DNA from: Woeseiaceae bacterium
GTDB taxonomy: Bacteria > Pseudomonadota > Gammaproteobacteria > Steroidobacterales > Woeseiaceae
Reading direction: 5' to 3'
Length of the DNA stretch: 64,000 nt
Assembly: GCA_021773115.1 (NCBI GenBank)
Contig: JAJFKS010000003.1
Location: 248,001 to 312,000, forward strand
Each line of letters begins with the position of its first letter. The stretch's first letter is position 1. Below the pieces are notes generated by a model. That model made no database searches, was not told where the DNA came from, and saw nothing but the letters and a program-made list of their open reading frames with translations. The translations under genes were made by a program, and so were the position numbers. Shown here one piece after another: positions 1 to 64,000 of the stretch.

Positions 1-1
1 T

Positions 2-508
2 GCCGAACAGAATGCCGGTCCGGGCGCCCTGCCTATCATTACGTTTTCGGATGAAGTGACCTTTCACATCAATAGCCAGGAAGCCTTCGTCTTCCACATC
101 GATGACGCACACACAGACGGTGATGCCGCGATATTGTTCCGTGAAGCCAATGTTATTGCGTCGGGCGACATCGTTTTCCGCGGCCTGTTTCCCTTTATCG
201 ACCTCGACAGCGGCGGTAGCGTAGCGGGATTCAAGAATGCACTGCGCAAGCTGATCAGTATGGCCGACGATAAGACGCGCTTCATTTCCGGCCACGGGCC
301 GATTGCGACTCGTGCGGGCCTTGAGGCTGATCTTGCGATGTTGATTGACGCCGAAGCACGGGTAAAAGCGCTGCTGGACAAGAGCATGAGTGCCGACGAC
401 ATTGTCGCCGCCAACCCCCTCGCCTCGTATCACGATCAATACAGCTGGGGCTTTATCACGACGGAAATAATGACCCGAACGCTGATTCGCTCTCTAACAA
501 CGGACTGA
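2..508 (+). CDS. MBL-fold metallo-hydrolase, C-terminal part (5' end outside window)
   Basis: The reading frame is open from the left edge, so only the last 168 residues are present. It carries HTDGD followed about 60 residues later by SGHGP, which match the later metal-binding motifs of the metallo-beta-lactamase fold. In the glyoxalase-II/SoxH-like branch these bind the second half of the dinuclear zinc site. The N-terminal HxHxDH motif would lie off the window. It ends 7 bases before the M20 peptidase on the same strand, so the two are probably co-transcribed. The substrate cannot be told; hydrolysis of an ester, thioester or lactam is typical. The fold call is firm, the specific function is not. 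Confidence 0.75.
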   Translation, partial: AEQNAGPGALPIITFSDEVTFHINSQEAFVFHIDDAHTDGDAAILFREANVIASGDIVFRGLFPFIDLDSGGSVAGFKNALRKLISMADDKTRFISGHGPIATRAGLEADLAMLIDAEARVKALLDKSMSADDIVAANPLASYHDQYSWGFITTEIMTRTLIRSLTTD

Positions 509-515
509 CAGCACA

Positions 516-1934
516 ATGGATAACAGGAAAACCGCGGCATTCGTTAACAACATCTGGGATGCGGAAATCATTCCGCAGATTTCCGAGTACATCAAGATTC
601 CGAACAAGTCGCCACATTTCGATCCGGACTGGGAACAGCACGGCCATATGGATCGTGCCGTCGCGATGCTCGAGGCCTGGTGTAAAACGCAGCCGTTGAA
701 GGGTATGACGGTCGAGATCATCAGGCTCGAAGGACGAACGCCCATTCTTTTCATGGATATCCCGGGCGATTCCGACGATGTGGTATTGCTCTACGGCCAC
801 TACGACAAGCAGCCGGAATTCAGCGGCTGGGACGACGATCTCGATCCGTGGACGCCGGTGATCAAGGACGGCAAGTTATACGGCCGCGGCGGCGCAGATG
901 ACGGTTACTCAACCTTTGGCTCATTGACGGCGATCCGCGCGTTGCAGGAACAAGGCATTCCGCACGCACACTGTATCGTTCTCATTGAAGGTTGCGAGGA
1001 AAGCGGCAGTTTTGACCTGCCGCATTACATTGATTTGCTGCAAGACCGTATCGGCTCGCCGGACCTCGTTGTCTGCCTTGATGCCGAGTGCGGCAACTAC
1101 GATCAGCTTTGGTGCACCACATCGTTGCGCGGCAACCTGACCGGCACATTGCGTGTCGACGTGCTGACTGAGGGCGTGCATTCGGGCACAGCCAGCGGTG
1201 TCGTTCCTTCGAGTTTCCGAACAACACGCCAGCTCATCAGCCGCATTGAAGACGAATCGAACGGTCAGATTCTTCTGGACGACCTGCACGTTGAGATTCC
1301 GCCGCAACGGCTTGAACAGGCCGAACTGGCAGCAGCAACGCTCAAGGACCTGGTGTACAAGAAATTCCCATGGGCTGTCGAAAATCCCGCACCCACGGAG
1401 TCGCATACCGAGTTATTGCTGAACAACACCTGGCGGCCCATGCTCGCCGTTACCGGCGCCGAAGGTATGCCAGCGATGATCGATGCGGGCAATGTGCAAT
1501 TGCCGTACACCAAACTGAAGCTGTCCTTTCGCCTGCCACCAACCTGCGATGCTGACGACGCGGCCGATGCCGTAAAGGAAGCGCTGGAGGCAGATAAGCC
1601 ACCGTTGGCCAAGGTGTCGTTTCATGTCGAATCAACCATGGCGGGCTGGAATGCGCCGGCCGTTGCTGACTGGCTTGAAGCATCGATGCACACGGCGTCT
1701 GAGGCGTTTTTCGGCAAACCGTCGATGTACATGGGCACCGGCGGAACGATTCCGTTCATGGGGATGCTCGGTGAGCGGTTTCCGGAGGCTCAGTTTCTGA
1801 TTACCGGACTGCTGGGCCCGAAGTCCAATGCACACGGACCGAATGAATTCCTGCACATCGAGACCGGCAAACGTCTTACAAGCTGCGTTGCACAGGTCCT
1901 TGAGGACCACTTCTCACGAGCGGCTGTAAGTTAG
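516..1934 (+). CDS. M20 family metallopeptidase (dipeptidase/carboxypeptidase-like)
   Basis: A 472-residue protein with the di-zinc peptidase layout of family M20. YGHYDKQPE gives metal ligand H95, GRGGADDG gives bridging D128, EGCEES (E161/E162) gives the general base and ligand region, D189 lies in CLDAE, and a final His is in SNAHGPNE near the C-terminus. Between them lies the lid/dimerisation domain. The YGHYDxQP form is typical of the carnosinase/CNDP-like dipeptidase branch. No signal peptide is seen, so it is cytosolic. It follows the MBL-fold gene by 7 bases. Its last 21 bases overlap the 3' end of the convergent glycosyltransferase gene. Likely role: dipeptide hydrolysis; the exact substrate is unknown. 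Confidence 0.9.
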   Translation: MDNRKTAAFVNNIWDAEIIPQISEYIKIPNKSPHFDPDWEQHGHMDRAVAMLEAWCKTQPLKGMTVEIIRLEGRTPILFMDIPGDSDDVVLLYGHYDKQPEFSGWDDDLDPWTPVIKDGKLYGRGGADDGYSTFGSLTAIRALQEQGIPHAHCIVLIEGCEESGSFDLPHYIDLLQDRIGSPDLVVCLDAECGNYDQLWCTTSLRGNLTGTLRVDVLTEGVHSGTASGVVPSSFRTTRQLISRIEDESNGQILLDDLHVEIPPQRLEQAELAAATLKDLVYKKFPWAVENPAPTESHTELLLNNTWRPMLAVTGAEGMPAMIDAGNVQLPYTKLKLSFRLPPTCDADDAADAVKEALEADKPPLAKVSFHVESTMAGWNAPAVADWLEASMHTASEAFFGKPSMYMGTGGTIPFMGMLGERFPEAQFLITGLLGPKSNAHGPNEFLHIETGKRLTSCVAQVLEDHFSRAAVS

Positions 1935-2762
1935 CGAGGTTATCTGCTCGGAGATCAACCCTATCAGGAAAACAATAACGGCGGCACTGAATAGCAACAT
2001 GCTCATGTTGGTGAATCTTGCGGTGGTTGCGTAGGTATAGGCGTAGTAGCCGAGGCCGGTTGCAAAAAACAAGCCACTGGCGGGCAGGAATATTTTCAGC
2101 GGCGAATATAAAGTCGCAATCTTGAAAATAATAATCAGAAAGCGCACGCCGTCGCGAATCGGCCGAATATGACTTTTGCCGACGCGTTTTGCCGCAGAGA
2201 TCGGTTCAAACGTGACTGCGTAGCCGCTGCGCAGAAAAGCCATCGTTATCGTCGTCGGGTAGGAAAAACCGTTCGGCAATAAATATAGAAACTGTTTGAA
2301 CTTGTCTGCCTGCGCAACGCGAAAGCCGGAGGTCAAATCGAGAATCTTGCGGCCACTCATCATCGATGCAATGCCGTTATAAAGACCATTGGCAAACAGT
2401 CGTCCGAAGCTCGCGTGCGAGCCTGAATCGCGTGCGCCGATTGCCATGTCAAAACCTTCATCCAGCTTCTGAATCAACGGCGCCAGCTCAGTGGCACTAT
2501 GCTGGCCGTCACCATCCATGAATGCCAGGACCTCACCGGTCGCCACACGCGCACCCGACTTGATCGCAGCGCCATTGCCCAGGCTTTCCGGGTGGCTGAC
2601 CACCTTCGCACCAGCCTCACTCGCAAGCGTTGCAGTATCGTCAGTCGAACCGTCGTTGACGACGATGACCTCTGCTGTCGGATACAGCTCGAGCGCAGTT
2701 GCGACGACTGAGCCGATCGCACCGCTTTCGTTCTTGGCGGGAATAATAATTGATAGAGACAT
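1914..2762 (-). CDS. Family 2 glycosyltransferase with C-terminal membrane helices
   Basis: A 282-residue GT2 enzyme. The GT-A fold is shown by an N-terminal SLSIIIPAKNE strand, VNDGSTDD (about 35-42) and MDGDGQH (82-88) carrying the DxD metal-binding aspartates. Two hydrophobic helices (about 225-245 and 255-272) anchor it in the membrane, an architecture like dolichyl-/undecaprenyl-phosphate sugar transferases. It most likely moves a sugar from a nucleotide donor to a lipid phosphate at the inner face of the membrane; the sugar is unknown. It lies 35 bases downstream of oadB on the same strand and may be read from the oad promoter, though the function appears unrelated. Its 3' end overlaps the M20 gene. 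Confidence 0.85.
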   Translation of the reverse strand: MSLSIIIPAKNESGAIGSVVATALELYPTAEVIVVNDGSTDDTATLASEAGAKVVSHPESLGNGAAIKSGARVATGEVLAFMDGDGQHSATELAPLIQKLDEGFDMAIGARDSGSHASFGRLFANGLYNGIASMMSGRKILDLTSGFRVAQADKFKQFLYLLPNGFSYPTTITMAFLRSGYAVTFEPISAAKRVGKSHIRPIRDGVRFLIIIFKIATLYSPLKIFLPASGLFFATGLGYYAYTYATTARFTNMSMLLFSAAVIVFLIGLISEQITSLTYSRS

Positions 2763-2797
2763 GGCTTAGGTTCCGTGCGATTTTTTGAAGCTGGCTG

Positions 2798-3928
2798 CTA
2801 TGACGCAACCATAATCATGATTCCCGCAGCGACAGCCGATCCAATAACACCGGCGACATTAGGTCCCATCGCATGCATTAGCAAGATATTCTGCGGATTG
2901 GCTTCCAGCCCGACCTTGTTCGCAACCCTTGCTGCCATCGGCACAGCCGAGACACCAGCCGCACCAATCAACGGATTAATCGGCGTTTTCGACAGCTTGT
3001 TGAGCAATTTACCCATCAACAAACCGCTCGCAGTGCCAATCGCGAAAGCAACCATACCAAGCAGCAGGATACTCAAGGTGCTCCAGTCCAGGAATTGTTC
3101 GGCACGTAGTTTCGAGCCGACTGCCAAACCGAGAAATATGGTAACAATATTGATCAATGAATTTTGTGTCGTATCTGACAAGCGATCGACGACACCGCAT
3201 TCGCGCATCAGGTTGCCGAAACACAGCATGCCGAGCAAGGGTGCGGCCGAAGGCAACAACAGGGCGACCAGCAACAGCAGAACGAGTGGAAAAATGATGC
3301 GCTCCGCTTTGGTGACTTCTCGAAGCTGAACCATCTCGATTCGTCGTTCTGCTTCTGTCGTCAGCAACTTCATGATCGGCGGCTGGATGATTGGCACCAG
3401 CGCCATGTAGGAATAGGCCGCGACGGCAATCGCACCAAGCAAGTGTGGTGCAAGCTGTCCGGCAACATAGATCGCCGTCGGTCCGTCAGCACCACCAATA
3501 ATCCCGATCGCAGCCGCCTCGCGCAGGCTGAAATCCATGATACCGAGTTCGGTCAGTCCCAATGCACCCAGCAAGGTTGCAAATATGCCGAACTGAGCGG
3601 CCGCACCGAGAAACAGGGTTTTCGGGTTGGCCAGCAGCGGACCAAAGTCCGTCAACGCGCCGACACCCATGAAGATGATCAGCGGAAACGCGCCGGTCTC
3701 AATGCCCATCACATAGGCAAGATGCAGCAGACCGTCACCGGTCGCAATTTCGACCCCTGGAATGTTACTTAGCAAGCCACCGAAGCCGATGGTCACCAGC
3801 AACAGCGGCTCGAATTTTTTGACGATACCGAGATATAACATCAACAGGCAGACGCCAAGCATCGCGAGTTGGTCGCCAGTGATCTGGTACAGCCCGGACC
3901 CCGTCCAGATTTGTTGCAGGACTTCCAC
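2798..3928 (-). CDS. oadB: Oxaloacetate decarboxylase, Na+-pumping beta subunit
   Basis: A 376-residue polytopic membrane protein of the OadB/GcdB/MmdB family. This subunit decarboxylates carboxybiotin and couples the reaction to export of two Na+. The signature [13 protein letters not shown] in the middle of the protein holds the conserved aspartate of the Na+/H+ channel. The N-terminal [11 protein letters not shown] and C-terminal [14 protein letters not shown] segments are also typical. It starts 3 bases after the oadA stop, within the order oadG-oadA-oadB expected for this complex. The complex turns oxaloacetate into pyruvate and builds a sodium gradient, consistent with a marine organism. 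Confidence 0.95.
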
Positions 3929-3931
3929 GAA

Positions 3932-5701
3932 CTAGTCGATCGCCAACAAGCGGTCGCCGACATGAACGGCATCGCCTTCATTGACGCAAACGTCGCACAC
4001 CGTCCCGCCTTTTGGTGCACTAATGACGGTTTCCATTTTCATGGCTTCGACGACGAGCAGTGGCTGGTCTTTCTCAACGAGCATGCCGACCGTCACGTGC
4101 ACTTTGAATATATTCCCGGCCAGAACCGCTTTGACGGCATCACCACCCCCGCCTGTGCCTGATCTTGCCGCCGGCTTCGCAGCGACCGCACCTAGCTGAC
4201 CGTTTTCTGCGACTTCAACGGTAAAGGCTTTGCCGTTGACCCGCACTGAGTAAACGCCCGACCCGTCACTTGCAGGCGCCTCAGGCGAAGCGGCCATTTC
4301 AGTCGCAGCCGCCGGTGCCGGCTCAAACGCATCGGGGTTGTCTCGATTTTTCAAAAACTTGATGCCAATCTGCGGAAACAGAGCATAGGTCAAAACGTCA
4401 TCGACAAGGTCATCCGCCAGTTGAATCTTGTTCTCGTCCGCGATGCGTTTCAGTTCTGTGGTCTGCGCATCGAGTTCCGGCTCAAGCAGATCCGCTGGTC
4501 GGCAGGTAATCGCCTCGGCACCGTCAAGTACCCGGGCTTGTAGCTCGGTATTAACCGGCAACGGCGTTTTGCCGTATTCGCCCTTCAGCACTCCGGCCGT
4601 TTCTTTTGTGATTGTTTTGTAACGTTCCCCGGACAACACGTTAATCACAGCTTGTGTGCCTACAATCTGCGATGTTGGTGTGACCAGCGGCAACATGCCC
4701 AGGTCTTCACGCACCGAGGGGATTTCCGCGAGTACGGCATCGATTTTCTCGCTGGCATTTTGCTCGCGCAGCTGGTTTTCGAGATTCGTCAACATGCCGC
4801 CGGGTACTTGCGCCACCAGGATTCGCGAATCGACACCTCGTAATGAGCCTTCGAACTTTGCGTATTTTTTTCGCACTTCGCGAAAATACGCCGCAATCTC
4901 TTCAATCAGGACGATGTCCAGGCCGGTGTCGCGATCGGTGCCCTCAAGCATTGCAACGACAGACTCTGTCGGTGAATGACCGTAGGTCATACTCATCGAG
5001 CTCACGGCAGTATCGATGTTGTCGATGCCAGCTTCGGCCGCCTTGATATAGGTCGCGGTTGATAGGCCTGTCGTCGCATGACATTGCATGTGAATGGGAA
5101 TATCGACGGATGCCTTGAGACGCGAAATCAGTTCGTATGCGACATAGGGTCGCAGCAGGCCAGCCATATCCTTGATACAAATTGAGTGAGCGCCCATGTC
5201 TTCGATGCGCTTACCCATATCAACCCACAGGTCCACGGTATGCACACGGCTCACCGTGTACGACATCGTTCCCTGGGCATGTTTGCCGACGGCAAGCGTT
5301 GCCTTAATCGCCGTCTCAAGATTTCTCAGGTCGTTAAGTGCGTCAAAAATCCGGAAAATGTCAACGCCGTTGACCGCGCAGCGCTCGACAAACTTCTCAA
5401 CGAGGTCATCGGCATAGTGCCGGTAACCTAAAATATTCTGACCACGAAACAGCATTTGCTGGGGCGTATTGGGCATCGCCGCCTTCAATAGTCGAATACG
5501 CTCCCACGGGTCTTCGCCCAGGTATCGAATACAGGAGTCGAATGTCGCACCGCCCCAGGATTCCATCGACCAGTAGCCAACTTTATCCAGCTTGTCCGCG
5601 ATCGGCAGCATGTCATCGATGCGCATGCGAGTCGCAAGTAGACTCTGGTGCGCATCGCGCAAAACCAGTTCAGTAATTCCCAGCGGTTTCTTTTCGGCCA
5701 T
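3932..5701 (-). CDS. oadA: Oxaloacetate decarboxylase alpha subunit (biotin carboxyltransferase)
   Basis: A 589-residue protein that transfers the carboxyl group of oxaloacetate to biotin. The N-terminal HMGL-like TIM barrel has [11 protein letters not shown] (metal ligand D16), CIKDMAGLL with the lysine expected to be carbamylated, and MQCHATTG with metal-binding histidines. A conserved carboxylase middle domain follows, then an Ala/Pro-rich linker (about 455-480) and a biotinyl domain with VEAMKME. K555 is the biotinylation site, 34 residues from the end as expected. A pyruvate carboxylase subunit B is very similar, but the adjacent oadG and oadB settle the role as the sodium-pump decarboxylase. 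Confidence 0.95.
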
Positions 5702-5716
5702 AGGTCTCTTTAGTCA

Positions 5717-5923
5717 CTATCGTTTTCGATGTTGAGCAATTGCCGCACTGATTGCAGCGACTTCTTCGTCACTGGCACCGTCGCCAGATGCTTCAGAGCT
5801 GAATCGGATCGCGATTGCAGACATTGTCAACATCGCAAGCACCAGCATCGCGAGAAAAACAAACACGGTGCCCATGCCGACAATCATCAGCGTAACACCC
5901 TGGTCAAGAAGACTTGTTTCCAA
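5717..5923 (-). CDS. oadG: Oxaloacetate decarboxylase gamma subunit
   Basis: A small single-pass membrane protein (about 68 residues) with one helix (TLMIVGMGTVFVFLAMLVLAM) and a short polar tail, matching OadG, which holds alpha and beta together at the membrane. The frame could open at a TTG at 5935. A second TTG at 5923 is 5 bases downstream of a GGAGG Shine-Dalgarno sequence and is the better start. It is first in the operon, 15 bases before oadA. The tail lacks the histidine-rich zinc-binding end of some enteric OadG proteins (it ends QHRKR). Confidence 0.8.
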   Translation of the reverse strand: METSLLDQGVTLMIVGMGTVFVFLAMLVLAMLTMSAIAIRFSSEASGDGASDEEVAAISAAIAQHRKR

Positions 5924-5955
5924 TGAAACCTCCAACGCCCTGATTTCAGCGAGCG

Positions 5956-5961
5956 ATTATA
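5956..5961 (-). promoter_or_regulatory. Candidate -10 element for the oadGAB operon
   Basis: On the minus strand the bases here read TATAAT, a perfect sigma-70 -10 hexamer, about 33 bases upstream of the favoured oadG start. The predicted leader would be about 25 bases, enough for the GGAGG site. No good -35 sits 16-18 bases upstream; GTGACA lies 20 bases upstream, which is too far for a standard promoter. A helper factor may be needed, or the match may be chance in this AT-richer gap. Confidence 0.4.
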
Positions 5962-6033
5962 GCGGATCGCGAAATCTTGCGTGTCACATCATTTGCCGCT
6001 GGACACCGATCCCGACTATGGCATCATCGGCGG

Positions 6034-6804
6034 ATGCACAAAATTGACCGAAAACGCCTGTTATTGCTGCTGCCACTCTTCCTCGGCGCCTGCGCGACAG
6101 AACCGCGACTCGAAGTCGTTACGACATCGAGTCGCAGCAGTGAGTGCGTCGTGCTTCTGCATGGCCTCAATCGGAGCTGGCGAGCGATGCGGCCAATGGC
6201 AGAGTCGCTGCAAGATGCGGGATTCACAACCAGCAATGTCGATTACCCGTCGCAGGCGGGATCGATCGAGGAAATTGCGCCGCTCGCGGTGAGCACGGGT
6301 CTCGAAGGTTGCCGGAATTCGGGCGCAACGAAAATACATTTCGTCACACATTCATTAGGCGGCATTCTGGTTCGCTATCAAAACGAGCATGAACCCATTG
6401 CCGATCTCGGGCGAGTTGTCATGTTGGCACCCCCCAACCACGGCAGTGAGATTATTGACAAGACGAAAGACTGGCCGGGATTTGAATTATTCTCGGGGGA
6501 CGCCGGCTCACAACTCGGCACCGGTCCCGACAGCATTCCATCACAACTGGGTCCCGTGCAATTTGAACTTGGCGTCATAGCGGGCACGGGCACCATTAAT
6601 TTGCTGGCGTCGGCAATGCTGCCCAATCCCGACGACGGCAAGGTGTCGGTCGTCAGTACTAAAGTCGCTGGCATGCGGGACTTCCTGATCGTCGGCGATT
6701 CGCATCGCTTTATTACGCGCAGCGATATCGTATTTCGGAATACAGAAAACTTTCTTAAAAACGGGATGTTCCTGGACAGCGACAAGGCATTGATGAACCA
6801 GTAA
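6034..6804 (+). CDS. Lipase-like alpha/beta-hydrolase lipoprotein
   Basis: A 256-residue alpha/beta hydrolase. The ATG at 6034 is preferred over an upstream TTG (5977) because it opens a lipoprotein signal: KIDRKRLLLLLPLFLGAC, with the lipobox cysteine at about residue 19. Further signs are VVLLHGLNRSW (oxyanion region), THSLGG with the nucleophilic serine, and a late DGKVSV aspartate and DSHRF histidine that could complete the triad. It resembles PGAP1/triacylglycerol-lipase-type hydrolases. It is divergent from oadG and convergent with the DUF4124 gene, separated from it by 3 bases. The substrate is probably a lipid ester, but this is inferred from fold only. Confidence 0.8.
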   Translation: MHKIDRKRLLLLLPLFLGACATEPRLEVVTTSSRSSECVVLLHGLNRSWRAMRPMAESLQDAGFTTSNVDYPSQAGSIEEIAPLAVSTGLEGCRNSGATKIHFVTHSLGGILVRYQNEHEPIADLGRVVMLAPPNHGSEIIDKTKDWPGFELFSGDAGSQLGTGPDSIPSQLGPVQFELGVIAGTGTINLLASAMLPNPDDGKVSVVSTKVAGMRDFLIVGDSHRFITRSDIVFRNTENFLKNGMFLDSDKALMNQ

Positions 6805-6807
6805 CGC

Positions 6808-7260
6808 CTAGCTGCAGTACTCGTCCATTTGTGCTTTTGACTCAAGCAGCGTTGCCCGAGCCTCCGCGTCGGACAGGTATTCGCGCTCGCCCTTGTCATC
6901 GGTTCGATACAGACGCGGTGCGCCCTTGTAAGCTTCGTAGTTCTCAGTCGCCTTCTTACAGTAATACTCTTTCTCGGCCTCTGCGGCCAGCCGCGCTTCT
7001 TCAGCCGGATCCAGGGGCGCTACGCTCAGTTCCTCAAGCCTGCCCGCCGAATGCCAAACCAGTAATACGGCAACCGCATCTTCATGGTCGGGTTTGTCGC
7101 TGTAGTGGATCTTGTCGTGTTCGTCGACCCAGGTGTAGATCGACGTCAGCGTATCGACGAAGTGCGGTTTGCCACTTGCGTCCACCCACTTCCATATATC
7201 AGCCGACGCACTGGCCGCTACAAACAGACTCAGAAAAATTGTGAATTTGATGCTCGACAT
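6808..7260 (-). CDS. DUF4124 protein with duplicated WVD repeat
   Basis: A 150-residue exported protein with a cleavable signal peptide (about 1-20, ending ASASA). Directly after it come two copies of a DUF4124-like unit, IWKWVDASGKPHFVD (22-36) and IYTWVDEHDKIHYSD (41-55), 19 residues apart. The C-terminal half is charged and alpha-helical, with EEARLAAEAEKEYYCKK and two cysteines (about 106 and 149). DUF4124 proteins are periplasmic with unknown function; aromatic residues in the repeat suggest ligand or cell-wall binding. The tandem copy is unusual, since one copy per protein is common. The gene stands alone, convergent with the lipase-like gene. Confidence 0.75.
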   Translation of the reverse strand: MSSIKFTIFLSLFVAASASADIWKWVDASGKPHFVDTLTSIYTWVDEHDKIHYSDKPDHEDAVAVLLVWHSAGRLEELSVAPLDPAEEARLAAEAEKEYYCKKATENYEAYKGAPRLYRTDDKGEREYLSDAEARATLLESKAQMDEYCS

Positions 7261-7345
7261 TGGGGCTCCCGCGTTGCCCCAGTATGATCAAGACGCCGCC
7301 ACAATCCTTTGACTGACGTCACACAATTGCGCGACGCGCGTGCCG

Positions 7346-7489
7346 TCACAACGCCTCAAGCTTACGCTCTAACTCTTTGATTTTGCTTTGCTGTTGCTGC
7401 ACAACACGGGTGAGAACCGCGATAACTTCGATTTCCGGCTCGGACGTATCAGGAAGGTCGAGTGCCGATTCGACCTCGGTGATATCCAC
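7346..7489 (-). CDS. Small 47-residue coiled-coil protein (unrecognised)
   Basis: This open frame starts with GTG whose first base is the last base of the upstream aminopeptidase stop codon (TAGTG), and ends with TGA at 7346. An AGG about ten bases upstream could serve as a weak ribosome site. The protein is acidic at its start (VDITEVESALDLPDTSEPE) and ends in a heptad-like helix with QQQQSKIKELERKLEAL. This resembles short coiled-coil proteins such as SlyX in character, but I do not recognise it as a member. The stop/start overlap and the sensible composition favour a real gene; the length makes chance possible. Confidence 0.45.
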   Translation of the reverse strand: MDITEVESALDLPDTSEPEIEVIAVLTRVVQQQQSKIKELERKLEAL

Positions 7490-9384
7490 TATCGGAATGC
7501 CTGCTTCGCTTCGGCACGTCGGAATTCGGCTTCAATCGAATTGACAGTCAGTGGGTGGTAGGCATGGCGCGCTTTTGCAAACATCGACTTAGCCAATTCG
7601 ACATCCTGGCCATTTTCGGCCAGTGCACGATAGATGCTCGACAACAAGCGAGTGCGTCCGTAGCGATTGAGATAGGCTTCCAGCTGTGGGTACGCGGCTT
7701 CATAGCGGCGTGTCGCAACCTGGATAAACCAGGTGCGACCGATCTCAGCGTTGCTCGTATTGCTCAGGTCCAAATATTCATCCAGTGTTTTGAGGCGTGC
7801 TGTATCCAGATCATCCGGCAGACTGTTGATAAAGTGAATGAGCGCCTGCGGGCTCCACTCGTCGACCGGAATATCGTCCAGATCCACTTCGTCGATCGCC
7901 AATGCGGCGGCCAGGGATTCGGCATACTCCAGCGTTTTGGATTTCGGGATCGGGGCATCATCGGGGAGCCCCGGCTGGTACATCCAGGCCTCCACCTGCT
8001 TGCGCGAAACAAGGCCCGGCGTAGCCCGCAGCAATTTCACATCAAGATAATCCACGAACGCCTCAGTGGTGATCGTCTTGAACGCAAATTCATCAAAATA
8101 ATTCTGCAGAAATTTATCGAAGCGTTCGCGACCGAAACCGAGCTCGAGATATTCGAGAAACAGCTGCCCCTTATGATAGTGAATCGAGCCCTGTACGTCG
8201 TCCGGGTCGCCAGTATCGAGGCGCGGTGCGAGCGCCTGCCGCTGTGGCGGAACGCGTTCAAAATCGAATAGTAATTCCTGGTAGTTCAACACCCGTTCTT
8301 CGTCGACTCGGTCTTCATCGTAGATGATCTCCATCAGGCGCGCCTCGAGATAACTTGTCACTCCCTCGTTCAACCAGCCGTCACGCCAGGTCGCATTCGT
8401 GACGAGGTTGCCCGACCACGAATGCGCCAACTCGTGTGCAACAACCGCGACCAGGCTGCGGTCACCGGCCAGCAGACTCGGCGTCAGGAACGACAGTCGC
8501 GGATTCTCCATGCCGCCAAAGGGAAAGCTCGGCGGCAGAACCAGCAAATCATAGCGTCCCCAGCGATACGGACCGAATTGCGCCTCGGCTTCTTCCAGCA
8601 TTTGCTGCACATCTCCGAATTCGTATACGGATGCATCCAGCAATTCCGGTTCGGTGTAAACGCCGGTGTCTTCACCGAGCGACGCGAAGTACAGGTTTCC
8701 AACAGCAATCGCGAACAGGTACGACGGTATGGGTTGCGGCATCTCGAATCTGAACTCACCGTTTCGCGCAACGAGCGGATCATTGTCAGCGCTCATGACT
8801 GCCAGCAGCTCCGGCGGCGTGCGAATGATGGCTTCGTAGGTCAGGCGGATACCAGGCGTATCCTGCAACGGGATCCAGCTGCGTGCATGAATGGCCTGAG
8901 ACTGCGAGAACATCATCGGATATTTACCACCGGCTGTTAACTCAGGTGGCAACCATTGCAAAGCCGTTGAATTGGGATTCGTTTCATAGTCGATGCGAAC
9001 AATCACTTCATTCTGAAGATCAACCCCCGGCGGTATGCTGATGACAAGTGGAGTGCCTTTGATCGTGTCGAAGGCCCCAAGCTCAAATGCTGCGACTTCC
9101 GCTTCGCCGTTGTCTGCTACAAAAGCCACGCTGTCAATTGTCAGCTCGCGTGTATCGAGGATAATTTTCCTGGCAGAATCGTCGCTCGACTTCATATGCA
9201 GAAGCACAAAGCCGCGCAGCCTGTGTTCAACAAAGTCGACATCAAGATCGAGTGCAACGTGTCGCGTTTTGAACTGATCGACATTGGCAAACGTAAAGTA
9301 GTCATGTGCCGGGTCATAGTTGTCTTTTTCCCCGCAGGAAATCAAACACAGCGAGAGAATGACAATTGAAAGATTGCGCAACAT
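7489..9384 (-). CDS. M1 family metallopeptidase lipoprotein (LTA4-hydrolase-like aminopeptidase)
   Basis: A 631-residue zinc aminopeptidase of the M1 gluzincin family. The ATG at 9384 is chosen because GGAG lies 7 bases upstream and the product then opens with a lipoprotein signal (SIVILSLCLISC, lipobox Cys about residue 17). An in-frame ATG 13 codons earlier lacks both. An N-terminal beta-saddle domain is followed by GGMEN (about 290-294) and HELAHSW with zinc ligands H317 and H321, then LNEG with E340, 18 residues after H321 as the family requires. The C-terminal helical domain resembles leukotriene A4 hydrolase/aminopeptidase B types. It probably removes N-terminal residues from peptides in the periplasm. 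Confidence 0.92.
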   Translation of the reverse strand: MLRNLSIVILSLCLISCGEKDNYDPAHDYFTFANVDQFKTRHVALDLDVDFVEHRLRGFVLLHMKSSDDSARKIILDTRELTIDSVAFVADNGEAEVAAFELGAFDTIKGTPLVISIPPGVDLQNEVIVRIDYETNPNSTALQWLPPELTAGGKYPMMFSQSQAIHARSWIPLQDTPGIRLTYEAIIRTPPELLAVMSADNDPLVARNGEFRFEMPQPIPSYLFAIAVGNLYFASLGEDTGVYTEPELLDASVYEFGDVQQMLEEAEAQFGPYRWGRYDLLVLPPSFPFGGMENPRLSFLTPSLLAGDRSLVAVVAHELAHSWSGNLVTNATWRDGWLNEGVTSYLEARLMEIIYDEDRVDEERVLNYQELLFDFERVPPQRQALAPRLDTGDPDDVQGSIHYHKGQLFLEYLELGFGRERFDKFLQNYFDEFAFKTITTEAFVDYLDVKLLRATPGLVSRKQVEAWMYQPGLPDDAPIPKSKTLEYAESLAAALAIDEVDLDDIPVDEWSPQALIHFINSLPDDLDTARLKTLDEYLDLSNTSNAEIGRTWFIQVATRRYEAAYPQLEAYLNRYGRTRLLSSIYRALAENGQDVELAKSMFAKARHAYHPLTVNSIEAEFRRAEAKQAFR

Positions 9385-9490
9385 TGAGCTACTCCGAAAG
9401 GTTGTGCGACCATGGTTGGCCAAAGCCTGCGAGCGAACTATGCGCGGTCGAGACTACAATCGTCAAATTTGTCCGAATACTGCCTGCGTG

Positions 9491-10252
9491 ATGCGGCGGT
9501 GGGTCACCGTTGTCATCGCACTGGCGCTTTCAGTCGCTGCGCTTGCACACCCCGAAGACGAATTCTGCACACCAGGAGATGACAGCATTGACCCGGAATT
9601 GTGCGCTGCACTGTCAGCGCTCGACAGTGCAGATGGTGCAGTGCAGCAAGATTCTGTCGAGGTCGATCGCGGCATGTTGTCGACCGCTATTTTGTACGTG
9701 TCGATCGGTACGCGACACATTCTTCCCGGCGGGCATGATCACATCCTGTTTGTACTCGCGATTTTTCTCGCGTCGGTTCGTTTGCGAGCGCTGCTATTGC
9801 AGGTGTCCGCATTTACAGTCGCGCATACCGCAACGCTGGCACTGGCCGCGAGTGGTGTCATCACACCATCGTCGGCCGTAGTTGAGCCGCTTATCGCGCT
9901 AACCATCGGATTCGTTGCACTGGAGAACCTGTTTTTTAAGGACATGACAAGGTGGCGCCCGGCGATTGTATTTGGATTCGGCTTGATCCATGGCATGGGA
10001 TTCGCCGGCTTTTTTGGCGAACTGGGATTGCCACCCGGACAATTCTGGAGTGCATTGATCGGCTTCAACCTTGGCGTCGAGGTTGGCCAGCTCTCTGTCC
10101 TGTTGCTCGCAGCCGGGCTGGGCCTGCTTTTACGGCGCTGGCTTGATGATGCCGAAGGCACCCGACAGTACCGACGATTTGTGGTACTGCCGGGGTCCGC
10201 TTTGATCGGACTGGTTGGCTTCGGCTGGGTAGTCGAGCGCCTTATTCCCTAA
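9491..10252 (+). CDS. HupE/UreJ-type integral membrane protein
   Basis: A 253-residue membrane protein. The frame is open from 9320, but the ATG at 9491 gives a signal peptide (RRWVTVVIALALSVAALA) and is preferred. After an acidic exported stretch with two cysteines (HPEDEFCTPGDDS) comes the six-helix HupE/UreJ_2 core: GTRHILPGGHDHILFVLA, FTVAHTATLALA, and GFGLIHGMGFAGFF. The repeated histidines in the helices suggest metal (nickel or cobalt) transport, as proposed for HupE. No hydrogenase, urease or cobalamin gene is nearby. The first part overlaps nothing, but its 3' end overlaps the M3 peptidase stop by 11 bases. The substrate is uncertain. Confidence 0.8.
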   Translation: MRRWVTVVIALALSVAALAHPEDEFCTPGDDSIDPELCAALSALDSADGAVQQDSVEVDRGMLSTAILYVSIGTRHILPGGHDHILFVLAIFLASVRLRALLLQVSAFTVAHTATLALAASGVITPSSAVVEPLIALTIGFVALENLFFKDMTRWRPAIVFGFGLIHGMGFAGFFGELGLPPGQFWSALIGFNLGVEVGQLSVLLLAAGLGLLLRRWLDDAEGTRQYRRFVVLPGSALIGLVGFGWVVERLIP

Positions 10253-12407
10253 CCTCGAATCCACGGCCTTTCAGCAAAGGTTCAATATTCGGGTCCTGAC
10301 CCCGGAAATTGCGGTACAGCTCATCGGCTTCACGCAGTCCGCCGGACTGGTAGACCCACTTCTTCAGCCGGGCTGCGGTCGCCGGATCGAAGATGTTTTC
10401 GGCCTGCTTGAATGCAGCAAAGCCGTCTGCGTCGAGAATTTCTGACCAGAGATACGCGTAGTAGCCCGCCGAGTACCCGCCGGCAAATATGTGGCTGAAG
10501 TATTGTGAGCGATATCGCGGCTCGATTTCGTCGATCAGACCGTAACCACGCAATACCTCCTCTTCAAACGCACGTGCGTCTTTAATTTGGGCCGCCTCCT
10601 CGGAACTCAGCATGTGCCAGCGTAAGTCCAGTAGTGACGCAGCAATGTACTCGGTGGTGCTGAAACCGTTATTAAAATTTGCTGCAACGCGCATGCGCTC
10701 AACAAGTTCCTGTGGAATAACGTCCCCGGTCTTGTAATGGCGCGCAAAAATTGCCAGCATTTCCGGCTCCGCCGCCCAGTGCTCAAGTATTTGTGCCGGA
10801 AACTCTGTGTAATCTCGTGGGCCATCCACGCCCGAGAACATCGGGTAGTCAATCTTCGTCAACAAGCCGTGCAGACCATGGCCAAATTCGTGAAACAGTG
10901 TTTCAACTTCATTAAAACGCATTAGCGTCGGCTCGCCCTTCGGTGGCGTCGACAAGTTCAGATTATTGGTGACAATCGGGCGAATGACTTCGCCATCAAT
11001 ATTGGAAGCACTGCGATAGCTGCTCATCCACGCACCGCCGCGTTTTGAATCGCGCGCATACATGTCCATCATGAACAGGCCGAGGTGGCTGCCATCAGCG
11101 TCCTTGACGTCGTAAGACGTCACGACCGGATTCCAGCCCGCGACGTCAACAGGCTCGAAGCTCACACCAAACAGGCGGTTCGCCATTTCAAACGCACCCG
11201 CACGTACTTCGTCGAGACTGAAATATGGCATTAACTCATTTTCATTAAGATCAAATCGTGCCTTTCGCACCTTCTCCGCGTAATGCCACCAGTCGTGACC
11301 CGCGAGTTTGAACTCGTCGCCGACCAGCGCCTGCATGTCGGCCAGTTCCGTCTTTGCACGTGCAAGACCGGGGCGCCATACTCTCAGCAGAAAATCCTCG
11401 GCTCCAGCCGGTGTCTTCGCCATGCGAGTTTCGAGCTGGTAGTGGGCGTGAGATTCGTAGCCCATCAGCTCGGCACGTTTCGCGCGCAAGGTCGCCACTT
11501 TGATTGCCAGCGGCCCATTGTCGGTGTCACCCGATGAGGCTCGCAGGCGATACGCGTCGAACAGCTGCTGACGTAATTCGCGAACTTCGGACTGCGTCAT
11601 GAAGGTTTCGTAGGCGGAGCGATTCAGACCGATAACCCAGGCGCCTTCGTCTTCATTCCAGACCGACGCCTTGTAGTCGTCACTCAAACCGGCAGTCTGC
11701 GCTTCGTCAGTGATTTTGAGCTTGAATGCTTTGGTCGCCGCAAGCAGATTCAGGCCGAATTGTGTCGTGAGGCCGGATATCTCTGCATTGAGCTCCGCGA
11801 CCTGTTTTTTGATATCGGGATCAAGCGCGGCACCGGCTCGTATGAAAGACCGATACCGCAGCTCGAGAAGTCTCGCATCCTGCTCATCCAGACCCAACGA
11901 ATCTTTCTCTGCATAGACTGCCTGCACGCGCTTGAATAGCATGTCGTTCATGGTGATAGCGTCGAACTCACGCGTCAGCATCGGTGACAGTACCGATTGC
12001 AGCGCCTGAATGTCATCGTTCGTCTCGGTTCCGGCAATATTGAAGAAGGTCGCCGATACGTTCCCGAGTAGTTCACCGTCGATTTCCAGCGCCAGGATTG
12101 TATTCTCGAAGCTCGGCGCTTCCGGGTTGTCGGTGATCGCAGCTATTTCCGCGCGCAACTCCAGGATGCCTTTCTTCATCGCCGGCATATAATGCCGCGC
12201 TTCGATCCTGGCGAACGGCGGCACACCATAGGGCGTATCCCACTCTTCCATAAAGGGGTTGCCGACCAACTCGTCGTCGGTCACGCGAATTTCGTTTGCC
12301 GTATCGTTGCCAGCCATACTTTCCTCACGCTGCTCGTTGCCGCAGGCCGCCAACAGAATTGCCAGCAATACGCCGACCCACAGGTTGTTGTTTTTCATGG
12401 TATGCAT
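10242..12407 (-). CDS. M3 family metallopeptidase lipoprotein (Dcp/oligopeptidase A-like)
   Basis: A 721-residue thimet-oligopeptidase-family enzyme. The zinc motif HEFGHGLHG lies near residue 506, with the second-helix glutamate about 25 residues later in the QILEHWA region. The C-terminal part (GYSAGYYAYLWSEILDADGF) is a well-known M3 signature that in Dcp forms the substrate cleft. The N-terminus has a lipoprotein signal (NLWVGVLLAILLAACG), so the enzyme is membrane-anchored in the periplasm, unlike cytosolic Dcp of enterics. Start at 12407 uses AGAGG 5 bases upstream; a second ATG three codons on is possible. It likely trims oligopeptides, perhaps as a C-terminal dipeptidase. Confidence 0.93.
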   Translation of the reverse strand: MHTMKNNNLWVGVLLAILLAACGNEQREESMAGNDTANEIRVTDDELVGNPFMEEWDTPYGVPPFARIEARHYMPAMKKGILELRAEIAAITDNPEAPSFENTILALEIDGELLGNVSATFFNIAGTETNDDIQALQSVLSPMLTREFDAITMNDMLFKRVQAVYAEKDSLGLDEQDARLLELRYRSFIRAGAALDPDIKKQVAELNAEISGLTTQFGLNLLAATKAFKLKITDEAQTAGLSDDYKASVWNEDEGAWVIGLNRSAYETFMTQSEVRELRQQLFDAYRLRASSGDTDNGPLAIKVATLRAKRAELMGYESHAHYQLETRMAKTPAGAEDFLLRVWRPGLARAKTELADMQALVGDEFKLAGHDWWHYAEKVRKARFDLNENELMPYFSLDEVRAGAFEMANRLFGVSFEPVDVAGWNPVVTSYDVKDADGSHLGLFMMDMYARDSKRGGAWMSSYRSASNIDGEVIRPIVTNNLNLSTPPKGEPTLMRFNEVETLFHEFGHGLHGLLTKIDYPMFSGVDGPRDYTEFPAQILEHWAAEPEMLAIFARHYKTGDVIPQELVERMRVAANFNNGFSTTEYIAASLLDLRWHMLSSEEAAQIKDARAFEEEVLRGYGLIDEIEPRYRSQYFSHIFAGGYSAGYYAYLWSEILDADGFAAFKQAENIFDPATAARLKKWVYQSGGLREADELYRNFRGQDPNIEPLLKGRGFEVRE

Positions 12408-12514
12408 GGAACCCTCTTAATAATTGGTTTCGATTGTACCGACTATTGTCGGTTCTCGTTGGCCACGCCCTGGCGCGTGGTGATGCCTGTCGACAACTGC
12501 GATACTTGCCACCA

Positions 12515-13543
12515 ATGATTCGCTACCCGACACGTCTGCTTTGCCTGCTGGCCGCCCTGCTGCCCGCTTGCGGCGGTGATACCCACCGCCCGAGTCACGA
12601 GATTCGCGGCAGTTCCATGGGTACCAGCTTCAACATCGTGATCGTCGATCCGGCGCCCGACCTGTCGCTGGACGAATTGACATCGCAGATTCGCGAGCGG
12701 CTCGAACATATCGAAAATGTTGCTTCAACCTATCGGGACTCGTCTGATCTCGGCAAGTTCAATCTCGATCCATCAACGGACTGGATTATTGTTTCCGACG
12801 AGCTGTGTCGGATGGTTTTCCAGGCCGCCGCGATCGGCCGCGAGACGGGTGGCGCGTTCGATATTACGATCGGCCCACTCGTGGATCTTTGGGGCTTTGG
12901 CCCCGACGACCGTTCAGCCACGCCACCGTCCGATTCCGAAATCGAAATACTGCGCGATGCGGTTGGACTGGAAAAACTCGACATTGATTGCGATCAGTCG
13001 AGACTTCGGAAATCCGTCGCGTCCACCGAGATCGATTTGTCCGGCTGGGCGAAAGGATACGCGGTCGATCAACTGGCCGAACTGCTCGACGCGGCCGCAC
13101 AGGATGACTACCTGATTGAAGTCGGCGGCGAGCTGCGACTCAAGGGACGCAATGCCGACGATCTGCCGTTCGCTATAGCCATTGAAAACCCGGCGACGGC
13201 CGTGCTCGATGGCCTCACGATTATCAGGCTTAGCAATACCGGCATAGCCACATCCGGCGACTACCGGAATTTTTTCGAGTACCAGGGCGCTCGCTACTCG
13301 CACACACTTGACCCCGCGACTGGCCGACCGGTCACACACAGGCTGTCCGCTGTTACCGTTATCCACCCGTCAACCGCCTACGCCGATGCGATGGCAACCG
13401 CATTGCTGGTCCTCGGGCCGGGCGATGGGCTTGAATTTGCGAATTCGCACGATCTTGCCGCGTTGTTCGCCGTCTCAACGCCAGCAGGGCTGGAATACCG
13501 ATCCTCCGCTGCATTTGACGCCGGTCACTTCGTCTCTCCGTAA
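12515..13543 (+). CDS. apbE: FAD:protein FMN transferase lipoprotein
   Basis: A 342-residue ApbE-family flavin transferase, which attaches FMN through a phosphoester bond to Thr/Ser of Na+-NQR, Rnf or similar subunits using FAD. The ATG at 12515 follows long open upstream sequence but is the only start that gives the lipoprotein signal RLLCLLAALLPAC. Family motifs are GSSMGTSFNI near the N-terminus, GPLVDLWGFGP, LSGWAKGYAVDQ (FAD/Mg binding), EVGGELRLKG and SHTLDPATGRPV. No flavoprotein target is encoded in the window. It is divergent from the M3 peptidase gene. Confidence 0.93.
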   Translation: MIRYPTRLLCLLAALLPACGGDTHRPSHEIRGSSMGTSFNIVIVDPAPDLSLDELTSQIRERLEHIENVASTYRDSSDLGKFNLDPSTDWIIVSDELCRMVFQAAAIGRETGGAFDITIGPLVDLWGFGPDDRSATPPSDSEIEILRDAVGLEKLDIDCDQSRLRKSVASTEIDLSGWAKGYAVDQLAELLDAAAQDDYLIEVGGELRLKGRNADDLPFAIAIENPATAVLDGLTIIRLSNTGIATSGDYRNFFEYQGARYSHTLDPATGRPVTHRLSAVTVIHPSTAYADAMATALLVLGPGDGLEFANSHDLAALFAVSTPAGLEYRSSAAFDAGHFVSP

Positions 13544-13598
13544 GCCCTAGTGTCATCTGCTATCATACGCCGTCAATTTATTGGTAAGGAGCAGCAAT

Positions 13599-14027
13599 AT
13601 GAGTCAGGCAAAATCTGGCGACACGGTCAAAATCCACTACACCGGCACACTCGCCGACGGCACCGAGTTCGATAGTTCGACCGGTCGCGAGCCACTCGAG
13701 TTTGCGCTCGGCAGTGGACAAGTCATCCCCGGTTTCGATTCAGCCGTTGATGGCATGGCTGTCGGTGACAGCAAGACAGTCAACATTTCGCCTGACGAGG
13801 CCTATGGCCAGGCGCATGAACAACTCATTCAACAAGTCCCCAAATCCGCGCTGCCTGAGGAAATGAAGCCGGAGCCCGGCATGCAGCTTCAAAGCAAGAG
13901 TCCGGATGGCCAGATCATGAACCTCGTTGTGACCGACGTCGCTGACGAGACAATAACGGTTGATGGCAATCATCCGTTGGCGGGCGAAACACTGACTTTT
14001 GATATTGAACTGGTTGCGATCGCCTGA
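13599..14027 (+). CDS. FKBP-type peptidyl-prolyl isomerase, SlyD/FkpB-like
   Basis: A 142-residue cytosolic FKBP. The ATG at 13599 has an AAGGAG site 7 bases upstream, better than an in-frame start at 13581. The FKBP core is split (VKIHYTGTLADGTEFDSS and PLEFALGSGQVIPGFD) by an IF chaperone-type insert (about 70-125), and VDGNHPLAGETL rejoins the fold. This is the SlyD/FkpB arrangement. The histidine/cysteine-rich nickel-binding tail of enterobacterial SlyD is absent; the protein stops at ELVAIA. It catalyses proline isomerisation and may hold nascent chains. It lies 10 bases before the ribokinase gene, so the two probably share a transcript. Confidence 0.92.
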   Translation: MSQAKSGDTVKIHYTGTLADGTEFDSSTGREPLEFALGSGQVIPGFDSAVDGMAVGDSKTVNISPDEAYGQAHEQLIQQVPKSALPEEMKPEPGMQLQSKSPDGQIMNLVVTDVADETITVDGNHPLAGETLTFDIELVAIA

Positions 14028-14037
14028 TCATTCGACA

Positions 14038-14931
14038 ATGAAGCCGGTCCTGGTCATAGGCAGTTCGAATACCGACATGGTTGTCACCGTCGATGAACTG
14101 CCACGACCGGGGCAAACGGTGTTGGGTGGCGAGTTTCGCCGTTTTCCTGGCGGCAAAGGTGCGAACCAGGCTGTGGCGGCACGACGGGCAGGCTGCGATG
14201 TTTGCTTTGTCGCAGCGCTCGGAAACGACGATTTGGGCCGACAGGCGATAGCAACGCTGACGGCGGAAGGCATTGACGTCGGAGAGCTGCAAGTCCTTCC
14301 GGATATGGCGTCCGGTGTGGCGCTGATTCTCGTTAGTGACAGCGGCGAAAACTGCATCGCCGTAGCGCCCGGAGCGAACAGCGCTCTAAGTGCAGATTAC
14401 CTTGAGGCCAAGCCGCAACTATTCGCCGCTGCCGGCATTGTCCTTTTGCAACTCGAAACGCCACTGACAACTATCGCTGCGGCTGTCGAACTGGCATCCG
14501 ACGCCGGGGTTCGCTGCATCCTGAACCCGGCACCTGCTGCGGAGATTCCGGACTCGATTCTCAGCACACTTTATTGCATAACGCCGAACCAGAGCGAAGC
14601 GGAATTGTTGACCGGCATCGCGGCCGGGAATCTTGCCGGTGCGACGGCAGCGGCCAAAGCCTTAAGAAAACGGGGCGTTGCCAACGTTGTGATTACGATG
14701 GGTGGCTCCGGCGCGCTACTGGTCGATGCTGACGGCGTCCATCACCAGCAAGCCGAAAAAGTTGCCGTGGTCGATACGACGGGCGCCGGCGATACGTTCA
14801 ACGGCGTATTCGCCGCGATGCTCGCCAAAGACCTGCCAATACGCGACGCACTTGCTACAGCCGTTGCCGCGGCGACGCTGTCCGTTCAAAGCGTGGGCGC
14901 GATCCCGAGTATTCCGCGTCTAGGCAATTAA
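14038..14931 (+). CDS. rbsK: Ribokinase (PfkB family sugar kinase)
   Basis: A 297-residue PfkB-family kinase that would phosphorylate D-ribose to ribose 5-phosphate. The first PfkB signature region has GGKGANQAVAARR; the second, near the C-terminus, has DTTGAGDTFNG with the catalytic Asp and the anion hole. GSSNTDMV at the N-terminus and NPAPA in the middle are typical of RbsK itself. The ATG at 14038 is used; a frame-open ATG at 13999 lies inside the FKBP gene. There is no Shine-Dalgarno, so translation may depend on coupling to the FKBP gene. No ribose transporter is nearby. Its end overlaps the convergent YeiH gene by 12 bases. Confidence 0.9.
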   Translation: MKPVLVIGSSNTDMVVTVDELPRPGQTVLGGEFRRFPGGKGANQAVAARRAGCDVCFVAALGNDDLGRQAIATLTAEGIDVGELQVLPDMASGVALILVSDSGENCIAVAPGANSALSADYLEAKPQLFAAAGIVLLQLETPLTTIAAAVELASDAGVRCILNPAPAAEIPDSILSTLYCITPNQSEAELLTGIAAGNLAGATAAAKALRKRGVANVVITMGGSGALLVDADGVHHQQAEKVAVVDTTGAGDTFNGVFAAMLAKDLPIRDALATAVAAATLSVQSVGAIPSIPRLGN

Positions 14932-16017
14932 CTTGATCAGGTCTGCGCCGAACAAGCTTATCAGCACGAAACTCACACCACCGATCAACAATGCCGCGAA
15001 CAGGCCAAGCGCAAAAGGCCTTAGACCGATCTTTATGATGCCTGCGACCATGGACGTGAGCCCGATCGCGGCCATCGCCAGCAACAGGCATTGCTCGGCC
15101 ACGTCACGAATGACGGCGACGATGTCATTCCACAATGACGGCTCCAGCAATCCAAAGGGTTTGTCACCCACGTCGCCGACGGTTCGCAATGTTGACATCA
15201 AAGCAAAGCCGACGATGAACCAGGGAATCATTTTCAGGTAGTTGATCCGGGTTGTATCGCCATCGTCTCGCTCAGGTGTGCCGTACATAATGCCGACCAA
15301 CGGGATAACCGCAATCATGCACAGGTTTCGCACCAGCTTCGTTACCGTGGCGATATTGAGCGCTTCCGGTGCACCGTACTGCGCTTCGTACATCATTCCC
15401 GCACCGGCAACCTGCGCCGTTTCATGAATTGAGGTACCGAGAAACAATCCCGCGAGTTCCGGCTGCGTCGCGAATACTTCGTGTGCCAGCATTGGATAGA
15501 AAAACATTGCCGCCAATCCGAATACCGTAACGCAGGCGACCGCGTAACTTACCTCGGACTCATTCGCCTTGATTAACGGTGCCGTCGCAACGATCGCAGT
15601 ACATCCACAAATACTGGTACCGACAGCAATCAGACCGCTGAGCTGTTTCGACAAACCCATGGTACGGCCCAGCAGGCCGACGGTTACAAGACCGATCGCA
15701 ATCGCTGCTATGACAAAAGGCAATGCGATCAGCGTGAACTGCCCGGCTCCGGTCAGGCTCAGGCGTATCCCAAGGAACATGATGCCTACTCGCAGAATAG
15801 TCGATGCACAAAACTTGAGGCCCGGCTGCAAGCTCTCCGGCAAGCGCAGCACATTGGCGATCAGCATGCCAATTATGATGGCCATCATAATGGCGCTGAC
15901 AGGACTCTTGGTAAAGCCAAGTACGGCGACGCCAAACCATTCTGCGGCGTACGCAGCTGACATCGACACCAGCAATGCCAGACCAATACCGGCCCACCAA
16001 CCGGGCATTTTTATCAT
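14920..16017 (-). CDS. YeiH family putative sulfate exporter (UPF0324)
   Basis: A polytopic membrane protein of about 365 residues with around ten helices. Family features are SIMMAIIIGMLIAN, a helix with GLKFCASTILRVGI(M)FLGIRLSL, GTSICGCTAIVATAP and GTSIHETAQVAGAG. The frame opens with TTG at 16050. The ATG at 16017, giving KMPGWWAGIGLALL soon after the start, fits the family length better, but neither has a clear ribosome site. The family is widely annotated as sulfate/sulfite exporters on thin evidence. It is divergent from the aldehyde dehydrogenase gene and convergent with ribokinase. Confidence 0.88.
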   Translation of the reverse strand: MIKMPGWWAGIGLALLVSMSAAYAAEWFGVAVLGFTKSPVSAIMMAIIIGMLIANVLRLPESLQPGLKFCASTILRVGIMFLGIRLSLTGAGQFTLIALPFVIAAIAIGLVTVGLLGRTMGLSKQLSGLIAVGTSICGCTAIVATAPLIKANESEVSYAVACVTVFGLAAMFFYPMLAHEVFATQPELAGLFLGTSIHETAQVAGAGMMYEAQYGAPEALNIATVTKLVRNLCMIAVIPLVGIMYGTPERDDGDTTRINYLKMIPWFIVGFALMSTLRTVGDVGDKPFGLLEPSLWNDIVAVIRDVAEQCLLLAMAAIGLTSMVAGIIKIGLRPFALGLFAALLIGGVSFVLISLFGADLIKLIA

Positions 16018-16145
16018 TTTTGTCACAACGGTGAGTCCAATAGACAACAAGCGAGCGATGATACCGCAAATAGCGCTGTGTTTAGCTTCCCTGTGCCGGC
16101 TTGGACAGGCAGAATTGATCGTTCTTTCGCCGCACTGTAGCCGAT

Positions 16146-17552
16146 ATGTCCGAGCCGCTTATTAAATACACCACGGAACACACTGCAAATTTCGAGGCCC
16201 TGTTCAAAAGTCTCGGTGCCAGTTTCATGAGCGGCAAGACGCACAGCATTAGCTGGCGACGCGAACAGCTAAGAGCCGTCGAGCGCATGATGCATGAACG
16301 CGAGTCAGAGCTGTTCGAAGCTTTGCACACGGACCTTGGCAAATCGCCGATGGAGGCGTTCACCACTGAGACCTCCTATGTCAGTGGTGATGCCGCGTAC
16401 TGCCGCAAGAATATGAGCCGCTGGTCGCGCAGGACGCGTGTATCAACGCCGCTTGTCGGCCAGCCCGGCAAGAGCTGGATTCAAGCCGAGCCGCTGGGGG
16501 TGGTACTGATCATCGGCGCCTGGAACTACCCGATTCAGCTCGTGCTGGCGGGTATGAATGCCGCAATTGCAGCGGGCAACTGTGTCGTGATCAAACCGTC
16601 CGAGCTCGCACCGGCATCATCCGCCCTGCTGGCAAAATGGGTGCCGCAATACCTGGACCCTGACTGTATCCGCGTTGTCGAGGGCGGAGTCCCGGAGACC
16701 AGTGCATTACTCGAACTGCCCTTTGATCATATTTTATATACCGGCAGCGCCAGCGTCGGCCGCATTGTGATGGCCGCTGCGGCAAAACACCTGACGCCGG
16801 TAACGCTGGAGCTGGGTGGCAAGAGCCCATGCGTTGTAATGCCCGATGCGAATCTCGAGACCACCGCGAAAAGAATCGCGTGGGGCAAGTTTTCGAACGC
16901 CGGACAAATCTGCATCGCACCGGACTATCTGCTCACCGATGCTGATACTGAGGCTCGCCTGCTGCCATTGCTGCGACAAGCCGTGCGTGAAATGTTCGGT
17001 GACGACCCGCAACAGTCGGACTCGTATTGCCGCATTATAAACGACCGCCATTTTGAGCGTGTCAGCAAACTGATCGACTCCGGAAAACTTGCGTTCGGTG
17101 GCCAAAGCGATGCGGCCGATCGGTATATCGCACCAACCGTGATCGTCGATGTCTTGCCGGATAGCCCGGTGATGCAGGAAGAAATATTCGGGCCGCTGCT
17201 ACCCATCGTTCGCGCGCAAAACCTCGAAGATGCCATTGCGCATATTCGGGCCCGCGAAAAGCCTCTGGCCGCCTATATTTTTACCAATGACAAGACGGCT
17301 GAACATAAATTCCTTAGCACCGTTAGCTCCGGCAATGCCTGCGTCAACGATGTCATGATGTTTATGGCTGTCCACGAATTGCCGTTTGGCGGTGTCGGCC
17401 AAAGTGGTATGGGGGCTTACAGCGGGCGCAAGGGATTTGAAACCTTCAGCCACATGAAGTCCGTCATGAAACGAGCCTGGTGGCCTGACCTCGAGGTACG
17501 CTATGCACCGTTTACCGGCAAGAAATTCAAATTCTTGCGAAAAATTCGATAA
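16146..17552 (+). CDS. NAD(P)-dependent aldehyde dehydrogenase, class 3/coniferyl-aldehyde type
   Basis: A 468-residue ALDH. VTLELGGKSP carries the general base E222, and FSNAGQICIAPDY carries the nucleophile C256, which would form the thiohemiacetal. The short N-terminus and IAPDY after the cysteine are typical of the class 3 ALDH/coniferyl/fatty aldehyde group rather than betaine or succinate-semialdehyde enzymes. QEEIFGPLLPI and the C-terminal GGVGQSGMGAYSG motif are intact. It probably oxidises long-chain or aromatic aldehydes to acids. It precedes the amidohydrolase by 22 bases, so one transcript is possible, although the reactions are not obviously linked. Confidence 0.92.
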   Translation: MSEPLIKYTTEHTANFEALFKSLGASFMSGKTHSISWRREQLRAVERMMHERESELFEALHTDLGKSPMEAFTTETSYVSGDAAYCRKNMSRWSRRTRVSTPLVGQPGKSWIQAEPLGVVLIIGAWNYPIQLVLAGMNAAIAAGNCVVIKPSELAPASSALLAKWVPQYLDPDCIRVVEGGVPETSALLELPFDHILYTGSASVGRIVMAAAAKHLTPVTLELGGKSPCVVMPDANLETTAKRIAWGKFSNAGQICIAPDYLLTDADTEARLLPLLRQAVREMFGDDPQQSDSYCRIINDRHFERVSKLIDSGKLAFGGQSDAADRYIAPTVIVDVLPDSPVMQEEIFGPLLPIVRAQNLEDAIAHIRAREKPLAAYIFTNDKTAEHKFLSTVSSGNACVNDVMMFMAVHELPFGGVGQSGMGAYSGRKGFETFSHMKSVMKRAWWPDLEVRYAPFTGKKFKFLRKIR

Positions 17553-17574
17553 TAAACCCTAAGGGGATTCAACG

Positions 17575-18864
17575 ATGAATTCTTGCTATCGCCTCGTAGC
17601 AGCTCTGCTGCTGTTCGCACTTGCCGGCACATCGCTCGCGGACACAACCTTAATTCATGCCGGTGAGTTGCTTGCCGTTCCGGGCAAGTCGCCGAGTACC
17701 CGGCAGACAATCGTCGTTGTCGACGATCGCATTGTTGACATCGTGGATGGCTTTTCCCAGGCAGTGGATTTCGATGGCAACGTGCATGTCATTGACCTTG
17801 GCGACAAGTTTGTTCTTCCGGGGCTCATGGACATGCATGTGCACCTGCAGGGCGAGCTTGGTCCGAAAAATGATCGTGACGCGTTACGCATGTCGGACCA
17901 ATTGATGCAGATGCGCAGTATCTTCTTTGCGATGAATACCCTCAGGGCTGGCTTCACGACGGTCCGCGATGTCGGATCGTCGCCGCAGGAAATGTACGCG
18001 ATGCGGGATGCCATCAACATGGGATGGATCGATGGCCCGCGCATCATTGCCGCAGGTGGCGTCGGAATTACCGGCGGTCATGCCGATATCAGCGGTGTTG
18101 CTCCGGACCTGATGGACTTGTACACATCGCCGAATGTCTGCGACGGCCCTTTTGATTGCCGACGTGCCGCACGCAACGTCATCAAGTACGGCGCCGATCT
18201 GGTCAAAATTACGTCGACCGGTGGCGTCATGACTGACCGCGCGACCGGTACTGGCCAGCAGATGGAAATGGACGAGCTTAAGGAAGTCGTACTTGCGGCT
18301 GCCCGGATGGGACGAAAAGTCGCTTCGCATGCACACCACGAAGACGGCATTGTCGCCGCGCTTGAAGCCGGTGTCGCGAGCATTGAACACGGGTCCTACA
18401 CGGGACCGCGGGCGATCAAGTTATTCCGCGAAACCGGTGCTTACCTTGTGCCGACACTACTGGCGGGAAAAACGGTCGCCAACATGGCACTCGAAGCAGA
18501 CTTCATGAGTGCCGCGGTAAAAGAAAAGGCGATCCGTGTCGGTAATGATATGGCGGGCTCGTTCGAGCGAGCACACAAGGCTGGCGTTAACATTGCCTAC
18601 GGTACCGACAGTGGCATATCGCCGCATGGTACCAACGCCGAAGAAGCAGTACTGATGGTTGCAGCCGGTATGGACGAAATGGACGTCATCATCGCTGCGA
18701 CGATCAATGCAGCGGATCTCATCGACATGAGCGATGACATCGGCACCATCGAGGCGGGTAAATTTGCCGATATTATTGCGGTGGACGATTCACCGCTCGA
18801 CAACATTGACCAGTTACTTGATGTCAGCTTCGTGATGAAAGGTGGCAAAATCTACAAGGACTAG
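17575..18864 (+). CDS. Exported metal-dependent amidohydrolase (imidazolonepropionase/prolidase-like)
   Basis: A 429-residue amidohydrolase with a clear signal peptide (LVAALLLFALAGTSLA) and an AAGGGG site 8 bases before ATG. MDMHVHLQG supplies the first two metal histidines, and DLVKITSTGG carries the lysine expected to be carbamylated. HAHHEDGI and IEHGS provide further histidines, and YGTDSG holds the catalytic aspartate. The TIM-barrel core is flanked by the N-terminal small beta domain and a C-terminal strand set. Such exported members hydrolyse Xaa-Pro dipeptides, cyclic amides or organophosphates; the natural substrate here is not known. It is followed three bases later by a gene remnant. 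Confidence 0.88.
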   Translation: MNSCYRLVAALLLFALAGTSLADTTLIHAGELLAVPGKSPSTRQTIVVVDDRIVDIVDGFSQAVDFDGNVHVIDLGDKFVLPGLMDMHVHLQGELGPKNDRDALRMSDQLMQMRSIFFAMNTLRAGFTTVRDVGSSPQEMYAMRDAINMGWIDGPRIIAAGGVGITGGHADISGVAPDLMDLYTSPNVCDGPFDCRRAARNVIKYGADLVKITSTGGVMTDRATGTGQQMEMDELKEVVLAAARMGRKVASHAHHEDGIVAALEAGVASIEHGSYTGPRAIKLFRETGAYLVPTLLAGKTVANMALEADFMSAAVKEKAIRVGNDMAGSFERAHKAGVNIAYGTDSGISPHGTNAEEAVLMVAAGMDEMDVIIAATINAADLIDMSDDIGTIEAGKFADIIAVDDSPLDNIDQLLDVSFVMKGGKIYKD

Positions 18865-18867
18865 GCG

Positions 18868-19077
18868 TTGGATGTTCCTGGCAAGATGGCCCCCAGCACG
18901 TTTCGCGTGGGCAAACGATGTCGGCCCGCACGGCTCGCGGCGGACTACGACGCGCTTGTCATCGGCTTCGGAATTGGTGGATTGACGATCAGCATCATTG
19001 GTGTACGGAGAATGGCGCCGCTGTTAAAACAAATATTCTCGGGTGGCGCTAAAAAGAATCTTCCGACAATGTCATGA
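18868..19077 (+). pseudogene. Remnant of a CrtI/retinol-saturase-type FAD oxidoreductase (N-terminal part only)
   Basis: The short open frame encodes GKRCRPARLAADYDALVIGF followed by GIGGLT (about 18910-18984). This matches the start of phytoene-desaturase/all-trans-retinol-13,14-reductase-like flavoproteins, in which a (R/K)PARLA-x2-YD-A-(I/V)VIGSGIGGLT run forms the FAD-binding Rossmann turn. After the GxGxxG motif the similarity stops: the next 30 residues (ISIIGVRRMAPLLKQIF...) are not the expected helix. The frame ends after 69 codons, where a full gene has about 500-550. Its end runs into the acyl-CoA dehydrogenase stop. I read it as a relic left by a large deletion. The frame starts at a TTG and shows no convincing ribosome site. 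Confidence 0.55.
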
Positions 19078-20824
19078 CCGAGTTGCTGCCTGCCGTTGCA
19101 GCCGCATGGTAGGCCGTCGCTCTTGGCATAAGATGTTGCGCATAGAAGTCAGCAGTCAACAGTTTGGCGGCCGCGAACGCCTGATCATCAGCTACTGCAC
19201 CGTTAACAACTGCCAGCGACGCTCGCGCCATCTGCCAACCACCAACGACCACGCCGGCTAACATTAAAAGGTTGACGGACGCAGCGCCTGCGGCGTTTGG
19301 ATCCAAAGCATCCTGCTCAATCAGCCACGATGTTGCCGAGCGCAACTCGCCAACGCCGTCATTTACGGCCGCGCGGATTTCCGCGAGGCGTTCGTCGCCG
19401 GCGAGTTCCGCTTCAAAATCCTGAATCTCGTCGAGCAACTCATTCATTGCGCGACCCTCATCCGCCAATACCTTGCGGCCGGCGAAATCGATCGCCTGAA
19501 TCCCTGTCGTGCCCTCGTAGATTGTCAGAATGCGCGCATCGCGCATGTGCTGGGCTGCGCCGGTTTCTTCCACGAAACCCATGCCGCCATGAACCTGCAC
19601 GCCAAGTGACGTCACCTCTTGCGCCGTCTCCGTCGCCCATGCCTTCAATACCGGCGTAAGCAATGCGCTCCTTCGGCCCGCGAGCTCGCGCTCGCCATCA
19701 TCCGCGGAAAAATGTGCGACATCGACAACACCGGCAGTGTAATACGCGACGGCACGCATAGCCTCGACCTGCGACTTCATAAGCAACAACATGCGACGCA
19801 CATCGGGGTGATGAATTATGGTAACGCTGCCATTAATTCCCGGTGCGCGTCCCTGTTTTCGATCCAGCGCGAAAGCACGCGCGAGCTGATAGGCGCGTTC
19901 GCTGATACCAAGTCCCTGCACGCCGACGCTGATTCGAGCGTGATTCATCATCGTAAACATGCAGGCCAGGCCCTTGTTCTCCGCGCCAATCAGATAGCCG
20001 ATCGCACCGTCAGTCTCACCAAAGTTCATGACACAGGTCGGGCTCGCATGAATACCAAGCTTGTGTTCGATACTCGCGACGAAAACATCATTGCGATCGC
20101 CGATACCACCATCGTCATTGATCAGGAATTTTGGCACGGCGAACAATGACAACCCACGTACGCCATCCGGGGCATCGGGCAGGCGCGCAAGCACCAGGTG
20201 GATTACATTTTCAGTGAATTCCTGGTCACCCCAGGTAATGAAGATCTTTGAGCCCGTGATTCGGTAATGTTTGCCGTCAGGAACCGCTTTCGTCACCACG
20301 ACTGACAGGTCCGACCCGGCCTGTGGCTCCGTCAGGTTCATCGTTCCGGTCCAGGCGCCACTGGTCATATTTGGCAAGAGCCGGTTGCGAATCGCTTCCG
20401 ATCCGTGCGCGTCAATCGCCGAGATGGCACCGCCTGTCAGCATTGGTGCCAGCGAAAATGACAGGCAGGCGGCCTGCCAGGATTCCATCGCCGCCGCGGC
20501 AACAATGCCGGGCATTCCCATGCCACCGTAGTCGGGCGACACATCCAGGCTTTGCCAGCCATTTTCCATGAATTGCGAATAAGCGGCGGCAAATCCCGGA
20601 GCCGCAATTACGCCTTTATCCACCACTTCGCAACCGGCCTGGTCGCCAGAAATATTGATCGGACTTAAAACATCGGCGGCGAACTTTCCGGCCTCTGCAA
20701 CAACCAGGTCGATCGTATCGATGTCAAATTCGGCAAATCGCTCGATTTCCAACACACGGTCCAATCCAGACAGATTGTGAATGACAAAAAGTGCATCTTT
20801 AGAAGGAGGATTGAAATCTGTCAT
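19049..20824 (-). CDS. Acyl-CoA dehydrogenase, long (about 590-residue) form
   Basis: A 591-residue FAD-dependent acyl-CoA dehydrogenase, about 200 residues longer than the classic form. The N-terminal part, middle beta domain (GAWTGTMNLTEPQAGSDL, KIFITWGDQ) and helical C-domain (VQVHGGMGFVEETGAAQHMRDARI, YEGTTGIQAIDF) are standard. The N-terminal extension and the extra C-terminal domain match the DmdC/FadE-like subgroup. It would introduce the alpha-beta double bond in acyl-CoA, passing electrons to ETF. It heads the fatty-acid island on the minus strand in gene order but is downstream of fadD, with 143 bases between them. Confidence 0.93.
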   Translation of the reverse strand: MTDFNPPSKDALFVIHNLSGLDRVLEIERFAEFDIDTIDLVVAEAGKFAADVLSPINISGDQAGCEVVDKGVIAAPGFAAAYSQFMENGWQSLDVSPDYGGMGMPGIVAAAAMESWQAACLSFSLAPMLTGGAISAIDAHGSEAIRNRLLPNMTSGAWTGTMNLTEPQAGSDLSVVVTKAVPDGKHYRITGSKIFITWGDQEFTENVIHLVLARLPDAPDGVRGLSLFAVPKFLINDDGGIGDRNDVFVASIEHKLGIHASPTCVMNFGETDGAIGYLIGAENKGLACMFTMMNHARISVGVQGLGISERAYQLARAFALDRKQGRAPGINGSVTIIHHPDVRRMLLLMKSQVEAMRAVAYYTAGVVDVAHFSADDGERELAGRRSALLTPVLKAWATETAQEVTSLGVQVHGGMGFVEETGAAQHMRDARILTIYEGTTGIQAIDFAGRKVLADEGRAMNELLDEIQDFEAELAGDERLAEIRAAVNDGVGELRSATSWLIEQDALDPNAAGAASVNLLMLAGVVVGGWQMARASLAVVNGAVADDQAFAAAKLLTADFYAQHLMPRATAYHAAATAGSNSVMTLSEDSF

Positions 20825-20967
20825 CCGCTAATTACCGCCGAGTCGTTCCAAACGCTGAAATTATAACGCTCCGCAGCCTGCGTCGCGTACCGTTTATAGA
20901 GTATAGCCGGGTTTCGCTACTCGCAAGCGGCAGCTCCGGACAGACCCCGCTGACAGCGGCGCGCGGG

Positions 20968-22596
20968 TTACAAGTCCCGGAGTTCGCGGCGCAATATTTT
21001 TCCGACCGTCGACTTCGGCAGCTCGTCGATAAATTCCACGTGACGGGGAATCTTGTAACCTGCCAGCTGCCGTTTGCAGAACGCACGCACGTCGGCTTCG
21101 CTCAGCGAATCGTCGGATTTGACGATGAAGGCTTTCACGGCCTCGCCCGATTTGTCGTCTGGCACGCCGATGCAGGCACATTCCATGATGCCGGGCAATG
21201 CGGCCAGTTCTGCTTCAATCTCATTCGGGAATACGTTGAAGCCAGAAACAAGAATCATGTCCTTTAAGCGATCGACAATGCGAAAAAATCCCGTGTCATC
21301 CATGATGGCAATGTCACCTGTCCGAAAGTATCCGTCGTCAGTCATACACTCGGCCGTCGCATCTTCGCGACGCCAGTAACCCTTCATCACCTGCGGCCCT
21401 TTCGCGCACAATTCGCCACGCTCGCCTTGCTTGACTTCCTTACCCTCTTTATTCCTTAAGGAAATGTCCGTCGATGGCACGGGAACGCCAATGCTGCCAA
21501 TAAAGTCCGTCATGCCGAACGGGTTGACGCTCAGGATTGGCGAGGTTTCCGAAAGTCCATAACCTTCCTTGATGTGCTTGCCCGTTACTTCCTTCCACTT
21601 GTCCGATACAGCCTTTTGAACAGGCGCACCGCCTCCGACACTGAAGCCGAGTGTTGAAAAATCGAGATCTGCAAAGCCCGCGGTGTGCAACAGGCCGTTG
21701 TAGAGTGTGTTGACACCCGTAAACACGGTCACCTTCCATTTCGCCCATTCAGCAACAAAGGCCGCCATATCCCGAGGGTTCGTGATCAGTACATTGGTGC
21801 CGCCGAACTTGAAATACGATAGCGTGTTCACCATCAGCGCGAAGATGTGATACATCGGAATTGCCGTGATGACGACATCTTCGCCAGGCTTGATGTAGTC
21901 GCCGGCAAAAGCTTCAAATTGCAATACATTTGCGACCAGATTGCGATGTGTCAGCATTGCGCCTTTCGAAAGACCGGTGGTGCCACCTGTGTATTGTAGA
22001 TAAACGAGGTCATCGCCACCGAGCTCGACCTTATGCAATTGCATTTTCTTGCCGATCGACAACGCATCCAGAAATGCGATGGGATTACGTAGACGAGTGT
22101 CCGGCGGCGGTGATGGCAATCCAAGTTCATTGAGATCATCCAGTCCTGCGACGATCACGTTCTTGATGCCGGTATTTGCAGCTACTTCGGCCAGGCATGG
22201 GGTCGATCCCGAGAAAGCTACGATCGTATCGACGTCGGCATCGTTCAACTGATGCTCAAGCTCACGTGCGGTGTACATCGGGTTAACGTTGACCTGCACC
22301 GCACCCGCTCTGAGTATTCCCAACATCGCGACTGGGAATGCCATCATGTTTGGTGACATCAAGGCAACGCGATCACCCTTCTTGATACCCAATTCATTTT
22401 GCAAATAAGCTGCGAAGTCGCGTGATAAATCCAGCACTTCGGCATAGGTCCGCGTTGCGCCGAAGTTACTGAAGGCGATCTTGTCGCGGAACGTTTCTCC
22501 AGCCTCCAACAACATGTCGACGACATTCCTGTATTGATCAGGATCAATCTCAGTCGGCACCCAGGGATCGTACTGCTTAAACCACGGCTTACTCAT
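20968..22596 (-). CDS. fadD: Long-chain fatty-acid--CoA ligase
   Basis: A 542-residue AMP-forming acyl-CoA synthetase. The start is ATG at 22596, with GGAG 7 bases upstream, rather than a start seven codons earlier. The P-loop-like motif YTGGTTGLSKGAML, then GYGLSETSP, and GYFRTGDIAIMDDTGFFRIVDRLKDM with the hinge aspartate are all present. PKSTVGKILRREL near the C-terminus carries the catalytic lysine. It activates fatty acids at the membrane for beta-oxidation, supplying the neighbouring dehydrogenase and thiolase. Just beyond its stop, on the minus strand, a short GC hairpin (20947-20959) lacks a T-run and is not a convincing terminator. Confidence 0.95.
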   Translation of the reverse strand: MSKPWFKQYDPWVPTEIDPDQYRNVVDMLLEAGETFRDKIAFSNFGATRTYAEVLDLSRDFAAYLQNELGIKKGDRVALMSPNMMAFPVAMLGILRAGAVQVNVNPMYTARELEHQLNDADVDTIVAFSGSTPCLAEVAANTGIKNVIVAGLDDLNELGLPSPPPDTRLRNPIAFLDALSIGKKMQLHKVELGGDDLVYLQYTGGTTGLSKGAMLTHRNLVANVLQFEAFAGDYIKPGEDVVITAIPMYHIFALMVNTLSYFKFGGTNVLITNPRDMAAFVAEWAKWKVTVFTGVNTLYNGLLHTAGFADLDFSTLGFSVGGGAPVQKAVSDKWKEVTGKHIKEGYGLSETSPILSVNPFGMTDFIGSIGVPVPSTDISLRNKEGKEVKQGERGELCAKGPQVMKGYWRREDATAECMTDDGYFRTGDIAIMDDTGFFRIVDRLKDMILVSGFNVFPNEIEAELAALPGIMECACIGVPDDKSGEAVKAFIVKSDDSLSEADVRAFCKRQLAGYKIPRHVEFIDELPKSTVGKILRRELRDL

Positions 22597-22690
22597 TCTT
22601 CTTCTCCAAGCCACCACTCATGAAAATTTGCCTACCCCGTCGGAGACCGGCGCGGGATTAAGATCCGGAATTCTGCAATTGTCAAAACAC

Positions 22691-23314
22691 CTAATTCGGC
22701 AACCTTGAACGGGCCCTGGCAATACTCGGGCGCGACTCCAGTCGTTCAAACCAGGCCAGAACATTCGGGTAGTCGTGCAGCGAAAGATCGGTCACGCGAT
22801 GCTGTTCAATGTAGGCAAAGGCGAACAAGTCCGCAATCGATAACGCATTATTCGCGAGCCAATCGCTTTTCGCCAACTGACCATCCAGCATCTTTAACTG
22901 ACGCTGTGCGTTTCGGCGGGCCTCCTCAATCCCCTTGATGTCCGGGTCGCCAAGTCCGAATTTCGGCTTGATAACGGCCTCGTAAAACAACGTGGTCAGC
23001 GAACGACCCAGGTTGCAGCTGAAAAAATCCATCCATTGGTCGACTTTGGCGCGCTGCATCTTGTCCGCCGGATACAGTGGAGAGTCGGTCACATTCGCGA
23101 CGTAGCGACAAATAGCGCCGGACTCAAAAAGGGTCTCACCATCGTGTTCGAGAAGCGGAACTTTACCAACTGGTGTCTTGCTCGCGAACGACTCTGATTT
23201 CTGTTCGCCTTTCTCAAGGTTGACGAATTCAAACTCGAAGTCACCACCGAGCTCCTCAAGCACGTACAAAGTCTTCAGCGTATTTTGTGTAAAAAATCCG
23301 TATAGCTTGAACAT
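22691..23314 (-). CDS. Glutathione S-transferase family protein
   Basis: A 207-residue GST. The thioredoxin-like N-domain starts MFKLYGFFTQNTLKTLYVLEELG, with the S/N-rich loop of theta/beta-type bacterial GSTs, and has the cis-proline TPVGKVPLLEHDG and the glutathione-binding LFESGAICRY. The all-alpha C-domain has DWLANNALSIADLFAFAYIEQ with the capping aspartate. It sits between fadD and a quinone oxidoreductase in the fatty-acid island, spaced 17 bases after the oxidoreductase gene, so it is likely part of that operon. It may detoxify electrophilic lipid products; the substrate is not known. Confidence 0.9.
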   Translation of the reverse strand: MFKLYGFFTQNTLKTLYVLEELGGDFEFEFVNLEKGEQKSESFASKTPVGKVPLLEHDGETLFESGAICRYVANVTDSPLYPADKMQRAKVDQWMDFFSCNLGRSLTTLFYEAVIKPKFGLGDPDIKGIEEARRNAQRQLKMLDGQLAKSDWLANNALSIADLFAFAYIEQHRVTDLSLHDYPNVLAWFERLESRPSIARARSRLPN

Positions 23315-23330
23315 GGCCGCCCTTGTCTTT

Positions 23331-24308
23331 TCAGGTGAGTCGCAATATTACCTTGCCACGCGCACGTCGTTCCGTAATGGCCGAAAACGCCGCGCGGAAA
23401 TCATGCAGCGAATACGACTCCGTAACTCGCGGCGTCAATTGACCCGCTTTGATCATCACCGCAAGCTCCTGCATGTTTTGAATTTGCAGCTTTGGGTTCT
23501 TCATCGCCCAGGTTCCCCACCACACGCCGACTATACTTGCCTCTTTCAGCAGCGCGATATTGGCCGAAAACTGCGGAATGTCACCGCTCGCAAAACCGAC
23601 AACAAGATAGCGCCCGTGCCATGCCGTCGCCCGGAATGCCTGGTCAGCCAGTTCACCGCCCACGGGATCGTAGACGACGTCCACGCCTTTACCACCGGTA
23701 AGCGACTTGACGGTTTCCTTGAGTGGTTGGGTCGAGTAGTTGACGAGTTCGTCAGCACCGGCGTCTTTTGCAAATGCGAGCTTCTCGTCGCTACTGGCCG
23801 CCGCAATAACGCGCGCACCGATCGCTTTCGCGATCTCAACGGCCGTAATGCCGACACCGCCTGCGGCGCCCAGGACCAGCACCGTTTCGCCGGCTTCCAG
23901 TTCTGCGCGCTGACGCAATGCATGGTAGCTGGTGCCATAGGTCACAGTGAATCCGGCACCCTGCTCAAAGCTCATTCCCTCCGGCAGATGCATACTCTTG
24001 TTTTCATCCGCCACGCATTTCTCGGCGAACGCGCCACCCGACGAGTTGACAATCACTTTGTCGCCGACCGAAAAATGCGTAACGCCGTCGCCGACAGCCA
24101 CCACAACGCCTGCCGCTTCGTTGCCGGGAACGAACGGCGTTGGCGTTTTGACCTGGTATTGACCCGCGATGATCAGTACATCAGGAAAATTGATGCCGGC
24201 CGCTTCGACGTCAATGAGAATTTGCCCGGCCGTGGCAACCGGGTCGTCACACTCCTCGATACGCAAAGAGTCCGGCGGCCCATATTGCTTGCAGACCAGT
24301 GCCCGCAT
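23331..24308 (-). CDS. NADPH:quinone oxidoreductase-like MDR enzyme
   Basis: A 325-residue zinc-free medium-chain dehydrogenase/reductase. The N-terminal GroES-like domain (CKQYGPPDSLRIEE, PFVPGNEAAGVVVAVG) is followed by the NADPH fold with VLVLGAAGGVGITAVEIAKA. GARVIAAAS follows it and KVILRL ends the protein. No structural zinc cysteine cluster is present, so it is a quinone reductase/enoyl reductase-type member. Its start overlaps the thiolase stop by one base, showing tight co-expression with beta-oxidation; it could reduce an enoyl-CoA or a quinone. Substrate assignment is by family only. Confidence 0.9.
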   Translation of the reverse strand: MRALVCKQYGPPDSLRIEECDDPVATAGQILIDVEAAGINFPDVLIIAGQYQVKTPTPFVPGNEAAGVVVAVGDGVTHFSVGDKVIVNSSGGAFAEKCVADENKSMHLPEGMSFEQGAGFTVTYGTSYHALRQRAELEAGETVLVLGAAGGVGITAVEIAKAIGARVIAAASSDEKLAFAKDAGADELVNYSTQPLKETVKSLTGGKGVDVVYDPVGGELADQAFRATAWHGRYLVVGFASGDIPQFSANIALLKEASIVGVWWGTWAMKNPKLQIQNMQELAVMIKAGQLTPRVTESYSLHDFRAAFSAITERRARGKVILRLT

Positions 24309-25489
24309 CAGGCCACTTCAAACAGCGACGCGGCGCCCTGTCCGCCACCAATACACATCGTGCAGACGATGTAGCGCGCACCGCGACGTTTACCTTCGAT
24401 TAGTGCATGCCCCACCATTCGAGCGCCCGACATGCCATAGGGGTGACCGATCGAAATTGCACCACCGTCAACATTGAGTTTGTCATTCGGAATTCCGAGT
24501 CGATCACGGCAGTAAATAACCTGTACCGCAAACGCTTCGTTGAGCTCCCACAAGTCGATATCGTCCATCGTCAGGCCATTGCGTTGCAGCAGTTTAGGCA
24601 CTGCGAAGACTGGGCCGATACCCATTTCGTCCGGCTCGCAGCCCGCGACCGCTGTGCCGCGATAGATACCCAGCGGTGATAGTCCACGCTTTTCAGCGAG
24701 ACTTGCCTCCATGATGACGGCCGCGGATGCGCCGTCTGACAACTGGCTTGCGTTACCCGCGGTAATGAATCCGCCATCGCGAACTGGCTTGAGACCGGAA
24801 AGTCCCTCAATGTTGGTTTCCGGACGATTACCCTCGTCTTTGTCGATCGTTACGTCAACAAAGCTGATTTCTTTTGTTTCGCGATCCATGACGCCTTTGC
24901 TCGCGGACATCGCAACGATTTCATCGTCAAATTTGCCGGCGGCCTGCGAGGCGGCCGTGCGCTGCTGGCTTTGTAAGGCATATTCATCCTGCATCTCGCG
25001 GGAAATCTTGTAGCGCTTCGCAACCACTTCAGCAGTGTCGATCATCGGCATGTACACGTGTTCATGCATCGCAATTAATCGTGGGTCTTTGGCTCGGAAG
25101 GTATTCAAGTGTTCGTTCTGCACCAGGCTGATGGACTCAAGTCCACCACCGACCATGATGTCCACTCCATCCGAAATAATCGTTTTCGCTGCCAATGCGA
25201 TCGCCATCATTCCCGACGAGCATTGCCGATCCACAGTCATTCCGCCAATCGTTACCGGCAGACCGGCTGCAAGTGCAATCATGCGCGCAACATTGGCGCC
25301 CTGTGTGCCCTGCTGCATCGCACAACCCATGATCACGTCTTCGATCTCGTCAGGATCGACGCCGGCTCGTTCGACGGCCTGTTTGACCGCGTGACTGCCG
25401 AGTGTCGGCGCCTCAGTATTATTGAATGCACCACGATAGGCTTTACCAATCGGCGTACGGGCGGTGGAAACGATTACGGCTTCTCTCAT
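24308..25489 (-). CDS. Acetyl-CoA acyltransferase (thiolase II family)
   Basis: A 393-residue thiolase. VDRQCSSGM places the acyl-accepting nucleophile at C90. [23 protein letters not shown] (catalytic His) and CIGGGQG (second catalytic Cys) complete the active site. It cleaves 3-ketoacyl-CoA to acetyl-CoA and a shortened acyl-CoA in beta-oxidation, or may run in the condensing direction. Upstream on the same transcript is a MFE-2-type SDR that could supply the ketoacyl-CoA, 23 bases away. It is a FadA/FadI-type enzyme; no fadB-like hydratase/dehydrogenase is in the window. Confidence 0.94.
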
Positions 25490-25512
25490 TACGGACTCTC
25501 TATTTGTTGTGG

Positions 25513-26421
25513 TCAGCTTAAATCCAGACCAAGCTTTTGCGCAGCCTGCATTGCAAATTTTGTGGGTTGCTCGAATCCGCTGCCAAGCTCGCGCATTCCC
25601 ACCTCGTTGTTAATGGCGTCCCAGGATGCGGCGATGCCCTCGGCAGACACGTTTTCCGGTGCCAGGCTGAGGCCTTCGGTCTCGAACCCTTTGTAGACCG
25701 CGAAACTGCCGCCGCCGGCGGCAAGCACCTTGCGACTCGGGGCATCCGGACCGCTCAGGAACACCACAGCCGGGCTGACCGACTCAGCAGCCATCAGCTC
25801 GAAAACGGCCTCCGGGAACAATCCCTTGGTCATCGCCGTGCCTGCTGTCGGCGCCAGGCAATTGACCCGAATATTGTACTTGATGCCTTCAAGGTGCAGC
25901 GTATTCATGAAACCGAGCATCGCCATCTTGGCCGCGCCGTAGTTGGACTGACCGAAATTCCCGTACAAACCTGAACTTGAGCTGGTTAGGACAACCCGAC
26001 CGTAGTTTTGTTCACGCATGATTTCCCAGACGGCCTTGCTACAGTTTGCCGTCCCCATCAGGTGCACGTCGATTACCAGGCGGAAATCGTCCATCGTCAT
26101 GTTGCTAAAGGTCTTGTCGCGCAAAATTCCGGCGTTGTTGACCAGGATGTCCACGCGGCCCCATTTCGCCATCGTCGCGTCAACCATCGCAGTGACCTGG
26201 TCGAAATTCGCGACATTCGCACCATTGGCCATTGCCGTACCACCCCGCGACTTGATCTCCTTCACCAGGGCAATGGCGCCCTCTGAATTACCGCCTCCTT
26301 CGCCCAGATCATTGACGACGACTTTCGCGCCGCGCGCGGCCAGAGCCAGCGCATGCGCGCGGCCCAGACCGCGGCCAGCACCTGTCACTATGGCCACCTG
26401 GCCATTCATATTAAAACTCAT
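25513..26421 (-). CDS. SDR family 3-hydroxyacyl-CoA dehydrogenase-like protein
   Basis: A 302-residue short-chain dehydrogenase. ATG at 26421 has GAGG 6 bases upstream and is preferred to an in-frame start 16 codons earlier. The NAD fold reads VTGAGRGLGRAHALALAARGAKVVVNDLG, followed by NNAGILRD. The SSSS catalytic serine region and YGAAK give the Tyr and Lys of the SDR triad. VVVNDLGEGG and the extended C-terminus (about 50 residues past the SDR core) are like the dehydrogenase unit of peroxisomal multifunctional enzyme 2. With the thiolase next to it, oxidation of 3-hydroxyacyl-CoA is the best guess. Confidence 0.88.
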   Translation of the reverse strand: MSFNMNGQVAIVTGAGRGLGRAHALALAARGAKVVVNDLGEGGGNSEGAIALVKEIKSRGGTAMANGANVANFDQVTAMVDATMAKWGRVDILVNNAGILRDKTFSNMTMDDFRLVIDVHLMGTANCSKAVWEIMREQNYGRVVLTSSSSGLYGNFGQSNYGAAKMAMLGFMNTLHLEGIKYNIRVNCLAPTAGTAMTKGLFPEAVFELMAAESVSPAVVFLSGPDAPSRKVLAAGGGSFAVYKGFETEGLSLAPENVSAEGIAASWDAINNEVGMRELGSGFEQPTKFAMQAAQKLGLDLS

Positions 26422-26648
26422 GTTGTTCCTCTCATTTGACGATTTCCAACGGGACCGCTCGTCCGACAACGACGATCCGAGAATACCCTTTAAATCTCAA
26501 GTTACCGCATCGATATGCAGAACATCCTCAGCTCCAGCATCGATGCCCCGGGGCGTAGAAATCGCGATGTGGGAGCGCTCGCTGGAACAATTTTCCACAC
26601 AAATACACAACGCACCCCTCACCACCAGCCTGCCCAATAGTTCTCGCA

Positions 26649-27401
26649 TTACATGATTTCACCGCCCGCGACCGCGATCGCCTGGCCATTAATTGAGCGA
26701 CTGTTTTCGCCGCAAAGCCAGAGTACCGTGTCCGCAACCTCTTCAGCAGTGACCAGGCGTTTTTGCGGGTTGTGATTTACGAGCTCCGCGAGCGCTTCGG
26801 CTTCGCTCTGGCCCGTCACTTTTGCGATATTCGCGATCGCCGTCGCAACGATTTCGGTGTCGGTAAATCCGGGACACACACAGTTTGCCGTGATGCCGGT
26901 GCGGGCCAGCTCGAGCGCCAACGATCGCGTCAATCCAATGACCGCGTGTTTCGCTGCCGAGTAGATCGACGCGTAGGAATAGCCGTGCATCCCCGCCGTG
27001 CTGGCAATATTAACGATGCGCCCGCTGTTTCGCTTGCGCATTTCGGGTAGCACCGCCTGCATACAAAGGAACACACCTGTCAGATTCACGGCCATAACGC
27101 TCGACAATTGCTCGAGTGTGGTCGTTTCAAAGGGTGCGGCCAGTGCGGTGCCGGCGTTGTTGACCAGAATATCGACCGGCCCGACAGCGTTGAAGGCCTT
27201 GTCGACGCTGACCGAATCCGTGACGTCGAGCGCAACACCGCTGATTCCTGCAACAGAGTTTGCGACTTCAGTGATGCGATCGAGATTGCGACTCGTGATG
27301 GTTACCCGCGCGCCGCGCTTGACCAGCGCTTTTGCAATCGCGAGACCAATGCCGCTCGCGCCACCGGTTACCAGCGCATGGCTGTCACCTAATCGGGTCA
27401 T
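26649..27401 (-). CDS. SDR family oxidoreductase (3-hydroxybutyrate dehydrogenase-like)
   Basis: A 250-residue SDR. HALVTGGASGIGLAIAKALVKRGARV gives the NAD(P) fold, NNAGTAL the structural Asn-Asn-Ala-Gly, and NIASTAGM with YSAAK the catalytic Ser, Tyr and Lys. CVCPGFTDT and the C-terminal SRSINGQAIAVAGGEIM resemble acetoacetyl-CoA reductase and 3-hydroxybutyrate dehydrogenase types. Start at 27401 fits the family length; an ATG six codons earlier (27419) also lacks a strong ribosome site. It leads the fatty-acid island, separated by 227 bases without a recognised gene from the next SDR. Substrate is uncertain. Confidence 0.85.
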   Translation of the reverse strand: MTRLGDSHALVTGGASGIGLAIAKALVKRGARVTITSRNLDRITEVANSVAGISGVALDVTDSVSVDKAFNAVGPVDILVNNAGTALAAPFETTTLEQLSSVMAVNLTGVFLCMQAVLPEMRKRNSGRIVNIASTAGMHGYSYASIYSAAKHAVIGLTRSLALELARTGITANCVCPGFTDTEIVATAIANIAKVTGQSEAEALAELVNHNPQKRLVTAEEVADTVLWLCGENSRSINGQAIAVAGGEIM

Positions 27402-27524
27402 TTTGATCCCGATGTCCATGAAAAACAGGTTCAGCGTGCGTGGGTGAAAGCATTCAGTAAGTATACAATCCCTGCGGGCGCTTTGTGTGGACAGGTATCG
27501 CCCGACTGCGAGACTATTTCTTCT

Positions 27525-28124
27525 ATGACTGAATCAAATCAGCGGCTCCCGATCGCAGCCATTATTCTGGCCGCTGGCCTGTCATCGCGGTTCGGTGCAA
27601 CCAAGCTTGCAACGCCTGTCCGCGGCAAAGCATTAGTTCAGCACGCACTGCTGGCCGCGCGCCAAGCCTGTCCTGGCCAGGTGCATCTCGTCGTCGGTCA
27701 CGAGCACGACGCGGTCGAAGCGGCTTCTGCCGATTTACACGACCGGATAATTATCAATGAAAACTATGCGGGCGGTATTGGCACAAGCATTGCGGCAGGC
27801 GTCAACGTCTGCCACGACGACTTTGACGCTGTGCTTATCTTGCTCGCAGACCAGGTATTGATCACCGCCGAACATTTGCAATGCTTGATTCATCGCTGGT
27901 CTGAATCGGGCGCTGATATCGTTGTGTCAGCGTTTGAAAATACAATTGGACCGCCGATTCTGTTTGCAAAATCGTCGTTTCCCGAATTGCTCGGTTTGCG
28001 GGGCGACAACGGTGCCAGGCAGGTTGTCGATAGTGGCAAGTATCGGGTCGAGAAAGTTCGCTGTGAGGCGGCAGGTGTCGATATCGACACGCCCGAAGAT
28101 CTTGAGGCGCTGTCTCAGCGTTGA
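27525..28124 (+). CDS. MocA/MobA-like molybdenum cofactor nucleotidyltransferase
   Basis: A 199-residue NTP-transferase. The Rossmann-like AIILAAGLSSRFGATKLATP motif is that of MobA/MocA enzymes, which attach CMP or GMP to molybdopterin. ILLADQVLIT is the typical acidic metal-binding loop, and GDNGARQVVD and DIDTPEDLEAL sit near the C-terminus. The ATG at 27525 is chosen since it starts close to the core; the open frame reaches back to 27444. It is convergent with the XdhC gene, overlapping by 10 bases. MocA together with XdhC serves molybdo-hydroxylases of the xanthine dehydrogenase family; none is in the window. Confidence 0.85.
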   Translation: MTESNQRLPIAAIILAAGLSSRFGATKLATPVRGKALVQHALLAARQACPGQVHLVVGHEHDAVEAASADLHDRIIINENYAGGIGTSIAAGVNVCHDDFDAVLILLADQVLITAEHLQCLIHRWSESGADIVVSAFENTIGPPILFAKSSFPELLGLRGDNGARQVVDSGKYRVEKVRCEAAGVDIDTPEDLEALSQR

Positions 28125-29020
28125 TCGACCTTTGACAGTCGCGTCTGCAGTTCTGCAACGATCTCCAGCGCAATGGCACCGGGTCCACGCCCGCCCAGCT
28201 GCTTACCAACCGGGCCGTGCAGGCGGTCACCCAGCAGTGCGGCGCTATCCCCGATCTCCGTCAACAATCGATCACGGCGTTGCCTCGGTCCAAGTAGGCC
28301 AATGAAAGGCACCGCCGATTCGGCAAGCGCTCGCAAATAAGCGCGATCCGCGTCAAGATTGTGGCTCATGACAATCACCGCATCAAATCGCTCAAGTTGA
28401 AAATGTGACGTCAGCAAGGCGGCCGGGACGCAGACCGGCGACACAGTAGGTACCGGCCTCAGGCTCTCAATCGAGGCTGGCCGATGGTCCGAAACGCAAA
28501 CTTCGAATCCAAGCTCAACCGCGAAAACGAGCAGGGGTTCAGTATCACGACCGGCTCCGAGAACCAGCAGGCGCACAGGCGACCAAAGCCGCATTGATTC
28601 AGTCTGGCCTTCGCCGTCCTGCAGTGAAAAATCCACAGACGGAGCCGAATCAAGACAGCTCACGAGATTAGCGAAGGGCTCGTAGTCGCTCGCCGGCATG
28701 AGCGGCTGAATCAGGACATGGATCAGGCCTTCGCAGCCGATACCCAGACCAAAAACGTCGTCGTCCTGGCGAAGGTCGTAACTAATTTTCTTGGGCTGCT
28801 TGTCATGTATCACCGATTTGGCGTGTTCGGCGAGATCATTTTCAAGACAACCGCCGGACAACATGCCTTCAAAATCACCGTTCTCCGCGACCAGCATCTG
28901 GCCGCCGGCTTTGCTGTAAGTTGAACCCTCAGTCTCGAGAACCGTGACCAGTGCCAACCCAGCGCCACGACTCGAATACCGCCGAAAGAAATCGATCAGT
29001 TGATACGGAATGCGGTTAAT
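28115..29020 (-). CDS. xdhC: XdhC/CoxI family molybdenum cofactor insertion protein
   Basis: A protein of about 301 residues if counted from 29020. The N-terminal XdhC domain has VTVLETEGSTYSKAGGQMLV and the CxE motif GMLSGGCLE; the C-terminal Rossmann part has LLVLGAGRDTEPLLVFA and VIVMSHNLDADRAYL. XdhC binds and sulfurates Moco and delivers it to xanthine dehydrogenase-like enzymes. The start is odd. No ATG, GTG or TTG lies between an upstream in-frame stop and the TTG at 28957, which would cut off the conserved N-terminus (IPYQLIDFFRRYSSRG). An ATT at 29020, with GAG about 8 bases upstream and overlapping the DUF885 stop, would restore it. This start is a proposal. Confidence 0.85.
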   Translation of the reverse strand: MNRIPYQLIDFFRRYSSRGAGLALVTVLETEGSTYSKAGGQMLVAENGDFEGMLSGGCLENDLAEHAKSVIHDKQPKKISYDLRQDDDVFGLGIGCEGLIHVLIQPLMPASDYEPFANLVSCLDSAPSVDFSLQDGEGQTESMRLWSPVRLLVLGAGRDTEPLLVFAVELGFEVCVSDHRPASIESLRPVPTVSPVCVPAALLTSHFQLERFDAVIVMSHNLDADRAYLRALAESAVPFIGLLGPRQRRDRLLTEIGDSAALLGDRLHGPVGKQLGGRGPGAIALEIVAELQTRLSKVDQR

Positions 29021-30669
29021 TAAGGATTCTCGCGGTTTACGTCGTTGTCCATTCCAGTCATTTCCCAGCGTGCAAGCGAGATTGGAATGCTGTCAATCGC
29101 ATTCAGCCGATCAAAAAACTCTCTGATCTGGAATGTTTCGCCGCGCGCTTCGACAAGCTTCGCATAGTCCGCCAGGGTGCGTTCCAGCAGATACTTGCCG
29201 GTCACATAACTGGTGCCATATCCCGGTTGACGCAGGTATAGATGCTGCTCAAAGATCAGCAACTCTTTCTCGGTCCGCATCCAGCCGCGGGGCGTACCGG
29301 CCATGTGTACACCGCCGGCTTCTTCCATCGTCATTTCATTCGCGTGCGCATACAGCGAACCCAGACCACGTGCGGCACGTTGAGCCAGCAGAATCCAGAC
29401 GAGTTCGCGTGAACGCGGACTGTCATCGTACAGTCCTGCGTGCATGAACATTTCCTCAACGCCTGTCGCTGTTCCTTCATTGCGGCTGTCGAAAATATTG
29501 TAGAGCAGCGCGCCCTGTCGCACCGGACTCGGGTGTGGCTCGAGATCCATGCGCGCCAGCTCAAACCAGTGCCAGAAATGAGTGAACAATGGTGCCGGGT
29601 CGTAGTGCGCGGTAATCAGGAAAAAGTTGCGCATCTTCTCGTCAACGAACTCGCCCTTGTGCGCTTCCAGCGCCGGCCTCATGTAGTCCGTTACCGTCAC
29701 GATGTCCTTGTCACGCAGGAAATTCACTATTCGATCAACCGCGTCACTGGCCAGCGCATCGTATTCGTCCGGTGAACTCGCCGCTTTCATCGGTGGCAGG
29801 TGGCGGTTGCGCTGCTCTTCGAGTTTCAGAGACGACCAGGCTCGGTCCAATTCTCGCTGCAAAAGGCGGACTTCGTCTTCCCAGGTCAGTGGCACAAGGT
29901 GAACATTTTGCTGATACCAGGTGTAGTTATCCTTGCCGATCCCTGACGGCCCTGTTTTTGACGGTGCCTGCGCTTCAAGCCAGCTGACGAGCTCGCGTGT
30001 CGCGACTTCGACGTCAGTTATTGCCGCGTCCAGTGCGTCGTCAATCGAGCTACCAATCAGATCGCGCAATGCCTGCAACTCGCTTAGCTCACGCTGAATA
30101 TCTCGAATGCCAGTCACCCAGAGGTCGCGCGCATTGCCGGTAAGATTGCCCCTGGCTTGCGCAAACAACGGCGGTATCGCGCTGAGTTCATCAATCAGCC
30201 GTTGCCGTTCAGTCGATGACAATGGGAACTCGTAGGTCCAGACCTCAACGACTGCATGATGAGTCGGACCTTCATGTGCCGGAACATCGCTGCGAGACAT
30301 CCAGATTGAATCGTAAAACGCCGGATCGCGAGCCCAGGGTTGCAGAACCCTTTGATTGAAATCGTAGCCGTTCATTTCAGCACGAACCAGGTGCCAATCG
30401 ACCTGCTCAGCTATGGGCCACGCATCGATGTCGAAGGATTCGAGTCGCTCGCGAAGGGCAAGGTAGCCACTGTGGCGTTGTTCAAAGCCGGCGCGCGTAT
30501 AGTCAGGTGCCCTGTTGACGCGTGGCGGCGACTCGAAGGCACGCCAATCTTCAAACAACTGCACGAGCTCGTCATGGTCCAGGCTTGCCGACGATGAACT
30601 GCAAGCTGTCATAAGCAGGGCCACCGAAATAAATATCTTCGCAAGATTTTCAAACCGAACAATTGGCAT
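29020..30669 (-). CDS. DUF885 family lipoprotein (putative peptidase)
   Basis: A 549-residue lipoprotein. ATG at 30669 has GGAG 6 bases upstream and opens with [13 protein letters not shown] (lipobox). Two in-frame ATGs upstream lack a better site. The long helical body, [20 protein letters not shown] region and the final [19 protein letters not shown] are DUF885-like. The usual HExxxPGH and EGWALY motifs are not obvious; [16 protein letters not shown] may correspond to the second, and [11 protein letters not shown] occupies a similar place to the first. It may therefore be a diverged or inactive member. It runs into xdhC with a one-base overlap. Confidence 0.75.
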
Positions 30670-30720
30670 ACAGGTCTCCATCGTGAATTTGGCGAGGACA
30701 TACAAGATAGCTCCAAGGCG

Positions 30721-31992
30721 TTAGCGTCGGCCACACTTGATTTCCAGCGAACTAAAATCCTGAATATAGGCAGCGGCCGTTGCTGCCGCCAGGCCCACAT
30801 TGCCGCGCCCGGTAATGGTGTCCGATCCGGATCGCATCCACTCACCAAATCTCAGGTCATTGCCAAGCGCGTAGATCGGTCGCACGCTCCAACGGTAGGT
30901 CTTGCAAGGTTCGAGTTCAATCGCAAGCGTATGGCTGTTGCTGTCGAGTCGCTTCGCGTAATAGACCATCTGGTGCGAATCGTAAACTTCGATATCATAC
31001 TGAATTGCAGACGGGTCAATCTTCTCCGCCCAGTCACCTTCAACATTGTCCCCGGCAAGCCCTGGCTCCCAGGACAAGGTCGGCATTGTCGATTTTGTTG
31101 TGGTGCGCCACGGGTCTTTCCTGTTCAACGAAACATCATCGCTTGCTCGAGGTTCGATGCGATGATTAGTCTCGATTCGCTCGAACACTCTCGCGGAGAT
31201 CTCACGCCCGATGAAATGACGCGCGTAGTTGGAATAGGCGCGCCAGGCAGAAAGCTCATTCTTCGTCCAATTCGACAGTGTGTCGGTATCCTGGTAGTGC
31301 ACCTGGGTTTCGAATATATGAACGCCATCGCTCAATCGCCGCAGCGTTGCTTCAGCGGTCGTCGTAATGGTCGCTGACTTGCCGTCAGCATTGATGTCGA
31401 CCCCGGTCATTTCGACATAGAGAATCGCCTCAGTGTCAGCCGGAATCGGCGTCGTTAGCGCAAATACTTTTGGCTTGAGGCTGGGGACGTTGCGGATGCT
31501 CCAGAAGACATCCGATGCCAGTGCATCATTTGATAACGGGTCGCTAGCTGACTCTGCCAGGTCATGGGTCAATGCGTCACGAAAGTCCTGTACCCGACCT
31601 TTCGCGCTGCCCGCCAATCCGCCCAGCAGCAAACCCGGATACGTCAGAATCGGAATCGGGTAGCGAACGGTAACCCCACCAACTTCAGTGGATACACCGT
31701 CCCCTATACGCCGGCCTTTGTCGGCTCCGCTGAAAAAGTCGTCCGTCTGCTTCTGGTAGCTGCCGGTAACCGAGCCACGCGCCGGGCTTGCGCCCGGCAA
31801 GACAACGACCTTGCTAACACTGGCTCGCAACTCTTCCGACATGGGCGGTGGTAATTTCGTCGCACCTGCAACCACCACTTCGTCTGCCGTCGACCAATTT
31901 GGCAGCGAAATTGCCGCCAACGCGTACAGCAGAACAACCAGGCTGCCAGTCCTGCCACCGACAATTTCACGACTGGATTGCTGTACTGTCAT
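30721..31992 (-). CDS. Exported protein of unknown function with C-terminal Fn3-like domain
   Basis: A 423-residue protein I do not recognise. The N-terminus has a hydrophobic helix (SLVVLLYALAAISLPNW), probably a signal peptide or anchor. The central part (about 55-270) has VVVLPGASPARGSVTGSYQK, TVRYPIPILTYPGLLLGG and SATITTTAEATLRRLSDGVHI, suggesting a mixed alpha/beta periplasmic domain. The C-terminal about 130 residues (LSWEPG, YDIEVYDSHQMVYYAKRL, LEPCKTYRWSVRP, RFGEWM) look like one fibronectin type III-like beta sandwich. One cysteine in CKTY and one in the last residues could pair. It is upstream of the DUF885 gene by 51 bases and may share its transcript. Confidence 0.6.
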   Translation of the reverse strand: MTVQQSSREIVGGRTGSLVVLLYALAAISLPNWSTADEVVVAGATKLPPPMSEELRASVSKVVVLPGASPARGSVTGSYQKQTDDFFSGADKGRRIGDGVSTEVGGVTVRYPIPILTYPGLLLGGLAGSAKGRVQDFRDALTHDLAESASDPLSNDALASDVFWSIRNVPSLKPKVFALTTPIPADTEAILYVEMTGVDINADGKSATITTTAEATLRRLSDGVHIFETQVHYQDTDTLSNWTKNELSAWRAYSNYARHFIGREISARVFERIETNHRIEPRASDDVSLNRKDPWRTTTKSTMPTLSWEPGLAGDNVEGDWAEKIDPSAIQYDIEVYDSHQMVYYAKRLDSNSHTLAIELEPCKTYRWSVRPIYALGNDLRFGEWMRSGSDTITGRGNVGLAAATAAAYIQDFSSLEIKCGRR

Positions 31993-32121
31993 TTCGCCCG
32001 CGTTGCCTCAATCCGCTTCTGATAGTGACCCGGATTGTAGCAACTCGGCGGCGGCGAAAAAGCGCCGATCCGGGCTTATTCCAAATTTAATGCAAGGGCC
32101 TGCCAGCGGGCCCGCCAGCGA

Positions 32122-32874
32122 TCAGGAGAACGCCAGGCCACCATTGATATCGATGCTGGTACCGGTCATGAAGCTGGACTGGTCTGACGCCAGGTAGGCG
32201 ACCAGATCCGCCACTTCCTGAGCCTGACCTTCACGGCGCAGCGGTGTCGCGCCGGCCACATTGGCGCGTACCGCATCTTTCGTGAACTCGTCATGAAATG
32301 TTGTCGCGATCATTCCCGGACAAACGCAATTGACGCGAATATTTGATGGGCCAAGTTCTTTGGCCATCGCTCGTGTCAGTGTCATCACCGCCCCTTTGGA
32401 TGTCGCATAGGCTGCGGCACCCGGACCGCCTCCGTCGCGCCCGGCCAGCGACGCCAGGTTCACAATTGCGCTGCCGGCTCCCATGTGCGGGATAACCGCC
32501 TGCGATGCCATGAACGTACTGGTCACATTCAGCCGCATCACATGATCAAAAAATTCAACGTCCATTTCGCCTATTGACTTGCGCGCAACCAGACCGCCAA
32601 CCACATTGACCAGCACATCGATCTTATCGCCGAATGCTTTTCGTGTTGCGGCGACCAGCTTGGCAACATCGGCCGCCTTCGTCATGTCACCGCCGACGGC
32701 GATTGCCGAACCACCGGCCTTTTCGATTTCAGCGACCGTCTCATCTCCCTGAGCCGCATTGTTGAAGTAATTGACGACAACTTTCGCGCCAGCAGCCCCA
32801 AATGTCAGAGAAACGGCTTTGCCAATATCTCGCGATCCGCCTGTCACGACGACAACTTTATTTTCTAAGCTCAT
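32122..32874 (-). CDS. SDR family oxidoreductase, possible uronate (DEH) reductase
   Basis: A 250-residue FabG-like SDR. VVTGGSRDIGKAVSLTFGAAGAKVVVNYFNN binds NAD(P), and the catalytic set is the serine of NLASLAG, the tyrosine of AYATSK and its lysine. CVCPGMIATTFHDEF and DINGGLAFS at the end are standard. AGGA lies 7 bases before the ATG. It is the last gene of the alginate locus, 23 bases after the MFS transporter gene. Since alginate lyase products collapse to 4-deoxy-L-erythro-5-hexoseulose uronate (DEH), which SDR enzymes reduce to 2-keto-3-deoxygluconate, a DEH reductase role is reasonable. That role comes from context, not from sequence. Confidence 0.85.
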   Translation of the reverse strand: MSLENKVVVVTGGSRDIGKAVSLTFGAAGAKVVVNYFNNAAQGDETVAEIEKAGGSAIAVGGDMTKAADVAKLVAATRKAFGDKIDVLVNVVGGLVARKSIGEMDVEFFDHVMRLNVTSTFMASQAVIPHMGAGSAIVNLASLAGRDGGGPGAAAYATSKGAVMTLTRAMAKELGPSNIRVNCVCPGMIATTFHDEFTKDAVRANVAGATPLRREGQAQEVADLVAYLASDQSSFMTGTSIDINGGLAFS

Positions 32875-32897
32875 TACATTTTCCTATCTTTATCGCT

Positions 32898-34181
32898 TTA
32901 GGCAGAATTCGCCGAGCGTGGATTAAGAGGTTGAATATGTCCGCAGAGTATCCAGACCGAGAGGACCGTCATGATCGCCAGTCCTGCCCCGACTGCGAAC
33001 GCCGGTGCATAACTGTTCACGGTGATTATGGGAATTAGAAAGTTCAGCCCGACGACCGCAAGCTTGGCAGCTGTTCCTGCATAACCCGCGAGCGAACCAA
33101 CCGACTCACCACTGTAAAAATCACTCGGCAGTGTCTGAATGTTCCCAACAGCAGTCTGAAATCCGAACAGGATAGCGGCCATCAGCAACACAGCGAACAA
33201 CGGCGTCGACGCTTTCATGGTCATCAGGAGTGAGATCAACATGATGACGCCACCCAAACTGATGACAAATTTTCGTACCTTATTGACCGTCCAGCCGGCG
33301 CCGATTCGGTTCTGCGCCAAAAGCCCACCAAACCAGGCGCCGAACATTGCCCCCACGTACGGTATCCACGCATATTTTCCGATTTCGGCTACGCCGAACC
33401 CATAGGTCTCTGACAAATATAAGGGCAACCAGCCGACGAATAGCCACCAAATGGGATCGAGGAAGAAAGAGGCCATGATGACGCCCCAGCTTTCCTTACG
33501 AGACAGGATTTCTGCAGAACCCGGCGCGTAAGTTGCTACCTCGTTTGTTTCAGCGTTTCGTTGACCGGTCAGTATGTATTCGCGTTCCTTTTCCGATACC
33601 CACGGATGCTTGTTCGGTCCAGTCTTGTAAACGATGAGCCACGGAATCAGCCACAGCAATCCGATTACGCCAACCGTGATAAACGTAGCTCGCCAGCTTT
33701 CGAGATAGACAAACAGATACGCGATTATCGGAGCCGAGATAATTCCACCAATGGCCGCGCCAGAATTGAAAATACCCTGTGCGAGCGCCCGCTCTTTGAT
33801 CGGAAACCATTCCGCATTCGCCTTGGTGGCACCGGGCCAGTTACCAGCTTCGGAAACGCCAAGTAAACCGCGAAAAATAGCGAAGCTGGTCAGGCCTGCA
33901 GCGACAGCGTGCAGCATGGTTGCCACCGACCAGACGCTTATGGACAGGATGAAACCGAGTCGCGTACCGATCCAGTCGAAAATCTTGCCGAACAGCGTCT
34001 GACCGAACGCGTAGGCGAACGTAAAAACGTTGAGGATAATGGCGTAGTCCGTCTTCGACAGCCCAAGGTCCTTCGAAATCTCCGGCCAGAGAAAGCCGAG
34101 CGCACCCCGATCGATGTAGTTGATGATCGTCGCCAAAGCAACGAGGCTGACGATAAACCAGCGAAAACCTTTGACCTTCAT
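32898..34181 (-). CDS. MFS transporter, hexuronate/anion:cation symporter type
   Basis: A 427-residue, 12-helix major facilitator of the ACS family, to which ExuT belongs. YIDRGALGFLWPEISKDLGLSKTDYAII is the conserved N-terminal stretch, GRLG-like signals are replaced by GKIFDWIGTRLGF, and RGLLGVSEAGNWPGATKANAEWF is the ACS signature. A GGAG site is 8 bases upstream of ATG. It sits between the PL6 lyase and an SDR in one operon, so it probably imports unsaturated uronate monomers or oligomers released by the lyase, driven by a proton or sodium gradient. Substrate is inferred from neighbours. Confidence 0.9.
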   Translation of the reverse strand: MKVKGFRWFIVSLVALATIINYIDRGALGFLWPEISKDLGLSKTDYAIILNVFTFAYAFGQTLFGKIFDWIGTRLGFILSISVWSVATMLHAVAAGLTSFAIFRGLLGVSEAGNWPGATKANAEWFPIKERALAQGIFNSGAAIGGIISAPIIAYLFVYLESWRATFITVGVIGLLWLIPWLIVYKTGPNKHPWVSEKEREYILTGQRNAETNEVATYAPGSAEILSRKESWGVIMASFFLDPIWWLFVGWLPLYLSETYGFGVAEIGKYAWIPYVGAMFGAWFGGLLAQNRIGAGWTVNKVRKFVISLGGVIMLISLLMTMKASTPLFAVLLMAAILFGFQTAVGNIQTLPSDFYSGESVGSLAGYAGTAAKLAVVGLNFLIPIITVNSYAPAFAVGAGLAIMTVLSVWILCGHIQPLNPRSANSA

Positions 34182-34218
34182 GCCCCTTGCTCCTCTGCAA
34201 GAACTTCGTTCTTAGGGT

Positions 34219-36576
34219 TCAATTGTCCGCCCGAACGAACGGACCGATCGCTGGCGCTTCAGTACCGTCGAACTCATTTTCGGATAGTCGTGTAATTGGA
34301 TCACCAACGGTTTCGATGACCCGAATGCCCCGACTATTCTTAAATCTGTTGCCGGAAATGGTCGCGACCTGAACGCCCTGCAGCCTGACCGACGCATTCG
34401 ACTTGTTGCGCTTTCCACCGCCAACCGTGTCGAGCACGCAGTTTTCCAGCGTAAAATGCGGTCCGAAGGTACTTTCGTCAGTTCCACCACGATATATATT
34501 GGCAAGCGATCCATCAACATTTGTGAAGCTGGAATTGACAATACTGACGTACTCGCCGTTGTAGATACCCAGGTCATCCGTTTCCCGGGCAAGTGCAATG
34601 ACATCGCCCGTAATATTTTCGAAAGTCGAATTGCGAATTTGAATCGACTGGGCAAAAGTATGTTTCGCCACTTTCAGGAAATGGAAGGAATGATTGACGT
34701 TAAGGTTTTTGACACTAATTCCGTCAGCGATAAGCTGGTAATTGCCCAGCATCGAATACGGGCTGGTGCGAACAGCCGAGTTACCGTAGGTATCCGGCGC
34801 GAGATCGCCATCAATCTCCACGTGCTCGAGCTTCAAGCCGCCGCCATCCTGAATTTCGAACAGCGTTGTTCGCTCGAAGTGAATAACGGCCCGTCCGTCA
34901 TCGCCGGCCGGACCACGCAGAGTAATGGGACGATCCAGCTGTAGGATCTTGGCCTCGGTGTAGTCACCGGCCGCGAGTTCGATAATGTCACCCGGTCCGG
35001 AATTTTGAATCGCATCGAATATCTTGTCGTCACCGGGGCTCACCTTCGCGACACGACCACCGTCAAACGCTCCCTCGTAACCTGGCTTCGCGTACCACGA
35101 TGCTCCGGTGTGCTCCCGGTTCAAGACCTCAAGTGACCGCGAAACGCCGACGGCGCTGAGGTCGGTGTCAACGGGGTACAAAAGGCCGTTGGTGGCAGCC
35201 TGCATTGTGACGGTGCGGGATTCGAAACCTTTCTCAGACGGCGTGCGGGCAACGCCACTCAGAACATTATCGGAAAAGCGGATGCCACTGATATCGTCAT
35301 GCACGGCAATCGAATCAGTCTCTTCGTCGTTTACGATCAGGTTATTCCGAAAAGTGCTTGTGATGGGTACGGCTGACCGTTCGGCATCGGATCCCGCCGC
35401 CAGTTCGATATGATCACTATTGATGATCGTATTCCCTTCGATTACCGAGTCCTCAACCTGATGGTAGCGATTGATTGGCGAATTCGGCACGCCATTCATG
35501 ACCACCAGCGCACCTCCGAAACGATGGCCCGTCAGTCCTGACAGGTAGTTGTTGCGAATTGTCTGCCGCTTGTTGATCAATCGAATGCCGCCAGTGTGAT
35601 CGACGTCGTTGCCAAAAAAGACATTGCCCTCAACGAGGTTGTCGTTCCCATGACGGAGCGTCAGGGTGCCGCGCGATTCAAAAAACACATTGCCGCGAAA
35701 AATGTTCCGCCCGGACTTGTTGGAAATAATTTCGACTTCACCGTTACACCGGTCAAAATAGTTGTTTTCGACCGTTGTGAACGAATCCGTCAAGGAATAG
35801 TGGCTGGTGCCAATTCGAAGCGTCTCGCCGCCATTCGAGCCCAATACCGGCCTCGGTCCGAAATAGTTGTGGTCAATACGATGGTGGTTCTGTTGACTGT
35901 CTTCAGAGTCCAGTCGTACCGCCATCGTCACGCCATTATTGCTCTTGCCTTCAAGATGATTGTGGTCGAAGCGATTGTTCTTGCCGTACAACATGACCCA
36001 GAAGTCCGTTTCGTGTCGTTCCGGATTATTGAAATGATCAATAACCAGCTCGGTGACACGGGAGTTGTTGGCGTACTCGCCCTTGGTTCGGCGGAATGCT
36101 ATGACGGTATTAGTCGGCGAGTAGCCGTTCTTAAACACCAGACCGCTGACAATCAAATGTTCGCCGCTCAAACGCAGGTTCGAGCGGCCGCTGATAATGA
36201 CCTTGCCTTTGGTTTCTGCCGTCAGCGTAATAGGCATGGTCGAAGTCCCATGCGCCGAGAATACAATTTCGAAGTCGGTCCAGACACCATTCGCCAGAAC
36301 GATACGGTCACCGGGCCGGGCTGCCTTCACGGCTTTCTTGAACGCCTGCTTGTCATTGACCTCAATCAGCGTAGCTGTCGCCTCAAGCGGAGTAACTTCG
36401 GTAGCGGCTACCGCAGGGCTCGGGGCGATGCCAATTACGGTGGCAGTCACCTTAATTGCGGTATCAGTCAACTTGGGCACAGAGGATTCGCCCGTGGCCA
36501 CCGCAAGGGTCGGGACTGCGAATAGGGCACAGATTAAGGCCAGCAACGGCAGTCGATTCGGCGTTGTGCCTGTCAT
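34219..36576 (-). CDS. Polysaccharide lyase family 6 (alginate lyase)
   Basis: A 785-residue secreted lyase with a signal peptide (about 1-27) and a right-handed parallel beta-helix. The first helix holds the active site: NKSGR with K287 and TLRHGN with R308, 21 residues apart. That spacing fits the catalytic Lys/Arg pair of characterised PL6 alginate lyases (K220/R241 of AlyGC, from memory). GGETLRIGTS and NNGVTMAVRLDSED line the calcium/substrate cleft. A second beta-helix region (about 515-785) makes this the two-domain PL6 type. It would cut alginate (or, less likely, dermatan sulfate) by beta-elimination outside the inner membrane. It leads the operon PL6-MFS-SDR. Confidence 0.9.
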   Translation of the reverse strand: MTGTTPNRLPLLALICALFAVPTLAVATGESSVPKLTDTAIKVTATVIGIAPSPAVAATEVTPLEATATLIEVNDKQAFKKAVKAARPGDRIVLANGVWTDFEIVFSAHGTSTMPITLTAETKGKVIISGRSNLRLSGEHLIVSGLVFKNGYSPTNTVIAFRRTKGEYANNSRVTELVIDHFNNPERHETDFWVMLYGKNNRFDHNHLEGKSNNGVTMAVRLDSEDSQQNHHRIDHNYFGPRPVLGSNGGETLRIGTSHYSLTDSFTTVENNYFDRCNGEVEIISNKSGRNIFRGNVFFESRGTLTLRHGNDNLVEGNVFFGNDVDHTGGIRLINKRQTIRNNYLSGLTGHRFGGALVVMNGVPNSPINRYHQVEDSVIEGNTIINSDHIELAAGSDAERSAVPITSTFRNNLIVNDEETDSIAVHDDISGIRFSDNVLSGVARTPSEKGFESRTVTMQAATNGLLYPVDTDLSAVGVSRSLEVLNREHTGASWYAKPGYEGAFDGGRVAKVSPGDDKIFDAIQNSGPGDIIELAAGDYTEAKILQLDRPITLRGPAGDDGRAVIHFERTTLFEIQDGGGLKLEHVEIDGDLAPDTYGNSAVRTSPYSMLGNYQLIADGISVKNLNVNHSFHFLKVAKHTFAQSIQIRNSTFENITGDVIALARETDDLGIYNGEYVSIVNSSFTNVDGSLANIYRGGTDESTFGPHFTLENCVLDTVGGGKRNKSNASVRLQGVQVATISGNRFKNSRGIRVIETVGDPITRLSENEFDGTEAPAIGPFVRADN

Positions 36577-36621
36577 CCCCTCGGTCCCCTGTATTATTAT
36601 TTGGCTGAAAAAGCTCTTGGG

Positions 36622-36650
36622 ATCGTAAATTGGTCTACAGACTGTGTCAA
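36622..36650 (-). promoter_or_regulatory. Sigma-70 promoter for the PL6 operon with operator-like motif in the spacer
   Basis: On the minus strand a perfect TTGACA (36645-36650) is followed after exactly 17 bases by TACGAT (36622-36627), a good sigma-70 promoter placed 46 bases before the PL6 ATG. Within the spacer, at 36629-36637, the plus strand reads ATTGGTCTA. This is like one half of the ATTGGTATACCAAT type operator of uronate GntR regulators (UxuR/ExuR). A nearly matching ATTGGTATA is found in the gntR promoter. A repressor bound here would block the polymerase directly. The second half-site (ACAGA) is degenerate. Confidence 0.6.
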
Positions 36651-36773
36651 CCAGTAGGTCATGCCAATTTTAAACCATGGGTCGTATTTGCGACTCCAAC
36701 GCGCAGGGTCGAACCACAATCCGGTATTGTCCACGACGCGCCAGACGCCTGAACTCGCGGCTTTCACGACGAA

Positions 36774-37517
36774 TTATCGGCTAGCACTCTTCAGGTAACG
36801 CTGGCGGCTTTCGGTCGATTTCCTGCGCAATTCCTGCACGGCTCGCTCTTCGGCAACGTCGAGCATCGATTCGAGCAATCGAGAGAAGTGATTGCGCATG
36901 GCGATGCGGGCAGCGCCCGGGTCGCGCGACCGAAGGGCATCGAGAATCTGCGAGTGCTCCCTGGCTCTGCCACCAAACTCCTCCGAGCAGACTGACGCAT
37001 ACGCTTCTTTGACGGGCTCGATTTCAATACGCATTTTCCACAGCGTTTCAACGACATAGCTGATCACTTCGTTCCCCGACGCGGAAGCTATCAAACGATG
37101 AAATTGCTGATCGGCCCGTTCACCTTCGACGGAGCCCGGCCTCGTGTCAGCCATGATTTCGATCTGCTGTTCAAGCTCCAGCAGCGTGTCATCCGAAATC
37201 GTGGCCGCAGCGAGGGCCGCCGCTTCGGACTCGAATAAGGCGCGTGCTTCGGTGAGTTCGAAAGCCGAAACAACGGGCAACGGGTCATCATGTGCAACGT
37301 CCACATCCAGCACGTAAACGCCTGATCCCGTCCTGATCTTGATACGCCCAACGGCCTGCAAGGCAATTTCGGCCTCGCGAACGGTCACCCGGCTGACGGC
37401 AAACTTTTCCGCCAGCTCGCGCTCACCAGGCAGGCGACTTCCGACCGGGTAGGCCCCGTCATCTATGAGCTTGACGATCTTGTCGGCAACCGTGTGGTGT
37501 AGGCGCCTGTCTTTCAT
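36774..37517 (-). CDS. GntR family (FadR subfamily) transcriptional regulator
   Basis: A 247-residue regulator. The start at 37517 is chosen because AGGGAG is 9 bases upstream; the ATG three codons earlier is too close to it. The winged helix-turn-helix (about 5-70) contains YPVGSRLPGERELAEKFAVSRVTVREAEIALQAVGRI, ending GSGVYVLD. The FCD-type helical C-domain (about 85-235) has the D/H/H pattern expected to bind a metal and a carboxylate ligand. Placed directly before the PL6 operon and sharing a candidate operator with it, this is probably the local repressor, released by an alginate-derived uronate such as KDG. Confidence 0.9.
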   Translation of the reverse strand: MKDRRLHHTVADKIVKLIDDGAYPVGSRLPGERELAEKFAVSRVTVREAEIALQAVGRIKIRTGSGVYVLDVDVAHDDPLPVVSAFELTEARALFESEAAALAAATISDDTLLELEQQIEIMADTRPGSVEGERADQQFHRLIASASGNEVISYVVETLWKMRIEIEPVKEAYASVCSEEFGGRAREHSQILDALRSRDPGAARIAMRNHFSRLLESMLDVAEERAVQELRRKSTESRQRYLKSASR

Positions 37518-37856
37518 GTTCAGCATCTCCCTGGGCCGAAAAGCCCCGCTCTTGACGGCTATCTATACCAATAATGACAATGCATATCACCAGTTTCTCT
37601 GGCGTATAGTGCATATCGTGATGCTTTCTTGCAAGATTCTGCGGATTTTTCCGTTTAGCTGGCGCTTACCCAGGCATTGGTCCTACCGGTTTAACCAGGT
37701 TTCGGAGGAGGCGTGTTCGCAAGAGGCCAATCAGCCGGATTCAGCTTGTCAGCCAGAAAGGGACTCCATTTGCCGGTGGTTATACGCTCGCGGCCTGCCC
37801 ATTAGCGCTGACCGCGCGATATTTTCGCAAAGCGCCATCTCAGCAACAGTCCGCTC
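37518..37856. other. Non-coding stretch upstream of gntR: repeats, no gene seen
   Basis: About 340 bases between gntR and the cytochrome gene, both on the minus strand. No frame on either strand looks like a protein; the longest runs through both genes' edges and has no family resemblance. The half near gntR holds its promoter and an imperfect inverted repeat (37583-37610: TATCACCAG, 5-base loop, CTGGCGTATA). Next to these are two copies of TGCATATC (37581 and 37610). The other half (37640-37856) has no clear terminator or RNA structure that I can support. The repeats could be operator sites for GntR or a second regulator. Confidence 0.5.
37562..37590 (-). promoter_or_regulatory. Candidate gntR promoter overlapped by operator-like half-site
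   Basis: On the minus strand TATAGA (37562-37567) is preceded by TGG, an extended -10 feature, and by GTGATA 17 bases further upstream (37585-37590) as a fair -35. The bases ATTGGTATA (plus-strand 37564-37572, reversed) overlap the -10 and differ by one base from the motif in the PL6 promoter. Autoregulation by the GntR protein would be normal for this family. The start of transcription would lie about 37555, leaving a leader of about 38 bases before the chosen ATG. Confidence 0.45.
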
Positions 37857-38300
37857 TCAGCGTGTTCGGTATTTTATTTTGGGACGCTCAAATTCCTCGT
37901 AACGCGAATCGAGGAACGCGACGATATCGATCAGCTGAGAAACCGTCATTGTGTCGTTGTAAATCGTCATTAGCGATTCACCGTCAACACTGACTTCGTC
38001 GGGCTTCCTACGCTTAACGAGCTCATGCGATGGATTAATCACTGCCGTGACCAATTGAGCATAGGATTTCACTTCGCTGACTTTTCCACCCAGCGTGACG
38101 TTAACGGGGCCTTTGGTTTCCGCTTGCGGCAAATCCAGGTCACGCACTGTATGGCAGGACGTACAATTCATTGAAACGAACAAAGCCTGTCCATTTGCAA
38201 TGTCTCCATCCGGCAACGCGAACTCCGGCGATTGTGAGTCGCACCCGATACTTAGGACCATAATGACCAACAGCCCAGCGACAGATCTGATTCTTTGCAT
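37857..38300 (-). CDS. Mono-heme c-type cytochrome lipoprotein
   Basis: A 147-residue protein. ATG at 38300 starts a lipoprotein signal (SVAGLLVIMVLSIGC), while the longer open frame upstream has no such signal. The single heme site is CTSCH, about residue 46-50, followed by the pattern of a class I cytochrome c. GPVNVTLGGKV supplies the loop, and MTIYNDTMTVSQLIDIVAFLDS gives a probable methionine axial ligand and the C-terminal helix. It would carry electrons in the periplasm, anchored to a membrane. It lies 125 bases downstream of the OPA-family transporter gene and may be in its operon or separate. The partner oxidase or reductase is not evident. Confidence 0.82.
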   Translation of the reverse strand: MQRIRSVAGLLVIMVLSIGCDSQSPEFALPDGDIANGQALFVSMNCTSCHTVRDLDLPQAETKGPVNVTLGGKVSEVKSYAQLVTAVINPSHELVKRRKPDEVSVDGESLMTIYNDTMTVSQLIDIVAFLDSRYEEFERPKIKYRTR

Positions 38301-38425
38301 GAAAATGATTCCCTTTTGGACAGGTTTGCGCCCGCCATTTGCGACTCGGTGAGATTTATAGAAAAATTTCGTTTCGACGTTGGTGTCAGTATAAGCGCAC
38401 ACGGCAAAATCGGACAACAGTCAGG

Positions 38426-39793
38426 TCAATCCCCTGACTCACCCGGTACATTCGTGTCCGGCGCGTGCTCTTTTTCTGCTTGCCACGTCAGTGACAGCAG
38501 AATGATCGCCAACACACAGGCCGCGGCGATCAGCGCAAATCCCGCGTTCCAGCCGGCTGAATCCACTACCAGGCCGATGACGATATTGGCGCTGACCGCA
38601 CCACCTACATAGCCAAACAAGCCGGTAAATCCGGCCGCGGTACCGGCCGCCTTTTTCGGCGCAAGGTCCAGCGCCTGTACACCGATCAACATTACCGGTC
38701 CATAAATAAAAAATCCGATACCGACCAACATGGCGATATCGAGGTTTGGATTGCCCGGTGGGTTCCACCAGTAGGTCAGAACGCAAACGAGTGTCAAGAC
38801 CAGAAACAAGATTGACACGGGCGCACGGCGGCCATTGAAAATCCTATCCGACAGCCAGCCGCAAAACAGTGTTCCTGGAATGCCGGCGAACTCATAAAAC
38901 GCATACGCCCAGCCGGACTGTTCGAAAGAGAAATGCTTAACTTCATTGAGGTAGGTCGGCGCCCAGTCGAGCACGCCATAACGAACGAAATATACAAACG
39001 CGTTCGCAATTGCGATTGTCCAGAGAAACTTGTTGTTCAGTACAAACTCGAAAAAAATAGCCTTGGCCGAAAGCTCTTTCTCGTGACTGGTGCTGTATGC
39101 ATAGGCCTTCGGGAAATCATTGCGCTGCGTTTCAATCGTCGGCAAGCCTTCCGACTGCGGCGTGTCGCGTACGACCACCAGAATAAATCCCGCAACGATC
39201 AGTGCGAAGATTCCGTGTACATACAAAATAGCGTGCCAGTCTGCGAATATTGCCATCGCGAGAATAGCAATCGGTCCAACCATGCCGCCGCCAATGTTGT
39301 GCGCAACATTCCAGACGGCCATTTTGGTGCCACGCTCATTTTGCGAGAACCAATGGACCATCACACGGCCGCACGGTGGCCATCCCATGCCCTGAAACCA
39401 GCCGTTCATCAACAACAGCCCGAACATGATGCTGACAGAACTGGTGGCGATCGGGACTGTGCCCATGACAATCATGACGACCGCCGAGCATGCCAAACCC
39501 AACGCCATAAATGTGCGCGCGTTACTGCGATCGGACACGCTGCCCATTAAAAACTTTGACAAACCATAAGCAATCGAGACTCCGGACAGGGCCAGACCGA
39601 GATCGGTCTTGGAGTACCCCAGGTCGATCAGGTATGGCATCGCGAGCGTAAAGTTCTTGCGTACCAGGTAGTAGCCCGCGTAGCCGGCAAATATGCCGAC
39701 AAACACCTGCAATCGCAGCCGCCGATATGTACTGTCAACCTCCTGTTCCGGTAGCGGCTCTCGATGTTTGGCGGGCGCCAGGAAACTGATCAC
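38426..39793 (-). CDS. MFS transporter, OPA family (GlpT/UhpT/UhpC-like)
   Basis: A 455-residue, 12-helix protein of the organophosphate:phosphate antiporter family. FAGYAGYYLVRKNFTLAMPYL gives the conserved N-terminal stretch, with the R/K pair used for phosphate ester binding; GWFQGMGWPPCGRVMVHWFS is the OPA signature; W and D residues of the loop before it are also conserved. It overlaps the glycerophosphodiester phosphodiesterase gene by 4 bases (ATGA), which strongly suggests uptake of glycerol 3-phosphate or glycerophosphodiesters. A UhpC-type sensor role is less likely because no two-component genes are adjacent. Confidence 0.9.
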   Translation of the reverse strand: MISFLAPAKHREPLPEQEVDSTYRRLRLQVFVGIFAGYAGYYLVRKNFTLAMPYLIDLGYSKTDLGLALSGVSIAYGLSKFLMGSVSDRSNARTFMALGLACSAVVMIVMGTVPIATSSVSIMFGLLLMNGWFQGMGWPPCGRVMVHWFSQNERGTKMAVWNVAHNIGGGMVGPIAILAMAIFADWHAILYVHGIFALIVAGFILVVVRDTPQSEGLPTIETQRNDFPKAYAYSTSHEKELSAKAIFFEFVLNNKFLWTIAIANAFVYFVRYGVLDWAPTYLNEVKHFSFEQSGWAYAFYEFAGIPGTLFCGWLSDRIFNGRRAPVSILFLVLTLVCVLTYWWNPPGNPNLDIAMLVGIGFFIYGPVMLIGVQALDLAPKKAAGTAAGFTGLFGYVGGAVSANIVIGLVVDSAGWNAGFALIAAACVLAIILLSLTWQAEKEHAPDTNVPGESGD

Positions 39794-40839
39794 GGGTTCG
39801 TCGCCAGGAACTTGACGACGCGATCCGGAAAGTCAGTGAAGACACCGTCAACGCCAACACGATTGACAAAGATGTCGAGCAAGTCTTCGAGGTCTTTCGC
39901 ATACGGGGGGATCTGATCGGATTCTCGACGAAACGTATACGGATGTACTTTGAGCCCGGCCGCGTGCGCCATTCGAACAAGATCACTTACCTGTAAGTCA
40001 TCGGCGTCGGAATCGGGGTCGACCAACAGGTGCATGGACGGTCCAATTCCGGCCGCATAGGCAGCGACTTGTTGAATGCCATCCGTTGTAAGCAGTGGTG
40101 CGAACTCCTCGCCATATCCAATCAGCTGCACCAGCTGGACGTCCATGCTCATCGCCGGCATCAGCTCCTGGCGAATGCGCACCAGCTCATACGGATCGAA
40201 GCACTGCAGAAACACCTTGTCGCCAGCGTGCACATAGCCATAGGTCTTCAGAACACCAAGTACCGCCGCCGAAATATCCTTGCCTTCTTCACGATGAAAC
40301 GCAGGGCTCTTGATTTCCGCATAGATCCCAACTGATTTGCCGGTCGAACGGTTTAGCCCCTGGATGAGTTCGATTTCTTCGGCGAAAGTATTGACTTTGA
40401 AGGTGGATTGATTGAGTGGAAAACGCCGCGGAAATATTGCGCTCACTTCGCCATTGCGTACGCCAAAACGTTCCGACACCGCAAGCTGGCGGATTTCTCC
40501 CAGCGTAAAGTCGATCACATAATATCGGCCATCTTCCCGGGCCCGATCCGGAAACAACTTCGCGACATTGGTGACCGTGTCGAGGTGATGGTCGTGCAAG
40601 ACTACGATCTCATCGTCCCGGGTCATCACGAGGTCTTGCTCGATGTAGTCGGCGCCCTGCGCGAAAGCCATAGCCTTTGCTGCAATGGTATGCTCCGGTA
40701 GGTAACCACTCGCGCCGCGGTGCGCGATGACGAGCGGCTTGTCGCCGGCAGGTGCACTTGGAGCTTGATCACCGCACGCAAAAAGAATTAGCAACCCGAT
40801 CAATGAACCGCACCTTTGAAAAAGCTTTTTCGATTTCAC
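39790..40839 (-). CDS. glpQ: Glycerophosphodiester phosphodiesterase lipoprotein
   Basis: A 349-residue GDPD-family enzyme. The GTG at 40839 is preferred: AAGGG lies 8-9 bases upstream and the product opens with the lipoprotein signal SLIGLLILFAC. Upstream in-frame ATGs do not. The TIM barrel has PLVIAHRGASGYLPEHTIAAKA (catalytic His and Arg) and YIEQDLVMTRDDEIVVLHDHHLDT (metal-binding Glu/Asp and second catalytic His). It hydrolyses glycerophosphodiesters such as glycerophosphocholine to glycerol 3-phosphate and an alcohol in the periplasm; the coupled OPA transporter would import the product. Confidence 0.93.
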   Translation of the reverse strand: MKSKKLFQRCGSLIGLLILFACGDQAPSAPAGDKPLVIAHRGASGYLPEHTIAAKAMAFAQGADYIEQDLVMTRDDEIVVLHDHHLDTVTNVAKLFPDRAREDGRYYVIDFTLGEIRQLAVSERFGVRNGEVSAIFPRRFPLNQSTFKVNTFAEEIELIQGLNRSTGKSVGIYAEIKSPAFHREEGKDISAAVLGVLKTYGYVHAGDKVFLQCFDPYELVRIRQELMPAMSMDVQLVQLIGYGEEFAPLLTTDGIQQVAAYAAGIGPSMHLLVDPDSDADDLQVSDLVRMAHAAGLKVHPYTFRRESDQIPPYAKDLEDLLDIFVNRVGVDGVFTDFPDRVVKFLATNP

Positions 40840-40930
40840 GACGCTAACCCTTTTAGTTTCAGTGGCGAGCATACGATACGACAATCACGAACCTGCCGTG
40901 ACAAAAACTGTATTTCCACGAGGAGACAAC

Positions 40931-41362
40931 ATGTCAAAAATAACTGCAAAACTGACGACAGGTTTGGCCGTGCAATTGTCCGACGGCCGTCACGAATGGT
41001 CCGCCGACGAGCCACCAGCAGCCGGTGGCAGCGACACCGGGCCCGATCCCTACAAATTATTGCTCGGTGCGCTGGCAGCCTGTACCTGCATAACGATAGC
41101 CGCTTACTGCCGCCACAAGAATTTGACCTTGAACTCAATCAGCGCAAGCTTCGATTTTTCCCGTGTGCATGCTGAAGACTGCGTCGATTGCGACAAGTCC
41201 GAGAAAGGTTTTATTGAGCAGATAGTCAGCCACGTCCACATCGATGGCGACTTCGACGAGGGACAGCAAAAACGCCTCGCGCAAATTGCGACTCGCTGCC
41301 CGGTACACAAAACGCTGGCCAGCGGCGTCCGGATCGAAGACAACGCGAGCTTCGAAAACTGA
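40931..41362 (+). CDS. OsmC family protein
   Basis: A 143-residue OsmC/Ohr-like protein. An AGGAG site lies 5 bases before the ATG at 40931, so the longer frame from 40862 is set aside. The core has DGRHEWSADEPPAAGGSDTGPDPYKLLLGALAACTCIT. The cysteine in ALAACT matches the first reactive Cys of the family, and TRCPVHKTLASGV carries the second. The CVDCDKSEKG stretch in the middle adds two more cysteines, unusual for OsmC. The C-terminal PVHKTL form is typical of the YhfA-like branch. These proteins reduce organic hydroperoxides or bind thiols; which applies here is open. Confidence 0.88.
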   Translation: MSKITAKLTTGLAVQLSDGRHEWSADEPPAAGGSDTGPDPYKLLLGALAACTCITIAAYCRHKNLTLNSISASFDFSRVHAEDCVDCDKSEKGFIEQIVSHVHIDGDFDEGQQKRLAQIATRCPVHKTLASGVRIEDNASFEN

Positions 41363-41458
41363 CACAAGGCAAGGCAAAATCGAGACACATGCCCTTGTTT
41401 GCTTTCGCTAATCCTGCAGAATTAAACGCTAACCGATACATCGGCAATGGGTGGCGTC

Positions 41459-41929
41459 ATGAAAACCTGGGGCATTTATATTCTGGCGGCATTGGGATTC
41501 GTGATCTATGGTGCGGCAACCGACGTTGATCGCGACAGTACAGGCGCGATTGTCGGTGGCGGCACCGTCGATGCATTCAATATGCGTGTTGGCGATTGCT
41601 TCGATGACTCCGACTCGTACAACGAAGAGATCAGTAGCGTACCCGGCGTACCTTGCTCGGACCCTCATGACAACGAGGCATTCGCGGTATTCGATCTGAC
41701 CATCGCCGACTATCCCGGACACGATGAGATGGGCGTGCTCGCGTTCGACGCCTGCATGGCACAATTCGAGGGATTCGTCGGGCGCGACTACGAGTCATCG
41801 TCGCTTGAAATCACAACAATGTATCCGACCCAGGGGAGCTGGGCCGAGGCCGACCGGGAGGTCGTCTGTGCGGTCTACAACATGGAAGCGGACAAACTGC
41901 TTGGCAGCGCACAGGGCAGTGGACTCTGA
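41459..41929 (+). CDS. Small membrane-anchored protein resembling Septum_form family
   Basis: A 156-residue protein with one N-terminal membrane helix or signal (TWGIYILAALGFVIYGAA). An ATG 4 codons earlier is equally possible. The exported part has VGDCFDDSD, VPCSDPHDNEAFAVFDL and a later FDACMAQFEGFVGRDY and VCAVYN. The spacing of CF, PCSDPHD and AC with the final C is like the Septum_form domain (PF13845), known mainly in actinobacteria, where it is of uncertain role. Four cysteines could make two disulfides. No close neighbour suggests function. I am unsure about the family but the gene looks real. Confidence 0.6.
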   Translation: MKTWGIYILAALGFVIYGAATDVDRDSTGAIVGGGTVDAFNMRVGDCFDDSDSYNEEISSVPGVPCSDPHDNEAFAVFDLTIADYPGHDEMGVLAFDACMAQFEGFVGRDYESSSLEITTMYPTQGSWAEADREVVCAVYNMEADKLLGSAQGSGL

Positions 41930-41955
41930 CCAAATTACCGTGGGCCAGTCACGAT

Positions 41956-43059
41956 CTACGGTATTGAAACGATGATTTTTCCTCGAGCATGACCGTCTTC
42001 GGAATAGCGCAACGCGTCAGCCAGCTCATTGAACGGGTAGCGCCTGTCGATAACTGGCGTCACGTCGCCCTGCTGCATTAACCTGGCCAGCAACTCCAGA
42101 TCGTCATGATCCATGCTCGCCAGTAACATTTTGAACTCCTCGTCGACAAAACGATTATAGATGACCGACTTTAGTGGCTGAATCATCGGTCCAATCCAGT
42201 CACCCTTGCCGCCGCCAACAAGAACGAGTATGCCACCTGGCTGCATCGCCTTGCGATTCTCGGCCGGTGAATGATTACCAACCATGTCGATTATCACGTC
42301 ATATTGCTTACCGAGCTCCGTATAGTCGTCGCTTGTGTAGTCAATGACATTTGCCGCACCGAGAGACCGTACCCGTTCAATGTTCCGTGTGCTGCAAACA
42401 CCCGTGACCTCGGCACCGAACGCCTTTGCGATCTGGACAGCGAATGTGCCAACGCCGCCGGACGCACCATTAATCAGAACAGTCTGTCCGGCCCGAACAT
42501 TCGCTTTGTCACGTAGTGCCTGCAGCGCCGTCAGTGCAGCAATCGGCACCGCGGCGGCCTCATCAAACGTCAGTCTGTCGGGCTTGCGAACAATCGCACG
42601 GCTCTCCGGCATGACGATGTATTCGGCAAATGCGCCAGTCCGCCCACCCAAAACCGCGTCGCCCGGTTCGAAGCGCTGCACGTTCTCCCCGACAGCTTCG
42701 ACAACGCCGGAAAAATCGACGCCCAGGCGAATGTCATCCGGTGCGCCGATGCCGGTCGAGAGTCGCATGAAATACGGAGAGCCGCGCAAGTAATGCCAGT
42801 CTAGTGGATTGACTGAGGCTGCCTGGATCCTGACCAGGACTTCGTCGGCGGCGGGCACCGGTTTCTCGATGTCGACTATCTCGAGCTCATCCGGTGAGCC
42901 GTAACAACGATAAATCGCTGCCTTCATCGTCACGGCGCCTTCGGCGACACCTGGCATCGGGGTGCAGTCTGACTCGTAGCTCAGGACCAGCGCTAAAACA
43001 GTAATCGCGAGCAGCAGAATACCGAGTACTCCACTCCCAATTTTGTAACGTAGCTTCAT
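41956..43059 (-). CDS. Membrane-anchored zinc-free MDR oxidoreductase
   Basis: A 367-residue MDR (quinone-reductase-like) enzyme with an unusual N-terminus. The first 40 residues include a hydrophobic helix (GSGVLGILLLAITVLALVLSY), followed by a linker with one cysteine, before the GroES-like domain starts at MKAAIYRCYGSPDELEI. The NAD(P) fold has VLINGASGGVGTFAVQIAKAFGAEVTGVCS. A second start codon at the internal MKAAIY (about residue 45) would give a soluble enzyme of usual length, but no Shine-Dalgarno is clear. It overlaps the mgtE stop by 4 bases (ATGA), so it is the last gene of the MscS-MgtE operon. Its substrate is unknown. Confidence 0.85.
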   Translation of the reverse strand: MKLRYKIGSGVLGILLLAITVLALVLSYESDCTPMPGVAEGAVTMKAAIYRCYGSPDELEIVDIEKPVPAADEVLVRIQAASVNPLDWHYLRGSPYFMRLSTGIGAPDDIRLGVDFSGVVEAVGENVQRFEPGDAVLGGRTGAFAEYIVMPESRAIVRKPDRLTFDEAAAVPIAALTALQALRDKANVRAGQTVLINGASGGVGTFAVQIAKAFGAEVTGVCSTRNIERVRSLGAANVIDYTSDDYTELGKQYDVIIDMVGNHSPAENRKAMQPGGILVLVGGGKGDWIGPMIQPLKSVIYNRFVDEEFKMLLASMDHDDLELLARLMQQGDVTPVIDRRYPFNELADALRYSEDGHARGKIIVSIP

Positions 43060-44348
43060 AACCAGGCCGCCAGTAGCGTCGCCGTTCCCAGGAAGGATAT
43101 AAACCCTGCCACATCAGTAACGGTTGTCAAGATGATCGACGATGCAGTCGCCGGATCCTGCCCGACTCGCGTCAGCACAATGGGTACCAATGCACCGGAG
43201 ATTCCTGCCGCGACCATCGACATGACCATCGCCACGGCGATCACGATGGCGAGACCAAGGGACTTGCTCCAAAGGAATACCGATAGACCACAAGTTATCG
43301 CAAGCGCGGCTCCATCAACCAGACCGACCATAACCTCTTTTGCGAGTACCTGACGCCACTCCCGGATACCAATTTCACGCAGCGCAAGTCCGCGCATCGT
43401 TACCGCAAGTGCCTGCGACCCGGCGTTGCCCGACTGTCCGGCGACAACCGGGAGCAAAACAGCGAGTGCCGTAAACTGTGCGATCAGGTTTTCGAAAAAC
43501 CCAACCACGGCAGCAGCGAGAAATGCTGTCAGCAAATTAATATGCAGCCACGGCAGACGCCGCCTGACCGAGAACATGGCAGTCGATAGTGCACGCTCAT
43601 CTGCGCTCGCACCGACCATTCTTTGCATATCCGCGGTCGCTACCGATTCGATCGCGTCCATTAATCGCTGGTAGCGCACAACGCCCATTAGCCGACCATT
43701 GACGTCTACGACGGGAAGCGAATCCACGCGATACTTTTCCAGTTGTTCGACAACTTCAGTGCGTGGCGCCGTTGCCAGGACGCTGCCTTCGAGATTTTCC
43801 AGCATGTCACCAAGCCGCTGCGACTCATCCGCCATCGCCATCGACTGCATGTCGACTTTTCCGACCAGCACGTTGTTGCGGTCGACGACGTATAATGAGC
43901 GCGTCCTCCGAGTCCCTGAGCGGCGCAATACCTCAAGCGCTTCGGCAATCGTCATGTCGCTGTGAATCGTGTCGTAGGGCCGGTCCATCAGGCGCCCCGC
44001 CGTGCCCTCGCCGAAATCCTGCAAGCGCTGCAAATCCTTTCTTGCCGATGCCGGAAGGGCTTTCAAAACGTCGGCGCGCTCGGCTTCTTCCAGCGTCGCC
44101 AGCAGCACCAGGGCCAGGCGGGGCGATGCAAACTCAAGCACGCCGCGCTGCTGTTCGCGATCAAGCCTTCGGAACACGGCAGCTGCACGGCTCTCCGCCA
44201 GCAATTCCAGACTTGCCACCAGCGCATCGGCTGTTACATCGCCGAGCTGCCCACGCAGGCGCCGATCCGACATGCTCTCGAGCGTCCGCGCCGCGTCTGC
44301 CGGGTGATTGCGAAGGTACGCGTCCTTAAGTGCCGAATCGAGATTCAC
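43056..44348 (-). CDS. mgtE: Magnesium transporter MgtE
   Basis: A 430-residue MgtE. A superhelical N-domain (about 1-125) is followed by two CBS domains (about 130-250: YVVDRNNVLVGKVDM, SLPVVDVNGRLMGVV). The five-helix pore domain has AVLLPVVAGQSGNAGSQALAV, the family signature around the Mg2+ path, and DPATASSIILTTVTDVAGF with the conserved Asp. It imports Mg2+ and is gated by Mg2+ binding to the cytosolic domains. It overlaps the soluble paralogue gene by 4 bases and the MDR gene by 4, so three proteins are translated together. Confidence 0.94.
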   Translation of the reverse strand: MNLDSALKDAYLRNHPADAARTLESMSDRRLRGQLGDVTADALVASLELLAESRAAAVFRRLDREQQRGVLEFASPRLALVLLATLEEAERADVLKALPASARKDLQRLQDFGEGTAGRLMDRPYDTIHSDMTIAEALEVLRRSGTRRTRSLYVVDRNNVLVGKVDMQSMAMADESQRLGDMLENLEGSVLATAPRTEVVEQLEKYRVDSLPVVDVNGRLMGVVRYQRLMDAIESVATADMQRMVGASADERALSTAMFSVRRRLPWLHINLLTAFLAAAVVGFFENLIAQFTALAVLLPVVAGQSGNAGSQALAVTMRGLALREIGIREWRQVLAKEVMVGLVDGAALAITCGLSVFLWSKSLGLAIVIAVAMVMSMVAAGISGALVPIVLTRVGQDPATASSIILTTVTDVAGFISFLGTATLLAAWL

Positions 44349-45163
44349 GACGGTTTCCGTTTACCCAGCGAGCGATCCAGAATATCGCCGAAAAAATGTA
44401 CGAGATCGATCAGAAGTGATTGGAAAAAGTCAGTCGTTGGTCGATGGTCGTCAGCATCATTGTGTACAGCCGAAAAAACGCTGGCGCGGGTTACTGCACC
44501 AAGCAAGCGCCCTTCCTGATCAATAACCGGAAGGCAGTTATTGTTGTTCCAGTCCGCGTCATCGCGCGCGCTGAGGATGGAAGTCTCCGGATGCAGTGCC
44601 GGTGTCGGCAGCGTGTAGTCCCGAACCTGTCCCGGCGGCGGGTCGCGTGATAGCAATGACCATAAATCCAGCGTCCCCCGATAGCGGCCGTCACGACTCA
44701 CAACGGTCAGCAAGCCGGGATCACCGGCATCCAGCCCACGCAATTCAGCGAGCGCTTCGCCTGCCGGGAGATCGGCCGAGATACGAACGGGCACTGCGCT
44801 CACCAGTGCACCAAGGCTGTGCGCCGGGTACTTGAGAAATCGCAACAGCTCGTGGCGGCGCTTGCTGCTGCCGAGCGAATTGATCAGCGTCAGACAATTC
44901 TCGCGCGGTATTCGGCTCAGCAGCATCAATGTGTCATCGAGCGGAGCGTCGGAAAGCCATTTTGCATCCGGGTGCTTACCTGCAGCCAGCAAAGCCGTTA
45001 CACGTGAGGTCGGCAGACGTGCAATGATCGCCGTCGCCAATGTTGCCGGCAGGGCCTTCAATACACGCGCTATTTCAGCCGGCTCGCCACGTCCGAGAAT
45101 TTTCGCAAAGGCGTCAGGGTGCCGGCGGGCAAAATCCGCTGTCAATTGATCCGCATTATCCAT
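44345..45163 (-). CDS. Soluble MgtE-like sensor protein (MgtE_N plus CBS, no membrane part)
   Basis: A 272-residue protein. The ATG at 45163 has AAGG 8 bases upstream and overlaps the MscS gene end by 8 bases; the longer frame upstream is not used. It shows an MgtE-like superhelical N-domain (DAFAKILGRGEPAEIARVLKALPATLA) followed by a diverged CBS pair (LLTVVSRDGRYRGTLDLWSL; NNNCLPVIDQEGRLLGAVTRASVF). It ends with no pore helices. It is thus the cytosolic half of MgtE as a separate protein, next to a complete mgtE. A role as a magnesium or nucleotide sensor acting on MgtE or the MscS-like channel is an inference from context. Confidence 0.75.
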   Translation of the reverse strand: MDNADQLTADFARRHPDAFAKILGRGEPAEIARVLKALPATLATAIIARLPTSRVTALLAAGKHPDAKWLSDAPLDDTLMLLSRIPRENCLTLINSLGSSKRRHELLRFLKYPAHSLGALVSAVPVRISADLPAGEALAELRGLDAGDPGLLTVVSRDGRYRGTLDLWSLLSRDPPPGQVRDYTLPTPALHPETSILSARDDADWNNNNCLPVIDQEGRLLGAVTRASVFSAVHNDADDHRPTTDFFQSLLIDLVHFFGDILDRSLGKRKPS

Positions 45164-45920
45164 TGCGCTGGCCTTCACCGAGATGCAGTACACCGTCTTC
45201 GGCCAGCTTTGCGGCGGGAACTGACGCAATGCCGTCGTCGGTAGCGATGTCAATCGCCGTGCTGTGAATTTCGACGATTGTCCCTTCGACACTTCCGATC
45301 CGAACCCTTTCACCAATCTGCAATCGTCCAAGTTCCCGATGTGCCAGCAAGTTGGCGACATGTCGTTGCGCGCCCAATGCAAACGCAAGCATCAGGCCGC
45401 CGCCGGCTATGGCAACTACGACAAGGATCAATCGGGTGACGAAGCTAATGTTGATGCCGATGTGCTGCAGCGCGACGACGATTGCGATTGCGAAAACAAC
45501 GCCATAAAGAATACGCGGACCGACAGCATCGTCATCTGTCTCTTCACTGATGCTAACCAGCACGCTGCTGGCGAGCAATCCCAGCAAATGACCTGCGACA
45601 ATGATCGCGAATGCGATAAGAATTTGCGGTAGTAAGGTGATGACAAGGGCGCCGATATTTATTGACGCGCCCGTCGAATCCAAAACTCTCAACGCAAGCG
45701 CGACGGCAAGAATCAGAATCGCCCAGAAAACAATTGCTCGCGACAGGCGAATGACGCGCGGTGTAATTGCACCGCTATCCGTCGTCGAGGCGCGTGCGAG
45801 TTGTTGATCAATAGCTGCCATCAGTCGGCCCAGCGCAACGCTTGCAAGGCGGGCAACAATGAAACCGACCACCAAAACAGCGATCGCCATTAACTCGGGG
45901 TACCCGCTGATGCGATCCAT
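45156..45920 (-). CDS. MscS-like mechanosensitive channel family protein
   Basis: A 254-residue protein with about five membrane helices. The last one (VVVAIAGGGLMLAFALGAQRHVANLLA) matches the pore helix TM3 of small MscS-type channels, with alternating Gly/Ala and the following amphipathic helix. A beta domain follows (LGRLQIGERVRIGSVEGTIVEIHSTAIDIATDDGIASVPAAKLAE), the typical IGD.V.I....G.V..I....I. pattern. The C-terminal alpha/beta domain of E. coli MscS is missing. It may release solutes on hypo-osmotic shock. It is the first gene of the operon with the MgtE-like proteins, hinting at linked ion balance. Confidence 0.85.
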   Translation of the reverse strand: MDRISGYPELMAIAVLVVGFIVARLASVALGRLMAAIDQQLARASTTDSGAITPRVIRLSRAIVFWAILILAVALALRVLDSTGASINIGALVITLLPQILIAFAIIVAGHLLGLLASSVLVSISEETDDDAVGPRILYGVVFAIAIVVALQHIGINISFVTRLILVVVAIAGGGLMLAFALGAQRHVANLLAHRELGRLQIGERVRIGSVEGTIVEIHSTAIDIATDDGIASVPAAKLAEDGVLHLGEGQRNG

Positions 45921-45946
45921 GATTTCATGGCTCCAGATTGCGACGG

Positions 45947-45982
45947 TCGCCTACCAGGAGGCGATCGGGGACGGTATCGTCC
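45947..45982. repeat. Two tandem hairpins in the divergent gap before the ATP-grasp/glycogen cluster
   Basis: In the 134 bases between the MscS-like gene and the first ATP-grasp gene there are two perfect short inverted repeats. One is TCGCCT-ACCAGG-AGGCGA (45947-45964) and the other GGACG-GTAT-CGTCC (45969-45982). TACAAT at 45995-46000 could be a -10 for the plus-strand cluster, though no good -35 is seen. The hairpins lie where an operator or 5' structure would act on either gene. They could also be chance in GC-rich sequence. Confidence 0.35.
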
Positions 45983-46054
45983 AGTATCGGCATGTACAAT
46001 CGCCGGTTCAAGGAAAGAATGGACGCCACCGAGCCCCGGCGATAGTCTCACCCA

Positions 46055-47278
46055 ATGCCACACCACGTAATTTTTGCCGCACCGTTTTTCATGGACGCGA
46101 CTCTACGCTTCCTGCGCGGAGCGGTACGTCTGCCAAACGTCGCACTGACTGTCGTGAGCCAGGATCCGGAAGATCGGATGCCGGCTGACTTACGAGCCGA
46201 AATCGCCGGACACTGGCGCGTTGACGATGCGCTGGATCCGCAGCAACTGGTTGATGCCGCCCGACACCTCGAAGCCCAATTTGGCCGGCCGGTCAGTTAC
46301 ATAGCGGCGCTGGAACAGCTACAGGTGCCGCTCGCGATCGCGCGTGAATTCATGGGCATTGAAGGCTTGTCGACGGCGGCGGCAAAGAACTTTCGCGACA
46401 AGTCCCGCATGAAGGATGTACTGCGTGGCGCGGGCGTGCCGTGCGCCCGACACGCCCTGGTAGGTGACCGAGCGGCAGCGACAGCGTTCGTCGAGCAGGT
46501 TGGCTATCCCGTCGTCGTGAAGCCACCCGACGGTGCCGGTGGCAAGTCCACGTTTCGGCTCGATCGCCCGCAAGACCTCGAAGCCTGGCTGCAAAAGTAT
46601 TCGCCTCATCCACAACGGCCGAGTCTGTTTGAAGAATTTGTTCGCGGCACCGAACACTCTTTTGACAGCGTCATGGTCAACGGAAAATCTGTGTGGCACT
46701 CAATTTCCCGCTACATGCCATCGCCACTCGAAGTCATGGCGAACGCCTGGATCCAGTGGTGTGTCATGCTCCCGCGCGACATCAGCGGTAGTGAATACGA
46801 TTCGATACGCGAGGCAGGCGTCAAAGCGAACCGCGTGCTGGGACTCAAGACCGGCTTAAGCCACATGGAGTGGTTTCGAAAGGCGAGCGGTGACATTGCC
46901 ATCTCCGAAGTTGGGGCCCGTCCACCGGGTGCACAATTTTCAACGCTGTTGTCGTATGCACACGATGTCGACTTTTACCGTGCGTGGCCGCACCTGATGG
47001 TTTATCGAGAATTTGATCCGCCGCAGCGCAAATACGCCGCCGGTGCCGCGTATATCCGTGGACAAGGCCGCGGCCGCGTCAAGCGTATCGCCGGCATCGA
47101 CGAAGTACGGCGTCGATTCGGTTCTATCGTCGTCGAGGCAAAGCTGCCGCATGAGGGACAGCCGCCCAGCGACAGTTACGAAGGCGACGGCTACATTATC
47201 GTGCGTCACCCGGATACGGATGTGGTGCAAGATGCATTGCAACACATTGTCAGTACAATTCGCGTCGAGCTGCAATGA
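46055..47278 (+). CDS. ATP-grasp ligase, cluster paralogue 1
   Basis: A 407-residue ATP-grasp protein, predicted to join a carboxylate to an amine through an acyl phosphate. A Rossmann-like pre-ATP-grasp domain (about 1-110) is followed by GYPVVVKPPDGAGG, with ATP-binding K156, then LFEEFVRGTEHSFDSVMVNG. SHMEWFRKASG and SEVGARPPGAQF form the metal-binding region (about residue 270-290), and the C-terminal part ends in YIIVRHPD plus a helix. The same layout is found in the genes at 50681 and 53452. It has no clear Shine-Dalgarno. It overlaps the S51-like gene by 4 bases (ATGA). Substrates are unknown. Confidence 0.88.
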   Translation: MPHHVIFAAPFFMDATLRFLRGAVRLPNVALTVVSQDPEDRMPADLRAEIAGHWRVDDALDPQQLVDAARHLEAQFGRPVSYIAALEQLQVPLAIAREFMGIEGLSTAAAKNFRDKSRMKDVLRGAGVPCARHALVGDRAAATAFVEQVGYPVVVKPPDGAGGKSTFRLDRPQDLEAWLQKYSPHPQRPSLFEEFVRGTEHSFDSVMVNGKSVWHSISRYMPSPLEVMANAWIQWCVMLPRDISGSEYDSIREAGVKANRVLGLKTGLSHMEWFRKASGDIAISEVGARPPGAQFSTLLSYAHDVDFYRAWPHLMVYREFDPPQRKYAAGAAYIRGQGRGRVKRIAGIDEVRRRFGSIVVEAKLPHEGQPPSDSYEGDGYIIVRHPDTDVVQDALQHIVSTIRVELQ

Positions 47279-48219
47279 ATTCGGGGGCACCTTTGCGGCT
47301 GTTGCTGGGACCACAACGACCGGTAGTCAACCTTGGCATCGCTATGGCCGAGTGCGGCATCGGCGACGGACCCATTGCTGTCATATCGGCGGCCTGGCAG
47401 GAGGCCGAAGGTGATATCGATGACATTCGCAAACTCGTCAGTAACGAGCTTTTCGACCTGCCGATTTATCAGCGTGCCTACGCTTTATTCGAAGCGGACA
47501 AACCCTTGCATGACGCATACCGGAGCCGCCAGGACCAACTGATCGACCAGCAACGCCTGTATCGACTGCGCTTGCGTCAACTGACCATCGCTGCCCGCGG
47601 GATACTGCGAGCCGACGGCAACCCGGATGCGATTGATGAAGAACGTCGACACGCGATTTCCCAATTGCGCGCACTCGATCGACACCATCTTCGACAGATC
47701 AACAAGATCTATAAACGATTTGAGGAAACGTTCGACAGGGTACGAAACTCCAGGCTTGCCGAACATATCGTCGAAATTGAGAAACAGCTCGAACGCTGCG
47801 AAACCGTGCTCATCACCGGCGGCAACGTCGTTGTTCTGATGAATCGCCTGCAGTTGTTTGGTCTCAGCCGTGTTTTGAGCCGCAAAAACATTGTCGGCTG
47901 GTCCGCTGGCGCGATGGCACTTTGCGATCGTATTGTTCTTTTTCACGATCGCATGCCACAGGGCCGCCGTGACCCGGAAGTGATGTGTAATGGCCTCGGT
48001 CTTGTACCGGGCACCGTATTGTTGCCCGATGCAAGGAATCGCTTGCGCACCAGCGAACGGGTCCGAAGCAGCTTGTTCAGCCGGCGTTTCGCGCCCGCCT
48101 CCTGTCTGACACTCGACAACGAGTCTTTATTGCTAATGCAGGATGGCAGGGTTCTGAACAGCGAATTGGTTCGGCACATTGCTCGTGACGGTAAATTTGC
48201 AAGGGTTAAAGTCACATGA
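47275..48219 (+). CDS. S51 peptidase (peptidase E/cyanophycinase)-like protein
   Basis: A 314-residue protein whose C-terminal half resembles the S51 fold. VLITGGNVVVLMNRL is the glycine-rich turn, GWSAGAMALCD holds the nucleophile S210 in the nucleophile elbow, and GLGLVPGTVLLPDA follows. In peptidase E the corresponding NPH segment carries the catalytic histidine; here D252 appears at that place by my alignment from memory, so the triad may be altered. The N-terminal 170 residues are rich in charged helices (DRHHLRQINKIYKRFEETF) and are not standard. It is translationally coupled to the ATP-grasp gene before it and the esterase after it. It may cleave or bind the product of the ligases. Confidence 0.7.
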   Translation: MNSGAPLRLLLGPQRPVVNLGIAMAECGIGDGPIAVISAAWQEAEGDIDDIRKLVSNELFDLPIYQRAYALFEADKPLHDAYRSRQDQLIDQQRLYRLRLRQLTIAARGILRADGNPDAIDEERRHAISQLRALDRHHLRQINKIYKRFEETFDRVRNSRLAEHIVEIEKQLERCETVLITGGNVVVLMNRLQLFGLSRVLSRKNIVGWSAGAMALCDRIVLFHDRMPQGRRDPEVMCNGLGLVPGTVLLPDARNRLRTSERVRSSLFSRRFAPASCLTLDNESLLLMQDGRVLNSELVRHIARDGKFARVKVT

Positions 48220-49352
48220 CGCCGACACTCAAGAAACTGATTCAGAAAAACACCCTCGAAGCGTCCGATATCGACGCGTTTGTTCAGGACAATGAATTCC
48301 CGCTGGTTGACGGCACCGATGTCACGTTTGTCTACCGGGGCGCGGCGGACTCCGTCAATTTGCGCTGCTGGATTTCCGGACTGGATACCGCACAACCGTT
48401 CCAGGCGTTGCCCGGCACCGACCTCTGGGCAACAACCATCGAGCTGCCGAAAGGTTCGCGAATCGAGTACAAGCTGGAGGTGACGCGTCAGGGTAAGCGG
48501 AAGCTGATCCTCGACCCGCTTAACAAGGTCATTGCACACGACCCGTTCGGAGCGAACTCGGTCTGCCAGGGCTTCGGTTACGAGCGGCCGGAATGGGCAA
48601 GCCATGATCCGTTGTCCCGACTCGGCGCGCTGGAACGCAAGCGAATCGATAGTCAGGCTTTTGGCGAGCCGCGCGACATCCAGGTGTATTTGCCGGCGAC
48701 GTTTCGCAAAAACCGACGTTATCCGCTGCTGATCGTCCATGACGGCGACGACTATCTGCGCTACGCCGACCTCAAGATTGTGCTCGACAACCTGACGCAC
48801 CGGCTGGAGATCCCACCAATGATTGTGGCACTGACGCAGTCGCCGGACCGCCTGGCTGAGTATGCCGGCAACGATAAACATGCGCAGTTTCTTGCCAAAG
48901 ACTTGCTGCCGTTGATGAGCACTGAGTATCCATTGATAGATAGCGTCGATTCGCGTTGCGTCATGGGTGCCAGTTTCGGTGGCGTTGCCACATTGCATGC
49001 GGCGTGGCGATACCCCGAACATTTCGGCTGCCTGTTGCTGCAATCCGGGTCGTTTGCGTTCAGCGACCTCGGCCGCCACAAGCGTGGCCCGGTGTTCGAC
49101 CCGGTGGTGCGATTCATGAATGAATTTCGGGAACAACCCTGTCGACCAGCCGACCGCGTGTTCATGAGCTGCGGCGTGTATGAATCGCTGATATACGAGA
49201 ACCGCTCGCTAGTTCCGCACCTGCAATCAAAAGGTGTTGATCTCAGATTTGAAGAGGCGCGCGATGCCCACAACTGGGAAAACTGGCGTGACCGGCTGCG
49301 TATCGGGCTTTCCTGGCTGATGCCCGGACCCGCCTGGCTGGTCTACGAATAA
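48216..49352 (+). CDS. Alpha/beta esterase (enterochelin esterase-like) with N-terminal E-set-like domain
   Basis: A 378-residue protein. The N-terminal part (about 25-110: VTFVYRGAADSVNLRCW, LWATTIELPKGSRIEYKLEV) has the pattern of a CBM48/E-set domain, as in Fes-type esterases and in glycogen-active enzymes. The catalytic domain has VYLPATFRKNRRYPLLIVHDGDDYL, nucleophile S253 in MGASFGG, and H352 in DAHNWENWRDRL; an aspartate between them would finish the triad. Fes-like enzymes hydrolyse cyclic ester or peptide-ester products. Here it is coupled by ATGA to the S51-like gene, so it may release or transfer the ligase product. Binding to glycogen through the E-set is possible but unproven. 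Confidence 0.8.
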   Translation: MTPTLKKLIQKNTLEASDIDAFVQDNEFPLVDGTDVTFVYRGAADSVNLRCWISGLDTAQPFQALPGTDLWATTIELPKGSRIEYKLEVTRQGKRKLILDPLNKVIAHDPFGANSVCQGFGYERPEWASHDPLSRLGALERKRIDSQAFGEPRDIQVYLPATFRKNRRYPLLIVHDGDDYLRYADLKIVLDNLTHRLEIPPMIVALTQSPDRLAEYAGNDKHAQFLAKDLLPLMSTEYPLIDSVDSRCVMGASFGGVATLHAAWRYPEHFGCLLLQSGSFAFSDLGRHKRGPVFDPVVRFMNEFREQPCRPADRVFMSCGVYESLIYENRSLVPHLQSKGVDLRFEEARDAHNWENWRDRLRIGLSWLMPGPAWLVYE

Positions 49353-49429
49353 ACCTGTCGGGGATACACGCTGGCGTCTTGCGCCTGCTATATTGGTGCT
49401 GAACTGCGAACCCCAAGGAAAACCAGACA

Positions 49430-50674
49430 GTGGCAGAAAAAACACGAAAAATCGGCCTGTCACTCGGTGCCGATATTTGCTGGCCAATTTGCTACGAAGC
49501 CTTGCTCAAAGAGCTTGATCTGAGCATCAAGATAGGCAAGGACACACTCAAATTCGAAGTCGAGCGAGTCAATATCGAGCCCTTCGATTTGCAGCAGCCC
49601 TGCAAGTACGACGTGGTTATCGACCGCCTCACGCACTGGTACCATACCTCGCGAGAATGGATCAAAAAATCCATTGTTATGAATGACTTATATGTCTTCA
49701 ACAATCCATGGACGCTACAGTCGATGGAGAAAAACACCAGCTACGCGGCGATGATGCGACTCGGTTTTCCGGTTCCCCGGACCTGGATGATTCCGCCGAA
49801 GTCCTATGCGGAATCGGCCGATCTGCAGCCAACACTGAAGCGCTATGCAAAGCTTTTCAATTTGGGCGATATCGGTGACAAGATCGGCTACCCCTTGTTC
49901 ATGAAGCCCTATGACGGTGGTGCCTGGGTGGGTGTCACCGCGATCAGAAATCGCGAAGCGCTGGAAGACGCTTACAACGACAGCGGCACGCGCGTAATGC
50001 ATTTGCAGGCCGGCGTTATTCCGTTCGATGGCTTCGTGCGCTGCATCGGACTGGGCCCACAATGGCGTTGCGTCAATTACGATCCGGACGCCCCATTGCA
50101 CGACCGTTACCGTATGGATGAAAACTTTTTGTCGGCCTCGGAAGAGCAGCGCATGAGAGACTTTACAATAGTCATCAATGCGTTCTTCGGCTGGGATTTT
50201 AACTCCTGTGAGTCATTGCTTAGCAAGGGCGAATGGCACCCGATAGACTTCGCGAACGCGTGCCCGGACTCGCAGGTAACGTCCCTGCACTACCACTTTC
50301 CATGGCTGATCAAGGCGAACATCAGGTGGTCGGTTTTCTGCGCCGCGACCCAACGACGACCCAACACAGACCTCAACTGGCGTGAATATTTTGATATCGC
50401 GGACCAGGACATCCCGTTTGACGACAAACTCGCGCAGTACGTGAAGATCGCGCGTGCTCGATTCGATATCGACGCATTTGAAACATTCTGTGACAAGCAC
50501 CTGGGCCATCTGGATGAAGTCGCCAACAACTACTTCGCAACCGACGCCGTCAAGGCTGCCATTCGGGAAAAAGTTGAAGCCCTGTACCCGGAGCATGAGT
50601 TTGACGACTTCACCGATTTGTTCTGGAACAGAATCCAGAGCTGGCGTGAATTTGAGAAGTCATCGAGTACCTGA
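49430..50674 (+). CDS. ATP-grasp ligase, more diverged (RimK-like in part)
   Basis: A 414-residue protein starting at GTG (AAGGA about 10 bases upstream). An N-terminal pre-ATP-grasp region (about 1-110, LSLGADICWPICYEALLKEL) and NPWTLQSMEKNTSYAAMMRLGFPVPRTWMIP lead to GYPLFMKPYDGGAWVGVTAI, the ATP-binding lysine strand. HPIDFANACPDSQV late in the domain provides acidic metal ligands. A C-terminal helical part (about 320-414) is not found in the other ligases here. Sequence is clearly different from the three paralogues around it. It lies 77 bases after the esterase gene and ends 6 bases before the convergent ATP-grasp gene. The substrate is unknown. Confidence 0.82.
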   Translation: MAEKTRKIGLSLGADICWPICYEALLKELDLSIKIGKDTLKFEVERVNIEPFDLQQPCKYDVVIDRLTHWYHTSREWIKKSIVMNDLYVFNNPWTLQSMEKNTSYAAMMRLGFPVPRTWMIPPKSYAESADLQPTLKRYAKLFNLGDIGDKIGYPLFMKPYDGGAWVGVTAIRNREALEDAYNDSGTRVMHLQAGVIPFDGFVRCIGLGPQWRCVNYDPDAPLHDRYRMDENFLSASEEQRMRDFTIVINAFFGWDFNSCESLLSKGEWHPIDFANACPDSQVTSLHYHFPWLIKANIRWSVFCAATQRRPNTDLNWREYFDIADQDIPFDDKLAQYVKIARARFDIDAFETFCDKHLGHLDEVANNYFATDAVKAAIREKVEALYPEHEFDDFTDLFWNRIQSWREFEKSSST

Positions 50675-50680
50675 GGCGGG

Positions 50681-51898
50681 CTACTCGGCGTACATTTGAA
50701 TCTCTGAGCCAACGGCGTCTGCCATGTCCATCGTGGTCTGCAGGTCCGGATGCCGCAGCATGACGAAGCCATCGGACACCAGGGTCCGCAACCAGTTGCG
50801 GCGCGGTGTTCCGGGCTGTGACAAGGTGCTCCAGACGACGTGCTCGCCGAAGCGCGCTTGCAACTCGTCAATGCCATCGATGCGTGTGATGCGTCCAACG
50901 CCACGCGCGCGCTTGAATACAGTCGCAACGTTGTAACGCCGTTTGTAAGGCTCAAGAATTTTGCCGTGGCTTAGCGCCTGCCCCCAGGCCTTGAACACGT
51001 CAAAGTCGCAGGCGTATTTCATTTGATCAACCTGGTGCGCGCCGGGTGGCCGACCGCCAATTTCGCCGAATACCACTTCGCCATCGGCTTTCCGATACCA
51101 CTCCATGTGCGTAAAGCCGGTATCAAACTGTAGTGCCTTGATAACGTCAAAACCCATTTTTACACCGTCGGCCAAATCCGGATGATCAACATCGTTGAGC
51201 GCAATCACTTGTGGACTGATCCATTCGTTGCTGCGGGCGATCAGCGGGCGCGGCCGGTACCAGGCGATATTGTAGTAAGCGATCTCGCCATTAATCGTGA
51301 TCGTATCGAATGTGTATTCTTCGCCGTCGATAAACTCCTCAATGCTGATACGCGGCACATGGCGCAACAACGGCAGAACCGCTCGCATTTCCTCGCGTGA
51401 GTTCACGCGGTAGGTATCAGCCGATCCAGCACCGTCAATCGGTTTAAGAATGACGGGAAAACCGATGGTTTCTGCCGCTTCCCAGCAGCCAGCAACGCTG
51501 TCGACGGCAACGTGCCGGGGTGTCCGTATACCGGCCGCGTCGAGAGCAACTTTCATCGCCTCCTTGTCACGGAACAGGTGAGCGTGCTCGACCTTCATGC
51601 CGGTAACGCCGAAATGCTCGCGTAATTCGGCCGCCAGCATGACGCCCGGCTCCCACAGGCACTCGATTCGATCCAGCTGCTGTCCCTTGAGCTTCTGTGT
51701 GAGCTCCGCGATAACACGGCCGCTGTCCCACAATGACGAGACTTGCACATATTCCGACAATGAGTGCCTTACCTGATCCGGCAGGCCTCCGGCATGCTGG
51801 TCACCAACACCGAAAACCCGTGCGCCCGACTCGGCCAGGCCGCGGGTGAATTCGGGCATATCGGCGGGGTAGCCAGGCGATATAATCAATACATTCAT
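50681..51898 (-). CDS. ATP-grasp ligase, cluster paralogue 2 (reversed orientation)
   Basis: A 405-residue ATP-grasp protein on the opposite strand to its neighbours. ATG at 51898 starts the fold (NVLIISPGYPADMPEF); the frame extends 70 codons further upstream with no sign of protein. Motifs are LFRDKEAMKVALDAAGI, FPVILKPIDGAGSADTY, ISIEEFIDGEEYTFDTITING, THMEWYRKADG, GEIGGRPPGAHQ and VMLRHPD, in the same order as the genes at 46055 and 53452. The start is only 18 bases from the glgA start, so each gene's promoter must lie in the other gene. A local inversion could explain the arrangement. Confidence 0.87.
   Translation of the reverse strand: MNVLIISPGYPADMPEFTRGLAESGARVFGVGDQHAGGLPDQVRHSLSEYVQVSSLWDSGRVIAELTQKLKGQQLDRIECLWEPGVMLAAELREHFGVTGMKVEHAHLFRDKEAMKVALDAAGIRTPRHVAVDSVAGCWEAAETIGFPVILKPIDGAGSADTYRVNSREEMRAVLPLLRHVPRISIEEFIDGEEYTFDTITINGEIAYYNIAWYRPRPLIARSNEWISPQVIALNDVDHPDLADGVKMGFDVIKALQFDTGFTHMEWYRKADGEVVFGEIGGRPPGAHQVDQMKYACDFDVFKAWGQALSHGKILEPYKRRYNVATVFKRARGVGRITRIDGIDELQARFGEHVVWSTLSQPGTPRRNWLRTLVSDGFVMLRHPDLQTTMDMADAVGSEIQMYAE
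51881..51886 (+). promoter_or_regulatory. Candidate -10 element for glgA
   Basis: The bases read TATAAT, a perfect -10, 30 bases before the glgA ATG, inside the divergent ATP-grasp coding region. Transcription would begin near 51893. No good -35 hexamer stands 16-18 bases upstream. Because only 18 bases separate the two divergent starts, a promoter for glgA in this place is necessary unless transcription comes from further away. Confidence 0.35.
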
Positions 51899-51916
51899 AC
51901 AGTTCGCGCCATTTCT

Positions 51917-53455
51917 ATGAAAACCAGCAGGACCAGCAATTCTCAAAGTAGAATAACATCCGACACTCAAATAAATGGACCACAATTGGCCAGGAAAAAG
52001 AAACTGAAAATCTGTCTCGCGACGGCCGAATTTGCCCCACTCGCCAAAACCGGTGGCCTGGCTGATGTCAGTGCAGCGTTGTCCGTCTATCTGCACGGTG
52101 CCGGACACGATATCCGCGTCGTGATGCCCTTTTATTCGACGCTGAATCGAGGTGAGCTCAAATTCGAGCCGGTCGACAATTTTCAGAATCTGACGGTCAC
52201 CCTTGGTCCCTGGGATGTCGAGTATTCAATTTACCGCACCGTCTTGCCAAGATCCGGTCTGCCGATCTACCTGCTCCGCTGCCCGGCGCTTTATGACCGC
52301 GATGGTTTGTATACGTCCGGGAAAGACGAGCACCTGCGTTTTCTACTGCTGTCCCGCGCTGCGATTGAAATGTGTCAGCACATGCAGTTTTCGCCGGATA
52401 TCTTTCATTGCCATGACTGGCACGCAGCGACGATTCCGCTGTACCTCAAGACCAACTACGCCTGGGATAAACTGTTTGCCGACACGCGTTCGGTACTGAC
52501 CATTCATAACATCGGCTACCAGGGCAAGTTTCCGGCCGAAATTCTCGCCGACATGACGCTGGGTCCGAATGTCGGTCACCTGCATCAGGATGATCTTTCG
52601 AGCGGTATCATAAATTTCCTGAAGACAGGCTTGTTGCACGCAGACTTGCTTACGACGGTCAGCCCGACTTACGCACGCGAGATTCAGGGCGCCGAGTACG
52701 GTATGGGTGTCGACGACATCCTGCGTGCGCGCAGCGACGCGCTGATCGGGATATTGAATGGTGTCGACGATGCGGAATGGGATCCGCAGACCGATCAGCT
52801 CATTCCCCGAAAATTTTCGATGCAGAACCTTTCGGGAAAGAAAATCTGTAAGCGAGATTTACTGAAGGAATTGGGTCTTGATGGCAATCTGAATCGGCCT
52901 GTGATCGCCGTTATCAGCCGCTTCGTCAGCCAAAAAGGCTTCGATCTGATGGAGAAGGTGCTGCCCAGGCTTCTCACGCAGCGGGATTTCTCACTCGCGG
53001 TGCTCGGCAGCGGTGATCCGCAACTCGAAGCGTTTTTCGACAGCTTGCGTCGCCAACTGCCGAGTCGCGTTGGCTTTTATCGAGGTTTCAACAACAAGCT
53101 CGCGCACTGGATAGAAGCAGGCGCCGATATGTTCCTGATGCCGTCACGCTATGAGCCCTGCGGACTTAACCAGATGTACAGTCTCAAATACGGTACTGTA
53201 CCCATCGTGCGCGAGACTGGCGGATTGGCGGATTCCGTGCAGCAAATTAATCCATCAACCCGCAGCGGCACTGGCGTCTTATTTCGGGACTACGATGAGG
53301 CCGGCATTGACTGGGCCATCAATACGGCACTGGACTTGTACAAAGACCGGCCGCTTTGGCAAGAGATCATACAGAACGGCATGGCGATGGATTTCTCGTG
53401 GCAACAACAAGGAGAACAGTACGTGAACATTTTTCGCAAACTGTCAGGCAAATGA
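51917..53455 (+). CDS. glgA: Glycogen synthase (ADP-glucose type)
   Basis: A 512-residue GT5 glycogen synthase, moving glucose from ADP-glucose to the growing alpha-1,4 chain. KICLATAEFAPLAKTGGLADVSAALS carries the KTGGL ADP-glucose motif. CHDWHAATIPLYL, VLTIHNIGYQG and the C-domain ISRFVSQKGFDLM and RYEPCGLNQMYSLKYGTVPIVRETGGLAD are all intact. A Ser/Thr-rich, positively charged N-terminal extension of about 27 residues precedes the core, so a later TTG start could be used instead. Its stop overlaps the next ATP-grasp gene by 4 bases (ATGA), which is very unusual for glgA. The glgC, glgB, glgP and glgX genes follow after three ligase genes. Confidence 0.96.
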   Translation: MKTSRTSNSQSRITSDTQINGPQLARKKKLKICLATAEFAPLAKTGGLADVSAALSVYLHGAGHDIRVVMPFYSTLNRGELKFEPVDNFQNLTVTLGPWDVEYSIYRTVLPRSGLPIYLLRCPALYDRDGLYTSGKDEHLRFLLLSRAAIEMCQHMQFSPDIFHCHDWHAATIPLYLKTNYAWDKLFADTRSVLTIHNIGYQGKFPAEILADMTLGPNVGHLHQDDLSSGIINFLKTGLLHADLLTTVSPTYAREIQGAEYGMGVDDILRARSDALIGILNGVDDAEWDPQTDQLIPRKFSMQNLSGKKICKRDLLKELGLDGNLNRPVIAVISRFVSQKGFDLMEKVLPRLLTQRDFSLAVLGSGDPQLEAFFDSLRRQLPSRVGFYRGFNNKLAHWIEAGADMFLMPSRYEPCGLNQMYSLKYGTVPIVRETGGLADSVQQINPSTRSGTGVLFRDYDEAGIDWAINTALDLYKDRPLWQEIIQNGMAMDFSWQQQGEQYVNIFRKLSGK

Positions 53456-54672
53456 ACATCATTTTCGTCGAGCCGTCTTTTCCGCGAAACCAGCGTGAGT
53501 TTGTTCGTGCGTTACACGCAGCCGGTGCCAATGTTATCGGTATCGGCGAGCGACCAGCGGAATACCTCGACGACGAAGTAAAAAGCTGGCTGCACGACTA
53601 TGTGCAGGTGCGTTCGGTGGTTCATGAGCCCTCCATGCTGGAGGCTGTAAAGATGATCCAGGGAAAACTCTGGGTCGACCGAATCGAAGCGACAGTGGAA
53701 GCTCACATCATGCCGGTCGCAGCCGTGCGCGAAGCGCGCGGGATTCCGGGCACATCGACTGAAACTGCGTTTCTTTGTCGCGACAAGCCCGCGATGAAAG
53801 AAGTCCTGCGCAAAAACGGCATTTCCTGCGCGCAGTCAATGCGGGCGGAATCGCCACAGGATGCTCGGGAGTTCAGTGCAGCGGTCGGATACCCGCTTAT
53901 CATCAAACCGCCGGCCGGAGCAGGCGCATCGGGCACATACAAGATCAAGAACGATGCCGAACTTGAACGAGTCATTCAGGAATCCGGCCTCGCCGACGGG
54001 CAGGCAGTTGCCATCGAGGAGTTCATCGAGGGGCACGAAGGTTACATCGACACGCTGTCGATTGATGGCAAGGTCCATCATGAGTTCATCACACACTATT
54101 ACCCGAACGTGCTTGAAGCCATGCGGGAGCGATGGATATCTCCACAAATGGCGACCACCAATCGAATCGATGCGCCAGGCTACAAAGATGTCCGACAGAT
54201 GACCCGCGATGTTATCCGCGTGCTGAAAATTGCTACGTCCGCAACCCACATGGAATGGTTCTACGGACCCAAAGGTCTAAAGTTCTCCGAGATTGGCTGC
54301 CGCCCGCCCGGCGTCGGCCAATGGGATGTTTACAACGCCGCGAATGAATTTGACCTGTTTTTTGAGTGGGCCTGTGCCCTGGTACACGGTGATACCCACA
54401 AGAAACCGTCACGTCGGTACGCTGCAGGTATGATCGCACTGCGCCCGGATCGCGATGGTCGGATCAGCGGCTATTCCGGCGTCGACGAGATCTACCAGCG
54501 ATATGATGATTGTATCGTCAAAGCACATTTGCCCAATCCAGGGACCGCAACGATGCCCGTTGAAGCAGGCTACATGGCCAATGCCTGGCTGCGGGTTCGC
54601 CACCCTGACTACGACGCTTTACGAAATTTAATGAACGACATCGGACAAACACTTAAGGTTCATGCGTCGTGA
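53452..54672 (+). CDS. ATP-grasp ligase, cluster paralogue 3
   Basis: A 406-residue ATP-grasp protein, translated by overlap from glgA. The pre-ATP-grasp domain (NIIFVEPSFPRNQREFVRALHAAGANVIGIG) is followed by FLCRDKPAMKEVLRKNGI and YPLIIKPPAGAGASGTYKI with the ATP-binding lysine. AIEEFIEGHEGYIDTLSIDG, THMEWFYGPKG, SEIGCRPPGVGQ and LRVRHPD complete the pattern. It shares layout and motif order with the genes at 46055 and 50681, so the three derive from duplication. Its stop overlaps the next gene by 4 bases (GTGA). Direct coupling to both glycogen synthase and a peptide ligase suggests a shared product or regulation. Confidence 0.88.
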   Translation: MNIIFVEPSFPRNQREFVRALHAAGANVIGIGERPAEYLDDEVKSWLHDYVQVRSVVHEPSMLEAVKMIQGKLWVDRIEATVEAHIMPVAAVREARGIPGTSTETAFLCRDKPAMKEVLRKNGISCAQSMRAESPQDAREFSAAVGYPLIIKPPAGAGASGTYKIKNDAELERVIQESGLADGQAVAIEEFIEGHEGYIDTLSIDGKVHHEFITHYYPNVLEAMRERWISPQMATTNRIDAPGYKDVRQMTRDVIRVLKIATSATHMEWFYGPKGLKFSEIGCRPPGVGQWDVYNAANEFDLFFEWACALVHGDTHKKPSRRYAAGMIALRPDRDGRISGYSGVDEIYQRYDDCIVKAHLPNPGTATMPVEAGYMANAWLRVRHPDYDALRNLMNDIGQTLKVHAS

Positions 54673-56213
54673 GTCATAGCGAGGTTGAACGGTTTCGCGA
54701 GCTGCAGAAACAGCTGCCGATTGTCTGGGAAAAATTCCAGGACGATCCCTGTTACGAACACACCTCAGTCATCGTCCCGTCGATGAGCGTTAATCAAGAA
54801 GAGCTGGCAAAAGTGACTGGCGCCGCTTTTTACGAGGAACGATTGATGTTCGCACTAATTCGGCTGCGCAACCCGAACGCACGGCTAATCTACCTCACCA
54901 GCCAGCCGGTGCATCCCGACGTCGTCGATTACTATTTGCAGCTTCTCGATAGCGTGTCCGCGAGTCATGCCCGCAAGCGGCTGCAAATGGTCTCGGTATT
55001 CGATTCAAGCCCGCGGCCTTTATCTGAGAAGATTCTTGAACGACCAAACTTGATAAAGCGTCTGCGGAAGTTTATTGGTGACACCGAAAACGCTTACCTG
55101 ACCTGTTACAACTCGACAACGCTCGAACGACAACTTGCGCTTGCGCTTGGCATCCCGATGAACGGCCTGGATCCGGAGTTGTTGGAGTTCGGTACGAAAT
55201 CCGGCAATCGAAAGATATTCGCAGAAGCGGGCGTCAACTTTCCGGCTGGGCTGGAAGATCTGCACAGCGAGGACGACATCGTCAATGCACTCGCCACACT
55301 ACGCAAACGACGCCCACAGATTGATCGCGCGGTGGTGAAGTTGAATGAAGGTTTTGGCGGCGAAGGCAATGCCGTCTTCAAGTACCCCCATGTGGCGACA
55401 GGCAGCAACGGGATTCGAGAGGCGTTGCATGAACTGTCATGGCTGTCCCGCAACGAAACCTACGATAAGTTCCTCGGCAAGTTCGATGTAATGGGTGGTA
55501 TCGTCGAAGAATTCATCGCGGCCAGGGAAACGCGATCGCCCAGTGTGCAAATGCGGATCCTGCCGAACGGTGATTCGCGGCTGATATCCAGTCATGAACA
55601 GGTACTCGGCGGCACGACAGGTCAGGCCTATCTGGGTTGTCGTTTTCCAGCGGACGACGATTATCGAAAGCTATTGCTCAATAACGCAGAAAAGGTCGGC
55701 AAGGTGCTAAGCAAACACGGCATCATCGGTCGATTCGCCATCGACTTCATGGCGGCTCGTGACGAGAATGGCTGGAGCGCGCATGCCATTGAGATCAATT
55801 TGCGCATGGGTGGCACCACACCGCCCTTCCATGCCCTCGAATTTCTTACCGGTGGCGAGCTTGATGCTGAAACCGGGCACTTCGTCGCACCCAACGGCCA
55901 GACGAAGTTTTACAGCGCGACGGACAATCTGAAATCGCCGGCGTATCGTGGGCTACTGCCGGAAGACTTATTCGAAATCATCTGGAACAGTGGTATCGGC
56001 TTCAAACATTCTACGGGAACCGGGGTGCTGTTTTATATGATCGGTGCATTATCGCAATACGGCAAGCTCGGAGTAACCTGTATCGGTAATAGCAGCGAAG
56101 AGGCGCAGGAATTGTTTGCGAACACCGTCAAAGTTCTTGATGCGAGCACCGCCGGCGATGGCCGCACTGGCCAGGCGGCACCGATGTCAGACCGTTACGT
56201 TGCAATTGAGTAA
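54669..56213 (+). CDS. PGM1-type peptide ligase (ATP-grasp with PGM1_C domain)
   Basis: A 514-residue protein starting at GTG. The N-domain (about 1-170) contains IVPSMSVNQEELAKVTGAAFYEERLMFALIRLR, which is typical of PGM1-related ligases. The ATP-grasp part has RAVVKLNEGFGGEGNAVFKYP, GGIVEEFIAA, GRFAIDFMAAR and EINLRMGGTTPPF with metal ligands. The C-terminal stretch TGTGVLFYMIGALSQYGKLG, then VTCIGNSSEEA, matches the PGM1_C domain. PGM1 makes the peptide bond in pheganomycin, joining a nonproteinogenic amino-acid derivative to peptides of various sequence. Here no precursor peptide gene is seen nearby. It overlaps the ATP-grasp gene before it and ends 8 bases before the PurD-like gene. Confidence 0.85.
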   Translation: MSHSEVERFRELQKQLPIVWEKFQDDPCYEHTSVIVPSMSVNQEELAKVTGAAFYEERLMFALIRLRNPNARLIYLTSQPVHPDVVDYYLQLLDSVSASHARKRLQMVSVFDSSPRPLSEKILERPNLIKRLRKFIGDTENAYLTCYNSTTLERQLALALGIPMNGLDPELLEFGTKSGNRKIFAEAGVNFPAGLEDLHSEDDIVNALATLRKRRPQIDRAVVKLNEGFGGEGNAVFKYPHVATGSNGIREALHELSWLSRNETYDKFLGKFDVMGGIVEEFIAARETRSPSVQMRILPNGDSRLISSHEQVLGGTTGQAYLGCRFPADDDYRKLLLNNAEKVGKVLSKHGIIGRFAIDFMAARDENGWSAHAIEINLRMGGTTPPFHALEFLTGGELDAETGHFVAPNGQTKFYSATDNLKSPAYRGLLPEDLFEIIWNSGIGFKHSTGTGVLFYMIGALSQYGKLGVTCIGNSSEEAQELFANTVKVLDASTAGDGRTGQAAPMSDRYVAIE

Positions 56214-56221
56214 ATTAAACC

Positions 56222-57520
56222 ATGCCTGTTGAAGCCAAAAAGTTTCTGTTTGTTTCCATTGATGCGCTGATCAGTGACATCGCCTGGGCCGTCCGCAAAG
56301 AGGGCTGTGAGGTCCGCTATTTCATCGAAGCTGAATCAGAGAAATCCATTGCTGATGGTTTCGTGGACAAAGTTGACGACTGGGAAAGTCATGTTGACTG
56401 GGCCGATGTTATCGTGTTCGATGATGTGCTCGGCCAGGGCGAAAAAGCCAAGTCCTTGCGAGACGCTGGCAAGCATGTCGTAGGCGGCACACCGTATACT
56501 GACAGGCTCGAAGATGATCGCAGCTTTGGCCAGGAAGAACTGAAGCGCCACGGCGTTTCGATCATTCCGTTTCAGGATTTCAATGATTTCGACACGGCCA
56601 TCGAATACGTCAAAACGCATCCTGCACCCTATGTCATCAAGCCCAGCGGCGAAGCACAGAACATTAAGCGACTGCTGTTTGTCGGCCAGGAGGATGACGG
56701 TCGCGACATCATCCACGTGCTGGAATCCTACAAGGCGGTGTACTCCGATACCGTGAAAGTATTTCAGCTGCAAAAACGCGTCCGCGGCGTCGAAGTGGCC
56801 GTCGGCGCTTTTTTTAACGGCAAAGAATTCATGATGCCGATTAATGTCAACTTCGAACATAAGTTACTGTTCCCGGGTGACATCGGCCCCGCTACCGGCG
56901 AAATGGGAACCTGCATGTACTGGAGCGGTCCGAACAGCATCTATGCCGCAACACTTGCAAAGTTGGAAAAACGCCTGGCTGAAGAAAGCTATGTCGGCTA
57001 CATCGATGTCAATTGCATCGTCAATGGCCAGGGTATTTATCCGCTGGAGTTTACGGCACGATTTGGTTACCCGACCATCAGCATCCAGGCCGACGGCCTG
57101 CAAATGCCCGTTGGCGACTTTTTGAGCGGCATGGCCGATGGGAGTCTGAAAAACTTCAAGACCAAGCGTGGCTTCCAAATCGGTGTACGCGTCGTTGTGC
57201 CGCCATTTCCTTATTACGATCCGAAAACCTTTGAAGCTAACTCAAAAGATCGCGTAATTATTTTTCGCAAGCCACAGTACGACGGCGTCCACATTGAAGA
57301 TGTCAAGCTCGTTAACGGCGAGTGGCTAATTACTGGCAAATCAGGTGTCGTACTCATCGTCACCGGCTTCGGCGTTTCGGTAAAACAGGCTCAGGCGCAG
57401 ACTTATCAACGCATCAAGAACATCCTGATTCCCAATATGTATTATCGCAAGGACATCGGTGACCGCTGGTTCGAAGATCACGATAAATTGCACACATGGG
57501 GCTATCTTCGCGAGAACTAA
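56222..57520 (+). CDS. PurD-like ATP-grasp ligase
   Basis: A 432-residue protein with the layout of phosphoribosylamine-glycine ligase-like enzymes. The N-domain (AKKFLFVSIDALISDIAWAVRKEGCEVRYFIE) is followed by DDRSFGQEELKRHGVSIIP, YVIKPSGEAQNIKRLLFVG, VEVAVGAFFNGKEF, GYIDVNCIVNGQGIYPLEFTARFGYPT with the metal-binding Glu, and a GARS C-like end. The true purD substrate motifs are not obvious (for example TGEMGTCMYW replaces TGGMG), so I do not call it PurD. It is the last ligase before glgC. It may add an amino acid or another amine to an unknown acid. Confidence 0.82.
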   Translation: MPVEAKKFLFVSIDALISDIAWAVRKEGCEVRYFIEAESEKSIADGFVDKVDDWESHVDWADVIVFDDVLGQGEKAKSLRDAGKHVVGGTPYTDRLEDDRSFGQEELKRHGVSIIPFQDFNDFDTAIEYVKTHPAPYVIKPSGEAQNIKRLLFVGQEDDGRDIIHVLESYKAVYSDTVKVFQLQKRVRGVEVAVGAFFNGKEFMMPINVNFEHKLLFPGDIGPATGEMGTCMYWSGPNSIYAATLAKLEKRLAEESYVGYIDVNCIVNGQGIYPLEFTARFGYPTISIQADGLQMPVGDFLSGMADGSLKNFKTKRGFQIGVRVVVPPFPYYDPKTFEANSKDRVIIFRKPQYDGVHIEDVKLVNGEWLITGKSGVVLIVTGFGVSVKQAQAQTYQRIKNILIPNMYYRKDIGDRWFEDHDKLHTWGYLREN

Positions 57521-57542
57521 ACGACTGGATTTCGTCAGGCAG

Positions 57543-57571
57543 TTGTCGTGCCGCACTATAGCGCTTAGAGT
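57543..57571 (+). promoter_or_regulatory. Candidate promoter for glgC-glgB-glgP-glgX
   Basis: TTGTCG (57543-57548) and TAGAGT (57566-57571) are separated by 17 bases in the 99-base gap between the PurD-like gene and glgC. The -35 differs from consensus at two positions and the -10 at two or three. It would allow the later glycogen genes to be expressed apart from the ligase genes upstream, although read-through from those genes is equally likely. Confidence 0.35.
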
Positions 57572-57619
57572 ATCAATTTGAGCGACCCAACAAGAGCAAT
57601 TACGCTTACAGGCGAAACT

Positions 57620-58906
57620 ATGACAACTCCTCCGGTACAAGACCCTTCACGTTACGTCAGCCGTATGGCTCGAGAAACGCTGGCGCTAATTCTTGCCGGC
57701 GGCAAGGGTTCGCGCCTATACGAGCTAACGAATTGGCGCGCGAAACCGGGTCTGTATTTTGGTGGTAAGTTTCGGATCATCGACTTCCCGCTGTCCAACT
57801 GCGTCAATTCCGGTATTCGACGTATTGGCGTTGCAACACAATACAAAGCGCACTCCCTGATTCGACACTTGGTTCACGGCTGGTCATCACGCTATGCCGC
57901 CGAGGCAACCGAATTCATCGAGATATTGCCTGCCTCGCAACGTGTCGGCGGCGAGTGGTACCGGGGTACTGCGGATGCCGTGTACCAGAACCTCGACATC
58001 ATTCGCACGCACCAGCCAAAGCAAGTGTTGATTCTGGCCGGCGACCATGTTTACAAGATGGATTATGGCAATCTGCTGGTCGAGCATGCCGAAAAACAAG
58101 CCGACATGACGGTTTGCTGCATCGAGGTGCCGATCGCTGAGGCGGCCGGCCAATTGGGTGTCATGACCATCGACGAAGCCGGACGCGTTATCGCATTTGA
58201 TGAAAAGCCCGCGAATCCAACTCCGATCCCTGGACAGACGGAATTGTGCTTGGCCTCAATGGGTAACTACGTCTTCAACACCGGTTTCCTGTACGAGCAG
58301 CTCATCAAGAACGCCGATGATCCGAATACGCAGCATGATTTTGGCAAGAATATAATTCCAACAATCATCGACAGGTATCAGGTCTTCGCATTCAAATTTC
58401 GCGACCCGGTCACGCAGAAGCAAGCTTACTGGCGCGATGTTGGAACCCTTGATGCTTTCTGGGAAGCCAATATGGAGCTGGTCTCGGTCACACCGGAGCT
58501 CAATCTCTACGATCAGAGATGGCCAATCCTGACGTATCAGTCACAACAGCCGCCAGCGAAGTTCGTCTTCGATCTTCCCGAGAGGCGCGGTTACGCAACG
58601 GACTCCATGGTTTCCGGCGGATGTGTAATCTCCGGTTCCCATGTCAAACGCTCTCTGTTGTATTCAAACTGCACGGTTAAATCCTACAGTACGGTGACAG
58701 ACAGTTTGTTATTACCCGACGTCGAAGTCGGACGCCATTGCCGGATCAGCAAGGCCATCATCGACCGTGGCGCCATCATCGCGGAAAATACAGTGATCGG
58801 TGAAGACCTCAAAGCTGACCGGGCGCGCGGGTTCCGCGTTACCGACAGCGGCATCACGCTCGTGACACCTGACATGCTCGGACAGGAATTGCATATCACC
58901 CGTTAA
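57620..58906 (+). CDS. glgC: Glucose-1-phosphate adenylyltransferase
   Basis: A 428-residue ADP-glucose pyrophosphorylase, the committing step of glycogen synthesis. [23 protein letters not shown] is the nucleotide-binding and activator-binding N-terminus, [16 protein letters not shown] follows, and [29 protein letters not shown] and [10 protein letters not shown]-type segments are intact. The C-terminal left-handed beta helix has [16 protein letters not shown]. The ATG at 57620 is used because it is close to the core and has AGG 8 bases upstream; the open frame begins at 57578. It is allosteric in the family (fructose bisphosphate, pyruvate or AMP), with the ligand unclear here. Confidence 0.95.
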
Positions 58907-58927
58907 CCGGGAGCTATCCTCATTGCT

Positions 58928-61096
58928 TTGAAACCTACAGACTTATCTGATCTCGCCATGGGTCGGCACCGCGATCCGTTCGCGGTGCTGGGCCCTCATG
59001 CCAATGGTGACAAAACGCTGATTCGCAGCTTTCAACCTCATGCCAGCAGCGTGGAACTGCTGGACAGTAAAGGCGAACCACTGATTGGCATGCGCCGCGT
59101 TCATCCGGACGGGATTTTTTCGGCCTCGATCCCCGCAAACATCAGTGCGTATCGGCTACGAATAACAACAGCGGGCGGGCACGTTTACGATATCGATGAT
59201 CCGTATCGATTTCCCTCGGCGCTTGGAAATCTCGACTTGCACCTGCTCGCTCAGGGCGAACATCACGAACTGTACGAGAAACTCGGTGCGCACCCGCTCA
59301 CATTACAGGGCGTAGCAGGAACGCACTTTGCTGTCTGGGCACCGAATGCCGGTCGAGTTAGCCTGGTGGGCAGCTTTAACGACTGGGATGGGCGACGACA
59401 CCCAATGCGTCTGCACCCGGATATCGGTGTGTGGGATATTTTCATGCCGGCGGTCGGCAAGTACGATTTTTACAAGTTCGAAATATGTGATGCAGCGTGC
59501 AAGTTGCTGCCCCTGAAAACCGACCCGCTGGCGCAATACCACGAGAGTCCGCCGGGTAACGCATCGCGCGTTTATGAATCCAGTTTCACCTGGTCCGACA
59601 ACGACTGGATGAGACATCGAGGTAACGCTCCGGACCTCAGTCAGCCCTTAAGCATTTACGAGGTTCACCTTGGATCATGGCGACGCAGGCATGATGATGG
59701 GGATCGCTGGCTGACGTATCGCGAACTCGCCGATGAACTGGTGGCTTACGTCGTGGACATGGGTTTTACCCATATTGAATTGCTACCGGTAAGTGAACAC
59801 CCCTTCGATGGCTCGTGGGGTTATCAGCCAATCGGTATGTATGCTCCGACCTATCGCTTCGGCGAGCCGGATGATTTTCGACATTTCGTCAATGCCTGTC
59901 ACCAGGCTGGCATCGGTGTGATAATCGATTGGGTTCCTGCACATTTTCCGCGCGACACGCATGGCCTGTCACGATTTGACGGAACTGCCCTGTACGAGCA
60001 CGCCGATCCTCGCAAAGGAGAACACGCCGACTGGGGAACCTTGATTTTCGACTACGGCCGCAACGAGGTTCGCAACTATCTGCTGGCCAGCGCCCTGTAC
60101 TGGATCGATGAATTTCATATCGATGCATTGCGCGTGGACGCGGTTGCATCAATGTTGTATCTCGACTATTCGCGAGACGCTGGCGAATGGCTACCGAATG
60201 AACACGGCGGAAATGAGAATCTTCAGGCGGTGTCTTTTCTTCGTCGCCTCAATGAACTTGTGCACGAACATGGTGCAATGACGTTCGCCGAAGAATCAAC
60301 CTCGTGGCCACGTGTATCCGGCCCCACCTATGACGGAGGCCTTGGGTTCACGTATAAATGGAATATGGGATGGATGAACGACACTCTTGCGTACATTGGC
60401 GAAGAACCCATCCACCGCAAACACCATCACGACAAGATGACATTCGGACTGGTCTACGCGTTCACTGAAAATTTCCTGCTACCGCTTTCTCATGACGAGG
60501 TGGTACACGGCAAGCAGTCCTTACTGGGCAGAATGCCGGGAGACGAATGGCAACGCTTCGCCAGTCTTCGCACCTATTACGGCTTTCTGTTCGGGCACCC
60601 GGGAAAGAAGCTGCTTTTTATGGGTAATGAATTTGCACAGGTTCGCGAGTGGAATCACGACACGTCGCTCGACTGGCACCTCCTCGACAAGCCCCAGCAT
60701 CGTGGTGTGCAGGCGCTGGTTCGCGACCTGAATCAGGCCTACCGCGAGATTCCGGCGCTGCACGAATTGGACTGTAGCCACGAGGGTTTCCAGTGGATTA
60801 TTGCCGATGATCGCGATTCCAGCGTCCTGTCCTGGATTCGACAGGCACGTAATGGCGACTTCGTCATTTGTGTATCGAACTTTACGCCAGTTGTCAGGCA
60901 CAATTACCGGATGGGCGTCCCGGCTCACTGCCAGTATCGGGAACGCCTGAATACGGATGATCAAAAATACGGCGGTAGCGGTGTCTGCAATGCAACACTG
61001 ATCGACTCCGAAGCCGTCGAAAGTCACCAGCAACCCGCCTCAGTGCAATTGACCTTGCCACCGCTCTCTACAGTCATTCTGCAAGTCGCAGAGTAA
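58928..61096 (+). CDS. glgB: 1,4-alpha-glucan branching enzyme
   Basis: A 722-residue GH13 enzyme that makes alpha-1,6 branches in glycogen. An N1 domain (about 1-110) and a CBM48 (about 115-215, FAVWAPNAGRVSLVGSFNDWDG) precede the catalytic barrel. D404 in LRVDAVASML is the nucleophile, E455/E456 in FAEESTSW includes the acid/base, and D523 in PLSHDEVVHG the third carboxylate. The C-domain closes the protein. The start is uncertain: TTG at 58928 has its GGAG 14 bases away, while an ATT at 58922 would be 8 bases from it. It lies 21 bases after glgC. Confidence 0.95.
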   Translation: MKPTDLSDLAMGRHRDPFAVLGPHANGDKTLIRSFQPHASSVELLDSKGEPLIGMRRVHPDGIFSASIPANISAYRLRITTAGGHVYDIDDPYRFPSALGNLDLHLLAQGEHHELYEKLGAHPLTLQGVAGTHFAVWAPNAGRVSLVGSFNDWDGRRHPMRLHPDIGVWDIFMPAVGKYDFYKFEICDAACKLLPLKTDPLAQYHESPPGNASRVYESSFTWSDNDWMRHRGNAPDLSQPLSIYEVHLGSWRRRHDDGDRWLTYRELADELVAYVVDMGFTHIELLPVSEHPFDGSWGYQPIGMYAPTYRFGEPDDFRHFVNACHQAGIGVIIDWVPAHFPRDTHGLSRFDGTALYEHADPRKGEHADWGTLIFDYGRNEVRNYLLASALYWIDEFHIDALRVDAVASMLYLDYSRDAGEWLPNEHGGNENLQAVSFLRRLNELVHEHGAMTFAEESTSWPRVSGPTYDGGLGFTYKWNMGWMNDTLAYIGEEPIHRKHHHDKMTFGLVYAFTENFLLPLSHDEVVHGKQSLLGRMPGDEWQRFASLRTYYGFLFGHPGKKLLFMGNEFAQVREWNHDTSLDWHLLDKPQHRGVQALVRDLNQAYREIPALHELDCSHEGFQWIIADDRDSSVLSWIRQARNGDFVICVSNFTPVVRHNYRMGVPAHCQYRERLNTDDQKYGGSGVCNATLIDSEAVESHQQPASVQLTLPPLSTVILQVAE

Positions 61097-61127
61097 TACC
61101 AATACGAAGTCCACGGAGAAACCGATA

Positions 61128-63632
61128 GTGCCCGGAAGAGACAAACTCGCCGCAGATAAGCAACCACTAGTGCCAGCGACACCCAGACTCGAGATGAATG
61201 CCGACGGCATCCTCGATGATTTTGCCCGCTACTATGGACACATGCTCGGCCAGCGAGCGGAACAGGATCCTTCGCCATTTGTATACAAGGCGCTGGTGTT
61301 CACAACGCGAGATCGCCTGTTAGAGCGCTGGAAGCGAACCAACGCAACGCTCAGGGAATCCGATTGCCGGCGCGTCAGCTATTTGTCGCTTGAGTTTCTG
61401 ATCGGTCGATTACTACGAAATGCGCTGCTCAATCTTGATATCGATGAAAGTGCCAGAACAGCCCTGGAAAAAGTCGGTCTCGACCTTGAGGACGTCTCCG
61501 AATTTGAACACGATGCCGGTCTTGGCAATGGTGGCCTCGGCCGACTCGCGGCCTGTTTTATGGACAGTTGTGCAACGCTCCGCCTCCCTGTGCTGGGTTA
61601 CGGCTTACGCTACCGCTACGGCATGTTTCACCAGCGCATCGAAAACGGCTACCAGGTTGAGGCCCCCGACCCGTGGCTGCGTGACGGCTTTCCCTGGGAG
61701 GTCCGGCGCCATGAATTCGCACAGGTCATACGATTTGGCGGCAGCAGTGAGCCTTACCACGACGAAAGCGGTCGGCTCCGGCACCGACTGGTCGCGACTC
61801 ATGATATTTTGGCAATACCGTTCGACGTACCGATTCCGGGATACCACAATAATGTTGTCAACACATTGCGCCTGTGGTCATCAGCGGCAACCGACGAATT
61901 TGATCTCGAAGAATTCAATTCCGGTGATTATTCCGAGGCGGTCGCTGCCAAGAATGCCGCAGAAAACATCACGATGGTCTTGTACCCGAATGCCGTTACC
62001 GAAACCGGCCGGGAACTTCGTTTGCGCCAGCAGTATTTACTCGCGTCCGCGAGCCTGCAGGATGTCGTTCGAGACTGGCATGAACGGCACGGCAACGATT
62101 TTAGCGAGTTTGCGGCCAGGAATTGCTTTCAGCTGAATGACACACACCCAGCCGTTGCGGTACCGGAGCTGATGCGAATTCTTGTCGATGAGCATGCTAT
62201 CGAGTGGGATGATGCGTGGGAGATTACCCGGCAGACGATGGCTTACACCAATCACACCTTGCTGCCAGAGGCACTGGAGGTGTGGACAGAATCGCTGTTT
62301 GCCCGCTTATTGCCACGCGTGCTGCAAATCATTCACGAAATCAACGATCGCTTTATTGTAGAGCTCGGCGAACGTTGGCCGGATGACGATGACAGAGTAC
62401 GGCGGATGTCATTGATCGGTAACGGGCACGAGTCCGTAGTGCGTATGGCGTACCTGGCGATCGTTGGTAGTTATTCGATCAACGGTGTTGCGGCATTGCA
62501 TTCAAAGCTATTGCAAAACGGGCTATTCAACGACTTTTACCAAATGTGGCCAGAACGTTTCAACAACAAGACCAACGGCGTTACGCAGCGACGCTGGCTT
62601 GCCGCCTGCAATCCTGCCCTGTCAGAATTGATCGACTCGAAGCTCGGCGATGCATGGGTAAGCAATCTCGATGAACTTCAAGGGCTCGTCGAGTTCGCCG
62701 ATGACGCCGCGTTTCAGCGTGACTGGCAAGCGGTAAAATTTGCCAACAAGCAGCGTCTTACGAGCATGGTTGAGGAACGTTGTGGCCTCGCGCTCGATCC
62801 GGCAATGTTATTCGATATCCAGGTCAAACGGATTCATGAATACAAACGGCAGTTATTGAATGTATTGCACGCTGTTCACCTGTACGATCGCATTCGCCGC
62901 GGCGACGGCGCAGGACTGGTGCCGCGCGCAATAATCATCGGTGGTAAGGCAGCGCCTGGCTACGATATGGCAAAGGGTATTATTAAATGCATCAACAGTG
63001 TTGCCCAAGTCATCAACAAGAGTCCGCTCACTGCAGGCAGACTTCGACTGCTGTTCCTGCCCGATTACAATGTTTCTGCGATGGAGGTAATTTGTCCGGC
63101 GGCCGAATTGTCGGAACAGATTTCGACAGCTGGTAAGGAGGCATCCGGTACCGGCAACATGAAGTTCATGATGAATGGTGCTTTGACGATCGGCACTCTT
63201 GATGGCGCGAACGTCGAAATTCGTGATGCTGTCGGCGAGGATAACTTTTTTCTGTTCGGCAATACGGTCGAGGACATCGGAACGCTCAGGCCAAGTTATG
63301 ATCCGGAGTCGATTATCGCCGCTGACGCCGACTTCTCGCGAGTGATTAATCTGTTTGACGACGGACATTTTGACGGTACAGAACGTGGTGTGCACGCGCA
63401 CGTCATTGGCGCGATCCGCAGTCCCCATGACCAATGGATGACCGCCGCGGACTTCCGCAGTTTTGTTGATACACAACAACGGGTCAATGAATCGTACAAA
63501 GACACAGCGCACTGGACCCACATGAGCATTCTCAATACGGCAACAAGCGGCCGATTTTCAACCGACCGTACGATGCAGGACTACAACCGCGATATTTGGC
63601 ACACAGAACCGCTCGATCCCGAGCCGCTATGA
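61128..63632 (+). CDS. glgP: Glycogen/maltodextrin phosphorylase
   Basis: An 834-residue GT35 phosphorylase that releases glucose 1-phosphate from alpha-1,4-glucan ends. It starts at GTG with GGAG 9 bases upstream. NGGLGRLAACFMDS, the KRIHEYKRQLLN motif with the glucan cleft and KEASGTGNMKFMMNGALTIG with the pyridoxal-phosphate lysine K679 are all present. The N-terminal phosphorylation and AMP sites of the muscle enzyme are not evident. Its stop overlaps the glgX start by 4 bases (ATGA), so breakdown genes are co-translated with each other and lie in the same cluster as the synthesis genes. Confidence 0.96.
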   Translation: MPGRDKLAADKQPLVPATPRLEMNADGILDDFARYYGHMLGQRAEQDPSPFVYKALVFTTRDRLLERWKRTNATLRESDCRRVSYLSLEFLIGRLLRNALLNLDIDESARTALEKVGLDLEDVSEFEHDAGLGNGGLGRLAACFMDSCATLRLPVLGYGLRYRYGMFHQRIENGYQVEAPDPWLRDGFPWEVRRHEFAQVIRFGGSSEPYHDESGRLRHRLVATHDILAIPFDVPIPGYHNNVVNTLRLWSSAATDEFDLEEFNSGDYSEAVAAKNAAENITMVLYPNAVTETGRELRLRQQYLLASASLQDVVRDWHERHGNDFSEFAARNCFQLNDTHPAVAVPELMRILVDEHAIEWDDAWEITRQTMAYTNHTLLPEALEVWTESLFARLLPRVLQIIHEINDRFIVELGERWPDDDDRVRRMSLIGNGHESVVRMAYLAIVGSYSINGVAALHSKLLQNGLFNDFYQMWPERFNNKTNGVTQRRWLAACNPALSELIDSKLGDAWVSNLDELQGLVEFADDAAFQRDWQAVKFANKQRLTSMVEERCGLALDPAMLFDIQVKRIHEYKRQLLNVLHAVHLYDRIRRGDGAGLVPRAIIIGGKAAPGYDMAKGIIKCINSVAQVINKSPLTAGRLRLLFLPDYNVSAMEVICPAAELSEQISTAGKEASGTGNMKFMMNGALTIGTLDGANVEIRDAVGEDNFFLFGNTVEDIGTLRPSYDPESIIAADADFSRVINLFDDGHFDGTERGVHAHVIGAIRSPHDQWMTAADFRSFVDTQQRVNESYKDTAHWTHMSILNTATSGRFSTDRTMQDYNRDIWHTEPLDPEPL

Positions 63633-64000
63633 CCGACGTTCAGGATGCAATGACTCTCGGTGCGAACTGGGATGGTACCGGCGTGAGTTTCGCACTGCAT
63701 GCGGCGGGCGCGAGTAGCGTCGAACTTTGCCTGTTTGATACGGCAGGCCAGCTGCACAGCTGCAGCGACTTACCGAATTGTGACAACGGCATTTTTCACG
63801 GTTATTTGCCTGGCTGCCAGCCCGGCCAGCATTATGGCTACCGCGTGCACGGGACGTATGACCCATCGGCCGGGCTTTTCTACAACCCCAGTAAATTGCT
63901 AATCGACCCTTACGCACGCTTGCTCAGTGGCCCGGTCATCTGGTCCGACGCCGTCTATGGCCACGACCTCTCGCTTGACCCAAAGCAAGCCATGCGCCGT
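63629..64000 (+). CDS. glgX: Glycogen debranching enzyme GlgX, N-terminal part (runs off window)
   Basis: The ATG at 63629 overlaps the glgP stop and the frame stays open to the right edge, giving the first 124 residues. The CBM48-type N-domain reads LGANWDGTGVSFALHAAGAS, VELCLFD, GYLPGCQPGQHYGYRVHGTYDPS, FYNPSKLLIDPYARLLSG, which is the recognisable start of GlgX/isoamylase-type debranching enzymes. It removes alpha-1,6 branches shortened by the phosphorylase. The catalytic barrel is beyond the window. The TreX-like name is an alternative. Confidence 0.9.
   Translation, partial: MTDVQDAMTLGANWDGTGVSFALHAAGASSVELCLFDTAGQLHSCSDLPNCDNGIFHGYLPGCQPGQHYGYRVHGTYDPSAGLFYNPSKLLIDPYARLLSGPVIWSDAVYGHDLSLDPKQAMRR

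Follow-up and report, generated by a model that had tools for sequence, protein, structure and literature searches.

In the cyanophycin system, an amide-linked storage compound is made by an ATP-grasp enzyme (cyanophycin synthetase) and is accompanied by a hydrolase with the S51 fold (cyanophycinase). L-amino acid ligases and RimK-like enzymes yield soluble peptides or amino-acid chains; RimK and ArgX add amino acids to proteins, the target tagged by RimK being a ribosomal protein, while the esterase Fes acts on a soluble ester. The amidoligase survey published by Iyer and colleagues in 2009 may include parts of the gene neighbourhood described below. Within the portion of the literature available to us, nothing was found tying ATP-grasp ligases to glycogen synthase, and the terms "ATP-grasp", "amino acid ligase" and "esterase" are absent from the accessible part of a 2024 review on glycogen (PMC11046441).

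The window, i.e., the whole stretch of 64,000 nucleotides analysed here, harbors a compact array in which such enzymes surround a glycogen synthase gene. AG1 (46055..47278, forward strand) encodes an L-amino-acid-ligase-like protein of 407 aa with ATP-grasp Pfam matches, and its stop is overlapped by the start of the gene for an S51-like protein (47275..48219, forward; PF03575, 7.5e-12). EST (48216..49352, forward; PF00756, 2.3e-22) encodes a Fes/CE1-like serine esterase with a beta-rich N-terminal domain, and AG2 (49430..50674, forward) an ATP-grasp ligase that is RimK-like in its predicted fold and has an extra C-terminal helical part. AG3 (50681..51898, reverse strand), again L-amino-acid-ligase-like, is divergent from glgA (51917..53455, forward), with 18 bp between the two starts; the product of the latter is an ADP-glucose glycogen synthase (TIGR02095, 532 bits, cut-off 328). 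The glgA stop is overlapped by the start of AG4 (53452..54672, forward), also L-amino-acid-ligase-like, which is followed by two accessory ATP-grasp genes, the PGM1/BesA-like AG5 (54669..56213, forward; PF18105, 8.7e-12, and PF24923, 5e-27) and the GARS/PurD-like AG6 (56222..57520, forward; PF01071, 2.9e-15). Then come, all on the forward strand, glgC (57620..58906; ADP-glucose pyrophosphorylase, TIGR02091, 487 bits, cut-off 425), glgB (58928..61096; branching enzyme) and glgP (61128..63632; glycogen phosphorylase), the last two recognized from their translations and from homologues in relatives, and the start of glgX (63596..64000; debranching enzyme), named from its sequence, which runs past the window end. 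The glgX reading frame spans 97-2193 in locus L002 and has a homologue in loci L107 and L108; the GlgB and GlgP homologues of these two loci are, respectively, 65-66% (in their operons) and 68% identical to those of the window.

The original prediction had announced six ATP-grasp genes of four kinds, all of which were found where it had placed them, together with an S51-like gene and a Fes/CE1-like esterase gene near glgA and ahead of glgC-glgB-glgP-glgX, an arrangement that was confirmed, glgA scoring in full. A second esterase gene, EST2, is missing from the window. Between 46055 and 57620 the intergenic gaps do not exceed 99 bp, thus leaving little room for a ribosomal precursor, and a graspetide-like origin was rejected by inference from these gaps. 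No Rfam family reached its gathering score anywhere in the window, and the promoter scan returned three promoter-like sites, fewer than in the shuffled sequences (mean 7.6).

The linkage between ligases and glycogen synthase was analysed in 73 genomes of the genus of the window. AG2 is present in 15 of them, each with an over-cut-off glgA on the same contig, at 0.8-3.9 kb, and in none of the 54 genomes devoid of an over-cut-off glgA; for independent genomes the P of this 15/15 linkage would be about 3e-12, but the present ones are not independent. The possibility, raised along with the original prediction, that ligases and glycogen genes lie apart as often as together does not therefore describe AG2 and glgA in this genus. 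Four genomes harbor an over-cut-off glgA and no AG2, and the dependence looks one-way: in L100 a cluster-type glgA survives and 20 kb contain no ligase gene, in L102 a glgA of this type stands next to truncated remnants of AG1, AG3 and AG4, the glgA of L101 is located on a 9.6 kb contig, and that of L099 is another GlgA type (37% identical). In genome G273, where AG2 is split, the glgA contig carries just the C-terminal piece of it.

The cluster GlgA belongs to the ordinary glycogen type, and in the window's genome it is the only GT5 at E ≤ 1e-20. In 11 of the 15 AG2 genomes of the genus there is also a second, divergent GT5, the cluster glgA being a second copy; in both genomes read among these 11, G210 and G271, this other GT5 is embedded in a separate glgC-glgA'-glgB-glgP-glgX operon. 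A glgC lies less than 10 kb from AG2 in only 3/15 genomes. On these grounds, the whole glycogen operon was rejected as the conserved unit in favour of glgA alone; the predicted co-occurrence of ligases with glycogen genes stands for AG2 and glgA, and does not extend to the entire operon.

Outside the genus, the best 80 of 475 AG2 relatives were inspected, a set weighted towards close relatives and containing many short contigs. Genes were counted by tblastn placement, since long shadow frames hid genes from the frame-based assignment. The core, found in whole or in part across the 80 loci, consists of S51, EST, AG2, EST2, AG4-glgA, AG1 and AG3, with EST2 present in 69 loci and AG1 in 34. A glgA is located near AG2 in 44 of these 80 best loci, one of them (L079) with a match only 26% identical; of the 35 loci flanked on either side by 8 kb or more, 21 hold glgA. 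A glgP occurs in 10 of the 80 (including L087 and L088, at 23-24%). The spacing of the core genes is well maintained: when both members of a pair are present, they lie within 250 bp of each other in 66/66 loci for S51 and EST, 74/78 for EST and AG2, 67/69 for AG2 and EST2, and 38/41 for AG4 and GlgA (on the same strand in 36), and AG3 is on the opposite strand to GlgA, less than 250 bp away, in 23/31. Adjacency of glgA and AG4 is found in loci titled Gammaproteobacteria, Myxococcales/Deltaproteobacteria and Planctomycetota; the module is conserved in three phyla or more.

The tie of the ligases to glgA loosens in other lineages, where AG2 is often found apart: no glgA is near AG2 in any of the eight loci titled Alphaproteobacteria, nor in the two of Gemmatimonadetes and the two of Eisenbacteria. 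In a split-locus check of 19 AG2 genomes without glgA in the retrieved flank (L092 and L093, both among the 14 full-flank loci without glgA, were left out), AG1/AG3/AG4-type genes fell below the E 1e-60 significance level in six, and in 8 of the other 13 they are located away from glgA. L089 (G292), counted as devoid of these genes at E 1e-60, has AG4 in two pieces. L093 (Oceanibium sediminis O448), the single record of the 80 whose title is not that of a metagenome assembly, showed EST-AG2-EST2 alone within 10 kb. Some variants contain additional amide-chemistry enzymes, i.e., GCS2 in L083 and one of the AstE/AspA type in L061. A class-level draw of 185 genomes contained AG2 only in the window's own genome, and is too thin to inform; spread by plasmids was rejected, the plasmid collection containing no AG2 match.

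AG5 and AG6 are additions of particular lineages, outside the widely conserved core. AG5 was found in 11/80 AG2 loci (7 of the 35 with 8 kb or more on either side) and in 8/60 relatives, i.e., four with the cluster, two contig-end pieces and two of a different family that lack the cluster; it scores 160 bits with the BesA model NF042917, under the cut-off of 750, and 44.8 bits with PGM1_C (cut-off 22.5), and is also of the ATP-grasp_IQCH type. AG6 was found in 4/80 loci (2/35 with the same flanks). Its score with TIGR00877 (PurD) is about 115 bits (cut-off 288), and its identification as the purine gene was rejected, the real purD of this genome being elsewhere (573 bits).

AG1, AG3 and AG4 are paralogous, with identities of about 27-36% within their family, and match generic ATP-grasp models of Pfam and NCBIfam. 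Their family profile matches L-amino acid ligases (4wd3, 1e-38; BL00235, 3vot, 3e-29), and the LAL-type metal motif E-x-G-x-R is present in the alignment with BL00235. Judging from these sequences, the three proteins resemble L-amino acid ligases, with dipeptide formation as a putative activity. The sequence matches of AG2 are weak (Dala_Dala_lig_C, 2e-4); in NCBIfam they are limited to two weak ones of the D-Ala ligase type, and the curated RimK model is not matched. Its structure model (pLDDT 86) has an ATP-grasp fold, whose top match is RimK (5zk6; E 3e-10, TM 0.69 on target and 0.50 on query, 17% identity), and is also like ArgX and D-Ala ligases; residues K159, R204, E261, D273 and N276 are invariant in 80/80 sequences. 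As modelled, AG2 folds like RimK, the resemblance being in fold only. The amide- or peptide-type chemistry of the original prediction fits both the profile of the three paralogues and the fold of AG2, and amide ligation by the ligases of the module is likely.

In the S51-like family, Ser is kept in 59/63 sequences and the putative His column, placed by the family motif, has His in 24/63 and Asp in the window. With no conserved His at this putative catalytic position, the protein may not be a peptidase. On this point, as on the accessory AG5 and AG6, the original prediction is not supported as worded.

The nucleophile Ser and the His of EST are kept in 76/76 homologues; EST2 has Ser in 67/67 and His in 66/67, with one gap, and PF00756 with conserved Ser/His holds for both esterases. 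No signal peptide was seen in EST, read by eye. The EST model (pLDDT 91) aligns over 360-400 columns with Fes (2b20) and with CBM48-CE1 esterases, and it is closer to Fes (TM about 0.72) than to the CBM48-CE1 esterases (about 0.6), with 109.9 bits in the Fes equivalog NF007758, under the cut-off of 222. When the profile of its N-terminus was compared with PDB sequences, the best match was the starch-binding domain of a glucoamylase (1ac0, E 0.001); in Pfam, Enterochelin_N matched 35/35 members (best 1.9e-8), CBM_20 weakly 21/35 (best 0.002), CBM_48 4/35 and AMPK1_CBM 1/35. The window EST scores better with Enterochelin_N (25.3 bits, cut-off 27.1) than with CBM_20 (13.5 bits, cut-off 23.3), its starch-binding match being below cut-off. 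At the position corresponding to the glucoamylase Trp, 31/77 ESTs have Trp and 45, including that of the window, have Leu; the starch-binding likeness of this domain appears faint.

The gene set beside glgA suggests an undescribed way to make or decorate a storage compound. The reading that we tentatively prefer is that the module links amino-acid ligases and ester hydrolases with a glycogen synthase that is frequently an additional copy, the unit made by the ligases being borne by the glucan. GlgA would build the alpha-glucan chain from the ADP-glucose supplied by GlgC; AG1, AG3, AG4 and AG2 would activate carboxylates as acyl phosphates, forming a short amide-linked amino-acid or peptide unit, which the glucan would carry, probably as an ester of a glucose hydroxyl. 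As the store is consumed, EST, perhaps docked on the glucan via its N-terminal domain, and EST2 would free the unit, and the S51-like protein might be a binding or trimming partner. Attachment to the glucan, the ester linkage, the amide product, action in the cytosol and the write-and-erase roles are elements that we infer. That several phyla make an alpha-glucan decorated with amino acids or peptides as a store of both carbon and nitrogen, with a dedicated GlgA, four ligases that write and two esterases that remove, is somewhat unlikely in this complete form. The covalent link remains putative. Against this reading, the EST N-terminus favours Enterochelin_N and Fes over starch-binding families, some lineages have AG2 away from glgA, and in G278 EST-AG2 is separate from a complete glycogen operon, which has a glgA of its own (L109).

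Alternatively, the ligases may make a soluble small peptide or amide (a storage compound or an osmolyte), in parallel with glycogen and co-expressed with it but unattached to it, on which the esterases act. This is possible, if doubtful: some loci consist of EST-AG2-EST2 without a nearby glgA, EST resembles Fes, and the profile of the three paralogues and the RimK-like fold of AG2 point to enzymes of that sort, but this would leave unexplained why glgA, frequently present as an additional copy, is placed between ligase genes and was never absent when AG2 was there in the genus. The ligases might also tag a protein in the manner of RimK, e.g., GlgA or a glycogen-particle protein, thereby controlling glycogen metabolism; the tight linkage to glgA agrees with this, and RimK and ArgX are closest to the AG2 model. 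This is distinctly unlikely, given that AG1, AG3 and AG4 look like free amino-acid ligases and two ester hydrolases would have no role. A secondary metabolite (a defence compound or a metal chelator) with a glucosyl part from GlgA is quite improbable: the patchy distribution in the genus (15/73), the Fes-like esterase and the BesA-like AG5 agree with it, but none of the core families, flanks aside, is a transporter, resistance, NRPS or PKS gene, and the cluster GlgA is an ordinary one. It is very improbable that the product of the ligases is a peptide on which, as on a primer or anchor, GlgA starts the glucan, a bacterial counterpart of glycogenin; the ligase genes do flank GlgA and 11/15 genomes have an extra GlgA, but cluster-type glgA survives without ligases, and the Agrobacterium GlgA self-primes, according to PMC11046441 and PMC8116748. 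That glgA and the ligases are mere neighbours, by chance or hitchhiking, is barely conceivable and was rejected, in spite of their separation in several lineages, on the basis of the linkage in the genus, the conserved spacing and the glgA-AG4 adjacency across differently titled phyla.

If the glucan does carry an amide-linked unit, the glycogen of many sediment and soil bacteria would not be a plain glucose polymer and would be tied to amino-acid chemistry, carbon and nitrogen storage would have to be counted differently, and there would be an added route attaching amino acids to a polysaccharide within the cell. A weaker reading still leaves about eight genes in a conserved module linked to a storage pathway that ranks among the best studied, so the product of the module should be findable.

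Compared with the described systems, the window shares parts with each of them. The cyanophycin pathway was rejected, since the ATP-grasps match only the ATP-grasp part of cyanophycin synthetase, far below cut-off, and the S51-like protein scores 20 bits with the cyanophycinase model (126.6) and has no conserved His at the putative catalytic position. RimK and ArgX are the best matches of the AG2 model, but AG2 differs from them in its C-terminal helical part, in its gene context and in its weak sequence matches, the best of which are to D-Ala ligases and not to RimK. EST has the same two-domain architecture and catalytic Ser/His as Fes (22-25% identical) and the CBM48-CE1 polysaccharide esterases (17-20% identical); in contrast with Fes, siderophore genes are absent from the core families of the module. 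GlgA and GlgC match the GlgC-GlgA glycogen pathway by model, and GlgB, GlgP and GlgX by homology, whereas that pathway, as described, contains neither ligases nor esterases. Lastly, AG1, AG3 and AG4 are like the L-amino acid ligases (4wd3, BL00235 3vot and BacD) over the ATP-grasp core; unlike these, they form three separate families that accompany glgA and, in the core, two esterases.

Translation and family searches place six ATP-grasp genes of four kinds (AG1 to AG6), a Peptidase_S51-like gene (S51) and a Fes-like esterase gene (EST) around glgA, as claimed in the original prediction. The order is AG1 (46055-47278), S51 (47275-48219), EST (48216-49352), AG2 (49430-50674), AG3 (50681-51898, minus strand), glgA (51917-53455), AG4 (53452-54672), AG5 (54669-56213) and AG6 (56222-57520); glgC, glgB and glgP also lie inside the window, and glgX starts at 63596 and ends beyond it. 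Starts and stops overlap in an operon-like manner at AG1/S51, S51/EST, glgA/AG4 and AG4/AG5, and the starts of AG3 and glgA, on opposite strands, are separated by 18 bp. Upstream of the cluster (43056-45920, minus strand), two adjoining genes appear MgtE-like and one MscS-like, by eye only.

AG1, AG3 and AG4 are paralogues of each other, and their profile (55 members) matches L-amino acid ligases of known structure, namely 4wd3 (1e-38), BL00235 (3e-29) and BacD (3e-24); the E-x-G-x-R motif of BL00235 is also present in this family. AG2 is nearly matchless by sequence (best PDB profile match 2e-4), and its predicted model (mean pLDDT 86) matches RimK (5zk6, E 3e-10) as well as ArgX and D-Ala ligases; residues K159, R204, E261, D273 and N276 are invariant in 80/80 homologues. 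AG5 resembles PGM1/BesA and AG6 resembles GARS, with scores far under the equivalog cut-offs in both cases; AG6 is not the purD of this genome, since the true purD sits elsewhere. Two genomes of the same order (L015 9621-13300 and L016 7320-10910) have AG5 homologues that are unaccompanied by the other cluster genes and adjoin genes that by eye resemble 2-oxoacid:ferredoxin oxidoreductase. In relatives, a CorA-like Mg transporter is located near AG5 (L012 6408-8999; L017 1170-2243, by resemblance of the first residues), as is an MGH1-like glycoside hydrolase in L012.

The neighbourhood of AG2 was analyzed in the best 80 of 475 relatives from a species-genome scan, belonging, by record title, to Gammaproteobacteria (Woeseiaceae and others), Alphaproteobacteria, Myxococcales/Deltaproteobacteria, Planctomycetota, Acidobacteriota, Eisenbacteria and Gemmatimonadetes. 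Up to 10 kb around AG2 (many contigs being short), these 80 loci contain EST in 78 cases, a second esterase (EST2) in 69, S51 in 66, AG4 in 55, glgA in 44, AG3 in 39, AG1 in 34, glgC in 14, AG5 in 11, glgB and glgP in 10 each, AG6 in 4 and glgX in 3; AG1, AG3 and AG4 occur together in 28/80. Among the 35 loci with 8 kb on both sides, 21 harbor glgA and 27 at least one of AG1, AG3 and AG4. In loci that contain both members of a pair, the two are no more than 250 bp apart in 66/66 cases for S51-EST, 74/78 for EST-AG2, 67/69 for AG2-EST2 and 38/41 for glgA-AG4; the record titles for the last pair include Gammaproteobacteria, Myxococcales/Deltaproteobacteria and Planctomycetota. Hence a module of ligases and esterases accompanies glgA in several lineages, and its core (S51, EST, AG2, EST2, AG4, glgA, AG1 and AG3) is complete in some lineages, with only a part of it present in others. 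No glgA was found near AG2 in the eight loci titled Alphaproteobacteria or its families (L052, L053, L054, L080, L083, L089, L091, L093), in two Gemmatimonadetes loci (L076, L090) or in two Eisenbacteria loci (L058, L094).

EST2 is absent between AG2 and AG3 in the window, and its only relative in the same genome (32% identical) is on another contig. In the closest relative (L019, AG2 92% identical), one gene judged by eye to be transporter-like and one judged GAF-like (1505-3147) lie between AG2 and AG3, at the site of EST2 in many loci. Two acidobacterial-type loci (L079 6864-9941 and L098 6875-9955) carry between EST and AG2 a sensor-like protein of >1000 aa, by eye of the beta-propeller type, which may sense something for the cluster. 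Variants in other phyla carry extra amide enzymes downstream of EST2: a GCS2 ligase in L083 (12050-13207), and in L061 (12026-15247) a CBS-domain protein, by eye GCS2-like, with an AstE/AspA-type enzyme; this CBS-domain family recurs in 7 loci.

Within the genus of the window, 73 genomes were searched, AG2 being the one ligase gene of the core sought in all of them. AG2 is present in 15/73, and all 15 have on its contig a glgA over the GlgA cut-off (TIGR02095, 328 bits; 532 bits for the window's glgA), at a distance of 769-3848 bp; in G273, where AG2 is broken across two contigs, glgA shares its contig with the C-terminal piece alone. An over-cut-off glgA also occurs in 4 of the 58 genomes that lack AG2. 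The chance of this pattern under independence is ~3e-12, a figure too small given shared ancestry. The predicted association with glgA thus holds for AG2, which was not seen without glgA in the genus. These four exceptions comprise a glgA of the cluster type (60% identical) in a 20 kb stretch free of ligase genes (L100), a glgA without AG2 on a 9.6 kb contig (L101), a different GlgA type, 37% identical (L099), and a full-length glgA match beside shortened remains of AG4 (57/406 aa), AG3 (23/405) and AG1 (255/407) at ~9467-11970 of L102 (genome G185); they indicate that in this genus glgA can exist without the ligases.

Contrary to what had been proposed, the association does not extend to the rest of the glycogen operon: glgC is present in 15/15 AG2 genomes of the genus, being common anyway (53/73), and is found less than 10 kb from AG2 in just 3/15. 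In 11/15, a divergent second member of the glgA enzyme family GT5 (glgA', ~254-284 bits, under the GlgA cut-off) was found, which in the two genomes whose operon was read is part of glgC-glgA'-glgB-glgP-glgX. In the window, glgB directly follows glgC and the operon abuts the ligase cluster; a search of the genome at E 1e-20 gave no GT5 besides the cluster's glgA. Most simply, glgA' would have been lost and its role taken over by the cluster's glgA, whose product would then be a working glycogen synthase. The same genome has a second GlgC-like gene (G000:C27:281549-282664; 417 bits, cut-off 425).

Some results speak against a tight linkage. In 19 genomes whose AG2 had no glgA in the fetched flank, a GT5 match exists elsewhere in all 19 (17 over the cut-off), a finding of little weight given how common GT5 genes are (56/73 genomes of the genus). 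Genes of the AG1/3/4 type were found at E 1e-60 in 13/19, within ~1.5 kb of that glgA in five (G282, G284, G286, G288, G289), while the other eight have them apart from it. In G278 (genome of L049), a glgP-glgB-glgX-glgA-glgC set (L109) is apart from EST-AG2, and in G296 (genome of L094) glgA lies in an 18 kb stretch without any cluster gene (L110). Such split loci suggest that EST-AG2-EST2 may operate without AG1/3/4 in some genomes.

Both esterases look active, judging from conserved residues: Ser253 and His352 of EST are invariant (76/76), and in EST2 Ser119 is kept in 67/67 and His225 in 66/67, with one gap. The EST model (pLDDT 91) matches Fes (TM ~0.72) better than CBM48-CE1 polysaccharide esterases (~0.6). 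The preferred Pfam match of its N-terminal domain is Enterochelin_N (35/35 members, best 1.9e-8), with CBM_20, a starch-binding domain, in 21/35 (best 0.002); against PDB, the profile finds first the glucoamylase starch-binding domain (1ac0, E 0.001; 6frv, 0.018), and lower down noise-level matches to ribosomal proteins, and Fes (0.61). The Lys and Asn aligned to the starch-binding domain are invariant (77/77), and the aligned Trp is Trp in 31/77 and Leu in 45/77, including the window. Glucan binding by this domain is a lead, not proof. In the S51-like protein, Ser is kept in 59/63, and peptidase activity is doubtful because His occurs in only 24/63 at its presumed position in the family.

The ligases, by their families, would likely form acyl phosphates and amide bonds; their product might be carried on the glucan, from which the esterases would remove it. 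That the product is merely co-expressed with glycogen, without attachment to the glucan, is less favoured. A glucan-bound product is favoured, though not proven, because AG2 depends on glgA in the genus, an extra glgA copy exists, glgA and AG4 are coupled and, faintly, because of the EST N-terminal domain.

No link of ATP-grasp ligases to glycogen synthase was found among the matches listed in the open-licence literature. The parts of the module are members of known families; to our knowledge the system as a whole has no known counterpart. A 2024 review on alpha-glucan enzymes in bacteria (PMC11046441) does not, in the parts covered, use the terms ATP-grasp, amino acid ligase or esterase. A precedent is offered by C7orf58-type proteins, for which a pairing of ATP-grasp and esterase acting on polymers has been predicted (PMC2824669).
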